Shown here: positions 1 through 46,436 of the stretch, piece by piece
Position numbering within the stretch: position 1 is the first letter of the stretch
Layout of the letters: each line of letters opens with the position of its first letter
Source of the DNA: a virus
IMG/VR virus record: IMGVR_UViG_3300044699_000023
Coordinates: 1-46,436 of that record
Length of the DNA: 46,436 nt
Strand: one strand, 5' to 3'
Notes under the pieces: generated by a model
Databases searched by the model: none
Told to the model about the DNA's origin: nothing
Seen by the model: the letters and a program-made list of their open reading frames with translations, nothing else
Program-made: the position numbers and the translations under genes

Positions 1-187
1 CGCGACACAAGTGAAGCAGGGCGAGGCCGATTCCGGCTTCTGGCACGCGGTCAACCAGGGCGCGGGCTACCTGTTCATGTATCCCGCGACGCAAGTGCAG
101 AAGACCGTCGACGGTGCGCGCGCTCTCTATGAGGGCCGCACCTCGAACCCCGCGGCGCTCATTTTCGGGCCGCCGCCAAAGGAGTGA
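1..187 (+). CDS. C-terminal end of the giant ejection protein (partial)
   Basis: This is the last 61 codons of the gene that begins at 37203. The same bases occur at 45950-46136, where they end the large T7 gp16-like protein. The frame runs from the window edge to TGA at 185-187. The tail of the protein ends in PPPKE. It is followed one base later by the next start codon, consistent with translational coupling in a late operon. Confidence 0.9.
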   Translation, partial: ATQVKQGEADSGFWHAVNQGAGYLFMYPATQVQKTVDGARALYEGRTSNPAALIFGPPPKE

Positions 188-188
188 T

Positions 189-428
189 ATGGGCGGCAAG
201 CTGAATCAGAACACTGGCGAGATTCTCAGCCCGAGCATCGACACGCGGCGCGAGATCGCTTTCGATCCCTGGCAGCTCGCGACGCTGCTCGAACAGATGG
301 CGCAGAAGGCGACGTCGGAAGCTCGGATCTCGCTGAAGCCGACGACGCCTGTCGTGCGGATGACGATGACGATCGCTGACGCGGTGAAGCTGGCGGCGAT
401 CCTGAAGTCGGTGCCGCGCATCAACTGA
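189..428 (+). CDS. Small hypothetical protein (79 aa)
   Basis: I do not recognise a family. The ATG at 189 follows the ejection-protein stop and has GGAG eight bases upstream, so it is preferred over the in-frame upstream start at 114. The product is a mixed alpha/beta protein beginning MGGKLNQNTGEI. Its second half (about residues 45-79) alternates hydrophobic residues, as in a small structural protein. The stop overlaps the next ATG (TGATG), so it is coupled to the 428 gene. An identical second copy lies in the right terminal repeat. A minor virion or tail role is inferred from position only. Confidence 0.7.
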   Translation: MGGKLNQNTGEILSPSIDTRREIAFDPWQLATLLEQMAQKATSEARISLKPTTPVVRMTMTIADAVKLAAILKSVPRIN

Positions 429-859
429 TGGCCCGCGACAAGGTTCAGAAGGTCGGCACGCACCGCACCCGCATCCCGATCGGGATACAGGACGGCACCG
501 GCCTCATTGCGCAGATCATCGACGATCTGACGGTGAATTTCTTCGGGCCCTTCGAGACGCGCATCACGAACCTCGAAAACGCCGTCGCGCAGTTTGTCGC
601 CGGCGAGGTGCAGAGCGTCGAGATCGATCTCCCGCGCCGGCGCAGCGGGCAGCTCAAGGTCGCGGGGCTCTTCCTCGCGGCGCAGGTCGGGGCGCCCGTG
701 CTCGTCGGCCAGGGTTCACCGCTCGACGATCTCGACGGCGTCGTGCTGTTCGCCGGCCAGGTGCTCGACACGCACACGCTGCAGATCGTTTGGCAGTCGG
801 CGAGTCTTCCCCCGCGCAGGGTGCGGATCAACTACATCATCGGCAACCGACAGGAGTAG
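428..859 (+). CDS. Hypothetical late protein (143 aa), possibly tail-associated
   Basis: The start ATG shares its A with the preceding TGA. The protein has an N-terminal stretch rich in charged residues. A short helical segment follows around residues 40-60 (FETRITNLENAVAQF), then beta-rich sequence with a repeated LVGQG / LFAGQV pattern. This helix-then-beta layout resembles small tail-fibre connectors or trimeric appendage proteins, but no catalytic motif is visible. Position after the ejection-protein gene and before a glycosidase-like tail gene supports a virion role; the function is otherwise unknown. Confidence 0.6.
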   Translation: MARDKVQKVGTHRTRIPIGIQDGTGLIAQIIDDLTVNFFGPFETRITNLENAVAQFVAGEVQSVEIDLPRRRSGQLKVAGLFLAAQVGAPVLVGQGSPLDDLDGVVLFAGQVLDTHTLQIVWQSASLPPRRVRINYIIGNRQE

Positions 860-863
860 TCAC

Positions 864-1538
864 ATGAGCGTCATCGAATCCCCGAACGACCCGCGCATTC
901 TGCTCGAAGTCGATCCGTCGTTCGGCGCCGCCCGCTTTAGCGTCCGCCCGATCGAATACCGCACGAAAGACGGTTCGCTCGTCGGCGGGCACTATCGCAC
1001 CTCGTTCTCGACGGGGCTCACGACCGGCATCGCGGCTGCGGGCGCGCTCGCCTCGATGCGCTGGACGTCCGACAATCTGCTCTTCGTGCTCGGCCGGCTG
1101 CGTGCGTTCGCGGTGATCTCGACGGCGTTCACGACCGGCCAGGAGACGAGCGTCGACCTGGTGAAGATGAACGGCTTCACCGCGGCCGACTCTGGCGGCA
1201 CCGATCTGCTGCCCGCGATCGCCGCCGGCGCCGGCCGGAAACGTGGCACGATGCAGCCGTCGCGCATTCAGGATCTGCGCGTCGCCGGCGCTGCGGCGCT
1301 TGGCGCCGGCACGGGCACACCAGACGGCGCAGCGTGCGGCGCCGCCGTGCTCAATACCGGCAACGTCGTCGGCGCGGCTGCCGCCGAGGAGCTGATGCAC
1401 ATCGGCGCGATGGCTGAGCATCCGCTCACGCTCGCGAAGAATGAAGGGTTCCGCATCCGCAACCTCTTCGCGCAGGGCGCAGTCGGCGTCGTGCGATTTA
1501 CGTTCGTCATGGATTGGGCTGAGGTGCCGGTCTACTAA
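864..1538 (+). CDS. Hypothetical virion protein (224 aa), Gly/Ala-rich
   Basis: The ATG at 864 has AGGAG ten bases upstream (CAGGAGTAGTCACATG). The product is rich in Gly, Ala and Thr. A central low-complexity stretch (AAALGAGTGTPDG, near residue 145) lies between two beta-rich halves, and the C-terminus is FTFVMDWAEVPVY. No signal peptide or membrane segment is visible. This composition is common in phage fibre, decoration and tail-surface proteins, and the location in the late operon agrees. I do not recognise a named family, so the structural role is inferred. Confidence 0.6.
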   Translation: MSVIESPNDPRILLEVDPSFGAARFSVRPIEYRTKDGSLVGGHYRTSFSTGLTTGIAAAGALASMRWTSDNLLFVLGRLRAFAVISTAFTTGQETSVDLVKMNGFTAADSGGTDLLPAIAAGAGRKRGTMQPSRIQDLRVAGAAALGAGTGTPDGAACGAAVLNTGNVVGAAAAEELMHIGAMAEHPLTLAKNEGFRIRNLFAQGAVGVVRFTFVMDWAEVPVY

Positions 1539-1572
1539 ACTAGGACCGGCGGACAACAAGGGAGGGATCGAA

Positions 1573-1944
1573 ATGACTGAAGAGACAGCGAGCGCGAAGA
1601 AACCGAAGAAGGAGCACCATCAGCACCAGGCGATGCGGACCAAAGCGATCACGAAGATCCGCAAGCACAGCGACGCCGGCGCGCGGCTCGAAGAATTTCT
1701 CAAGGACGAAGTCGAGAACTTCGAGGCGATGTATGCCGACGCGATGACCGTCGTCGCCAGCGCGCCGACGATGACGCAAGCGCAGCTCCTCGAAAACATC
1801 CGCAAGGTGTTCAACGAGCTGCGGCTCGCGATCGATGATCGCAAGGGTGACATCCCCGAGATCATCGACCTGGTCGCACACGGCAAGGTGCCGAAGGATC
1901 AGAAGCCAGGGTCGGCCGGCGCCGGCGAAGAGAGCAAGGGGTAA
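1573..1944 (+). CDS. Hypothetical helical protein (123 aa)
   Basis: A strong ribosome-binding site (AAGGGAGGGA) precedes the ATG at 1573. The N-terminus is very polar and basic (TEETASAKKPKKEHHQHQ). It is followed by long amphipathic helices, about residues 28-105, and a flexible Gly/Ala/Ser-rich tail. A small soluble helical protein in this position could be a tail chaperone or assembly factor, but nothing in the sequence proves it. It is spaced three bases from the next small gene. Confidence 0.6.
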   Translation: MTEETASAKKPKKEHHQHQAMRTKAITKIRKHSDAGARLEEFLKDEVENFEAMYADAMTVVASAPTMTQAQLLENIRKVFNELRLAIDDRKGDIPEIIDLVAHGKVPKDQKPGSAGAGEESKG

Positions 1945-1947
1945 CTG

Positions 1948-2094
1948 ATGCCGTTCAGTTGGGGCGGCGTCACGCTGGCGATCGAAGGCGCGCGGATCAT
2001 GTGGCTGATGTATCTCGGCGCCTGGGCCGTCGTCTTGATCGCGTGTGGTGTGACGTCGCTCCTGCTGAAGCTGGTGAGAGGATCACATGGCTGA
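1948..2094 (+). CDS. Small single-pass membrane protein (48 aa)
   Basis: A 48-codon frame starts at the ATG at 1948, just after the previous TAA. It contains one strong hydrophobic segment (about residues 17-40, MWLMYLGAWAVVLIACGV) and a basic C-terminus (LLKLVRGSHG). Its stop overlaps the start of the 2087 gene by eight bases. Size, hydrophobicity and placement fit a phage membrane miniprotein such as a holin or spanin accessory. The ribosome-binding site is weak, so translation may depend on coupling. Confidence 0.5.
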   Translation: MPFSWGGVTLAIEGARIMWLMYLGAWAVVLIACGVTSLLLKLVRGSHG

Positions 2095-3202
2095 GCGACC
2101 GCTTGCGTTCATCATCGAGGGAAAGCCGAACATCCCGATCCAGCTCGAACGCAATGACGGCTTCGATCAGACGGTGCCGACCAACGGCGACGGCTACGCG
2201 CTCTTCGCCGTCGTGCCTGAATCACCGTGGGATGTGAACATCCACATACACGCCGCCGGCTTCGAGCCTTACGACCACGTCCTGAGCTCACTGATCCCTG
2301 GCGGCATTCCCGCCGGCGGGCACAACCTCTTCGTCGGTCAGCCGTCGCATCCGATCACGCCCGGCTTCGACATCGTGCTGCCGCCGCTCAAGTCGAGCGC
2401 GCTGCCGCGCATCGTCGCCGGCCGATTCGATTTCTTCACCGAGCACGGGCAGCGGCACGTGATCGTCGGCTCGACGGAGCTGATGCTCGGCTGGCGCTAC
2501 GATCTCGAAGGCGCCGACGCGATCCGGCCGGTGCTCGAACAACGGCGCGCGCTGCGCTTCAACAACCTGCGCGTGCTTTGGCAGAAGGGGCCCGGCAGCA
2601 ACGGGCTCACCGCGCCCTGGCAGATGCCCACGGCGAAGATGCGCAGCTTCCTCTCGCTGCTCGCCGAGTATGGCTTCTACTGCGAGGGCTGCATCCTGGC
2701 CGATCAGCAATCCTTCAGCGACCCGCACGTGCGCGTCGACGGCGTCCGGGCGGCGACGGCCGGCATCACGAACCACTTCGAGCAGCTCGGGAACGAGTAT
2801 CAAAAGAACGGCTTCGAGCCGCGAGACTTCAGCCGGCCGACCGATCGGCTCGCGACGAACGCCTCGGCCGTCACCGGCGGCGCCGATGCGCAGCCGTATT
2901 GGGACTACTTCACCTTCAGTGGCGAGCGCGACCCGGCGCAGAAGGCGATCCGCGAATATGGCCCGATCGAGTTCATCGCCGGCGCCGGCGCGTGGGGCGG
3001 CCTGGTCGCCATCTGCGGCGAGGGCTTCAAACCTGGGCAGACGTCGAGCGACCCGAGGGCCTTCTACGCGGCCGGCGCGCAGGCCCGCAGCGCCTGCGGC
3101 GGCCGGTATCATACCGATGCAGGGACCGCCGGCAACTGTCGGCTTTTTAACACCCTGGAGCTGACGTGCGGCCGCGCCTTCACCGAGGGCCTGCTCGGCT
3201 GA
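2087..3202 (+). CDS. Glycoside hydrolase-like tail protein (371 aa)
   Basis: Residues 1-60 look like a small beta-sandwich or carboxypeptidase-regulatory-like domain. The remainder reads as a TIM-barrel hydrolase: a segment with LRFNNLRVLWQ, a helix ending at LAEYGFYCEGCIL, then LGNEYQKNGF. The Asn-Glu pair there resembles the acid/base motif of clan GH-A glycosidases. A later FTFSGERD and a C-terminal HTDAG...LTCGRAF segment could complete the active site. It is the last gene of the late operon, where host-surface-binding or depolymerising tail proteins usually lie. The hydrolase assignment is by motif only and no exact family is recognised. Confidence 0.5.
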   Translation: MAERPLAFIIEGKPNIPIQLERNDGFDQTVPTNGDGYALFAVVPESPWDVNIHIHAAGFEPYDHVLSSLIPGGIPAGGHNLFVGQPSHPITPGFDIVLPPLKSSALPRIVAGRFDFFTEHGQRHVIVGSTELMLGWRYDLEGADAIRPVLEQRRALRFNNLRVLWQKGPGSNGLTAPWQMPTAKMRSFLSLLAEYGFYCEGCILADQQSFSDPHVRVDGVRAATAGITNHFEQLGNEYQKNGFEPRDFSRPTDRLATNASAVTGGADAQPYWDYFTFSGERDPAQKAIREYGPIEFIAGAGAWGGLVAICGEGFKPGQTSSDPRAFYAAGAQARSACGGRYHTDAGTAGNCRLFNTLELTCGRAFTEGLLG

Positions 3203-3211
3203 GCTCTTGCA

Positions 3212-3229
3212 ATGTTCCACGTGGAACAT
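3212..3229. promoter_or_regulatory. Perfect 18-bp parS-like palindrome
   Basis: ATGTTCCACGTGGAACAT is a perfect palindrome lying ten bases after the stop of the tail gene, in a non-coding gap. Its 16-bp core (3213-3228) matches, from memory, the chromosomal parS site bound by ParB/Spo0J-type proteins, in the Pseudomonas-like variant. It has no loop and no T-run, so it is not a terminator. I found no second copy in the window, and no ParA or ParB gene. Confidence 0.8.
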
Positions 3230-3270
3230 CTGCGCAGCAGCGTGCAGCGGCGGCCGGGCGTCACGATTTT

Positions 3271-3299
3271 GTTGCCAACGGCTGAGAAGGGCGTAAACT
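3271..3299 (+). promoter_or_regulatory. Sigma70-like promoter with overlapping GTTG-N-CAAC operator
   Basis: The -35 element TTGCCA (3272-3277) and -10 element TAAACT (3294-3299) are separated by 16 bases. GTTGCCAAC (3271-3279) is an odd palindrome of the same type, and in the same register over the -35 box, as at 3745, 8101, 11063 and 15843. It probably drives the 3426 membrane-protein gene. Transcription could also start near ATG 3304, which would leave almost no leader. Confidence 0.6.
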
Positions 3300-3425
3300 C
3301 TTGATGCCACACCGACTACTCGGGCCGGGCAGCCTGTTCATCGACGCCCTACGGGCGTCAGTTGCCGGCGGCGCGATCTTCATCGCGGGGCTAGTAACGA
3401 CGTCCGACTATCAGGGGGGAAGGCT

Positions 3426-3743
3426 GTGCCGCCAGTCTCAGGCACCGAGGGGCTGCTCGAAATGGCGATCCGGCAGGGCGGGCTGCTGCTCGTGCTGGTC
3501 GTCGTCCTGTTCTTCTACCGTCGCGACTACGTCAAGCTGACGGATTTCTGGCAGAAGCAAAGCGACCAGTGGGCGACGCAGACGGCGATGCTCGTCGAGC
3601 TCACCAAGGGCACGACCAGGGCACTCACTGACGACGCTGCAGCGACGCGCGAGATGTCGATCGTCATGCACCAGGCGAAGAACGTGATGGCGGCGTATCT
3701 GCCTGGCCGACGCGATGACGACCTCACTCGGCGCCCGTCCTGA
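3426..3743 (+). CDS. Membrane-anchored coiled-coil protein (105 aa), holin/spanin-like
   Basis: A GTG start is chosen because GGGGGGAAGG precedes it at the right distance. Residues about 18-34 (QGGLLLVLVVVLFFYRRDY) form one membrane segment with a basic cytoplasmic-type edge. A helical, partly coiled-coil domain follows. This resembles small phage lysis proteins (inner-membrane spanin or class III holin), but the family is not recognised. Alternatively, one missing G in the six-G run before the GTG would fuse it to an upstream frame starting at ATG 3304. That frame encodes another hydrophobic segment, giving a two-segment protein. Confidence 0.5.
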   Translation: MPPVSGTEGLLEMAIRQGGLLLVLVVVLFFYRRDYVKLTDFWQKQSDQWATQTAMLVELTKGTTRALTDDAAATREMSIVMHQAKNVMAAYLPGRRDDDLTRRPS

Positions 3744-3744
3744 A

Positions 3745-3776
3745 TTGTTGACAACATCGCACCCCGCAGCTACCCT
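3745..3776 (+). promoter_or_regulatory. Sigma70-like promoter with GTTG-A-CAAC operator
   Basis: TTGACA (3748-3753) and TACCCT (3771-3776) are 17 bases apart. The -35 box lies inside the palindrome TGTTGACAACA (3746-3756). The predicted start site, about seven bases after the -10 box, coincides with the A of the ATG at 3783. No ribosome-binding site is present, so the message is probably leaderless. This promoter would open the recombination operon at 3.8-7.9 kb. Confidence 0.7.
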
Positions 3777-3782
3777 ACCGGC

Positions 3783-4058
3783 ATGAAAGTCATCACCGGG
3801 CGGGCATCCATTTACCGAGGCAAAAAAGGCGGCGACCGCGTGCAGGGCGTGCTGACGCCGGCGACGTCGACCCGCTTCGAGCACGTCCGCAAGCGGCTCG
3901 CGAAGGTCGCGACGCGCGAAGTCGAGGAGACAAGCGACGCCGACGTGATCATCTTCCTGACGCGCTGCCAGCAGATCGGCACGCGCGAGGCCGAGCAGGA
4001 AGTCGAAGAGCTCGTCGAAGAGGCAGAGGCCACAAGGCAGAAAGGGAAGGTAGCGTGA
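3783..4058 (+). CDS. Hypothetical first-operon protein (91 aa)
   Basis: The product has a basic N-terminus (MKVITGRASIYRGKKGG), a central region around ARLE-type helices and an acidic C-terminal helix (REAEQEVEELVEEAEA). No catalytic motif is seen. It is the first gene after a strong promoter and apparently lacks a ribosome-binding site, which suggests leaderless translation. A role as an early regulator or host-takeover protein is plausible by position but not shown. Its TGA overlaps the next ATG. Confidence 0.6.
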   Translation: MKVITGRASIYRGKKGGDRVQGVLTPATSTRFEHVRKRLAKVATREVEETSDADVIIFLTRCQQIGTREAEQEVEELVEEAEATRQKGKVA

Positions 4059-4195
4059 TGGCGAAGAAAGACCCGAACCACGAGGCGCAGGTCGCGGCGG
4101 CGCAGGCGGCAGCGCGCGCATTCGCGGCGAACCCGTCAGCGGAGACGGCACGCCAACTGCGCGCGGCGATCGACGCGATCGTGTGGGATGACTAG
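4058..4195 (+). CDS. Small hypothetical protein (45 aa)
   Basis: The ATG at 4058 shares a base with the preceding stop. The product is a single Ala-rich helix pair, beginning MAKKDPNHEAQ and ending AIDAIVWDD. Coupled start position and codon use like its neighbours support it as real. The function is unknown. It lies just before a strong GC hairpin. Confidence 0.5.
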   Translation: MAKKDPNHEAQVAAAQAAARAFAANPSAETARQLRAAIDAIVWDD

Positions 4196-4210
4196 GAGCT
4201 AGAAACAGAA

Positions 4211-4240
4211 GCGGCCGCCCGTGTGGAAGCGGGCGGCCGC
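4211..4240 (+). terminator. Strong GC-rich hairpin (possible attenuator)
   Basis: GCGGCCGCCCG (4211-4221) pairs perfectly with CGGGCGGCCGC (4230-4240) across an eight-base loop. It lies between the 4058 gene and the annealing-protein gene. No U-run follows, so it is not a classical intrinsic terminator. It may attenuate transcription or protect an RNA end inside the operon. Confidence 0.45.
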
Positions 4241-4300
4241 CAAGCGAAGGGGACAGCAAGCGAACCGAGAACCTCGCTAGCCTACCCGAAAAGGAACCCG

Positions 4301-5319
4301 ATGACAACCAAACGAAAGAAAGCGGCGAAGCCGTTGACGGCGCTCGCGCGCCGGCCCGTGCGTCGCGTCGAGCAGCACGGGGATCTCGTCGTGCGCCGGC
4401 GCTCGCAGCTCGTCGCGCCGGCGCCGAGTTTCCCGACGTCGGGAAACGACCTGAACGTGCTCGGCGAGGAGACGGCGCTCGGGGCGCTCGGCCTGGTCGA
4501 GATCAAGCTGACGAAGGCGGAAGAGAAAGTGCTCGCCGAGCCGGTGCGCGTCGACGACGTCGAGATCAAGCCGAACGGCCGGCCGTTCCTCTCACACCCG
4601 GATATACGCGCTGGTTCAATCGCGCCTTCGGGCGCCTCGGCTGGAACCTGGTGCCGCGCGCGAAGCCGATGCGCAGCGGCAACAGCGTCGTCTGCCCGTA
4701 TGTGCTCTACATCCACGGCAAGCCGGCGGCGATGGCGTTCGGTGAGCAGGAGTATTTCGACGACAACAAAGATCAGACCTACGGCGACGCGCTCGAAGCG
4801 ACGGTCGCCTCGGCGTTGCGGCGCTGCGCGAAGCGGCTCGGCGTCGGTCTGGAGCTGTGGGATCGCACCTGGCTGAATCACTTCATGGCGACGCGCTGCA
4901 TCAAGGTGCTGACGACGTCGCACGAGAAAAACCCGTATCGCTGGCGGCGCCTGATCGATCCGCCCTTCTGGAACGAAGTCGGCAACCGTGGAGGTGAGCG
5001 AGTGCAGCAGCAACAGCAGCGGCGCCAGGCGCCAGGGCATCACGACGGCAACGGCGAGCAGCCCATCACCGCGCCGCAGCGCAAAAGATTGTTTGCCATT
5101 CTGCGCAGTAGTGGGCGCGACGAGCCGACCTTCCGCGCCTGGCTCAAGGGACACTATCAGCTCGACTCGACGAAGGGCATCAAGCAGAAAGACTACGACG
5201 TCATCGTCGCGGCGATCGAGTCGCCGGCGCCGATGTTCGCAAACCCGCCGCGGCAGACTGACGACGAGAGCAAGATGCACGAGGGCCCACACGAGCGCGA
5301 GCCAGGAGAGGAAGGATGA
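4301..5319 (+). CDS. Rad52/Mgm101-like single-strand DNA annealing protein (one frameshift)
   Basis: This recombinase would anneal complementary single strands during phage recombination. AAAAGGAA precedes the ATG at 4301. The reading frame shifts once near 4600; adding one G to GG there gives LSHPGYTRWFNRAFGRLGW and one protein of about 339 residues. The core motif GDALEATVASALRRCAKRLG followed by GLELWDRTW closely resembles the conserved helix of Mgm101 and Rad52-type annealing proteins. After a Gln-rich linker, a C-terminal domain (ITAPQRKRLFAILRSSG...) resembles tails found on other phage annealing proteins. The exonuclease gene two genes downstream makes a typical two-component recombination module. 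A 20-bp palindrome lies inside the gene at 4428. Confidence 0.75.
4428..4447. repeat. 20-bp perfect palindrome, copy 1 of 3
   Basis: GTTTCCCGACGTCGGGAAAC is a perfect 20-bp palindrome inside the annealing-protein gene. Its TTCCCGACGTCGGGAA core recurs in full at 12444, and 14 bp of it at 26769. Here it is read as Phe-Pro-Thr-Ser-Gly-Asn; at 12444 it is read in another frame. The conservation is therefore of DNA rather than protein. Confidence 0.85.
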
Positions 5320-5510
5320 TCCCAAGTCACACGCGCGATCTCGACGCCGTGCTGCGCGCGTTGATGCCCGTCTGCTACGCGAAGCGATGGGTGCTCGTGT
5401 GCCGCCTGGTCGACGAGCTGCACGAGCTGCGCAAGTTCCGCCGGCTCGTCGTGCAGAAGATTCCAAAGACGGAGCTCGCCAGTTGGGGGATCGATCATGT
5501 TCCGCGCTGA
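5316..5510 (+). CDS. Small hypothetical protein (64 aa)
   Basis: The ATGA overlap with the annealing-protein stop and the upstream AGGAAGGA sequence support the start at 5316. The product is mostly helical with many Leu and Arg residues (LDAVLRALMPVCYAKRW, LVDELHELRKFRRLVVQK). It sits between the annealing protein and the exonuclease and overlaps the latter by 14 bases. It may be an accessory to that pair, but no motif supports a specific job. Confidence 0.55.
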   Translation: MIPSHTRDLDAVLRALMPVCYAKRWVLVCRLVDELHELRKFRRLVVQKIPKTELASWGIDHVPR

Positions 5511-6126
5511 GCTCGACGATTTCGGCCCGATCGCCAACGGCGGCGCGTTCCGCTTCGATGCGATCGATCACGTCTACACCGCGCTCGACACCGGCGAGGA
5601 GCTGCCGCACATCACGGGGATGCTGCAGCAGACGAATTACATCGACGATCTCTGGTTCACCGAGGAAGGCAGCGACCGCGGCGTCTGCGTGCACGAGCTC
5701 ACGAAGCACTACGATCTCGGCTCGCTCGACGCGCGCACCTGCGTCTCACCGTTCCGCAACTACCTGCTCGGCTACGTCGCGGCGACCAACTGCACGCGGC
5801 CGGCCTGGGAATCGATCGAGGTGCCCTTCGTGCATTGGGGCTACCGCTTCGGCGGGCGGCCGGATCGCGTCGGCGTGATGTATGGCTGCCGCACGATCGC
5901 TGAGGTGAAGAGCGGCGACCCGAAAAAGAGCGACGCGCTACAGACGGCGCTGCAGGCGATCCTCGTCGCCGGCGCGCGCGGTGGGCTGCCGGCCGAGCAC
6001 TACGAGCGCCTGGCGTTCTATTTGCGCCCGAGCGGCCGCTTCAAAGTGGAGCGGTTCCCTGACCGTCGTGATTTCGATCGCGCTCGTGAGATCATCCGCG
6101 AATGCTGCACGCCATGCGCAGGCTGA
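5497..6126 (+). CDS. PD-(D/E)XK exonuclease, RecB/Cas4-like (209 aa)
   Basis: The nuclease core is clear: a GVCVH segment near residue 66 matches the first helix motif. GGRPDRVG gives Asp123, AEVKSG gives Glu136 and Lys138, and the following helix carries Gln149 (ALQTALQ). This D...EXK...Q order is typical of RecB/lambda-exonuclease-type 5'-3' exonucleases. Together with the Rad52-like annealing protein upstream it would form a recombination (SynExo-type) module acting on linear phage DNA ends. Length is normal for stand-alone phage exonucleases. Start ATG 5497 overlaps the previous gene. Confidence 0.8.
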   Translation: MFRAELDDFGPIANGGAFRFDAIDHVYTALDTGEELPHITGMLQQTNYIDDLWFTEEGSDRGVCVHELTKHYDLGSLDARTCVSPFRNYLLGYVAATNCTRPAWESIEVPFVHWGYRFGGRPDRVGVMYGCRTIAEVKSGDPKKSDALQTALQAILVAGARGGLPAEHYERLAFYLRPSGRFKVERFPDRRDFDRAREIIRECCTPCAG

Positions 6127-6218
6127 TACGTTGGTTGTTGCGACGCCGGCGGCCGGTGCCGATGCCGGCGCCGCTTTCCGAGCGATGGCTGACGCAGCAT
6201 CGCCAGGGGGATCGATGA
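6114..6218 (+). CDS. Very small basic peptide (34 aa)
   Basis: A 34-codon frame begins at ATG 6114 inside the end of the exonuclease gene and ends at TGA 6216-6218, overlapping the next ATG in an ATGA. The product is strongly basic (MRRLIRWLLRRRRPVP). Start/stop coupling on both sides makes it credible, but so short a frame could be accidental. No function can be assigned. Confidence 0.35.
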   Translation: MRRLIRWLLRRRRPVPMPAPLSERWLTQHRQGDR

Positions 6219-6528
6219 CGAAGAAAGAGCTCGCCGCAGAATCGATCGGATCTCGCCGACCGTGACGCGCCGCGCCGCGGAGATCATCGACGCGCTGAAG
6301 GCCGAGCCGCACGCCGCGACGCTGCAGATCGCCATCATCGGCACGGTGCTGCTGTCGATCATCGAGCTCACCGGCGACGACAGCGCACCGAGGCCTGAAG
6401 CAATGCAAGCCATCATCGGCCCGGTTGCAAAACTCGTCTCGCACGCGATGACGGCGCACATTCAGCTCGGCGGCGACGCCATGATCGCGATGGCGACGAA
6501 GGCCGCCGCCGGCAAGCGAGTGATGTGA
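6215..6528 (+). CDS. Hypothetical helical protein, probably one frameshift (about 104 aa)
   Basis: The ATG at 6215 overlaps the previous stop. The frame MTKKELAAES breaks near 6238. A one-base change there joins it to IDRISPTVTRRAAEIIDALK and on to the stop at 6526-6528. Taken alone, the second part could begin at GTG 6262. The product has an HTH-like N-terminal helix (TKKELAAE) and a hydrophobic central helix (LQIAIIGTVLLSIIEL), which might be a membrane or core helix. No family is recognised. Confidence 0.45.
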
Positions 6529-6827
6529 TGAAGGATCGACTACGGCGCCGCTGGCAGGAGCTCGTCGACGAGTTCGACAAGGCCGGCGTCGAGGCCGGCG
6601 ATCCGCGGCCGCTCGATCCCGAGTGGCTCGAAACCCTGCGGCACGTCTTCGTCGCCGGCATGGTCAGCTATCGCAGCGCGCTGCTCGAAGCCGTCGATAC
6701 GCCCGACTCGCGCGATGAAGACGGCGACGGCGAAGCGATCATCGAAGCGAACCTGCTCGACGACGAGCTCGACGCGCTCGCGCAGGATCTGCACGAGCAA
6801 TTCCGCATGATGGTGACGAGGCACTGA
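6528..6827 (+). CDS. Hypothetical acidic protein (99 aa)
   Basis: The ATG at 6528 shares a base with the preceding TGA. The protein has a basic N-terminal helix (MKDRLRRRWQELVDEFDKAG) and a strongly acidic second half (DTPDSRDEDGDGEAI, NLLDDELDALAQDL). The sequence suggests a soluble helical protein. The operon position between exonuclease and HNH genes suggests early DNA metabolism or host interference, but the function is unknown. Its stop overlaps the HNH-gene start. Confidence 0.55.
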   Translation: MKDRLRRRWQELVDEFDKAGVEAGDPRPLDPEWLETLRHVFVAGMVSYRSALLEAVDTPDSRDEDGDGEAIIEANLLDDELDALAQDLHEQFRMMVTRH

Positions 6828-7360
6828 TGGCCGACGAGCTCACCGACACCTGGCCGCCGCGCTGGAAACCCGGCGCGCACTTCAAGCAGCCCGTCGTGCT
6901 GAAGGTCGAGCGCGCGAAGAAAACGACGAAGCGCGCCGGCCGCGAGCGGAAGCAGAAAGACGTCGTGCGCGATCGAGACGTCTATTGTCGGTTTCCGCTG
7001 TGCGGCTGTCGCAAGCACAAGCTGCCGCTCGAAAGCGCGCACCTGAAGCACAAGGGCATGGGCGGCAATCCGAAAGAAAATCTTTCGGAACCGGAGAAAT
7101 TAATTACGCTTTGCCGACCGCGTCACCGAACGCTGCCGATCTCGATGCACGGCGCCGGCCTGCGCGTGCGGCCGCTGACGAAGGAAGGCACCGCCGGCCC
7201 GTGCGCGTTCGATGTCGACATGGTGCGGATGATGTCGACCGTGAAGGGTGCGCGGCCGCGCTGGTTCGAGATCGGACGCGAGACGGCGCGGCACAGCTTC
7301 GAGCCGTTCACCCCGGAGCAGGCGACGTTACTGAAACGTCTCGCGGCGATGACGCTGTGA
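6827..7360 (+). CDS. HNH-endonuclease-like protein (177 aa)
   Basis: About residues 45-105 carry the HNH signature. It begins VRDRDVYCRFPLCGC with zinc-type Cys residues. ESAHLKHKGMGG supplies the first catalytic His, and LITLCRPRHR supplies the final metal-binding Cys/His. The N-terminal 40 residues are Pro/Lys-rich and the C-terminal domain is unassigned. Phage HNH proteins act as nicking or packaging-associated nucleases, but this one sits in the recombination operon rather than beside the terminase, so a DNA-processing role is more likely. Overlapping start and stop codons link it to its neighbours. Confidence 0.7.
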   Translation: MADELTDTWPPRWKPGAHFKQPVVLKVERAKKTTKRAGRERKQKDVVRDRDVYCRFPLCGCRKHKLPLESAHLKHKGMGGNPKENLSEPEKLITLCRPRHRTLPISMHGAGLRVRPLTKEGTAGPCAFDVDMVRMMSTVKGARPRWFEIGRETARHSFEPFTPEQATLLKRLAAMTL

Positions 7361-7413
7361 TGTTAGACTGCTGGCCGTTCCGCGCTTCCTGGCGCCGGCT
7401 GAAAGGGGTTCCC

Positions 7414-7638
7414 GTGCTGAGAATCAAGATCGTTGTGCGGCCCGACGCGAGCTTCGAGTTTGAGACGGACAACAAAGACGTCACGCTCTCCGAAGTCGTC
7501 ACGCAGATCGATCGCTGGTTCGACGAGCTCGGGAAAGACGAGAACATCGCGCCGCAGATCGCCCGGCTCGCCGCCGAGCGCGAGAAGCTGGCGGCCGCGG
7601 TCGCTCGCCAGGGCGGCGCACCATTGTCAACAGAGTAG
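7414..7638 (+). CDS. Hypothetical small protein (74 aa)
   Basis: GTG at 7414 is chosen because GAAAGGGG lies nine bases upstream. An upstream in-frame ATG at 7360 lacks a clear ribosome-binding site. The product begins MLRIKIVVRPDASFEF, a short beta-rich N-terminus. A helical region with Glu/Lys repeats follows (LAAEREKLAAAVARQ). The same ending pattern occurs in the next gene, and such pairs are common in phage genomes, but the function is unknown. Confidence 0.55.
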   Translation: MLRIKIVVRPDASFEFETDNKDVTLSEVVTQIDRWFDELGKDENIAPQIARLAAEREKLAAAVARQGGAPLSTE

Positions 7639-7649
7639 GGAGGCAGCAC

Positions 7650-7883
7650 ATGGGCAATGAAGTTCTGACCGCACTCGCGCAGGAAGTGACGGACACGGTC
7701 GGCGTCGAAGAGTCGGCCGTCGTGGCGCTCGATGGCGTCGCGGCGCGCATACAGGCCGCCGTCGATGCGGCGCTCGCGAACGGCGCCACGGCCGAGGAGC
7801 TCGCGCCGGTGACGGACGAGATCGCAAACCTCAAGGCGACCCGCGAGAAGTTGGCCGCTGCGATCGCGGCGAATCAGGGATAA
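7650..7883 (+). CDS. Small helical hypothetical protein (77 aa)
   Basis: AGGGAGG precedes the ATG at 7650. The sequence is almost entirely helical and acidic/Ala-rich (VVALDGVAARIQAAVDAAL, ATREKLAAAIAANQG). Its C-terminal motif resembles that of the 7414 product. It is the last gene of the recombination operon. Such proteins are frequent in phages with no assigned role; a coiled-coil oligomer is likely. Confidence 0.6.
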   Translation: MGNEVLTALAQEVTDTVGVEESAVVALDGVAARIQAAVDAALANGATAEELAPVTDEIANLKATREKLAAAIAANQG

Positions 7884-8100
7884 CCCACGAAGAGGGCGGC
7901 CAGGGTCCGGTGTCGGCGCCGGCACGCAGGCCTGGCTGCCCCGCGCGTTCTCGCGGCGCAGTTGCTCAAGGTAAGCGTCGGCTCGCGCCTGACGCTCTTC
8001 GTCGCGGTCGGATAGCAGCATTCCGCCAGGATCGCAAGCCAGGCCCGCCGACACTGTTCAAGATTGAACACCTTTACACCCCTGCACGCGCTCTGCCTTC
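7884..8100. other. Intergenic region with 16-bp inverted repeat
   Basis: No convincing gene is seen on the + strand in this gap. TGTTCAAGATTGAACA (8055-8070) is a seven-base inverted repeat with a two-base centre, typical in size of a dimeric repressor site. On the - strand a short frame beginning at 8021 (MLLSDRDEERQARADAYLEQ) looks protein-like, but it runs into the antisense of the previous gene. A small reverse gene ending near 7874 is possible if one indel is present. Confidence 0.35.
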
Positions 8101-8134
8101 GTTGTTGACAACAACTTCAGCCGCTCGCTAGACT
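8101..8134 (+). promoter_or_regulatory. Sigma70-like promoter with full 15-bp operator
   Basis: GTTGTTGACAACAAC (8101-8115) is an odd perfect palindrome containing the -35 box TTGACA (8105-8110). TAGACT (8129-8134) is the -10 box, 18 bases away. The start site would fall near 8141, followed by TAGGGGGTAG and the ATG at 8155. It would drive the 8155-10456 operon. The identical 15-mer occurs at 15843. Confidence 0.75.
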
Positions 8135-8154
8135 GCCCCGCTAGGGGGTAGTTC

Positions 8155-9324
8155 ATGGCGAAAACGAAGACGCCGCCCGTGGGAAGACGGGCCGGCACGA
8201 GCAAGCTGCATGGTGTTCCTCTCGACGATGACGGCGGCGCGATCCTCTCGACGGACAGCTTCGACGCGGTGCTCGCCTCGGGCACGCTCGCACCCAACGA
8301 ACCCGATCAGGAATTTGTCGCGACCGCGGGCCGCGCTGTCGTCACGTTCCTGAAGGGCCTCGGCGAGTTCTTTCTTGAGGCGCGCAGCATCGAGGCGAAG
8401 GCGAAGCAGACGCTCGGCATCGCGCAGGAGCTGCAGAAGATCGGCACGCCGAAAACGCAGGCCGCCGATGAGGGCGTGCAGCTCTTCATCAAGACGACCA
8501 ACGACCAGAAGAAAGCGGCGGAAGCACTCTGGTCGATCACGACGGTCGTGCACGGCTTTCATCGTCGGCTCACCGCACGGCGCGCGGTCGCGACCGATGC
8601 GATCGAGCAGGCGAACGCGATCGCGAACAGGCTGCACAACGACTACGTCGACGCCGAAAACCGGCGGATCGCACGCGAGGCCGAAGAGAAGCGGCGCGCG
8701 CTCGAAGCCGAAGAGCGCCGCAGGCGAGAAGCGGAAGCCGCGGCCGCGGCGCAGGAAGCCGAACGCCTCGAAGCGTCGGCGCCGACTGTGAGCTCGCGCG
8801 AGCAGGCCTTCATCAATTACTACCTGGCCGACACGCGACCTGGCCGCGAGGCTCGGGCCGCGCAGCTCGCCGGCTACAAAGATCCCGCGGCGTCCGCACA
8901 GCGGCTGCTCACATTGCCGAAGATCCTCACCGCGCTCGAAGCGCGTCGTGCTGCCGACGAAGTGCGTCAGCAGGCGGCCGCGAAGGCGCAGGCCCCGATC
9001 TCGGTCGACGTGCCGGTCGAGAAGCCGCGCGTGTCGTCGGCCGCGGGATTGAGTTCGCGCACCAGGTGGGGCGCGACGGTGCTCGACGCGCAGCTTCTGC
9101 ATGAAGCGATGTTTATCGAGTTCGGCGTCGCGCTCGCGGCCTGGCTCGGCAAGCCGGTCCCTGACTCGACGATTCTTGATTTCGTCACGCATCACGCGCC
9201 GCGCATCCCGTTCGACGTGCTTGTCGTCGACGAGTCGGCGGTGCGCAAATACGGCGAGCAGCTACACGAGCAGATCGATCGCTGGCCCGGCGTCGTCCAC
9301 ACGAAGAACACGAAAGGGGTGTAG
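8155..9324 (+). CDS. Coiled-coil protein with embedded terminase-small-subunit-like HTH (389 aa)
   Basis: Three parts are visible. Residues 1-210 form a helical region ending in a long charged coiled coil (REAEEKRRALEAEERRRREA). Such proteins are common beside phage recombination genes. Residues about 217-265 (SSREQAFINYYLADTR, AAQLAGYKDPAASAQRLL) closely match the helix-turn-helix of terminase small subunits. The C-terminal 90 residues form a separate mixed domain. The arrangement suggests a DNA-binding protein made by domain fusion. A separate small-terminase gene exists at 18590, so this is probably not the packaging protein. A good ribosome-binding site (GGGGGTAG) supports the start. Confidence 0.6.
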   Translation: MAKTKTPPVGRRAGTSKLHGVPLDDDGGAILSTDSFDAVLASGTLAPNEPDQEFVATAGRAVVTFLKGLGEFFLEARSIEAKAKQTLGIAQELQKIGTPKTQAADEGVQLFIKTTNDQKKAAEALWSITTVVHGFHRRLTARRAVATDAIEQANAIANRLHNDYVDAENRRIAREAEEKRRALEAEERRRREAEAAAAAQEAERLEASAPTVSSREQAFINYYLADTRPGREARAAQLAGYKDPAASAQRLLTLPKILTALEARRAADEVRQQAAAKAQAPISVDVPVEKPRVSSAAGLSSRTRWGATVLDAQLLHEAMFIEFGVALAAWLGKPVPDSTILDFVTHHAPRIPFDVLVVDESAVRKYGEQLHEQIDRWPGVVHTKNTKGV

Positions 9325-9325
9325 C

Positions 9326-9769
9326 GTGGACCCGAACGCGAACCTCGAAGAACAGCGGCGCATCGCGATGCACATCATCGAAGCGCACGACGCCGGCCAA
9401 CGACCGCAGCAAGCCGACGTCGGCCGCCTCGCCGAGCTGGTGCTCGCGCTCGACGGCTGGTGCAGAAGTGGCGGCGCGCTGCCGAAACCGTGGTGCATGA
9501 AGATGGTCGACAGCGGCGAGCTGCTGAACTTGTCGACGCCAGGCATTCACGCGGCCGCCAACGTCGACAGCATCGGCGAGCCGCTGCGGGCGCTCTGTGG
9601 CGGTGATGGCAGCTACGGCAGCCCTGAGCTCGTCACCTGCCCGCAGTGTCGTGTGAAGCTGCTCGACGGCCGCATCGAGCGCCTGAGCAACGTCGTCGCC
9701 GAGCTCCTGGCTGAGACGACCCGCATCGGCGAGATCGTCGATCAGCCAGATTGGAGAGAGCGCCGATGA
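9326..9769 (+). CDS. Hypothetical protein with possible zinc-binding Cys cluster (147 aa)
   Basis: GTG 9326 follows GAAAGGGG at a suitable distance and lies just after the previous stop. The protein has a helical N-terminus (EEQRRIAMHIIEAHDAG), a middle region with single Cys residues, and CGG...VTCPQC at about residues 90-112, which could bind one metal ion. A C-terminal helix follows. The family is unknown. Its stop overlaps the next start in an ATGA. Confidence 0.5.
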   Translation: MDPNANLEEQRRIAMHIIEAHDAGQRPQQADVGRLAELVLALDGWCRSGGALPKPWCMKMVDSGELLNLSTPGIHAAANVDSIGEPLRALCGGDGSYGSPELVTCPQCRVKLLDGRIERLSNVVAELLAETTRIGEIVDQPDWRERR

Positions 9770-9990
9770 CACTCGAAACGCTCGATCAGGTCGTCTATCG
9801 GCTGGTGCAGCACGGCCTCGAACGATGCGGCCCCGGCTTCGGCAAGTATCCGCTCGGCGTGCGGCACGCGGTGCATCTGCTGCTGCCGCACGTCGATCCG
9901 AAGTTCACCATGAAGAACGGGCTCGGCGAGCCGGGCCCGACCCTGCTCGATCTCATCGAGCACTTCGATCGCCGATTGGAGCTGCCCTAA
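9766..9990 (+). CDS. Small hypothetical protein (74 aa)
   Basis: The start overlaps the preceding stop (ATGA) and the stop overlaps the next ATG (TAATG), giving strong translational coupling. The product is helical with a conserved-looking GKYPLGVRHAVHLLLP segment and ends LDLIEHFDRRLELP. No motif indicates a role. Confidence 0.55.
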   Translation: MTLETLDQVVYRLVQHGLERCGPGFGKYPLGVRHAVHLLLPHVDPKFTMKNGLGEPGPTLLDLIEHFDRRLELP

Positions 9991-10187
9991 TGCCGCTCTT
10001 CTGCCTTCAGTGCGCGATGCGGGCAATGGTCGCCGGCCGCCCGCCGGAACACTTCAACGAGTCACCCGAGGCGCACGTGCTCAGGGTGCACCCCGACCCG
10101 GTCGCCTGCCAGGCCGAGCGCCAGGAGCTCGAAGCGCAGGTCGCCAAGCTGATCGCGTCGCGCGCCGAAAGCGCGCGGAACAACTAG
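9990..10187 (+). CDS. Small putative zinc-finger protein (65 aa)
   Basis: The product begins MPLFCLQCAMRAM and continues to AHVLRVHPDPVAC. The Cys-X2-Cys pair followed by His and Cys residues could form a small metal site. A charged C-terminal helix (AERQELEAQVAKLIASR) follows. Coupled start at 9990. It is one of several miniproteins with Cys/His clusters in this genome (also 9326, 10664, 14519, 14720, 15030 and 19299). Confidence 0.5.
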   Translation: MPLFCLQCAMRAMVAGRPPEHFNESPEAHVLRVHPDPVACQAERQELEAQVAKLIASRAESARNN

Positions 10188-10201
10188 AAAGGCGGCTGCC
10201 G

Positions 10202-10456
10202 ATGCCCTGGATGCTCCTGACGCCACGCGAAGCCGACGAGGTGATGCGCGCCAGGGCGACGCCCGGCAGCCCTTCACAGCGCATCCTGACCGTCCTGCAG
10301 CACAACCTCGACCAGATCACCGGCGATCTCGACATCACACCCGACGAGCTCGACCAGGTGCGGCAGCTCGCCGGCTGCTGGCAGTGCGGCGGGACGAAGG
10401 GGCTCAAGGCGGTGCTCGCGGCGGCCGACCGGCACGGGCTCGGGCGCACCGGCTGA
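10202..10456 (+). CDS. Small hypothetical protein (84 aa)
   Basis: GAAAGG precedes the ATG at 10202. The sequence is helical: a central helix with LTVLQHNLDQITGDLDITPD is followed by a CWQCGG pair and a final helix (LKAVLAAADRHGL). A role in early functions is only inferred from the operon. It is the last gene before the non-coding region with DnaA-box-like sites. Confidence 0.5.
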   Translation: MPWMLLTPREADEVMRARATPGSPSQRILTVLQHNLDQITGDLDITPDELDQVRQLAGCWQCGGTKGLKAVLAAADRHGLGRTG

Positions 10457-10663
10457 TCGGCCTGTGGAAAAGCTGTGCACGTTCTGCGGATGGTCGCGCT
10501 GTCATGGGCGCGGCTACCCCTCGATCCGCAATTCATGCACAGCTTTTCAACAGCCTGGCCTCTCCGTAACTGATGCAGCGACTAGGCCTTCGGGGAAGCG
10601 TCCGAGTTTTCCACACGCCTTCTACTCTTCAGGTATTTACACGTCATCACGGAGGATCTGAAG
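10457..10663. other. Possible replication origin: DnaA-box-like sites and 13-bp inverted repeat
   Basis: Two copies of TTTTCCACA, one mismatch from the DnaA box TTATCCACA, lie in opposite orientation at 10463-10471 (- strand) and 10607-10615 (+ strand). Between and overlapping them, GAAAAGCTGTGCA (10467-10479) has a perfect inverted copy TGCACAGCTTTTC (10536-10548). The right part is relatively AT-rich (TCTACTCTTCAGGTATTTAC). The phage lacks its own recognisable replication proteins, so a host-DnaA-dependent origin is reasonable. The evidence is motif-level only. Confidence 0.4.
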
Positions 10664-11062
10664 ATGCGCACCGGCGGCTACGTCACTTACCGGATTTGGC
10701 GGCTCGACCGAAAGCCGGGCCGCTGCAAGTATTGCCAGGCGCCGATCGTGTGGGCGCTGACCGATGAGGGCCGGCGCATCCCGCTGAACGCGCACGAGCG
10801 AGCGATCCGCCAGGAGAAGCACCCGAAGACGCAGGTAGCCTTCGATGTCTTTCCTGGGACGGCCTCGCACCTCTGGACCTGCACCGAGAAGCCGCGCTCG
10901 CCGCGCGCGCCGAAGGCCGAGCCGGCGCCGTTCTGCGTCTGCACGCATCGACGCCGCGACCACGTCGACGGGCACGGGGCCTGCTACCACGTCAGCCGGA
11001 TGTGCGAGTGTCGCGTCTTCCGGCCGGCGCCGCGCGTGGCTCGACCTGACTCGCTCTTTTGA
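10664..11062 (+). CDS. Zinc-binding hypothetical protein with two Cys clusters (132 aa)
   Basis: GGAGG nine bases upstream supports the ATG at 10664. The N-terminal domain has CKYCQAPIVWALTDEG, a half zinc ribbon followed by hydrophobic strands. The C-terminal domain (about residues 90-118) is very Cys/His-rich: CVCTHRRRDHVDGHGACYH, then MCECRVF. Two metal sites are likely. Its role may be nucleic-acid binding. It is transcribed away from the possible origin. No specific family is recognised. Confidence 0.6.
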   Translation: MRTGGYVTYRIWRLDRKPGRCKYCQAPIVWALTDEGRRIPLNAHERAIRQEKHPKTQVAFDVFPGTASHLWTCTEKPRSPRAPKAEPAPFCVCTHRRRDHVDGHGACYHVSRMCECRVFRPAPRVARPDSLF

Positions 11063-11094
11063 TGTTGACAACAACGGGCGTTGTTCACAACAAT
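11063..11094 (+). promoter_or_regulatory. Promoter with tandem operator palindromes
   Basis: TGTTGACAACAAC (11063-11075) holds the -35 box TTGACA (11065-11070). A second, slightly degenerate copy, GTTGTTCACAACAAT (11080-11094), begins five bases later and covers the -10 box AACAAT (11089-11094). Two copies over -35 and -10 are a typical repressor layout. The gene at 11107 has no clear ribosome-binding site. Confidence 0.65.
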
Positions 11095-11106
11095 GCACGC
11101 CTTCCC

Positions 11107-11355
11107 ATGCCCAACGACAAAACCTTTCGAGCGGTGCAGCTCACTGAGTCGCTGCGCGCCTGGCTGCGCGAGCACGCCGACTACGAACCCGACGAGCTCG
11201 CGACGGCGCTCACCTACGAGCTCGCGGCCATCATCGCGACGCACGCGAAGACCGTCGAAGATGCGCATCATCTGCTCGGGCAGACGTTCCACACGATGCG
11301 CCAACAGTTCCGCGACCTGGGCGTCGGGCCGCAGCGCGCCAATCCCTACCCGTGA
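11107..11355 (+). CDS. Small helical hypothetical protein (82 aa)
   Basis: The ATG at 11107 lies about six bases after the predicted transcription start and lacks a ribosome-binding site, so translation is probably from a nearly leaderless message. The product is helical and acidic (LRAWLREHADYEPDELATAL, AHHLLGQTFHTMRQQFRD). As the first gene behind a doubled operator it is a candidate regulator, but no helix-turn-helix is clear. The stop overlaps the resolvase GTG start. Confidence 0.5.
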   Translation: MPNDKTFRAVQLTESLRAWLREHADYEPDELATALTYELAAIIATHAKTVEDAHHLLGQTFHTMRQQFRDLGVGPQRANPYP

Positions 11356-11849
11356 AATATCTCGGCGTCGATCCTGGGCTCAACGGCGGGCTCGCGCTGC
11401 TGCATGATGACGGCCGCGTCATCCACGCCGTGCGGATGCCGAAGAGCGCCGCGGAGGTGACGAACTTTCTGCTCAACGCGCGCAAGTGGGGCGAGATTCG
11501 TGCCGCGCTCGAATTCGTGCGGAGCTCGCCGCAGATGGGCGTCGCGTCAGCCTTCAGTTTCGGCCGCAGCTTCGAGCGGTGCTATAGCCTGCTGACGGCT
11601 TGCCGGATCGAATTCGACGAGGTGCATCCGCTCCGCTGGCAACGTCTGCTAGACTGCCGCACCGGCGGCGACAAAAACATCAGCAAGGCGCGCGCGGCTG
11701 AACTCTTTCCGCATGACACGATCACGCTCGCTAACGCCGACGCGCTGCTGCTCGCCGAGTATCGTCGTCGACTCGGCCAGGGCATCCCGTTCCACGAACC
11801 GATCCCGACGCCGGCGACCCGCCTGCGTTCGTTCCTGCACACGAGGTGA
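11352..11849 (+). CDS. RuvC-like Holliday junction resolvase (165 aa)
   Basis: The RNase H-like fold of RuvC is visible. LGVDPGLNGGLAL at the N-terminus gives catalytic Asp7, AALEFVRS gives Glu54, and NADALLLAEY near residues 128-137 gives the last acidic residue (Asp130). EVHPLRWQRLL matches the strand-helix before it. The enzyme would resolve branched DNA before packaging. The GTG start overlaps the previous stop (GTGA). Length is normal for phage RuvC-like proteins. Confidence 0.8.
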   Translation: MKYLGVDPGLNGGLALLHDDGRVIHAVRMPKSAAEVTNFLLNARKWGEIRAALEFVRSSPQMGVASAFSFGRSFERCYSLLTACRIEFDEVHPLRWQRLLDCRTGGDKNISKARAAELFPHDTITLANADALLLAEYRRRLGQGIPFHEPIPTPATRLRSFLHTR

Positions 11850-11852
11850 GTG

Positions 11853-12410
11853 ATGGCAAAGAAAAAGTCGAAGGGCACGAAACCGCCGAAGGGCCGCTAT
11901 CTGCATGTGGGCGGCAAACCTGACCCGACGAAGAAACTCGGCACGAGCGCCGCGCGCCAGGATGCCGCACGTAAGAAAGCACGGGGCCCGCGCTCACAGG
12001 CGCTGCCGTTGCCGGGCGGCCTGGGCAAACGGATTCAGGCGCTCGACGACGCGGCCGCGGCGATCGGCGACATCCGCGATCAGATGGCCGAGCTCCGTGC
12101 CGACGAGCAGGGCCACAAGCGCACCGCGCTCAACCTGATGCGCAAGCACGATCGCACGACCTGGCGGCACGCCGGTGTCGAGCTCGCGCGCGTGCCTGGT
12201 GAAGAGAAGCTGCGCATCCGCAAGACGAAGGGCGAGAACGCGAGCGCGGAAGTCGAAGAGGAGCTGCCGACCGACGCGAAGGCGAAAGCGGCCAACGACG
12301 ACACGAACGCGCCCGAGGCGCCCGACGCCGGCGGCGAAGCCGTCGAGGGCGAGGAGCTCGAAGCTGACGAAGCGGATCTGCAGGGTGACACCGGCGAGGT
12401 GCGTCACTGA
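11853..12410 (+). CDS. Hypothetical charged protein (185 aa)
   Basis: The product has a very basic N-terminus (AKKKSKGTKPPKGRYLHVGG) and a helical centre (ALDDAAAAIGDIRDQMAELR). A small beta domain follows around residues 90-125 (TTWRHAGVELARVPGEEKLR), and the C-terminal tail is highly acidic. The centre plus beta unit resembles a common phage early-protein type of unknown function. Start ATG 11853 lies after GAGGTGAGTG. Its stop overlaps the methyltransferase start. Confidence 0.55.
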   Translation: MAKKKSKGTKPPKGRYLHVGGKPDPTKKLGTSAARQDAARKKARGPRSQALPLPGGLGKRIQALDDAAAAIGDIRDQMAELRADEQGHKRTALNLMRKHDRTTWRHAGVELARVPGEEKLRIRKTKGENASAEVEEELPTDAKAKAANDDTNAPEAPDAGGEAVEGEELEADEADLQGDTGEVRH

Positions 12411-13483
12411 TGGGCGACGAGAAGCCGCTCGGGCCGCGACCAGTTCCCGACGTCGGGAAACAGTTCAGCCTTTTCGAGACGCATCCGATCACGCTCGCCG
12501 GCTTCACACTCAAGGCGCGGCGCGCGGTGCCAGTCGGCCGGCCGACGCTGGACGAGTGGACCGGCGCCTTTCACTTCGCGTATGCGGCTGAGGAGAGCTC
12601 GCCGTTTTGGATCGGCGATCTCTGGAACTACGCCGAGGGGCGCGGCGACTGGCGCGAGAAGATCCCGCAGGCGCTCGCCGACATCGGCCTCGACGTGAAG
12701 ATCAAAACGATCTACAACCACGGTTCCGTAGCGCGTGCCGTCAGCAGTGACCGGGCACGCGCCGCGGCGCCGACCTGGTCGCACGCGAGCGAAGTCGCGG
12801 AGCTCGAAGACGACGAGCAAGTCGAGCTCCTCGAACAAGCGCAGACGGAAGACTGGACGGTGCGCGACCTGCGCCTCGAAATCCGCGCGAAGAAACGCAC
12901 GAAGATCGTCGATGGGCAGGCGCCGCTCGATGGGATGTATCGCGTCATCTACGCCGATCCGCCCTGGAGCTACGGCAACAGCGGCGTCATCAACAGCGGC
13001 GACAACTACGGGCGGGCAGCGCGGCACTATCCGAGCATGACGATCGACGAGCTGTGCAAGCTACCCGTCGAGGCGCACGCCAGACCTGACAGCGTGCTCT
13101 TCTGTTGGGTGACGGCGCCGCTGCTCTACGAGAACCCCGGCCCGCGCGAGGTGATCGAAGCCTGGGGATTCGAGCCGAAGACGAGCGTCGTGTGGGACAA
13201 GGTTCGACACAACTTCGGCAGCTACGTCAGTGTGCGGCACGAGTTCTTGATCATCGCGACGCGCGGCTCGTGTTTGCCGGATCGACCGACGCCGATGCCC
13301 GATAGCGTGCAGACGATCCGTCGAGGCGACGTGCACAGCCAGAAGCCGGAAGAGTTCCGCACGCTGATCGAAAAGCTCTACGACGGGCCGTATCTGGAGC
13401 TCTTCGGCCGCACCAGGGTGAAGGGGTGGAAGGTGCACGGCAACGATTCGCGGCTGTGGGCCAAGGAAGCCGCCGCCTCGTGA
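12410..13483 (+). CDS. MT-A70 family DNA adenine methyltransferase (357 aa)
   Basis: Residues 175-350 form the MT-A70 methyltransferase domain. VIYADPPWSYG contains the catalytic DPPW at residues 183-186. It is followed by YPSMTIDELCKLPV, FCWVTAPLL and EAWGFEPKTSVVWDK, the usual conserved blocks, and HSQKPEEFRTLIE near the end. It would add a methyl group to the N6 position of adenine in DNA using S-adenosylmethionine. The N-terminal 170 residues form an extra helical domain (WIGDLWNYAEGRGDW...) seen in other phage MT-A70 proteins. Such enzymes often protect phage DNA. The next gene looks like a PD-(D/E)XK protein, so the two may work together. Confidence 0.85.
   Translation: MGDEKPLGPRPVPDVGKQFSLFETHPITLAGFTLKARRAVPVGRPTLDEWTGAFHFAYAAEESSPFWIGDLWNYAEGRGDWREKIPQALADIGLDVKIKTIYNHGSVARAVSSDRARAAAPTWSHASEVAELEDDEQVELLEQAQTEDWTVRDLRLEIRAKKRTKIVDGQAPLDGMYRVIYADPPWSYGNSGVINSGDNYGRAARHYPSMTIDELCKLPVEAHARPDSVLFCWVTAPLLYENPGPREVIEAWGFEPKTSVVWDKVRHNFGSYVSVRHEFLIIATRGSCLPDRPTPMPDSVQTIRRGDVHSQKPEEFRTLIEKLYDGPYLELFGRTRVKGWKVHGNDSRLWAKEAAAS
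12444..12459. repeat. 16-bp palindrome, copy 2 of 3
   Basis: TTCCCGACGTCGGGAA lies 34 bases inside the methyltransferase gene and is read there as Pro-Asp-Val-Gly. The 18 bases 12441-12458 are identical to 26765-26782. The copy at 4428 is in a different reading frame. Confidence 0.85.
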
Positions 13484-14001
13484 GCGACTACTACGCGGAG
13501 CAGCTCGCGCGTGCCGAAGCCTGGGAACGCTACATCGTCGCCAGGCTCACGCGCGAGGGCATCCCGATCGTGCGGCACGAGACGAAGCACGCGCAGATCA
13601 GCTACGGCGACGTGCGCATCGGCCCCGATCACGTCGAGTTGAAGCTCGATCGCAACTTCGTCAAGACGGGCAACCTCTTCATCGAAGTCGAGGAGAAGCG
13701 GCGCGCGGAGCAAGCGACCTGGATCGCGAGCGGCATCTATGCGAGCTCGGAAGCGCGCTGGTATGGCGTCGGCGACTACCGCGATTTCTTTCTCTTCAAC
13801 CGCGAGGCGCTGCGCCAGGTCGCGCGGCCCGAGCGCATCATCACGATCGATCGAGGCACGAGCCGCGGTTTCCTGATGCAGTCGGCCGAGCGCCTCGACC
13901 TGGCCGTGCGCGTGCGACACTGGCAAGACGTGCAGGCAGACGGCTCGCCGGCGATCGCCGAGCCGATGCTGCTGGCGAGTGAAATCAGGTGGAGTCTATG
14001 A
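13480..14001 (+). CDS. PD-(D/E)XK-like nuclease-fold protein (173 aa)
   Basis: GTG 13480 overlaps the methyltransferase stop (GTGA). Residues 25-75 contain HETKHAQISYGDVRIG, then VELKLDRNFVKTGNLFIEVEEK. The paired strands with acidic and lysine residues (VELK, then IEVEEK) resemble the core of restriction-endonuclease-like PD-(D/E)XK folds. A later ARWYGVGDYRDFFLFN segment fits the end of such a domain. Close coupling to a DNA adenine methyltransferase suggests a modification-linked nuclease, perhaps a minimal restriction-modification-like pair. The exact catalytic residues cannot be fixed by eye. Confidence 0.55.
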   Translation: MSDYYAEQLARAEAWERYIVARLTREGIPIVRHETKHAQISYGDVRIGPDHVELKLDRNFVKTGNLFIEVEEKRRAEQATWIASGIYASSEARWYGVGDYRDFFLFNREALRQVARPERIITIDRGTSRGFLMQSAERLDLAVRVRHWQDVQADGSPAIAEPMLLASEIRWSL

Positions 14002-14515
14002 GCGTGCGCGTCGGCGTCGTCATCGTGCTGCTGCTGCTCTTCGTCACGCCCGCGGCCGCGCAGCCGTTGCTCTTCGACAAATACTTCGAGTCGCACGCGA
14101 CGCCGACCGAGCAGAAGGTCGCCGGCGCGGTGTCCTGGGTCACAGCGATCGCGCCCGTCGTGTGGGATGGCTGGCAAAGCTGCGGCGCCGAGACGACGCG
14201 CAGCCGGCGGGCGTGCGCGCTCGAAGCGACGCGCGTCAGCCTGACCTATGTCGCCGTGACGATCGTCAAGCGGGCCGTGCATCGCAGTCGACCGTGCGCG
14301 CCGAACGACTGCGGCCCCGACGTCAATCCTGAGCACAGCTTCTACAGCGCACACTCGGCGCTGCGATGACGGCGCTCTGTGGCCCGCAGACGTCTCACGT
14401 GCTGGCGCTCAGCATCACGACGGGCATCCTGCGCGGCATTAGTCGGAACCATTGGGCGACCGACATCATCGCCGGCCTGGGCGCCGGCGGCGCGGTCGGC
14501 TGTCTTGTGAGGTGA
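13998..14515 (+). CDS. PAP2-family phosphatase with signal peptide (one frameshift)
   Basis: The N-terminus MSVRVGVVIVLLLLFVTPAA ending AQ is a typical Sec signal peptide (about 24 residues), so the enzyme would act in the periplasm or membrane. The three phosphatidic-acid-phosphatase motifs are present: KRAVHRSRP (K-X6-RP), HSFYSAHSA, and LRGISRNHWATD (R-X5-H-X3-D). The third lies in another frame after about 14365, so one base is missing or extra there. PAP2 enzymes remove phosphate from lipids or lipid-linked precursors. In a phage this could alter the envelope of the infected cell. It is translated with the upstream PD-(D/E)XK gene through an ATGA overlap. Confidence 0.8.
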
Positions 14516-14518
14516 ACC

Positions 14519-14717
14519 ATGCACGAAGACGATCGCGAGCTCAAGGTTGACGAAGCAACCGCGGCAGTGCAGGCCGCCTTCGAGAAGAGCGCGTGCGGCG
14601 AACCACGCGCTGCGAACCGTCAGCCGCCGGCAGTCTGGATCTGCACGTGCGGCTTCAAGGCGCCGACCGCGAAGGCGCTGCTCGATCATCACAAACGACA
14701 AACACGAAAGGATCTGA
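14519..14717 (+). CDS. Small C2H2-like zinc protein (about 66 aa, probable frameshift)
   Basis: The start ATG lies three bases after the PAP2 stop, with GTGAGGTG upstream. The C-terminal half carries WICTCGFKAPTAKALLDHH followed by KRQ. The Cys-X-Cys plus His-His pattern resembles a single zinc finger. As given, the frame reads through into the next gene. Removing one A near 14700 would end it as HHKRQHERI at TGA 14715-14717, directly before a good start at 14720. I prefer that reading. Confidence 0.45.
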
Positions 14718-14719
14718 CG

Positions 14720-15033
14720 ATGGGCCGGCCGCCGACGAATGGAACCCGCTGCACCCGCTGTAAAGAGCGATGGTCACAGTCACGCCTCGGCCTCTGCCGC
14801 ACCTGCGAGCGCATCGAGTTCGGCGAGAAAGCCGGCGTCGCACGCGAGCGCGAGCACGTCGTGATGATGCAGGCGCGCGAGCTCGCCAGGTTGTCGGCCG
14901 CCGGCGCGCGCGCTACTCGCCGCCGCAGACCTATACGGTCGTCGCCGAAGGCCGCGAATACGAAGTCGTCAACGATCGGCTCGGCTTCGGCCGCGCGTTC
15001 GTCAACCAGGCGCCGGCCGAGGAAGGGCTATGA
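14720..15033 (+). CDS. Zinc-ribbon hypothetical protein (about 105 aa, one frameshift)
   Basis: GAAAGGATC precedes the ATG at 14720. The N-terminus has CTRCKERW and GLCRTCERIEFGEK, a four-Cys zinc ribbon. After about residue 60 the frame shifts (near 14915) to ARYSPPQTYTVVAEGREYEV and ends at TGA 15031-15033, overlapping the next ATG. Four-Cys ribbons commonly bind nucleic acid or partner proteins; the role here is not known. Confidence 0.45.
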
Positions 15034-15238
15034 CGCACACGCGCCAGATGTCGGACAGCGAAGGCGAGTTCATCCGTGGCGCGACACCGAGCGGCGCTGC
15101 GAGCGCGCTGTCGAGGGTAAGCCGTGCGGCGAGTCGATGAAGGTCCGCACGTGGGAGTCGAGCGACGGCGCCTTCGAGGATTATCAGTATCGGTGCGCGG
15201 TCGGTCATGTGATGTGGATCGACGGCATCGACTCATGA
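15030..15238 (+). CDS. Small Cys-rich protein (about 69 aa, one frameshift)
   Basis: It starts with MTHTRQMSDSEGEFIRG at ATG 15030. One frame change near 15085 joins it to RRCERAVEGKPCGESMKVR and then DYQYRCAVGHVMW. The spaced Cys and His residues could form a zinc ribbon. Its stop overlaps the M15 peptidase start (ATGA). No function can be given. Confidence 0.4.
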
Positions 15239-15516
15239 TCCGCGTCAAGTCCGGCGTTACGCCGCGGAATCTGATTCATCGCCGCGGCCGCGGCAAACGT
15301 CGGCCAGGAGCTCGGCCTCGACGTGACGATCACGTCAGGCATGGACGGAAGCACAAGGTCGGCTCGAAGCACTACATCGGCCAGGCGCTCGATTTCCGGC
15401 TGCTCGGCGCGCAGACCGACACCTTCCGCCAGGCGCTCGCGCGCCGTCTCGGGCCCGCCTATCAGGTGCTGCTCGAAGTCGATCACGTGCACGTCGAATA
15501 CGACCCGAAGCCATGA
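15235..15516 (+). CDS. M15-type peptidase, probable endolysin (two frameshifts)
   Basis: The C-terminal part has the metallopeptidase M15 (D-Ala-D-Ala carboxypeptidase/endolysin) signature. VGSKHYIGQALDFR matches S-X-H-X2-G-X-A-X-D, and VLLEVDHVHVEYD matches E-X-D-H-X-H. The central frame is shifted between about 15275 and 15350. Read in the other frame there it gives NVGQELGLDVTITSGMDG, the usual strand before the first zinc ligand. The protein is about 93 residues with no signal peptide, so it would need a holin to reach the cell wall. Two small membrane-protein genes follow immediately. Confidence 0.75.
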   Translation: MIRVKSGVTPRNLIHRRGRGKRRPGARPRRDDHVRHGRKHKVGSKHYIGQALDFRLLGAQTDTFRQALARRLGPAYQVLLEVDHVHVEYDPKP

Positions 15517-15629
15517 TCGATCACGCGCTTTTCGCCGGCGCAATTCTGGAGATCCTTGAGGCGCTCGCGGTTATAGTGATCGTCGGTTCGGTGCTCGCCG
15601 CACTGACGCGGCGGCGGAAAAGGAAGTGA
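15513..15629 (+). CDS. Small membrane protein, holin candidate (38 aa)
   Basis: The ATG at 15513 overlaps the peptidase stop. The product has one long hydrophobic segment (about residues 5-30, ILEILEALAVIVIVGSVLAAL) and a very basic C-terminus (TRRRKRK). Its size and charge layout fit a small holin or antiholin. Position next to the M15 endolysin supports a lysis role, inferred from context. Confidence 0.55.
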   Translation: MIDHALFAGAILEILEALAVIVIVGSVLAALTRRRKRK

Positions 15630-15633
15630 TCTG

Positions 15634-15804
15634 ATGCTGCTCCTCGTCGTCGTCTTGATCTACTGCATCGCGCAATACTGCACGACGCTGGTGCCCGAGA
15701 ACGCGAAGGCGATCGCGCTCGTCGCCCTGGTGATCACCATCCTCTACTGTGCCGGCGCCTTCGCCTACCCGCCGCTGCGGGGCCCGGTCTTTCCCGTCCG
15801 CTGA
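15634..15804 (+). CDS. Two-segment membrane protein, holin candidate (56 aa)
   Basis: ATG 15634 lies just after the preceding gene, with GGAAG ten bases upstream. Two hydrophobic segments are visible, LLLVVVLIYCIAQYC and AIALVALVITILYCAGAF, separated by a short polar turn (TTLVPENAK). This hairpin form is common in class II holins and in small conserved phage membrane proteins near lysis genes. Which of the two small membrane proteins is the holin cannot be decided from sequence. Confidence 0.55.
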   Translation: MLLLVVVLIYCIAQYCTTLVPENAKAIALVALVITILYCAGAFAYPPLRGPVFPVR

Positions 15805-15842
15805 AAAATAAAGTTTGCAGGTCTGTGCAGGTTTGGCCGGCG

Positions 15843-15857
15843 GTTGTTGACAACAAC
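15843..15857 (+). promoter_or_regulatory. Full 15-bp operator palindrome with embedded -35 box
   Basis: GTTGTTGACAACAAC is identical to the site at 8101 and contains TTGACA (15847-15852). No convincing -10 box is found at the right distance, so either the promoter is weak or activator-dependent, or a base is wrong. The gene at 15941 starts 84 bases downstream, with CAGGAG upstream of its ATG. Confidence 0.55.
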
Positions 15858-15940
15858 GCCGCGGCTGTCATCGTGGGCCTGGTTGGCGCGATCCGCTGGC
15901 AATACCGCCAGGCACCGCGCGCCGCAGGAGTCATCCCGCC

Positions 15941-17039
15941 ATGAAATCCGGTCGATCGCTCACCGAGCTCGCCGCCGAACTACAGCGCCAGTCGGAAACC
16001 AAGCGAGACTTCCTCGCGCCGCAGAACAAACTCACCGCCGTCGTCATCGACAACAACGACATCGCCATCGACGGCATCAACGGGGAACCGTTCCCGCTGA
16101 CGAACTACGCGCACGGCCAGGTCGCCGAGCACTGGAGATTCCGAAAAAGTATTACGACCGGATGCGCGCCGAAGACCCGGCCCTGCTCGCGAAGAACGTG
16201 AACACATGGCTCGGCAAGAACGGCGACGAGCGTCGGATGGTCCGCACGCTCGACAAGCAGGTGCGCGCGTTCATGTCGCCGAAGTATCGGCCGCTCGACA
16301 ACTTCGATCTCGCGCAGACGGTGCTGCCGGTCCTGATCGAGAACAAGGTCACGATCACGTCGTGCGAGCTCACCGAAACCCGGATGTTCATCAAGGGCAT
16401 TTTGGAGACGCTCAGCGACGAACTCCCGAGGGCCTCAGCTACGGCACCGCCATCACATGATCAAGCAGGGCGACCGCGGGCGCCTCGTCGCGGCCATCAC
16501 CATCAGCAACAGCGACATCGGCAACGGCACGCTCAAGATCGAGCCGGCGGTCTTCACGACCTGGTGCACGAACCTCGCGATCATGCAGCAGGCAGCGATG
16601 AAGAAATACCACGTCGGCCGCGCGCATGAGGCTGACGCATCGTGGGAAGTGTTTCAGGACGCCACGCGCCGCGCCGACGACGCCGCCTTCTGGCTCAAGG
16701 CGAAAGATGTGACGATGGCGGCGTTCCGCGAGGATCTCTTCCGCAAGGCGGTCGACTCGATCAAGGCCTCGGCGTCGGCGCCGATCGTCAGCGAGGATCT
16801 CCCGAAGGTCGTCGAGGCGACGATCGTCGAGCTCGCGCTGCCGCCGGCGGTCGACAACGGGCTGCTCAAGCTGCTCGCGGCGGGCGGTGACTTCACCCGG
16901 TGGGGCCTGTCGTCGGCGATTCACGCGGCTCGCGAACGACACCAAGGACTACGAAGACGCGACGGCGCTCGAACGCGCCGGCGGCGCCATCCTCGAAGTC
17001 GGCGCGGCCTCGTGGAAGCGCATCGCGGAGGCAGCGTAG
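15941..17039 (+). CDS. DUF932-like protein (several frameshifts, about 365 aa)
   Basis: Read across at least four indels (near 16137, 16425, 16458 and 16915), the gene encodes one protein. The N-terminal part has NNDIAIDGINGEPFPLTNYA and then IPKKYYDRMRAEDPALLAKN. The centre has RAFMSPKYRPLDNFDLAQTV and then CELTETRMF. These blocks resemble the DUF932 phage/plasmid family, whose biochemical role is unresolved. Adding one C at 16137 (GAGCACCTGG) restores HLEIPKKYY, so the breaks look like base-calling errors. TAG at 17037-17039 ends the gene. Confidence 0.65.
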
Positions 17040-17090
17040 CAGGGGCCAGGGGCGCCACCGCGCCGGCCTCTCTCTCTCGCGAGTCACAAC

Positions 17091-17607
17091 ATGAAACTCA
17101 CTACCACGAAGATCCGCGGCCAGGAGCTCACGATCGAAGTCAACGCCGGCGGCACGTTCACCTGCGATTTCGGCGATCACACCTACGAGGCGAAAACGCA
17201 CGCCGAGCTACTCGAACGTCTCGAAGTCGCTGTCAAGAAACACCTGGCGCAGAACCCGGTCGACGTCACGGTGATCGGCCTCGTCTCGCGCGACAAGCGC
17301 AAGATGTCCTACAGCTCGACGCCATTCGAGAAGGCGTCGGATTCGTGCACGCGCTGCTGACGGCGAAGCACGAGCGCCACGGCGGCACCTTCCTGCTGCG
17401 CGCGGTCGACGGCGGGCAGAAGTTCCAAGTCGGCAGCTACAGCAGCGAGGGCACCATCTGCGGCGGCTCACGGTCGAGGAGTCGGTCGAATACATGCGCC
17501 TGGCGTCCGCGGTCGTCGACGCGGAGAAGGCGCTCGCGGCGTTCGAGCTCACGGTCAAGGTAAATGCGCAGGAGCTGCTCGACGCGGCGCGGAAGGAAGG
17601 CAAGTGA
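17091..17607 (+). CDS. Hypothetical protein (two frameshifts, about 171 aa)
   Basis: The frame begins MKLTTTKIRGQELTIEVNAG, a beta-rich start (residues 1-40). It shifts near 17325 to GVGFVHALLTAKHERHGGTF and again near 17465 to RLTVEESVEYMRLASAVVDA. It ends in a helical tail closing with ARKEGK at TGA 17605-17607. A beta domain with a C-terminal coiled coil is likely. No family is recognised. The stop is coupled to the next ATG (TGATG). Confidence 0.45.
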
Positions 17608-17879
17608 TGGCGAAGCGCACCAAGTCGAACACGGCAGGGCTCGCGGCGGCGCTGCGTCGTCGCATCGGCCGCACCGTCTGGTTTCTGCACCCGACACCGC
17701 GCCGTAGTGCGGGGCACGCTGCGCCGCGGGCGCAAGGTCGAAGTGCTCGAACGCATGACGATCCAGCAGTCGGACGAACCGGCGGCGGCCGCACCTACGT
17801 CATGGACGAACGCACCTACACGCTGCCGCGCAGCGTCAAGATCAACTTCGGACCCACACCGATCGAGGTGAAAAAATGA
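17607..17879 (+). CDS. Small hypothetical protein (two frameshifts, about 90 aa)
   Basis: It starts MAKRTKSNTAGLAAALRRRI, then near 17700 moves to the frame reading GTLRRGRKVEVLERMTIQQS. Near 17800 it returns to give YVMDERTYTLPRSVKINFG. The corrected protein is a basic N-terminal helix followed by short beta strands. The function is unknown. Overlapping start and stop codons tie it to both neighbours. Confidence 0.4.
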   Translation: MAKRTKSNTAGLAAALRRRIGRTVWFLHPTPRRSAGHAAPRAQGRSARTHDDPAVGRTGGGRTYVMDERTYTLPRSVKINFGPTPIEVKK

Positions 17880-18258
17880 ACGGCACCGACACGCCGAGCG
17901 GCATCCTGCCGACGATGACTTCTCTCTGGAGCTCGCCAGGCTGCGCCGCGACCCGGCCGCCATCGAGCCGAAGAGCACGACGATCCAGACGACCACCTTC
18001 TACGGGCACGCGGAAGAGTGGATCATCCGCACCATCCGCACCGACGCCGGCGACACGCTCTTCATCCGGCACATCAAGGCAAACGGCGGCGGCGGCAGCT
18101 ACATCATCCCGCCGCCGTCGTCGCGGCCAGCAACCGGCAGCAGAACGTCATCACGACCATCGCCAGGCGCCGCGGGGCCCGCCGTGGGTTTCGAGACGCG
18201 CCAGGCCGCCGGCACGCAGACGAAGCCGCCGGCGCGGCCGCGGAAGGCCGGCAAGTGA
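17876..18258 (+). CDS. Hypothetical protein (one frameshift, about 127 aa)
   Basis: ATG 17876 overlaps the previous TGA. After about ten codons the frame shifts (near 17905) to DDDFSLELARLRRDPAAIEP. It continues through TTTFYGHAEEWIIRTIRT to a Pro/Arg-rich flexible tail ending RPRKAGK at 18258. The middle part is a compact beta-rich unit. The role is unknown. Confidence 0.4.
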
Positions 18259-18488
18259 TGACGCGCGCGCAAGCGTTCGAGATGGCGCAGGCCCTGGCCG
18301 ACAGCCGGGGCACGGCCTTCGAGGTGCACCGTCACGTCGGCGACTACGGCCGGCGCGGCGGTGACATCCCGGCAACCGGCGAGCATCGTGTCGTGCCGTT
18401 CGGCACCGAGCTCCCGGCCTGTTGGGCGCTGCTGGCGATCGCCGAGCCGGCGCTCGGCGTCCCGCCTCGACGAGCTCGGCCCGTGTAG
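18258..18488 (+). CDS. Small hypothetical protein (76 aa)
   Basis: ATG 18258 shares a base with the previous stop. The product begins MTRAQAFEMAQALADSRGTA and contains a GEHRVVPFGTELP segment. Codon use is like its neighbours. It is the last gene before the promoter-like region ahead of the small terminase gene. The C-terminal end might be altered by an undetected indel. Confidence 0.4.
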   Translation: MTRAQAFEMAQALADSRGTAFEVHRHVGDYGRRGGDIPATGEHRVVPFGTELPACWALLAIAEPALGVPPRRARPV

Positions 18489-18551
18489 CCTGCACCGGCC
18501 GCTACGGGCACGAGGGAGGGGCCCGGTATCCCTGGCGAGGGGTGCCGGCCT

Positions 18552-18581
18552 TTCGCATTCTTCGGGCAGCTCGTCTAGAAT
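18552..18581 (+). promoter_or_regulatory. Candidate promoter for the packaging/late operon
   Basis: TAGAAT (18576-18581) is a good -10 box. TTCGCA (18552-18557) is a weak -35 box 18 bases upstream. The predicted start lies about two bases before the GTG at 18590, where no ribosome-binding site exists. Unlike the early promoters, it lacks the GTTG-N-CAAC operator. About 100 bases between 18489 and 18589 contain no gene. Confidence 0.45.
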
Positions 18582-18589
18582 GGCGCTCT

Positions 18590-19145
18590 GTGGCACGCAA
18601 GCGCCCCCGGAACGACCAGGGACCGGGGCCAGGCCAGCAGCTACCCCTCGCCAGCCTCGCCCCTGACGCCCGCGCAGGAGTCCTTCTGCGTCCATTACGA
18701 CGCCAACGGCAACAACGGCGTCCGCGCCTGGCTCAGCAGTCACCCCCGCACCCGCAGTGTCCGAGCAGCGGCGTCTGCGGCCTGGCGGGCGTTGACGAAC
18801 GTTGACATCGCGCGCCGCGTCGACGAGCTCGCGCAGGTGCGCTTCACGAAGGTCGCGATGTCGGGCGAGCAGGCCGCCGCCCTGGTCGCCGGCGATGCGA
18901 CGGCCGACGTGCGGCAGCTCTTCGACGAGGCCGGCAAGATGCTGCGGTGCACGAGTGGCCCGACAGCGTCGCGCGCAGCGTGAAGGCGATTCCGGCCGAC
19001 GCCGGAAGGATGGGCGGTGACGCTCAACGACTCGCTGCAGGCGCGGAAGCTGATCCTCGAACAAACCGGCAAACTCAAATCACCGCTCGCGCCGATCGCC
19101 GACCTGGCGAAGATCCTCGCGGGCGATTTTCAAGAGGGAGAGTGA
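18590..19145 (+). CDS. Terminase small subunit (about three frameshifts)
   Basis: The corrected protein begins with a basic arm (VARKRPRNDQ). It then reads LTPAQESFCVHYDANGNNGV followed by SVRAAASAAWRAL, the helix-turn-helix typical of the Terminase_2 small subunits that recognise phage DNA. It continues with DVRQLFDEAGKML and ends PLAPIADLAKILAGDFQEGE. Frames change near 18655, 18955 and 19000. The large subunit follows about 0.6 kb downstream, as usual. It binds the packaging site and activates TerL. The GTG start is the best available but lacks a ribosome-binding site. Confidence 0.7.
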
Positions 19146-19149
19146 TCCG

Positions 19150-19299
19150 ATGTGGCAAGTCATCCTCGACGCGCTCATGCGGGAAGTGCAGGCGCACCCG
19201 GAGCGCATCCTCAACCTCGTCGAGCAGATCGTCGCGCTGCTGAACAAACACCCCGAGGCGGTCGCGGCGCTGATCAAGCAACTGCCGAAGACCGAGTGA
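19150..19299 (+). CDS. Small helical protein (49 aa)
   Basis: GGGAGAG precedes the ATG at 19150. The whole product is two amphipathic helices (WQVILDALMREVQAHPERIL, LVEQIVALLNKHPEAVAALI). Position between TerS and TerL suggests a packaging accessory, but this is inference. The stop overlaps the next ATG. Confidence 0.5.
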   Translation: MWQVILDALMREVQAHPERILNLVEQIVALLNKHPEAVAALIKQLPKTE

Positions 19300-19415
19300 T
19301 GCTCCCCGACGTCACCTGTCGGCACGGCGTCGCGCTCGATGTGCACTGCTGCAACTGTCACAGCGGGTTTATCTTCGATCTGAATCACGAATGTGAGGAG
19401 CGATGGCTGACGTGA
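19299..19415 (+). CDS. Cys/His-rich miniprotein (38 aa)
   Basis: In 38 residues it carries CRHGVALDVHCCNCHSG and a later NHECEE, enough ligands for one zinc ion. Such zinc-knuckle peptides occur in phage packaging regions, but the role is not known. It overlaps the start of the following gene by 13 bases and is coupled to the previous stop (TGATG). Confidence 0.45.
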   Translation: MLPDVTCRHGVALDVHCCNCHSGFIFDLNHECEERWLT

Positions 19416-19715
19416 AGAAAGCGCGCGAGGAAACCGGCGAGCCGATGCTGCAATGGTTCGAGTATGAGCATCTGCCCGAGCACCTGCAGAAGCGATCGAA
19501 GTCGTTCGCTGCCCTGGCGTGCGAGATCGCCTACGACTACCCGCGCAACCCCGAGCGCACCGTCGCGCTGCGCAAGCTGCTCGAAGCCAAAGACGCCGGC
19601 GTGCGCTCGTGCCTCGGTAGCGAACGGCTGCGCCTTCTGCTGGTGGGCCCGCCTGGTGCTGCTAACAGTCGCGGCGCTCGCGTTCATCTACGGCGTGCTG
19701 CTGCTCGGGCGGTAG
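19403..19715 (+). CDS. Conserved phage protein with possible C-terminal membrane segment (one frameshift)
   Basis: The N-terminal 70 residues (MLQWFEYEHLPEHLQKRSKS, RTVALRKLLEAKDAGVR) match a small conserved phage protein type found near terminase genes; its function is unknown. Near 19605 the frame must shift. One option gives a stop just afterwards. The other gives a hydrophobic tail (WARLVLLTVAALAFIYGVLL) ending TAG at 19713-19715, directly before the TerL ATG. The tail might instead be a separate small membrane protein. Confidence 0.5.
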
Positions 19716-21179
19716 ATGGCCGGCGTGATGACGCGAGCGCGCGAGCGGCTGCTCCGCTGGAAAGCGGACCCGATCGCGATGGTCCGCGAAGAGTTCAAGG
19801 TCGAGCCGTATCCTGGCAGGCCGAGGCGCTCGCGGCGTTCCCGAAAACAAAACCGGCTCGCGCTGAAGGCGTGCAAGGGGCCTGGCAAGACGGCGCTGCT
19901 CGCCTGGGTCGGGCTGAACTTCCTCGCCACGCGACCGAACCCGCGCATCGGTGCGACGTCGATCACCGAGGGCAACCTGAACGCGAACCTCTGGCCGAGT
20001 TCGCGAAGTGGATGCAGCGGTCGACGTTCTTCACTGAGGCCTTCGCCTGGTCGAAGACGACGATCGTCTCGCGCAAAGCACCCGGCACCTGGTGGATTCA
20101 GGCGCGCACACTGGCCGAAGAAAGCGAACGCCGACCAACAGAGCGAGCGCTCGCCGGCTTGCACGAGGATTACGCGATGTGGCTGCTCGACGAGATCGGC
20201 GGCTACCCGCAGGCGATCATGACGACGGCCGAGGCGGTCTTCGCGAGCGGCATCGAGACGAAGGTCGTCGCCGCCGGCAACCCACGCACACGACCGGCCC
20301 GCTGTATCGCGCGTGCACGACCGACCGGCACCTCTGGTATGTCGTGACGATCACCGGCGACCCGGATGATCCGAAGCGGTCGCCGAACATCAGCCTTGAC
20401 TACGCGCGCCAGCAGATCGCCAGCTACGGCCGCGAAAACCCGTGGGTGATGGTGAACGTGCTCGGCCAGTTCCCGCCGTCGAGCATCAACGCGCTGCTCG
20501 GCGTCGAGGACGTCGAGGCCGCGATGAAGCGACACCTACTGAGGCACCAATACGATTGGGCGCAGAAGCGGCTCGGCATCGACGTCGCGCGCTTCGGCGA
20601 CGACCGCACGATCATCTTCCCGCGCCAGGGCCTCGCCAGCTTCCGCCGGTGACGATGCGCACGCAGAACACGATGAACATCGCTGCCAGGGTGATGCGTG
20701 CGCAAACGCAGTGGGAAGCCGAGCTCGTGCTCGTCGACGATACGGGGCATTGGGGCCACGGCGTGATCGACGCGCTGAACACGGCGAACTATCCGGCGGT
20801 CGGCATCAATTACAGCGAGCGCGCGATCGATCCGCGCTACAAGAACCGGCGCGCGGAGATGTGGCTCGAAGGTGCGAAGGCGATCAAGAAACGGCGCGGC
20901 GCTGCCGAATCTGCCCGAGGTGATCGCCGAGTTCACCGAGCCGACCTACACCTACGTCGGCGGCGTGTTCTTGCTCGAAGAAAAGGATCAGATCAAGGCG
21001 CGGCTCGGCGTCTCGCCCGACGTTGCCGAGCCTACATGCTCACCTACGCGCTGCCTGATATGCCGGGCGCGATGCGTCAGGCGCTCGGCCAGGCGCAGCA
21101 CGTGCGCACCGGCGACAGCGTCGACCAGGTGCTGCACTCGGGCGCCGGCCGCGCGCTGACAGGCGACGATGTCGAATGA
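19716..21179 (+). CDS. Terminase large subunit (many frameshifts)
   Basis: This is the packaging ATPase/nuclease. Across about nine indels (near 19815, 19850, 20000, 20105, 20145, 20285, 20640, 20905 and 21030) one protein can be read. ALKACKGPGKTALLAW is the Walker A loop. MWLLDEIGGYP is Walker B with its catalytic Glu. GIDVARFGDDRTI starts the RNase H-like nuclease domain with its first Asp, and VLVDDTGHWGHGVIDAL supplies the second. It would cut concatemeric DNA and pump it through the portal encoded at 22746. The corrected length, about 490 residues, is normal. Confidence 0.85.
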
Positions 21180-21402
21180 CGACGAGGAAGGGCCGTATGC
21201 GAACATCCGCGACCCGGAGCTGCTCGGGCCGTTCGTCGGGCAGCGGTGCGTCGAGATCACGCAGCACGATCGCGAGGAGTTTCTCGAAGACCACGTGAGC
21301 TATATCGCGCTGCATTTCGAGAACGGTTACACTCTGACCTTCGAGATCAACGACGACTGTCACTTCACGATTTCGCCGCCGGATGCGACCGAAGAGACAT
21401 GA
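21169..21402 (+). CDS. Small acidic hypothetical protein (77 aa)
   Basis: ATG 21169 overlaps the TerL end by 11 bases. The product is acidic with a beta-rich C-terminus (YIALHFENGYTLTFEINDDC). It is intact, unlike its neighbours. Position suggests a packaging or head accessory, but no family is recognised. The stop overlaps the next start. Confidence 0.5.
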   Translation: MSNDDEEGPYANIRDPELLGPFVGQRCVEITQHDREEFLEDHVSYIALHFENGYTLTFEINDDCHFTISPPDATEET

Positions 21403-21572
21403 CGCACTTCGTGCTCGACGTCGTCGTCGACTCGCCGGCCGATCAGCTCTCCCTGCTGCTGTGGCTGCGGAAGTGGCAGCAGTTTCATCACAAGGCGACG
21501 ATCAGCGTGAGGGACGCCGATGATCAGAAAGTCAAAGGGCGGCGGCTACCAGGTGAAAAGCGAGTCGGGTAA
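21399..21572 (+). CDS. Small hypothetical protein (57 aa)
   Basis: The ATGA overlap at 21399 supports the start. The product begins MTHFVLDVVVDSPADQLSLL and carries LWLRKWQQFHHKAT. As given it overlaps the 21520 gene by 53 bases. A small indel near 21510 would instead end it at the TGA at 21521, exactly coupled to that gene. I cannot decide between the two. Confidence 0.4.
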   Translation: MTHFVLDVVVDSPADQLSLLLWLRKWQQFHHKATISVRDADDQKVKGRRLPGEKRVG

Positions 21573-21660
21573 GAACCTCTCGAAGCCGGGGCTGTCGCAC
21601 GCGGCCGCGGTGAAGCGGCTGCAGCAGGTCGAATACTTCAAGCACAAGGGGAAACGGTGA
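21520..21660 (+). CDS. Small conserved phage protein (46 aa)
   Basis: This short basic protein (KSKGGGYQVKSESGKNLSKP, HAAAVKRLQQVEYFKHKGKR) is of a type I recognise as recurring in many phages, often near packaging or DNA-metabolism genes, without known function. The ATG at 21520 follows GAGGGACG. The GTG of the next gene overlaps its stop. Confidence 0.6.
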   Translation: MIRKSKGGGYQVKSESGKNLSKPGLSHAAAVKRLQQVEYFKHKGKR

Positions 21661-21923
21661 ACGACGACATGGGCCGAGAAGCCAAAGCACGCGAAGACCG
21701 CACGCCGATCCAGCTCCTCGAAGAGAGCGTCGCCGGCCAAATGGAGCACCTCGAAAACCTGCTGAAGCAGCACGAGGAAGCGAGCGCCGATCGCGAGCGT
21801 CGGCTGCGCGCGCACCTGGTGCGGATGCAGGGCCTGGAGCTCACCGGGCACGTGCGCATCTTCGGCATCAGGTTCCCGATCGCGCTCTGCTTCTCGCTGC
21901 CGAAGCCGCCGAAGGCGCATTGA
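21657..21923 (+). CDS. Hypothetical coiled-coil protein (88 aa)
   Basis: GTG 21657 overlaps the preceding TGA; ATG 21669 is an alternative start. Residues 20-60 form a charged coiled coil (EESVAGQMEHLENLLKQHEE). A short hydrophobic beta stretch near the C-terminus (HVRIFGIRFPIALCFSLP) may bury in a complex or membrane. The function is unknown. Confidence 0.45.
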   Translation: MNDDMGREAKAREDRTPIQLLEESVAGQMEHLENLLKQHEEASADRERRLRAHLVRMQGLELTGHVRIFGIRFPIALCFSLPKPPKAH

Positions 21924-22378
21924 TCAGCGTCCGCGCGATCACCGAAGACGATCGCGCCGCGGTCGTCGAGCTCGCGCTGCCCTTCTGCTTGGCCGAGCCG
22001 TGGGCCGAGCTCCTGGCCGACGTCGATCACGCGGCCGCCATTCACCGCCGGCTCGATTTCGTCTTCAGCCTGGGCGACCGCGGCGTCTGCTTGGTCGCCG
22101 TCGAGGGCGAGGCGCCTGGTCGGCTGCCTGGCCCTGGCCGTCGCCGAGCACGACCTGACGGCCTCGCTGATGGCCGACGAGATCGCCTTTGGGTGCTGCC
22201 TGAGCGCCGCGCGACGTCGGCGGCACACCAGTTATTGCGCTGTGCTAGCGATTGGGCACACTCCCGAGGGGTCAAAACGCTTAGAATGTTCGCGCCGATG
22301 GGCTCGCGGCTTGGCACACTCTATGAGCGCAACGGCTACCTCGCACTCGAAACGGCTTATCTGAAGAGGCTTGCATGA
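21920..22378 (+). CDS. GNAT-like acetyltransferase (frameshifted)
   Basis: The N-terminus (MISVRAITEDDRAAVVELAL) and C-terminus (LGTLYERNGYLALETAYLKR) match the ends of the GCN5-related N-acetyltransferase fold. A central stretch must be read in another frame (about 22115-22190: RLVGCLALAVAEHD) to supply the middle beta strands. GNAT-like genes are common just before the portal in podophages of this kind. The start appears to be TTG at 21920, overlapping the previous stop. Substrate unknown. Confidence 0.55.
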   Translation: MISVRAITEDDRAAVVELALPFCLAEPWAELLADVDHAAAIHRRLDFVFSLGDRGVCLVAVEGEAPGRLPGPGRRRARPDGLADGRRDRLWVLPERRATSAAHQLLRCASDWAHSRGVKTLRMFAPMGSRLGTLYERNGYLALETAYLKRLA

Positions 22379-22741
22379 GTTTCTTCACCGGCGGCGGCGG
22401 GACGACGGCCCGCGCGACCCGACCCAACGCATCGGCGATCAGAGCCGCACCGGCAACATCGGCGGATACGACGCGGGCGGCAGCACGGGCGCCGGCCGGA
22501 AGAACGTCAACAACGCGCCGATCGTCGGCCAGGCGATGACCCGCGAGGAATACAAGGCCTCACAGATGCCGGCGCCGCCGCCATCGACGGCAGCGGCCGC
22601 CTCGCTGGCGCAGGGCGGTGCCAAGTCGGCCGCCGAGCGTCAGCGGAAACGCGCGGCCCGCCGGCGAGCAGCTCGTCGCCGGCGCCGGCAAAGCCGGGCC
22701 TCTCGCCAACCTGCAAGCGGAAGACGTTGATCGGAGCCTGA
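22375..22741 (+). CDS. Small pre-portal protein (two frameshifts, about 122 aa)
   Basis: ATG 22375 overlaps the GNAT stop. Corrected, it reads MSFFTGGGG..., then NNAPIVGQAMTREEYKASQM and an Ala/Pro-rich stretch, and ends LSPTCKRKTLIGA at TGA 22739-22741. Low-complexity proteins with this C-terminal Lys-Thr-Leu-Ile/Leu-Gly ending often sit directly before phage portal genes. The function is unknown. Confidence 0.5.
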
Positions 22742-22745
22742 CCCG

Positions 22746-24518
22746 ATGCCGAGTTACATCGACGAAGCGACGAAGCGGATGCGCTACGAGGCGCTGCGCT
22801 CGGAGCTGTGGCGCGAGCGGGCGACCTTCGACGCGCACTGGCAGGAGCTCGCCGACTACATGATGCCGCGCCGCACGCGGTTCTGGGCCGGCGACCGCAA
22901 CCGCGGCGACAAGCGCAACCAGAAGATCATCGACTCGACGGGCCGCTTCGCCGCGCGCACGCTCGCCTCGGGATTGCACGCCGGCCTCACCTCGCCGGCG
23001 CGCCCGTGGATGAAGCTGACGACGCCCGATCCCGACCTGGCCGAGTTCGGCCCGGTGCGCGAGTGGCTGCACGTCGTGACGCTGCGGATGCTCACGATCT
23101 TCGCGACGTCGAATCTCTACAACGTGCTGCCGCTCGTGTATCTCGACCTGGGCATCTTCGGCACCGCGGCGATGTCGATGATGCAGGACAGCAAGGATCT
23201 CTTTCGGGCCTACAGCTACCCGACCGGCAGCTTCGCGCTCGGGATGGATCATCGCGGCATGGTGTCGACCTTCGTGCGCGACTACGAGCTCACGGTGCGC
23301 CAGGTCGTCGAAGAGTTCGGCGTGCAGGAGAACGGCCGCACGATCGACTGGAGCAACATCAGCGCGACGGTAAAAGACCTGTGGGATCACGGCAACTACG
23401 AGCAGGCGATCGAAGTCACTTGGATCGTGAAGCCGAACGAGAACGCGAACCCGAACCGCGTGCAGTCGAAATACCTGCCGTTCATTTCGTGCCACTTCGA
23501 GACGGGCAGCCGCTCGATGCTCTCGTCGAACACCTCGCTCGATCAGCGGAAGTTCCTGCGCGAGTCGGGATTTAAGACCTTCCCGATCATGGCGCCGCGA
23601 TGGGACATCACCGGCGAAGACAGCTACGGCACCGACTGCCCCGGCATGACGGCGCTGCTGACGTGAAGCAGCTCCAACTGATGCAGAAGAAAAAGGGACA
23701 ACTGATCTCGAAGGCGGTCGACCCGCCGCTCGTCGGGCCGTCGACGCTGCGCACGCAGAAGACGTCACTGCTCGCCGGCGACATCACGTATAACGACTCG
23801 CGCGACGGCATGGCCGGCCTGCGACCGATCCACGAAGTGCGGCTCGAAGGGTTCCAGCATCTGACGAGCGACATGCGTGAGGTGCAATTCCGCATTCAGC
23901 GCGCGTTCTACGAGGATCTCTTCCTGATGATCGCGACGAGCGACGAGAAGCTCGGCGCGCAGCGGCCGACCGCCAGGGAGATCGACGAGCGCCACGAAGA
24001 GAAGCTGCTCGCGCTCGGGCCCGTGCTCGAACGCACGAACGACGAGCTGCTCGACCCGATCGTCGACCGCGCCTTCGACCTGATGGAGACGAACGGCCTG
24101 CTGCCGCCGCCGCCAGAGGAGCTCCACGGCGTGAAGCTGAAGGTCGAATACATCAGCATCCTCGCGACCGCGCAGAAGCTGGTCGGCGTCGCGGCGCAAG
24201 ATCGCTTCCTGCAGTCGAATCGGCGCGATGGTCGAGCAAGGCTTCACCGACGTGATGCACAAGGTGAACCCGTTCCGCGTCGTTGACGACTACGCCGACA
24301 TGCTCGGCGTCGACCCGCGCATCGTGCGCAGCGACGAAGATGCGCAAGCCGACGTCGATAGCGTGCGGCAACAGCAAGCGGCGGCGCAGGCTGCGGAGAC
24401 AGCGAAGAACTTCGGCCAGGCCGCGGCCGCCGGCGCGAAGGCTCCGCTGACAGGTGACACCGCGCTCGCGCGCATCGTGAACTCTGCGAGCGGCATCCCG
24501 GCGGCATCGGTGCCCTAA
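22746..24518 (+). CDS. Portal protein, T7-like head-tail connector (two frameshifts)
   Basis: The N-terminus (DEATKRMRYEALRSELWRER, DYMMPRRTRFW) and the following RNQKIIDSTGRFAARTLASG block are typical of the podovirus head-to-tail connector family. The frame changes near 23655 (adding one base gives TALADVKQLQLMQKKKGQL) and near 24215 (to IGAMVEQGFTDVMHKVNPFR). The C-terminus is Gln/Ala-rich. Twelve copies would form the ring at one capsid vertex, which TerL docks to and the tail attaches to. Corrected length is about 590 residues, normal for the family. Confidence 0.9.
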
Positions 24519-24901
24519 TGGCACGGCCGATCGCACTCACGGGCAACGCGGCCGATCCGCGGCTGGTGAAATACGCCGGCAGGAAAGGAAAGGAGCAGCA
24601 GCACCTCTTCGACGAGGCGCTACGCGCGGCGATGATGCAGCCGGCGGTGCGCCTGGTGATGTGGGAGATCCTCAGCCGCACGGGGATCTACGAAACGATC
24701 AACGAGACGAACGCACAAATTTATTACCTCACGGGCCGGCGTAACTTCGGCCTGGAGCTGCTCGCGGATCTCACGCGCGTCGACGAGAACCTCTATCTAG
24801 CGATGGAGACGGAAGCGCGCGCGAGGAAGCGACTGCTCGATCGGGAAACCGCTGCGGTGCAGACCGCACCCGCGGTGAATAACCAGGGAGACGACCAATG
24901 A
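24518..24901 (+). CDS. Bbp19-like phage protein (127 aa)
   Basis: The ATG shares a base with the portal stop (TAATG). AVRLVMWEILSRTGIYETI followed by LTGRRNFGLELLADLTRV matches the Bbp19 type of Bordetella phage BPP-1, a small protein conserved next to portal genes whose exact role is not established. The C-terminus is polar. The frame is intact. Confidence 0.65.
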   Translation: MARPIALTGNAADPRLVKYAGRKGKEQQHLFDEALRAAMMQPAVRLVMWEILSRTGIYETINETNAQIYYLTGRRNFGLELLADLTRVDENLYLAMETEARARKRLLDRETAAVQTAPAVNNQGDDQ

Positions 24902-25608
24902 CCACCGCTGCCGCCGGCCAGGGTAACACCGACGCCGCCGCCGCAGAAGCCGCAGCCGCTGCAGCCGCTGCCGCTTCAAAAACTCCTGAGCAAGTCGCGC
25001 AGGAGACGAAAGCCGCCGAGGATGCGAAAGCCGCAACCGACGCGGCCGCGAAGAAAGCCGCTGACGACGCTGCTGCGAAAGCTGCGGCCGATGCAGAGGC
25101 TGCGAAGTCAAAGCCGCCGGCGAAATACGAATTCAAGAAACCGGACGGCAGCGACTACTTCCTCACCGACACTGCGATCAAAGAGTTCGAGGCCAGGGCC
25201 CGAGCAAAGGGCTGGAACCAGGAACAGGCGCAGGCGGTGCTCGAAGAGGAAAGCGGGCTCGTGATGGCGCGATCGAACGCCTGGCGAGCGGAGACGGAGG
25301 CCGATCCCACGTGGGGCGGCGAGAAGCTGGCCGAGACGAGGCGTCTCGCGGATCTCGCACTCGACAAGGTCGCTCCAAAAGACGATCCGATCGGTGCACG
25401 ATTCCGCGCTCTGATGTTACAGGGCGCTGCATTTAACGAGCTCTCAGTCGTCGCGACGCTCGCGCGCCTGGGAAAAATGATGGCGGAAGATACGCCGCTT
25501 GTCGGCGGCGCCGGCGCAGCGAAGAAAGGTGACGGCAAGAACCCCTCGACGCTCTACGATCACCCCACTTCGATCGCGCTCAATGCGGAGTCGACAAAAG
25601 GCACGTAG
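24898..25608 (+). CDS. Capsid scaffold protein (236 aa)
   Basis: Residues 1-75 are an extreme Ala/Lys/Asp coiled coil (AEAAAAAAAAASKTPEQVAQ) typical of scaffolds. The rest is helical, with YEFKKPDGSDYFLTDTAIKE and a helical domain before a flexible Gly/Lys C-terminus. Position between portal and major capsid genes is the standard scaffold position. It would guide procapsid assembly and then leave. The start overlaps the preceding stop. Confidence 0.7.
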   Translation: MTTAAAGQGNTDAAAAEAAAAAAAAASKTPEQVAQETKAAEDAKAATDAAAKKAADDAAAKAAADAEAAKSKPPAKYEFKKPDGSDYFLTDTAIKEFEARARAKGWNQEQAQAVLEEESGLVMARSNAWRAETEADPTWGGEKLAETRRLADLALDKVAPKDDPIGARFRALMLQGAAFNELSVVATLARLGKMMAEDTPLVGGAGAAKKGDGKNPSTLYDHPTSIALNAESTKGT

Positions 25609-25629
25609 CTCCCGCCTGGGAGAGCTGCT

Positions 25630-26763
25630 ATGCGTTTGTTCTGTTTGATGGCGCTGTGCGTCATCGCGTTGTTTTCGATCGATCTCAGTGCGGCGACGGC
25701 GGCCGCACAGCACTCGGCTGCGGCCGGCAGTTGGGTGTGGAAGGTCGGCCTCGTCGTCGCGTTCGGCGCGGCGCTCGGGACCGGCAACCTCACAATGGCC
25801 GATTGGGCGAAGCGTCTCGACCCTGACGGGAAGGTGCCGATGATCGTTGAGCTGCTCGGGCAGACCAACGAGATCCTTACCGACATGGTGTGGCGCGAAG
25901 GCAACCTGCCAGTCGGACACCGCACGACGGTGCGCACCGGCCTGCCGACCGTCGCATGGCGTCTGCTCAACCAGGGCATCACGCCGAGCAAGTCGACCAC
26001 GGCACAGATCGATGAGCAGTGCGGCATTCTCGAAGCCTGGTCGGAAGTCGACAAGGATCTGCTGTTGCTGAACGGCAACGCGGCATCGTTCCGACTCTCT
26101 GAGGCGAAGGCCTTCATCGAAGCGATGAATCAGGAGATGACGCGCGTGCTGTTTCTTACGGCAACGGCGGCGTCAACCCCGAGCAGTTTTACCGGGCTGA
26201 GCGTGCGGTATAGCTCCTCGACCGCGGCGAACGGCAGCAACGTCATCAAGGCCGGCGGCGCCGGCGCCGACAACGCGAGCATCTGGCTCATTTGTTGGGA
26301 TGAAGAGACGGTCACGGGCATCTTCCCGAAGGGCTCGAAGGCCGGCCTCATTCACGAAGATTTCGGCGAGGTGACGGCCGAAGTCACCGCGGGCCTGCCG
26401 GGCTCGCGGATGCGCGTCTTTCAAGAGCGGTTCCAGTGGAAGCCGGGGATCGCGCTGAAGGATTGGCGCTACGTCGTGCGCATCTGCAACATCGACGTCA
26501 GCGACACCGACGCGGCGAACATCAAGACCATCATCACCAATATGGAGACGGCGCTCGAAACCCCGCCGAACAAACTCGGCAAGCCGGTCTTCTATATGAA
26601 CCGCACCATGCGCCGGCTGCTGCGTCGTGAGGCGCGCGAGTCGGTCGGCAGCGGCGGCGGCCTGACCTACGAGAACTTCGACGGCAAGCGCATCCTCGTC
26701 TTCGGCGATACGCCGGTGCGCCTGGTTGATCAGCTCCTGAACTCAGAAGCGGTCGTGCCGTAG
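25630..26763 (+). CDS. Major capsid protein with unusual hydrophobic N-terminal leader
   Basis: From residue 56 (MADWAKRLDPDGKVPMIVEL) the sequence matches major capsid proteins of BPP-1-like podophages. It continues EILTDMVWREGNLPVGHRTT and ends in a beta-rich C-terminus. In front lies a 55-residue leader with two hydrophobic stretches (MRLFCLMALCVIALFSI and VWKVGLVVAFGAALG), looking like a signal peptide plus a membrane helix. The only good ribosome-binding site (GGGAG) precedes ATG 25630. ATG 25795, the expected capsid start, has none. Either the leader is real and removed later, or a small membrane gene was fused to the capsid gene by an indel that hid its stop. Confidence 0.8.
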   Translation: MRLFCLMALCVIALFSIDLSAATAAAQHSAAAGSWVWKVGLVVAFGAALGTGNLTMADWAKRLDPDGKVPMIVELLGQTNEILTDMVWREGNLPVGHRTTVRTGLPTVAWRLLNQGITPSKSTTAQIDEQCGILEAWSEVDKDLLLLNGNAASFRLSEAKAFIEAMNQEMTRVLFLTATAASTPSSFTGLSVRYSSSTAANGSNVIKAGGAGADNASIWLICWDEETVTGIFPKGSKAGLIHEDFGEVTAEVTAGLPGSRMRVFQERFQWKPGIALKDWRYVVRICNIDVSDTDAANIKTIITNMETALETPPNKLGKPVFYMNRTMRRLLRREARESVGSGGGLTYENFDGKRILVFGDTPVRLVDQLLNSEAVVP

Positions 26764-26768
26764 ACAGT

Positions 26769-26782
26769 TCCCGACGTCGGGA
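26769..26782. repeat. Palindrome copy 3 of 3, non-coding
   Basis: TCCCGACGTCGGGA is a 14-bp perfect palindrome six bases after the capsid stop. With its left flank (CAGT) it is identical over 18 bases to 12441-12458. It is the only copy outside a gene. A weak hairpin (CCGCA...TGCGG) follows at about 26790-26805. Confidence 0.85.
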
Positions 26783-26839
26783 GGTTGCAGCCGCACGCTT
26801 GCGGTTGTGTGGTTTGGTTCACTTTTGAGGAGAGACGGA

Positions 26840-27298
26840 ATGTATATCGACTCTTTGCTCCGAGTCTGCAACGCGCAGGCTTTTACGGGCGCGGCGGTGT
26901 CGGCGAGCTCGATCGACCTGGGCCTGCCTGGCGGCGTCGGCACCCCGCCGAAGCGCGAGATCGCGACCGGCGAACCAATGGGCTACGGGATCAGCGTCGG
27001 CGTCGCCGCGTCATCGACGACGGTGCTCGTCGAGCTCATTCAAGCGACTGATGCCGCGCTCACCGCTGGCATCATCGTCCACGATCAGCGCACGTTCTTG
27101 TCGGCCGACATGCCGCTCGGCGCGTTGATCTTCATGCCGCTGCCGCAGGGGCACGTCGTCGCGGGCTGGCTGCAGTTTCAGGGCATCCGCGTGACGCCGG
27201 CCGGCGGCGCGGCGACCGTGACGCTCAGCGCCTGGCTGACGTCGCACGACGCCTTCAGCGTGCTCGCGAAGACCTACGCGAAGAACTACATCCCGTAG
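26840..27298 (+). CDS. Bbp16-like capsid cement protein (152 aa)
   Basis: AGGAGAGACGG precedes the ATG at 26840. The product (MYIDSLLRVCNAQAFTGAAV, GTPPKREIATGEPMGYGISV) matches the Bbp16 family of BPP-1, which forms a jelly-roll cement layer on the capsid. The second half alternates beta strands (VAGWLQFQGIRVTPAGG, ATVTLSAWLTSH), as expected. It directly follows the major capsid gene. The frame is intact. Confidence 0.75.
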   Translation: MYIDSLLRVCNAQAFTGAAVSASSIDLGLPGGVGTPPKREIATGEPMGYGISVGVAASSTTVLVELIQATDAALTAGIIVHDQRTFLSADMPLGALIFMPLPQGHVVAGWLQFQGIRVTPAGGAATVTLSAWLTSHDAFSVLAKTYAKNYIP

Positions 27299-27320
27299 GG
27301 GCTGCGCTCGTTCGATCCGT

Positions 27321-27360
27321 GGCGCCGGCGTCGCTCAATTCCTGGGCGGCGGCCGGCGCC
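27321..27360 (+). terminator. GC inverted repeat followed by TTT (weak attenuator candidate)
   Basis: GGCGCCGGC (27321-27329) pairs with GCCGGCGCC (27352-27360) over a 22-base loop and is followed by TTTG. It could lower read-through after the highly expressed capsid and cement genes. The long loop and short T-run make this weak, and the GCCGGC motif is very common in this genome. Confidence 0.3.
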
Positions 27361-27384
27361 TTTGCCACATAGGAGCGTTCCTCG

Positions 27385-27747
27385 ATGCCACCCGAAAGCA
27401 AGACACCCCCCAAGCCAGCGCGCGCGCCGAAGTTCAAGGTCGTCGCCGTCGCGGATGGCTACTACGACAACAAGCTGCGGCGCACCGGCGACGTGTTCTT
27501 CATCGGACGGCACGCTGCGACCGCCGATCAGATCAAGCGCAAGGATGGCACCGTGCGCGATCCAAAGCTGCCGCTGATGCTCGGCAAGTGGATGCGCCCG
27601 GCGCCGGCCGACGCACAGCCGCACATCACGAGCAGCAACGAAGTCATCCGCCGCGAGAATGCCGCGACCGCAGCGTCGAGGGCCGAGGGCGGGACCGTGC
27701 CGCCTGGCGATCACGACGACGATCCGCTTGGCGCCGGCGGCGACTAG
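27385..27747 (+). CDS. Hypothetical head protein (120 aa)
   Basis: GGAGCG precedes the ATG at 27385. After a Pro/Lys-rich start, residues 20-45 read VAVADGYYDNKLRRTGDVFF, a motif seen in small phage proteins encoded between capsid and tail genes. The C-terminus is flexible and acidic (PPGDHDDDPLGAGGD). A head-completion role is possible by position. Confidence 0.5.
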   Translation: MPPESKTPPKPARAPKFKVVAVADGYYDNKLRRTGDVFFIGRHAATADQIKRKDGTVRDPKLPLMLGKWMRPAPADAQPHITSSNEVIRRENAATAASRAEGGTVPPGDHDDDPLGAGGD

Positions 27748-27781
27748 ATCACTGTGCGATCGCGCGGGGCGAGAGTAACCG

Positions 27782-30700
27782 ATGGCTAAAAACACAATTC
27801 CTCGACTACACGATTTACCTGACCGACGCGGCGCTCGTGCAGGAGCTGCAGAGCACCCCGCACGCCGGCGCTGCCGGCTCGGGCTCAGGTGCTGGCAGCG
27901 CGATCGGCCGCATCATCATGGCGCCGACCGTTGCCGCGACGACCTACAGCGCGCCGATTCAGGAAGAGTCGACCGCGATGTCGGCGCCGAGTATTCGATC
28001 GGAATGGTTCACCACCGGCAACAACTTTTCCCGCGCGATCAGCGCACCTTCGATCGCTGTAACGGCGGCTGGTTCGGCATCTGCTTCCTCTTCGGCACGA
28101 CGACGCATTTCTACTGGCGCGGCAAATTCGAGTGGATGCCGAAGCTCGACACGACGGCGCCGACCGGCGCCGCGAAGAGCATCATGCCGCAGCGGCGCTA
28201 CATCGACGGCGCCGAGCTCGCCGGCTCGACATCGTTCGGTGAGGGCGGCTCGGGCAACATGACCGACGTCCGTCAGCAAAGCCGCGTCGCGACACCTGCA
28301 AGGCTTCGGCTATTGGGCCGACCGGCAGGCCCTTGAGCGCGTCCATGTCTTCAACGAGGCCGTGCCTGGGCACGTGCAGGATTCGCAGGGATGGGATCGG
28401 TTCTACTTCCGGCTCCGCAAATATCCGACCGCGAAGCAGCGCATCTTTAAAACCTCGGGCACGGTGTCGGCGACGTCGGGCGTCGAGATCGGTGTGCTCG
28501 CAACAGGGCAGATCACGCTGACGAACATCGACAGCGCCGGCAGCGAAACCACGATCGCGACGGTCGCGTTACCGATCGCGTTGAACCGCTGGACGAAGGT
28601 CGATCTGATCTTCCGCTATGGCAACGCGCTCGGCGGCGCCGGCGTGCAGCTCTTTCTCAACGGCGTGCTCGCGATCATGAAAGATCCGCTTGGCGACACC
28701 GTGGGGCTCGGCCAGGCGATCGCATCGCCAACTGTCGACTCGGCACCGGCGCCAGCGCACACAACGAAATTTCGATTCAATACGACGATTGGATCGGCGC
28801 CGATCTGCTATCTGGAATGCTGAACGGCGAAGACTGGAACCACGGCAGCCGCGTCGCGTGTCTTACCGCGAAGGCGTTCGGCTCTGACAACGCGGCGAGC
28901 TGGCTCGCGGCCGGCGACTGGCGCGTGCTCACGCAGCGACGCCCGATCACAACACCCGTCACGCGCCTGCAGAACACAACGAGCGGCGCGCGGCTCTGCA
29001 TCCTGACAAAACGCCGATCTCGAAGTCGACACCGAAGAGGGCCAGCTTGGCGTGATGGGGATGGTGATCGGCGTGCTCAGGCTTCGAGGCCGGCGGCATC
29101 GGCGGCAACCTGGGCTATCGGTTGCCAGGCGGCGGTGCGGCGGTGACGACGGCGGTCACGCAGGACGCTGCCAACTATCTTTGGCGCTCGGCCTACTACG
29201 TGCCTTCAGGCTGACGAACCCGGTGACGCCGTTCGCCGGCACCGAGCTCGTCTTCGACCACGGGGCCGCCGCCTCGGCGCAGAACGTCGCGATCCTCGCC
29301 GCCGCGGTCGAAGTGATCGGCGTGTTCGGCCCCGAAGACATCGTGCCGAACGCACAGAGTGGCAACCTCACGCCGGCGCCGCCGCAGGCGCTCGCGCAGC
29401 AGACGGCGCAATACGTCAGCGATGTGAAGGCGGCGCTCGTCGCGATCGGCACGCCGCTGAACAGCAATTGCGGCGCGCACGAGATCGCGAAGCGCGTCGC
29501 CTGGGGCCTGCGCGATGCGGGCGCCGGCTTGCAGATCAAAACCTCGGGCGCCAACTGCAACGGCAAGGCGGTTGCGATTCATCATGTTCCCGAGCGGCCG
29601 CGCCGTCGACATCCTGGGCGATGCCGGCGGGGCGAATACGCCGCAGTGGAATGAGATCGCGGCGCTCGACCCGGCGCTCTACGCGCTGCCCGAAAACCCT
29701 GGCGACGACGATGCACTGCGCGGCGGCCGCGTCGAGCACCTCGGGCTGCACAATGCGCCCTACCCGCGATCGCCGTGGGCGCGGCGCGGCACGCCGCCCT
29801 TCTCGCCGGTCGGCCTGGTCACGGGCACCTACGTCGGCAACGGCACGAGCGTGTCGAGTTTCAAAGAGCTGACCTTCCGCTTCCCGGTCAACTTCCTGAT
29901 CATCCGCAGCACGTCGGCGCAGACCGGCGTGATCTGGTGGAGCTCGCTGATCGGCGGGCATCAGGATGGCGGCCAGGAGATGAGGAACAACGCGCCCGTC
30001 GCGGCGCTGATCGATCCGACGTTCCCTGGTGCGCCGCCGGCGGTCGACGCGCAAGAGCAGCAGACCGTCGTGCGTATTACCGGCAACGACAACAGCAGCA
30101 ACGCGAACGGCATCACGTATCAATACACGGCCTTCTGCGATCCGGCGATGCGGTTCTGCAACGCCGGCGCGCTCTTCACGCGCAACGCCAATCTCGATTT
30201 CGTGACGACGCTCGACAATGAAGGCTTCACGCCCGACAACGTGTGGCTCGCGACGGAGCTGCGCGGCGGCGGCGCCTCGGGCGGGATCTGGTATCGCGGG
30301 CCAGGACACACCGCGCAGAACGCCAGCCAGCTCAATACGTCAGAGACGGCGCTCGCGTTCAGCTTCGCGAAGGGCACGATCACGAGCAAGACGGCGCTCA
30401 CTAACAGCGCCTGGCACCAGGTCGGCTACCTCGCCTTCAGGAAGAACGACGGCAGCGGCGACGCCAACATCGGCAAGGTGCTCGCGACGACGAGCTACAC
30501 CGGCGACGGCAACGCCTCACGCACGGTCGGGATCTTGATGGGCGGGCAGCGGCCGGCCTGGGCGATGGTCGTGCCGCACAACGGCGCGGCGTTCATTCGC
30601 GACGTCTCGCACACCGGCACGAACTCGCTGCAGTTTCCGACGACGAACAACGCCGCGACCGGCATCACGGGCGGCGGCATCGACTCGATCAGCGTCGGCT

Positions 30701-31617
30701 CGGCGCTGAACACCAACGGCATCATCTACGACGTCTTCGTCTTCCCTGGGAGCACGACGGCCGGCAACGCCGGATTTTCAATTAACGGTGAATTCATCGT
30801 CGTCGCACCTGACTCGCCGACCGGCGGCGACATCTTCGGCGGCGGCTTGTGGGACGGCACGCCGCCCGATCCTGAGCTGAACCCCGACGAACCAGACGGC
30901 GGCGGCGGTGCCGGCACGAACCCGACGCTGCCCGATGGGCAGACCGGCACCGATTTCCAAACGACCTGCATCGAGGCGACGACCTTCATCATCAACCAGG
31001 CGCTGTCGCACATCGGCGTCTCGAAGCAGATCGGCGACATCACGACGGAGCTCAGCGAAGAGGCGACGACGTCGCGCCTGCACTACGTCGACGACATCAG
31101 CGCGGTGCTCCGCGATCACCCCTGGCAGTTCGCCACGCGCTACGCGCGCCTGGTCCTGGTCGCCGGCACCGACACCGTGCCCGTCAACGGCGATTGGCAA
31201 TACGCCTACCGTGCGCCGACTGACATGATGTTCGCGCGCCGCATCGTGAACCCGAACCTCGTCGGCCGCGAGTGGGATGCTAACCCGCCGAAGTGGCGCC
31301 TCGGCTCGGATGACACCGGGCTGCTGATCTACACGAACGAGTCGCCGACGAGCGGGCAGCCCGACAACGTCACGCCGCAGCTCGAATACACGATCCGCAC
31401 GTCATGCGCCGCGCTGCAGGGCGATTCGATCTTCCGCGAGGCGCTCGCCTGGCGGCACGCCTTCAGCCTGGCGCCGGCGCTCGCGAAGGACGACAAGAAA
31501 GCGGCGTTCTGCCTGCAGGTGTATCAGGCGATCAAGTCGACCGCTGCGACGGTCGGCAGCAAGGAAGTGCAGCAAGCGCACGAGGGCGATGTCGACTGGA
31601 TCGCGGGGAGAGACTGA
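27782..31617 (+). CDS. Large tail protein: lectin-like regions fused to tail tubular protein A (many frameshifts upstream)
   Basis: Corrected across about eight indels (27790, 28050, 28290, 28735, 29010, 29085, 29205 and 29575), one long frame runs from MAKTQFLDYTIYLTDAAL to the TGA at 31617. It contains a concanavalin A/LamG-like region (about 28330-28860, with ALNRWTKVDLIFRYGNALGG). A middle region looks structural, with NPVTPFAGTELVFDH and later SVSSFKELTFRFPVNF. From 29515 on the frame is intact. A Pro/Gly linker (PDEPDGGGGAGTNPTLPDGQ) leads to a typical tail tubular protein A domain (30960-31617: CIEATTFIINQALSHIGVSK, DHPWQFATRYARLVL). There is no start codon for a separate tubular protein at the linker. 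The fusion is therefore seen directly in the sequence; the exact upstream gene limits are less sure. Confidence 0.65.
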
Positions 31618-31620
31618 GGG

Positions 31621-33843
31621 ATGAGCGACACCATCTTTCAACGCGCTCTGGCTGGCGGCGAGCTGGCGCCCGAGCTCGCGGCGCGCGCCGACCTGGCGAA
31701 GTATCAGTCGGCGCTGCGCACCTGTAAAAACTGGATCGTGCAGCGGCACGGCGGCGTCGCGAACCGGCCCGGCACGCGGCACGTGTTCGAGTCGAAGACG
31801 AGCTCGACGTCGACGTTCCTGCTCCGCTACGTGAGCGAAGTCGTTGGCGAGTCGGTGCTGATCGAGGCCGGCGCGAACTACCTGCGCTTCTACAAGCAAG
31901 GCGCGCTCGTGCGGCTCACCGGCGTCGTCGCCTGGAACGCTGGCACAAACTACGTCATCGGCGACATCGTCGTGCAGGGCGGCGTGAACTACTACGCCGT
32001 CAAGGCAGGCATCAACCACGTGCCGCCTAACGCGACCTTCTGGTATGCGATGCCGACCGACATTCTCGAAGTGCCGACGCCGTTCGGCAACGCCGGATTC
32101 GACTGGTCGCAAGAGGGCCGCGTGATCACCATGAGCTCGCCGGCCGCACCGCCCTACGAGCTGATCTACAGCTCGCTGACGCGCTGGACGATTCAGGCGG
32201 TGAACACGCAGCCGGCGATCGATCCACCGACCGGCATCGCGATCGCGCCTGGCGCCGCCGGCACGCTCAACTTTCACTACGTCATCACGTCGGCCGCGCT
32301 CGACACCTACGAGGAAAGCATCGCGAGCTCGATCGCGCAGCTCCTGGGCGTCGTCGAGGGCACGCCGGCCGCCCCGCACGTGCTCACCTGGACGCCGCCG
32401 GCGCAGCTCGCCGCCGAGTATTACATCTACAAAGATCCCTACGGCAACGGCACGTATGGCTTCATCGGCACGGCGACCGGGCAGACGACCTTCAACGACG
32501 TCGGCTTCACGCCTGACTTCGCGGTGACGCCGCCGCAGCCGCGCGTGCTCTTTCAGACGACCGACGATTTCCCCTCGCACGTGACGAACTATCAGCAGCG
32601 CCGATTCTTCGCGAACACGAACCATAACCCCGACGCCATCTTCGGATCGCGCGTCGGCTTCCGCAGCAACTTCAACATCAGCAGCCCGCTGCAGGATGAC
32701 GACTCGATCACGTTCCGCATCGCCGGCAACCAAAACAACCCGGTTCGCTTCATGCTCGGGCTGAAGACGCTGATCGTCGGCACGGATGGCGGGATCTGGA
32801 CGGTCGGGCAATCGAAGACGCCGCTCACACCGGCGAACCTGCCCGCGGACCAGGAAACCTACGCCGGCGTCGCCGACGTGATGCCGGTCGTCATCGGCAA
32901 CGCGATCATCTACGTGCAGGCGAGGAAGACCATTCTGCGCGACGTGCGCTTCGAGCAGGAAGTCGAGGGCCTCGCCGGCCGCGACCTGACACTCTTCTCC
33001 GCGCACCTCTTCGACGGCTACAGCATCGACGAGATCGACTATCAGCAGGTGCCGCACTCGATCGTCTGGTGCTGCCGCAGCGACGGCACGCTGCTCGGCC
33101 TGACCTACATCCGCGAGCAAGATGTGTGGGGCTGGCACCGACACACGAGCGGCGCCGGCGCGCTCTTCGAGGATGTCTGCGTCGTGCCCGAGCCGAACGA
33201 GGATGTCGTGTATCTGCTGGTGCGGCGCACGATCGGCGGCGTGTTCAAGCGATACATCGAGCGCCTCGAAAGCCGCATCATCCTGAACTTCAACGCCGAC
33301 GCCTTTTTCGTCGACGACGGCCTGACCTACTCGGGCGTGCCCGTCACGTCGATCAGCGGCCTCGACCACTTGAACGGCCAGGTCGTCGCCGTTGTGGCGG
33401 ATGGGCAAGTCATCTTCAACGGCGACCCGAGCGCGACGAACGTCGCCGAGTTCACCGTCGCCGGCGGGACGATCTCACACGTCTTCAGCCCGGCGGCGAG
33501 TATCATCCACGCAGGCCTGCCGATCCAGTATGCCGACATCGAGACGCTGACGCTCGACGTGAACGGCTCCGCGGTGCGCGACAAGAAAAAGCGCGTGGGC
33601 ACCGTGGCGGTGCTGCTGAACGAAAGCTGTCGCACGTTCTGGTGCGGCCCGTCGACGACACGGTTGAAGCAGGTGAAGGTGAAGCCGCACGAGCTCGGCA
33701 CCGAGGGCGTGCCCTTCACCGGCCAGGAGCAGATCACGATCGAAGCGAGCTGGCAAGAGGAAGGGCGGATCGTCATCCGGCAGATCGATCCGCTTCCGAT
33801 CACGGTGCTCGGCCTACTGCCGACGTTTGAATTGGGAGGGTAG
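31621..33843 (+). CDS. Tail tubular protein B-like / stabilisation protein (740 aa)
   Basis: The N-terminus (MSDTIFQRALAGGELAPELA, YQSALRTCKNWIVQRHGGVA) is the signature of podovirus tail tubular protein B. These proteins build the tail nozzle below tubular protein A. Fibronectin-like and beta-propeller-like repeats follow (VLTWTPPAQLAAEYYIYKDP; FMLGLKTLIVGTDGGIWTVG). The gene is intact over 2.2 kb and starts three bases after the previous stop, with GAGGG upstream. Confidence 0.85.
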   Translation: MSDTIFQRALAGGELAPELAARADLAKYQSALRTCKNWIVQRHGGVANRPGTRHVFESKTSSTSTFLLRYVSEVVGESVLIEAGANYLRFYKQGALVRLTGVVAWNAGTNYVIGDIVVQGGVNYYAVKAGINHVPPNATFWYAMPTDILEVPTPFGNAGFDWSQEGRVITMSSPAAPPYELIYSSLTRWTIQAVNTQPAIDPPTGIAIAPGAAGTLNFHYVITSAALDTYEESIASSIAQLLGVVEGTPAAPHVLTWTPPAQLAAEYYIYKDPYGNGTYGFIGTATGQTTFNDVGFTPDFAVTPPQPRVLFQTTDDFPSHVTNYQQRRFFANTNHNPDAIFGSRVGFRSNFNISSPLQDDDSITFRIAGNQNNPVRFMLGLKTLIVGTDGGIWTVGQSKTPLTPANLPADQETYAGVADVMPVVIGNAIIYVQARKTILRDVRFEQEVEGLAGRDLTLFSAHLFDGYSIDEIDYQQVPHSIVWCCRSDGTLLGLTYIREQDVWGWHRHTSGAGALFEDVCVVPEPNEDVVYLLVRRTIGGVFKRYIERLESRIILNFNADAFFVDDGLTYSGVPVTSISGLDHLNGQVVAVVADGQVIFNGDPSATNVAEFTVAGGTISHVFSPAASIIHAGLPIQYADIETLTLDVNGSAVRDKKKRVGTVAVLLNESCRTFWCGPSTTRLKQVKVKPHELGTEGVPFTGQEQITIEASWQEEGRIVIRQIDPLPITVLGLLPTFELGG

Positions 33844-33845
33844 CG

Positions 33846-34388
33846 ATGCGTGCGAAAGCGTTCTATCTGTTGATCGGCGTGCTCCTGGTGCTCGGCCTGC
33901 AGGCCCCGGTGCGCGCGCAGCCGGCCTTTCTGACGATCCAGCCATCACAGCAAGCCGGCATCACCGCGACCACGCTCACGCGGAACACGACGAACCTACC
34001 GACCGGCACGACAGGCCTCGACATCTTGATCAACGTCACGGCCGGCGGCACCGCCACGGGCACGCTGCAGCTCTACATACAGGACAGCGTCGACGGCGGC
34101 ACGACCTGGGATGACGTCGTCAGCTCGCTGACCTTCGCGTTCGGCGCGGCCGCGGTGACGCAGCGATTCTTCGTCAACGGGCTGCTCGTGCCGTCGACCA
34201 TCACGACCGCCACGTCGACGAACACGACGCAGGGCTCGGCGGTGTCGGTCGAGGCGATGGCGGCCGGCAGCGCGCGGCAGGGCCCCTTCGGGCTGATGTG
34301 GCGCGTGCGCGAGAAAGTTTCCGCGCCAGCCGGATCGCCGGTCGGGCCGACCTACACGATCACCGCGGTTGCAACGAGGATGTTCTGA
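33846..34388 (+). CDS. Beta-rich protein with signal-peptide-like N-terminus (180 aa)
   Basis: The first 25 residues (MRAKAFYLLIGVLLVLGLQA followed by PVRAQ) look like a Sec signal peptide with an Ala-X-Ala-type cleavage site. The remainder is Thr/Gly-rich beta sequence (LDILINVTAGGTATGTLQLY, QDSVDGGTTWDDVVSS) resembling jelly-roll domains of phage decoration or fibre proteins. It lies inside the tail operon, between tail tubular B and a staple-like gene. An exported protein there is unexpected. GGGAGGG precedes the ATG. Confidence 0.55.
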   Translation: MRAKAFYLLIGVLLVLGLQAPVRAQPAFLTIQPSQQAGITATTLTRNTTNLPTGTTGLDILINVTAGGTATGTLQLYIQDSVDGGTTWDDVVSSLTFAFGAAAVTQRFFVNGLLVPSTITTATSTNTTQGSAVSVEAMAAGSARQGPFGLMWRVREKVSAPAGSPVGPTYTITAVATRMF

Positions 34389-34738
34389 TGCCGCAGAAGC
34401 TCGTCAGCATGAAGATCACGAAGGCCGATCGCAAGGCGCAGCAGGAGAAATACGCGACCGCCTCGCCGGTCGACGGCGACGCCTACCCCTACGGCCTCAC
34501 CGTGCGACTCGATAACGAGTCGCTGGAGAAGCTCGGGCTCGACGTCAGCGACTACCCGGTCGGCGACACGGTCATGCTGATCGCGACGTGCGAGGTGTGC
34601 GAGACGAGCGCACGGCAGTCGGTCGTCGGCGGTGAGAACCAGAACCTCACGCTGCAGATCACCTCGATGTGTCTCGAAGACGCGCCGGCGAAGAAAAAGT
34701 CGTCGGCCGACGTCGCGGCGGCGCTCTACAAGGAGTAA
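34388..34738 (+). CDS. Capsid-staple-like protein (116 aa)
   Basis: The product reads MPQKLVSMKITKADRKAQQE, then YPYGLTVRLDNESLEKLGLD, then LTLQITSMCLEDAPAKKKSS, ending in DVAAALYKE. This pattern, with a basic start, a central beta barrel and an Ala-Leu-Tyr ending, is found in a small family called capsid staple proteins in many podo- and siphophages. I am moderately sure of the match. The start overlaps the preceding stop. Confidence 0.5.
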   Translation: MPQKLVSMKITKADRKAQQEKYATASPVDGDAYPYGLTVRLDNESLEKLGLDVSDYPVGDTVMLIATCEVCETSARQSVVGGENQNLTLQITSMCLEDAPAKKKSSADVAAALYKE

Positions 34739-34742
34739 CCCG

Positions 34743-35312
34743 ATGGGATGGGCGCTCGCGGCTCCGCTGATCATTCAGGGTGTCGGCACCGCGATTTCGT
34801 ATTTCGGTCAGAAGAAAGCCGGCGACGCAGAGCTCGCCTCGGCGAAGGCGCAGCGCAAAGCGGCCGAGAGCGGCGCCGATCTGCAAGACTTCAACGCGAA
34901 GATCGCCGACCTGCAGGCGCAGGACGCCATCGAGCGCGGCGCCGAAGACGAGAGCCGCTATCGCAGCCAGGTGCGCGGCGCGATCGGCACGCAGCGCGCC
35001 GGCATCGCGAGCCAGAACATCAAGGTCGGCTTCGGCTCGGCCGTCGACGTGCAGGCTGATGCCGCGTATCTCGGCGAGCTCGACGCGCTCAGCATCCGCA
35101 ACAACGCCGCGCGTGAGGCCTGGGGCTTCAAGATGCAGGCGACCGACCTGCGCAAGCGGGCCGAGATCGCGCGGAAGGAAGGCGTGTATCTGGAGGCCGC
35201 CGGCCAGCAGGCGAAGGCGGCGCGCAACCTGGCCGCGGTCGGCACGCTGGTGAGCGGCGCATCGTCCATGCTGCAGACGCGCTACGGGTTTGAACGCGCA
35301 TCGAGGGGCTGA
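34743..35312 (+). CDS. T7 gp14-like internal virion (ejection) protein (189 aa)
   Basis: A short hydrophobic N-terminus (WALAAPLIIQGVGTAISYFG) is followed by a long Ala/Gln/Glu helical region. Repeats such as AQRKAAESGADLQDFNAKIA and a conserved SRYRSQVRGAIGTQRAGIAS block follow. This layout matches the small core protein of podoviruses that is ejected first and forms a pore in the outer membrane. The two larger ejection proteins follow directly. The ATG is preceded by AAGGAG. Confidence 0.75.
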   Translation: MGWALAAPLIIQGVGTAISYFGQKKAGDAELASAKAQRKAAESGADLQDFNAKIADLQAQDAIERGAEDESRYRSQVRGAIGTQRAGIASQNIKVGFGSAVDVQADAAYLGELDALSIRNNAAREAWGFKMQATDLRKRAEIARKEGVYLEAAGQQAKAARNLAAVGTLVSGASSMLQTRYGFERASRG

Positions 35313-37201
35313 TGGCAACTGTCGATCTCTATCGGATGCGCAAGGTCGGCACGCAGGCCCTGCCGGGCGTGCGGATGACGGCCGCCGAGACGGCGCTCTC
35401 GGAAGGCGCCGGCGTCGAGCAAGAGCGCGCGCAGAAGTTCGACCAGGTGACGCGGCTCGGGCAGCGCGTGACGCTGCTCGGCCAGGAGCTCGGCGTCGAG
35501 AAGGCCGACACGCTCGCCTGGGAAACACAGAAGGCGAACACGCTCAAGGCGCTGCAGACGTCGAACGATCTCGACCAGTGGACCGCGACCGCGCTCTACG
35601 ATCCGAAGACCGGCGCGCTGCTGACGAAGGGCCCGGCGACGCTCGGCATCACGCAGAAGGTGCTCGACGATTTCGACAAGAAAAGCGGCGAGATCGCGCA
35701 GGGCCTCAGCAACGACACGCAGCGCATCGCCTTCGCGAAGCAGCGGCAGCAGCAGCGGCTCTCGATTCAGGTCACGCTCGATCGGCACGCCGACAGCGAG
35801 ATGCAGAAGTATCGTGCCGACGAGCTCAACTCGTTCGTCACGAACCAACGGGCGAACGCTGTCGCGAACGCGAACGACCCGCGCATCGTCGCTGTCAACC
35901 TGCACACCGCGGAAGACGCGATCAACCTGCACGCGCCCGAGCTCGGGCTCGGCCCCGAGAAGCAGCAGGAGCTGATCGAGGCGACGCGCACCTCGACGCA
36001 CGCCGGCGTCATCATGGCGCTGCTCTCACAGCAGCAGGTGAAAAAAGCGCAGGCCTACTTCGACCACGCGAAAGACGAGATCACGGTCGGCGACACGCGC
36101 GCGATCCTGGAGAAGCAGCTCGACGTCGCCGGCACGAAGCAGCAGGGCCTCGACGCCTCGACGAAGATATGGGATCAGCTCGGGCCGAAGGGCGAGAACG
36201 ATCCGATCAACATCGACAAAATGGAAGACGCCGCGCGGAAACAGTTCGCGAACGATCCCGACGCGCTCGAAGCGACGATGCACTTCCTGCGCGAGCGCAA
36301 GAGCGCGACCGATGCCGGTCGCAAGGACCGCGAAGAGGCGCAGCTCGGCGGCCTCTGGTCGAAGGTCGCCGCCGGCGCCGGCCTGGCGGAAGTGTCGCGC
36401 GATCCGGCTTACCTCGCGGCACCTGGTCGCGTGCAGTTGCAGGTCAACGACTACATCCTCGGCCGCGCCGAGCGCGAGGCGAGCCGGGCGTATGCACAAG
36501 AGGGCCGCGCCTACACCGCTGCGCAGCGGCTCGAACACGAGAAAGAGCAGAAGGGCTGGTCGCGCTATTGGGAACTCTCCGACCCGAAGACGCTCAACGC
36601 GACGAGCGAGAACGCGCTGCAGGCGATGCGCGGCGAGCTCGGCGACGAACACGTCAACCGGCTGCTCGCTGGCAAGCGGCAGCTCCAGAAGGGCGACGAC
36701 AAGGTGCGCGCGGCGACCATCGACGACGATCTCTTCAAGACGATCGCGAGCGGCGCCGGCCTGCATCCCTACGAGACGAAGGGCAAGACCGAAGCACAGA
36801 ACGCCGAGCTCGGGCAGCTCCGCGCGGCGGTCGAGGCGCGCATCGACCAGGAGCAGCAGGCGAAGGGCAAAGAGCTGACGCGCAGCGAGAAGGAAGCGGT
36901 GATGCACGAGATGGTCGACAAAAAGGTCTACCTGAACGTGTGGGGCCGCGACCCGCAGACGATTGCCGCGCTGGTGACGAACCCCGAAAACCGCGCGATC
37001 GCCTACGTGCCGATCAAGGACATTCACCCGAACAAGCTGACGCAGTATCTGAACTACGCGCGCAGCCTCGGGGCGGCACAGCAGCGCATGAGCGACGCGG
37101 ATCTGCAGCAGCGATACAGCGATCGGTTCCAGCACGCGGAGGCGCTGCGGCTGCTCGGCGCGAAAGACGAGGAGATCGCGGCCGCCATCCGCGGGCAATA
37201 G
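35312..37201 (+). CDS. T7 gp15-like internal virion protein (629 aa)
   Basis: The long, mostly helical protein starts VDLYRMRKVGTQALPGVRMT and contains many heptad-like Ala/Glu/Lys segments and a Lys/Gln-rich centre. It sits between gp14-like and gp16-like genes, as in T7-type phages, where the gp15 protein forms the middle part of the ejection channel. No enzymatic motif is seen. The frame is intact. The identification rests on position, size and composition more than on exact motifs. Confidence 0.6.
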   Translation: MATVDLYRMRKVGTQALPGVRMTAAETALSEGAGVEQERAQKFDQVTRLGQRVTLLGQELGVEKADTLAWETQKANTLKALQTSNDLDQWTATALYDPKTGALLTKGPATLGITQKVLDDFDKKSGEIAQGLSNDTQRIAFAKQRQQQRLSIQVTLDRHADSEMQKYRADELNSFVTNQRANAVANANDPRIVAVNLHTAEDAINLHAPELGLGPEKQQELIEATRTSTHAGVIMALLSQQQVKKAQAYFDHAKDEITVGDTRAILEKQLDVAGTKQQGLDASTKIWDQLGPKGENDPINIDKMEDAARKQFANDPDALEATMHFLRERKSATDAGRKDREEAQLGGLWSKVAAGAGLAEVSRDPAYLAAPGRVQLQVNDYILGRAEREASRAYAQEGRAYTAAQRLEHEKEQKGWSRYWELSDPKTLNATSENALQAMRGELGDEHVNRLLAGKRQLQKGDDKVRAATIDDDLFKTIASGAGLHPYETKGKTEAQNAELGQLRAAVEARIDQEQQAKGKELTRSEKEAVMHEMVDKKVYLNVWGRDPQTIAALVTNPENRAIAYVPIKDIHPNKLTQYLNYARSLGAAQQRMSDADLQQRYSDRFQHAEALRLLGAKDEEIAAAIRGQ

Positions 37202-37202
37202 G

Positions 37203-40200
37203 ATGGCCGACGAACAGCTCACACCGGGGAACATCGACCTGCGCGCGCAGCCGCGCGTGAAGAACCCTGACGGCTCGACGTCGACGGTCGACTCGATCGG
37301 CGTCGGCCTGGACGGCAAGCAGTATCTGCTGCCGACCGTGACGCCTGACGGCCGGCACTTCGCCGGCACCGAGGAAGAACGCGCGCAGCAGGCGATCGAC
37401 GAGTTCCGCCGCACCGGCAAGCACCTCGGGATCTTCTCGGACGTCCTGAGCTCGAACCGCTACGCCGAGCAACTGCACAACGACTACGCCGCCGGCAAAT
37501 ACGATCCGCCGCCGGTCGGCACCACGGCGCCGAGCTCGCCGGCGTTCGGCTTGTCGAGCGACCCGCTCGCGCAGGATCGGCTGAAGGAAGCAGTCGGCCG
37601 CGCGCCATCGACGCCGCCAGCGCAGGCCGCGCGCATCCTGAACCTGCAGCTCAGGACCGGCCTGCCGGCGGAAGTCATCGAGCGCAACCTCGACGAGATT
37701 GAGAAGCAGGCGGCGCGCTCGGATTTCGACCCGGTGAAGTTCCGGCGCGAGTCGCCGGCGCTCGCGTCCTGGCTGGAGAAGCGGCCGCTCAACGCGCCGG
37801 CGGCGCAGGACGATCTCGCGCCGCTGACGTCGACCGAGCGCGCGCTGCAGATCGTCACGCACTCGGCGCGCACCGCGGCCGCGGCGCTCTACAAAGGCGC
37901 CGACCTGGGCGCCTGGTCGGGCCTGGAGCTCGTCGGCGATCTGCTGATCAAGGTGAACCCCGGCAGTCCGGTCGGCTACTGGCTGCGCGAGAAAGGGCAA
38001 TACGCGAACGCTGTCGCCGAGCACAAGGCGGTCGGCATCCGCGGCCCGGCGCCGCAAGATCCGGGGCTGATCGAGCGCAACATCTACGGCGCCGCCGAGT
38101 CGATCGGGCAGTCGGGCCCGATCCTCGCGAGCTCTGTGCTCCTGGGCGGCGGCCCGGCGGTCGAGCGTCTGAGCCTCGGCCTGATGGGCGCACAGACCGG
38201 CCTGCCGGCCTACAGCCAGGCGCGGGCGGCCGGCAAGGGTGTCGTCGAGTCGATGGCGTTCGGCGGCGCGCAGGGCGCTGTGGAGGCCTGGACGGAGGCC
38301 CTACCGCTGCACACCCTGCTCGGCAACATCGGGGCCCGCAAGGGCATCCTCGCCAGCACGATCAAGCAAATGCTGCCGGAAGTCGCCGGCGAGGAGATCG
38401 CGACCGCGCTGCAGGATCTCGACGAGTGGGCAACGCTGCACCCCGACCGGCCCTTCAGCGACTACATCAAGGACCGGCCGCAGGCGTTCGTCGACACGGC
38501 GCTCGCGACCATCCTCGCGACCGGCGCGCAAACCGGCGCCCTGCACGGCCTGGCGCGCGTGATGGGCGGTCTGACGACGGGCCCGACCTTGGAGCACCTC
38601 GGCGAGCAGGTGAAGCAGACGGGCCTCGCGACGAGCTCGCCCGGCACCTACGAGGATTTCATCCGGCACGTCACGACCGACAGCTCAGAAGAGGTGCACG
38701 CGCCGCTTGAGTCCTGGGATACCTACTGGCAGGAGCACGGCGTCGACCCGGTCGCGAAGGCCGCCGAGGTGACAGGCTCACCTGGGGCGTATGCGCAGGC
38801 GCAGGCGGAAGGCCGCGACCTGGCGATCCCGACCGCGCGCTACCTGACGCAGATCGCGAACACCGAGCACAATGCTTTCTTTAAAGACGAGATCCGCTTT
38901 GGCATCGACAGCCTGAACACCGCGCGAGGCGAAGGCCGCGCTCGACGACATCAAGCACGCCGAGCCGCCCGCCGGTGAGGAGCGTAACCTACAGCACGAG
39001 CAGCTCGTGCAGCGACTGACCGAGGGCGGGCAGTTCACGCCGGCGCAGGCCGAGAAGCAGGCGCGACTCGTCGAGTCGGTCGTCGAGCACCTGGCGCAGC
39101 GCGAAGGCGCCGATCCGCACGCGGCCGCGCAGGAGCTCCTCGACCGCATGGGCATCACGCGGCCCCGAAGCGCCGCCGGCCGTCGCCGGCGAGACGACCG
39201 AGCTCGGACAGCCTGACCTGACGCTCGAAGAGCGCAAGCGCATCGCCGTCGAGGGCACACCGCAAGAGTTCCGCGGCCAGGCGCTCAGGGCCTACGAGAT
39301 GCGGCTCGAAGCGCAGGCGGCCAAAGGTCGCGGCATCAAGCAGCCGCACGCCGTCTTCCTCGGCTTCGGCCCTGACGGGCCGCTCTACAACGTCGTCGGC
39401 GGACCATTCGATCGCAGCACGAAGAGTGCGAAGGGCCTGCAGGATCTCGGCATCGCGATCCCTGAGACACCGGCTGACACCGGCGAACGTCTGAACGGAG
39501 CACAGCTCCGCGAGCTCGCACTCAAGGCGCGCGGGGAACAGGCCCCCGCGCCGGCGCCAGGGTCTTTCGAGGAGGACGCTCGCAGCGTTCGGCGGCAGCG
39601 GACACCCGGAGAGCGCCGACTACGTCGGCAAGGTGCTCGGCGCGCCCGGCACGGGCACGCCAGGGCTCAGCGTCGAGGCCGTTGCCGGCGAGTCGACGGC
39701 CGACCTGAACGCGCAGCGCATCGTCTACCGCGGCAAGGACGGCACGCCGATCGCCGTCGCGAAGTGTTGTGCACGACAGCCAGGGCAACGCGCTCGTGAT
39801 GGATCTGGCGGCCGACAAGAGCAAGGGCCTGCTGACCGGCCGCGCGATGCAGGCGATCCGGGAAGCGGCTGATCAGCATCGGCGCGACGGCGCCGGCTGG
39901 CACGATCTCGAAAGACGCGCAGAACTTCGTCAACCGCCTGCAGGCCGAACAGCCGTCGACGTTATTTCAAACCGCGCCGACCGCGGCCGAGATGTTCTAC
40001 AGCCGCATCCGGCGCGCGGTCGAGGAGTCGAAGAACAAAGCGGCGACCGGGCAGCAGTGGAAAGCGACCGTCAAGAACGCGAAGGCCGGCATCAACGCCG
40101 ACGAGTTCGCGCTGACGCGCGTCGCCGATCTCGAAGACGGCAAACGCTACACGCAGCAGGAAGTGCTCGACTACCTGGCGGCGAACGAAATCAAGCTCGA

Positions 40201-43200
40201 AGACGTCACGCTCGGCGAGGAAGGCGCCGACGAGCAAGCGAGGAAGAGTATCAGGAGCAGCTCGACGAGCTCACCGACGAGATTCGAGAACGAAATGATC
40301 GAGGAGGAAATTAAAGACCTGCTCGACAACATGGAGAACGATCTCACGCCGGTCGAAGTGATGGGCGAGGAGCTCGAAGACGAGAACGGCGAGGGCACCG
40401 GGCAGACGGTCTACGTGCTGCTCGATGAAAACGGCGATCACATCGAAGACGAAAGCAGCTACTACGAAACGCGCGAGGAAGCGCAGCGCGTTGCCGACCG
40501 CATGGATCGCGACCGCGCTGCGTCCGAGCGTGAGGAGTCCTACGATTGGGCCCGCGACCGTGCGATCGAACACGTCGACCGCGACGACGCGCGCGAGCAG
40601 GCGCAGCGTCGGCTCGAAACGCCAGGGCATCCGCGCCCCGACGACGAGGTGCGCACGCGCTACGGGCAATACGTCGAGCCGGGCGGGCAGAGGGCAGCTA
40701 TCGCGAGGTTGTTCCTGACGCTGCCGATGGATCGCGTTGGCGGCCGCTTCACCTTCACGCCGTCACACCTGGAGATCAAGCGCCGGCTGATGACGACGAC
40801 GAAGGGCGAGGTGACGCTGACGTATCGAACGAACGACGGCGACGTGCATCACCTCGGCACGTTTGAAGACAAGCCGGTGCTCGGCTACGCGGTGCGGATG
40901 CTCGACGAACACGGTGAGCCGCTGCGCACGCCTGGCGAAGAGCCGCACGACACCGGCCGCGAGATCCCGGCGGATTGGTATGACCGAGGCAACCGCGCGA
41001 GACGGCACCGAACCCGGTGACGGCGCTCGAACGCGCGAACCGCAAGGCGACCGAGCTACAGCAGGGGATCGATAACGCCGGCCTCGAAGATCGCAGCGTC
41101 GAAGTCCGCACCGAGTATCGAATGCTCGGCGACGAACACTGGCAGGAAGTCGCCGAAGCCATCCTGCGCAAGACGCTGGCGGACCCGCGGAAGCTGGCGC
41201 CCGAGGGATGGGTCGACGGTCACGACGAATACGAGGGCATCGAAAACCCGATCGTGCGCTGCGGCTGAACACGCGCATCGACCGCGCGAGCGGTGCGCCG
41301 ATCCTCTTTCTCGAAGAGGTGCAGACGCCGCACGCCGACGAGTTCGCGAAGATGCCCGAGCTGCTGCGGAAGAATTGGCGCACGCTCGCCTTCAAGTGGG
41401 CCCTGCGCTACGCCGTCGAGTCACGACCTGGCGGCCGTCGCCTGGACAACCGGCGATCAGCAGGCCAAGCGATACAACCTCGCGGCGGTCGTCACCTCGA
41501 TCGCGTGGAAAGAAAACCGGCCGATGTATCGAGTTTTGAGAAGGGCGCGCGCCGCTTCGTGTCGGTCGAGACAACGCGCGGCGACAACATCCGGCTCTAT
41601 GTGGATCACGCCGGCAAGATCATCGAGGGCGCACCGAGCCATCGCACCGACGACCTGGTCGGCCGCAACCTCTCCGAAGCGATCGGCGAGGACGTCTCGA
41701 AGCGCATCCTGTCTGAGATCGAAGGCGCCATCACCGGCAACGAGCTCGGGAAGATCGGCGGCGAAGGCCTGCGCCGGCTCTACGACGTGGATTTCATCAA
41801 CGTCGTCAACGGCCTGCCTGCGGTCAAGCGCAACGGCGGCCGCGTCAGCGAGGTGCACGTCGACATCCCGAACGAGAAGGGCACGCGCGAATGGGTCGGG
41901 CCTGACCTGACGGCTTCGCAGGTCCGCAACATCATGCACGAGAAATACGGCGAGTTCGCCGAGGGCGAGGCCTACGACACGCGCACGCACCGGCAGATGC
42001 TCGACAACATCGCGCGCGGCATGGAGCGCGGGCAGACGCTGGCGATCGCGCTCGAAAACTACGGCGGGATGTCGGCGGCGCAGGTGCTCGGCGGCGAGCT
42101 GCGGCTCAAGGGACCGGAAGCCAGCCGGCAGCCGGCGGTCGTCATCACGCCGCAGATGCGCGAGTCGATCCTCGGCGGGCAACCGCTGTTCCAAGAGGGG
42201 CAGACGCCTGAGCGCCGCGGCTTCATTCAGTTCGGGCCCGGCGATCGCATCAACATCGGGCTGCTGCCGAGCGCGGATCTCTCGACGTTCCTGCACGAGA
42301 CAGGGCACCTGTTCTTTCAAGCTGCTGGACGAGTCGGCGACCCGGCTCGCGGCGCTCGACCCGCGACGCTCACTCCGAGCAGGCCGGCATCATCGCCGAT
42401 CGGGATGCTGCCCTAAAGTGGCGGGAGTGGAAAAAGGTGGAGCCATCACCACGGCGGCACACGAGAAGCTGGCCGAGGGCTTCATCGACTCCTGCACGAA
42501 GGGAAGGCTCCGAGCCTGGAGCTGCAAAGTTTCTTCCAGACGTTCCGCGCCTGGCTGACGGCGGTGTATCAGTCGCTGAAGCGGCTGAACGTGCAGCTCA
42601 CCCCGAGGTGCGCGGCGTGTTCGATCGGCTGCTGGCGAGCGACGCCGCCATCGCCGAGGCCGAGCGCACCCGCGGCTACGTGCAGATGTTCGCGACCGCC
42701 GAAGACATGGGCGTCACGCCGGCCGAGTTCGCGCTCTACGAGAAAGCGACCGCGCGCGAGCGCGCCACGGCGATCGGCAACCTCGACGCGCGGCTGATGC
42801 AGGAAGTCGAGCGCGAGCCGCACGGCGATCTGGACCGCGCAGCGCATGGCGACGCCGCGACCAGGTCAAGACCGAGCTGCAGGCGATGCCCGTCTACCGC
42901 GCGCTGGCGGCGATGCAATACGGCACGCAGGCGAACGGCGAACCGATTCCCGGCCTGAAGGAAGACGGCCCGCTGCGGCTCTCGAAGGATCAGCTCGTCG
43001 CGACCTACGGCGCCGCGCGCGTGCGCGAGCTCGGGCGCATCCGGCCCTACATCTACCAGGTCGAGGGCGGCCTCGGGCCTGAGTATGTCGCCGAGCTCGC
43101 CGGCTTCAGCAGCGGCGACGAGATGCTCAAGGCCGTCACCGCGGCGCCGCCGATTCGCGTCGCGATCGAGAACGAGACGAACGCACGAATGCTGCGCGAC

Positions 43201-46136
43201 AACGGCAGCATTCAAACTCGACGGCTCGCTACCGGCGATCGCGCAGGCGGAAACGGCGAACCTCGTGCACGACGAAGTGCTGCGCCTGGAGCTGAAGGCG
43301 CTCAACAACCTGCGCAAGACCGTGTCGCCGTTCGTCAAACTGCAGAAGGCGATCTCGGAAGGCGCGGCCGCGGAAGAGATCGACCGACTCACCGCGCAGG
43401 TGCGCAAGCTGAAAGAGTCGACCCGCAGCGGCGCCGCGACGATCCGCGCCGGCTTGCCGAACGAGCAGGCGGTGCGCGGGCTCGCGCGCGATCGCATTGG
43501 TGCGCTGCCCATCCGCCGGATTCAGCCGCAAGCGTTCTGGTCGACGGCGCGGCGGGCATCGCTCGCGTCGACGGAGAAAGCCGCGCGCCAGGATTTCGAC
43601 GGCGCCATCCTCGCGAAGCAGCAGGAGATCCTGAACCTCGCCATGTATCGCGAGGCGCAGAAGACGCAAGAGGAAGTCGCGACGCGGATCGATTTCGTGA
43701 AGCGGCTCGACTCGCAGGCCAGCCGCAAGCGCATCGGCCTCGCCGGCGCCAGCTACCAGGATCAGATCGACGGCATCCTCGACCGCTTCGAGTTCGCGAA
43801 GGTGTCACAGAAGGCGCTCGACCGACGCGCCGCGCTCTCGAAGTGGGCCGCCGGCGTCGAGGCGCAGGGCTACACCGTCGATCTGCCCGAGGGCCTGCTC
43901 GACGAAGCCAGGCGGAAGAACTACCAGGAGATGAGCGTCGACGAGTTCATGGGCGTGACCGATGGGCTCTATCACATCGAGCACCTGGCGAGCCTCAAGA
44001 ACCAACTGCTCACCGCGAAGGATCAGCGCGAGTTCAGCGCCGAGCGCGACCAGGTGAGCGGCAACATCCTGGCGGTGAACCCGAAGCGGCCGCCGAAACT
44101 CGAAGACAAGCCATCCGATAAAAAGTGGCGGAAGTTCGGCGACTACGTCGCGAGTCACCGGAAGATCGCGCTGATCGCGCAGGCGCTCGACAACTACGTC
44201 GACGGCGGCCCGTTCTGGTCGGCCTTCATGCAGCCGATCAACGCGGCCGCGGATGCGAAAGAGGCGCGCTCGCGTGTCGAGGGCACGGCCTACGCCGCCA
44301 TCGTCGCGAAGCACTACCCCGGCCGCGCGCTGTGGGATCTGCACACGCCGCGCTTCGTGCCGGCGCTGAATGACAGCGTATCGAAGAACCTCGCGATCGC
44401 CGTCGCGATGAATTGGGGCAACGAGCACGGGCGCGAGCGCGTGCTCAACGACCCGACGCGCAAGTTCGACGACGCGCAGGTCGTCGCCATCCTCGACCTG
44501 CTCGATCAAAACGACTGGAACTTCGTGCAAGCGCATTGGGATTACCTCGACCACTTCTGGCCCGAGATCGCCGCGAAGATGCAGCGCACGACGGGCGTCG
44601 AACCGGAGAAGGTTGCGCCGCTGCCGGTCTACACGAAATACGGCACGTTCCGCGGCGGCTATCACCCGCTCGTGTATGACTCGACGCGCAGCGCGACGGC
44701 GCAGGGCTTCGCGCAGGCCGAGGCTGGCAAGGCGCTCACCGCCGGCGCCTACGTGCGCACGACGACGCGGCGCGGCTTCACGAAGACGAGGCAGGAGCAC
44801 ACCGGCCTGCCGCTGAAGCTAGACATGGGCGTCGCCTTCGCGCACATCGACCAGGTCGTGCACGACCTGACGCATCACGAGATGCTGATCGACGTCACGC
44901 GGCTGCTGCGCGATCCGAAAGTGTCGAAGGCGATTTACGACACCGCCGGCGATCAGATTTACGAGCAGCTCAAGAACTCGCTCGAAGACATCGCGAAGGG
45001 GAACCTGTCGCCGCCTGGCAAGCCTACGCCGATGGATCAGGGCGCGACCTGGCTGCGGCAGCGCACGCAGATCGCCTCGATGGCGTTCAACGTGTGGACG
45101 TCGATTCCAACAGCCGATCGGCCTCTTCAACGGTATGGACCGCGTCGGCGTGACGTGGGTCGCGAAGGGCGCGAAGCGATGGCTGCGTGACGCCGTCGCA
45201 ATGGAGAGCACGACGCAATGGATCGCGGAGAAGTCGCCGATGATGGCGGGCCGCGTGACGACGGCGACGCAGGACTCTGCACGATCTGCGTGCGGCGTAT
45301 CAGGAAACCGGCGGCTGGTTCGATCGCCTGGTGCGCACGGTGAGCTCGGACAAGCTGACGCAGGCGGCGCTGACGATTCGTTCCTCTGGCACATCAGCGT
45401 CGCGCAGCGCGTGGCCGATGTGCCGACCTGGCTCGGGCAATATGAGAAGAGCCTCGCCGCCGGCGAGTCGGAAGAGCGCGCCATCGCGATCGCCGATCAA
45501 GCGGTGCTCGACAGCCAGGGCGGCGGGCAGATCAAGGATCTCGCGAAGGTGCAGCGCGGCGGCCCGATCGCGCGGGCGTTTATGACGTTCGCGAGCTACG
45601 GCGTCACCGTCTTCAACGCGGCGTATCGCAACGTCGACATCGCGCGGCGTTCAGGGCTGAAAGATCCGGCGACCATCCTGAAACTGATCGGGCACATGGG
45701 GCTGCTCTACGCGATGCCGGCGCTCTTCACGATCGCGCTGAAGCACGCCAGCGGCCGCGGCGGCGACGACGACGATCCGCTCAACTGGTTCAGCCAGGTC
45801 GCCGGCGAGATGGCATCGAGCGCGCTGTCGGGCCTCGTCTACATGCGCGAGGCCGCCGGTGCGGCGCAGATCGCGCTCGGCCTCGACACGACTGCGCGCG
45901 GCTACTCGGGCCCCGCGGTGTTCCGGCCGGTGCAGGTCGCGTATGATGTCGCGACACAAGTGAAGCAGGGCGAGGCCGATTCCGGCTTCTGGCACGCGGT
46001 CAACCAGGGCGCGGGCTACCTGTTCATGTATCCCGCGACGCAAGTGCAGAAGACCGTCGACGGTGCGCGCGCTCTCTATGAGGGCCGCACCTCGAACCCC
46101 GCGGCGCTCATTTTCGGGCCGCCGCCAAAGGAGTGA
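37203..46136 (+). CDS. Giant ejection protein with large polyvalent domains (many frameshifts, about 2,980 aa)
   Basis: One gene about 8.9 kb long, intact to about 38930 and then broken by some 15 indels. The N-terminus (NPDGSTSTVDSIGVGLDGKQ, then LLPTVTPDGRHFAG) is a known start of phage internal virion proteins. Later parts include a helical, partly hydrophobic region (38100-38560) and blocks typical of large polyvalent proteins (EMFYSRIRRAVEESKNKAAT). A zinc-peptidase-like HETGH (42294-42308) follows, and the C-terminus has membrane-like helices (GHMGLLYAMPALFTIALKHA). It is the third ejection protein, like T7 gp16, and would enter the cell with the DNA. It ends two bases before the next ATG. 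Confidence 0.75.
38100..38560 (+). other. Hydrophobic helical domain of the giant protein
   Basis: This stretch encodes Gly/Ala-rich hydrophobic helices: SIGQSGPILASSVLLGGGPA, later VVESMAFGGAQGAVEAWTEA, and LATILATGAQTGALHGLARV. A conserved-looking EVAGEEIATALQDLDEW lies between them. Similar blocks occur in other giant phage ejection proteins and may insert into host membranes during DNA entry. The function is inferred. Confidence 0.45.
41040..42230 (+). other. Large polyvalent domain region of the giant protein
   Basis: Three blocks are recognisable across frame changes near 41265, 41420 and 41530: YRMLGDEHWQEVAEAILRKT, FLEEVQTPHADEFAKMPELL and DLAAVAWTTGDQQAKRYNLA. Together with the following VVNGLPAVKRNGGRVSEVHV they match a conserved domain of phage and mobile-element polyvalent proteins. 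Its activity is not known. Confidence 0.5.
42276..42630 (+). other. HETGH zinc-peptidase-like domain
   Basis: LSTFLHETGHLFFQ supplies an H-E-X-X-H zinc motif at 42294-42308. About 50 codons later, after frame changes, AHEKLAEGFID and LHEGKAPSLELQSFFQTF provide a possible third ligand and the helix usual in such domains. It may be an active protease carried in the virion or a degenerate structural remnant. Confidence 0.5.
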
Positions 46137-46137
46137 T

Positions 46138-46377
46138 ATGGGCGGCAAGCTGAATCAGAACACTGGCGAGATTCTCAGCCCGAGCATCGACACGCGGCGC
46201 GAGATCGCTTTCGATCCCTGGCAGCTCGCGACGCTGCTCGAACAGATGGCGCAGAAGGCGACGTCGGAAGCTCGGATCTCGCTGAAGCCGACGACGCCTG
46301 TCGTGCGGATGACGATGACGATCGCTGACGCGGTGAAGCTGGCGGCGATCCTGAAGTCGGTGCCGCGCATCAACTGA
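46138..46377 (+). CDS. Second copy of the 79-aa hypothetical gene
   Basis: Identical to 189-428 and part of the terminal repeat. It follows the complete end of the giant ejection protein here, which confirms the gene order across the join. It is not a real duplication if the genome is circular in the assembly. Confidence 0.85.
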   Translation: MGGKLNQNTGEILSPSIDTRREIAFDPWQLATLLEQMAQKATSEARISLKPTTPVVRMTMTIADAVKLAAILKSVPRIN

Positions 46378-46436
46378 TGGCCCGCGACAAGGTTCAGAAG
46401 GTCGGCACGCACCGCACCCGCATCCCGATCGGATAC
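46377..46436 (+). CDS. Partial second copy of the 143-aa gene (cut by window end)
   Basis: These bases repeat the first 20 codons of the 428-859 gene. The missing G near 46431 would shift its frame in the last two codons. The full gene is at the left end. Confidence 0.8.
   Translation, partial: MARDKVQKVGTHRTRIPIGY

Follow-up and report, generated by a model that had tools for sequence, protein, structure and literature searches.

The palindrome and its gap

The window, i.e. the whole stretch of DNA that was analysed, comprises the 46,436 bases (66% GC) of the IMG/VR virus record IMGVR_UViG_3300044699_000023. At positions 3203..3303, an intergenic gap of 101 bp lies between two genes on the plus strand, an upstream gene of 371 aa (2087..3202, +) and a downstream gene for a small, holin-like protein (3304..3743, +), and within this gap we found the perfect 18-bp palindrome ATGTTCCACGTGGAACAT (3212..3229). 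The non-coding position that an earlier sequence-only reading had given for it was borne out by the gene end at 3202 and the ATG at 3304, and so was its single occurrence: the 16-bp core, which is exactly TGTTCCACGTGGAACA at 3213-3228, has no second match in the window at up to 3 mismatches, and when up to 2 mismatches were allowed across the whole record, the 16-mer was again found only once. From base composition, 4.3e-6 exact copies of the 16-mer and 1.2e-7 of the 18-mer are expected, and 3212-3229 is among the three longest perfect palindromes of the genome. Chromosomal-type parS sites are 16-bp palindromes of the form TGTTNCACGTGNAACA with an intact CACGTG core, and positions 3213-3228 have this form. 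An intrinsic terminator could be ruled out, as no T run follows the palindrome, and the GC skew, which has its minimum near 34 kb, shows no signal at 3212-3229 that would place the palindrome close to an origin.

For the product of the upstream gene, there was no Pfam, PHROG or significant PDB match, so that it could be assigned neither to a family nor to a fold, and its homologues were found in only three IMG/VR contigs. The downstream protein has two hydrophobic stretches and a weak match to BhlA that lies below the cut-off; its frame is broken in the window at a run of six G (3414-3419), which has seven G in the close relative G001. In front of this gene, the operator-like TTGTTGCCAACGG (3269-3281) overlaps the promoter-like TTGCCA-16-TAAACT (3272-3299; together 3269..3299, +). 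The operator-like promoter that the sequence-only reading had seen 42 bases from the palindrome is thus present in the window, but unlike the palindrome it is not conserved in the more diverged relative G002, which weakens the idea that the site serves to control this promoter. A separate operator family, TTGTTGACAACAA, occurs at 3745-3757, 8102-8114, 11062-11074, 11081-11093 and 15844-15856, where it overlaps the -35-like TTGACA in front of genes; G002 retains all five sites, which probably represent repressor operators or early promoters of the phage. A second repeated perfect palindrome, with the core TCCCGACGTCGGGA, is present in three copies in the window (4428-4447, 12444-12459 and 26769-26782), and no exact copy of its 12-base core CCCGACGTCGGG was found in G002, which misses part of the genome.

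The phage and its relatives

Bases 1-300 are repeated identically at 45950-46249, which leaves about 45,949 unique bases, and the two contig ends are bridged by the sequence of G001; the genome is therefore closed (circular) at about 45.9 kb. Judged from its capsid, portal and tail genes, the phage is a podophage of the BcepC6B/BPP-1/phiV10 type. Among GenBank phages, no DNA similarity to the first 8 kb of the window was detected, and the homologues of the capsid in bacterial genomes, with a best identity of 59%, are scattered over diverse taxa and MAGs, so that no host could be assigned. Numerous frameshifts at 14300-24300 and 37203-46136 split the genes for the portal, the terminase, a DUF932-like protein (by eye) and a giant internal virion protein, the latter being one ORF of 2976 aa in G002. 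As several of the frameshifted genes are intact in relatives, the contig contains indel errors, and the frameshifts in these two regions are probably sequencing indels.

The sequence-only reading had proposed a search for the palindrome in close relatives, a check that it survived: the locus is present in two other IMG/VR contigs, G001 (99% identical) and G002 (about 88% identical in the region), and the 18-mer is intact in the same gap of both. In comparison with G002, the site is kept at 18 of 18 positions, whereas the rest of the gap is poorly conserved, with 38 of 88 columns identical and only 12 of 53 in the columns immediately beside the site. At the gap's own conservation rate, 18 of 18 would be expected by chance with a probability of about 3e-7, and the comparison with this one diverged relative thus indicates that the site is kept by selection. 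The published relatives BcepC6B, AF, Shamal, DC33, Ab31, ctEw122 and phiV10 are all devoid of the site, and parS-like sites were found in only 3 of 50 capsid relatives. Two of these three are located inside coding sequence, one in a terminase gene (peptide LFHVEP) and one in a ParB-N/methylase-like frame (by eye), and we do not regard them as clear orthologues. The site is therefore a feature of a small phage group and not of the whole family.

Sequence identity with parS and the absence of matches to partition genes

The sequence TGTTCCACGTGGAACA is identical, letter by letter, to parS2 and parS3 of Pseudomonas aeruginosa, which are the perfect palindromes that are bound best by ParB, and one parS2 together with parAB stabilised an unstable plasmid (PMC4368675). 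More generally, unstable plasmids are stabilised by chromosomal par operons together with one parS, and the chromosomal parS consensus is mainly TGTTNCACGTGAAACA (PMC7022226). Of 34 bacterial genomes surveyed, seven, which belong to several phyla, contain the 16-mer; they are labelled as Nitrospira, Actinomycetota, Pseudomonas, Sphingomonas, Azotobacter, Pseudothauera and a deltaproteobacterium. In four of the seven, it occurs as a pair of sites 0.5-2.3 kb apart. The designation as a Pseudomonas-type parS therefore holds for the sequence, which is exactly that of parS2/parS3, but not as a pointer to a Pseudomonas-type host, as the same 16-mer occurs across several bacterial phyla and the phage host thus cannot be read from the site.

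In profile scans of the window, G001 and G002, neither ParB_N nor the ParA-type AAA_31 nor the tyrosine integrase domain PF00589 was detected, in agreement with the earlier statement that ParA/ParB genes are lacking. These family scans use a fast first filter, and positive controls were found in 10-14 of 14 genomes. By these scans, the site is not part of a phage-encoded ParABS system, its gene neighbours being the gene without family match and the holin-like gene, and as far as tyrosine integrases are concerned, the phage does not belong to the integrating temperate phages. In having a parS-type site and no match to ParB, it resembles phi29.

Occurrence in other viruses

In IMG/VR, at least 120 contigs contain the 16-mer and at least 120 the 18-mer, as compared to 6 contigs for a control palindrome of equal composition and 29 for one with the same CACGTG core and an altered arm. 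Random flanks would keep only about 1 in 16 of the 16-mer sites as 18-mers. Next to the palindrome, 52% of the listed viral sites have an A and 4% a C, a preference that is absent from the control. When genes were called heuristically by simple codon usage, 96 of the 161 distinct viral sites fell between genes, versus 2039 of 9400 random positions (22%) of that DNA (odds ratio 5.3, p ~1e-24), and the control palindrome is not enriched between genes (5/18 versus 24%). About 40% of the viral sites are located in coding sequence, and 34 of 78 intergenic sites lie between two plus-strand genes and 31 between two minus-strand genes. Since sites are enriched between genes, a coding motif (FHVEH, VPRGT or CSTWN) was rejected as the main cause of the viral surplus.

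None of 50 parS-bearing viral contigs, most of which are longer than 20 kb, had a match to TIGR00180 ParB, and 49 records, among them the window, G001 and G002, gave no match to ParB_N; as most records are fragments, this is no proof that the viruses lack ParB. A tyrosine integrase was detected in one of 49 parS-bearing records, a scarcity that is suggestive only. The genes beside viral sites include those for terminases, major head proteins, tail tube proteins and a helicase, and the presence of terminase, major head and tail tube genes among the neighbours places the sites in viral DNA. A contamination by host chromosomes is disfavoured as a cause of the surplus by these structural gene neighbours and by the contigs without ParB.

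Seven or eight of the 112 genes that flank intergenic viral sites (alignment A4, L005-L421) encode terminase large subunits that fall into one PHROG group, which suggests that at least one further group of viruses has a conserved parS position next to the terminase gene. Two viral contigs, L105 (from 4324) and L349 (from 2039), have 3-5 parS-type sites that are spaced by about 1-2 kb and are mostly intergenic; no ParB was found in the L105 contig, and both are candidates for a multi-site capture of host ParB.

Isolates that carry the sequence are phages of Pseudomonas, Stenotrophomonas, Bacillus, Microbacterium, Pseudoalteromonas and others, and Escherichia is not in the ten leading genera among the isolate phage matches. 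Pseudomonas phage Lana likewise has a site of this kind. A control query matched 19 records, 17 of which belong to one Gordonia lineage that matches half of the query. Several parS-type sites are present in Pseudomonas phage XD2 (four), in phi29 (four, TGTTTCACGTGGAACA) and in a Xenohaliotis phage (three), and none of these three has a ParB_N match; the domain was detected in 2 of 11 checked isolates, BUCTxx99 and Tyrumbra. A match is also found in some Klebsiella jumbo phages, which counts against a function in conjunction with host ParB, as the hosts of these phages are not known to have a chromosomal ParABS. In the literature searched, we found no paper with a virus-wide parS survey.

Proposed recruitment of host ParB and alternative explanations

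What could a phage without ParB gain from a parS site? ParB acts as a CTP-dependent clamp: having bound parS, it spreads over the flanking DNA and links it to the nucleoid-associated ParA, and a single parS would therefore suffice to let phage DNA use the host segregation system. We slightly favour the explanation that the palindrome is a parS that loads host chromosomal ParB onto the phage DNA, with retention or positioning of this DNA as its likeliest use. Host ParB would load at the site, slide along the adjacent phage DNA and connect it to ParA on the nucleoid, and the circular or concatemeric phage DNA would thereby ride the host segregation machinery by means of one parS copy. As there is no recognised integrase, such a loading would hold non-replicating genomes and distribute them, i.e. 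phage DNA that is neither replicating nor integrated, as in pseudolysogeny or a carrier state, could be kept close to the nucleoid or handed on to daughter cells. The two parts of this explanation differ in their strength. That ParB binds the site is quite probable: its recruitment is indirectly supported by the identity with parS2/parS3, the selective conservation and the enrichment in viral DNA without ParB genes. For retention or positioning as the use of the site, we regard the case as evenly balanced, and it counts against it that we recognised no genes by which the phage could replicate or be lysogenic in a plasmid-like state. The explanation as a whole is also weakened by the finding that only two other contigs have the site at this position, one of them being 99% identical, and by its absence from the seven published relatives and the rarity of parS-like sites among the capsid relatives.

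The main rival to retention is a control of the holin-like gene, in which ParB would likewise bind, but with a transcriptional benefit, silencing or timing the gene about 75 bp downstream and e.g. delaying lysis genes early in infection. Such a role would be in line with the position of the site directly upstream of the ATG at 3304 and with the repression by P. aeruginosa ParB of promoters beside the intergenic parS3 and parS4 (PMC5521831). Most viral intergenic sites lie between co-directional genes, as this model would have it, though this arrangement is common in phages anyway. However, the promoter-like sequence near the site is not conserved in G002 while the site is, the neighbours in other viruses vary from terminase, capsid and tail tube genes to a helicase gene and thus hardly point to the control of one gene class, and with some 40% of the viral sites lying within coding sequence, we consider a transcriptional benefit rather unlikely. 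A bound ParB could also interfere with the host, either by titration of ParB/SMC from the chromosome origin or by recruitment of SMC for a compaction of the phage DNA. In many bacteria, ParB/parS recruits SMC-ScpAB (PMC10197239), a clamp protein could well be titrated at high phage copy number, and the stolen parS sites of the island SGI1 both stabilise SGI1 and expel its IncC helper (PMC10954446). When phage copies are few, however, one site makes a poor decoy, and we regard interference as improbable.

Equally improbable is an operator of a non-ParB regulator of phage or host that resembles parS by convergence. Palindromic operators are frequent in phage gaps, and this phage has its separate conserved TTGTTGACAACAA family, but the 16 of 16 match to parS is unlike that family, and an enrichment across unrelated viruses needs a single widespread recogniser, as chromosomal ParB is. 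That the palindrome arose by chance, or is functionless DNA that hitch-hiked from a host chromosome, would agree with its absence from distant relatives; in view of the expectation from composition, its conservation against changing flanks, and the viral enrichment and intergenic bias that control palindromes do not have, this is very improbable.

Known systems and general meaning

The sequence-only reading had regarded the use of a host partition system by a virus without its own as unusual, a view that has to be corrected in the light of phi29: a passage in PMC9437464 that cites Meijer et al. 2005 reports that phi29 DNA is trapped in the spore by Spo0J (ParB), and phi29 resembles the phage of the window in being a ParB-less phage with chromosomal-type parS. 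The differences are that the sites of phi29 have mixed arms, that at least one of them is coding (gp10) and that its host forms spores, whereas the window contains one perfect, C/G-armed palindrome between genes of an unrelated podophage. SGI1 is a further mobile element with a stolen parS, which uses the ParAB of the IncC plasmid for its stability (PMC10954446), but this is an integrative element with a plasmid-type ParB/parS, in contrast to the chromosomal-type parS on a phage described herein. With P. aeruginosa, the phage shares the 16 bp of parS2/parS3, the sites of highest ParB affinity, but unlike the chromosomal sites near oriC, there is only one copy and no parAB. In case of P1, extrachromosomal phage DNA is partitioned by the phage's own ParA and ParB/parS. 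ParB/parS partitioning of extrachromosomal phage DNA is also known from extrachromosomal mycobacterial prophages (PMC7157519), which have their own ParA and ParB, unlike the phage of the window, for which none were found.

As a kind of phenomenon, parS capture is thus known from phi29; its setting and above all its breadth appear to be new within the literature searched. The prior view has been that phages bring their own partition genes or go without. We tentatively put forward, as a possibility that still falls short of being the probable one, that non-integrating phages generally capture host ParB by means of a chromosomal-type parS, with hundreds of unrelated ParB-less viruses having selected, mostly intergenic sites. 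The host segrosome would then hold, place or regulate their genomes in infection or dormancy, and the window might represent a clean single-site case. The conserved parS in a ParB-less phage together with the virus-wide surplus suggests that phages often borrow the host segregation machinery, i.e. that the use of host ParB, for which phi29 and sporulation have so far been the best-known case, is common among them, and it would offer a handle on the persistence of non-integrating phages in slow or dividing cells.
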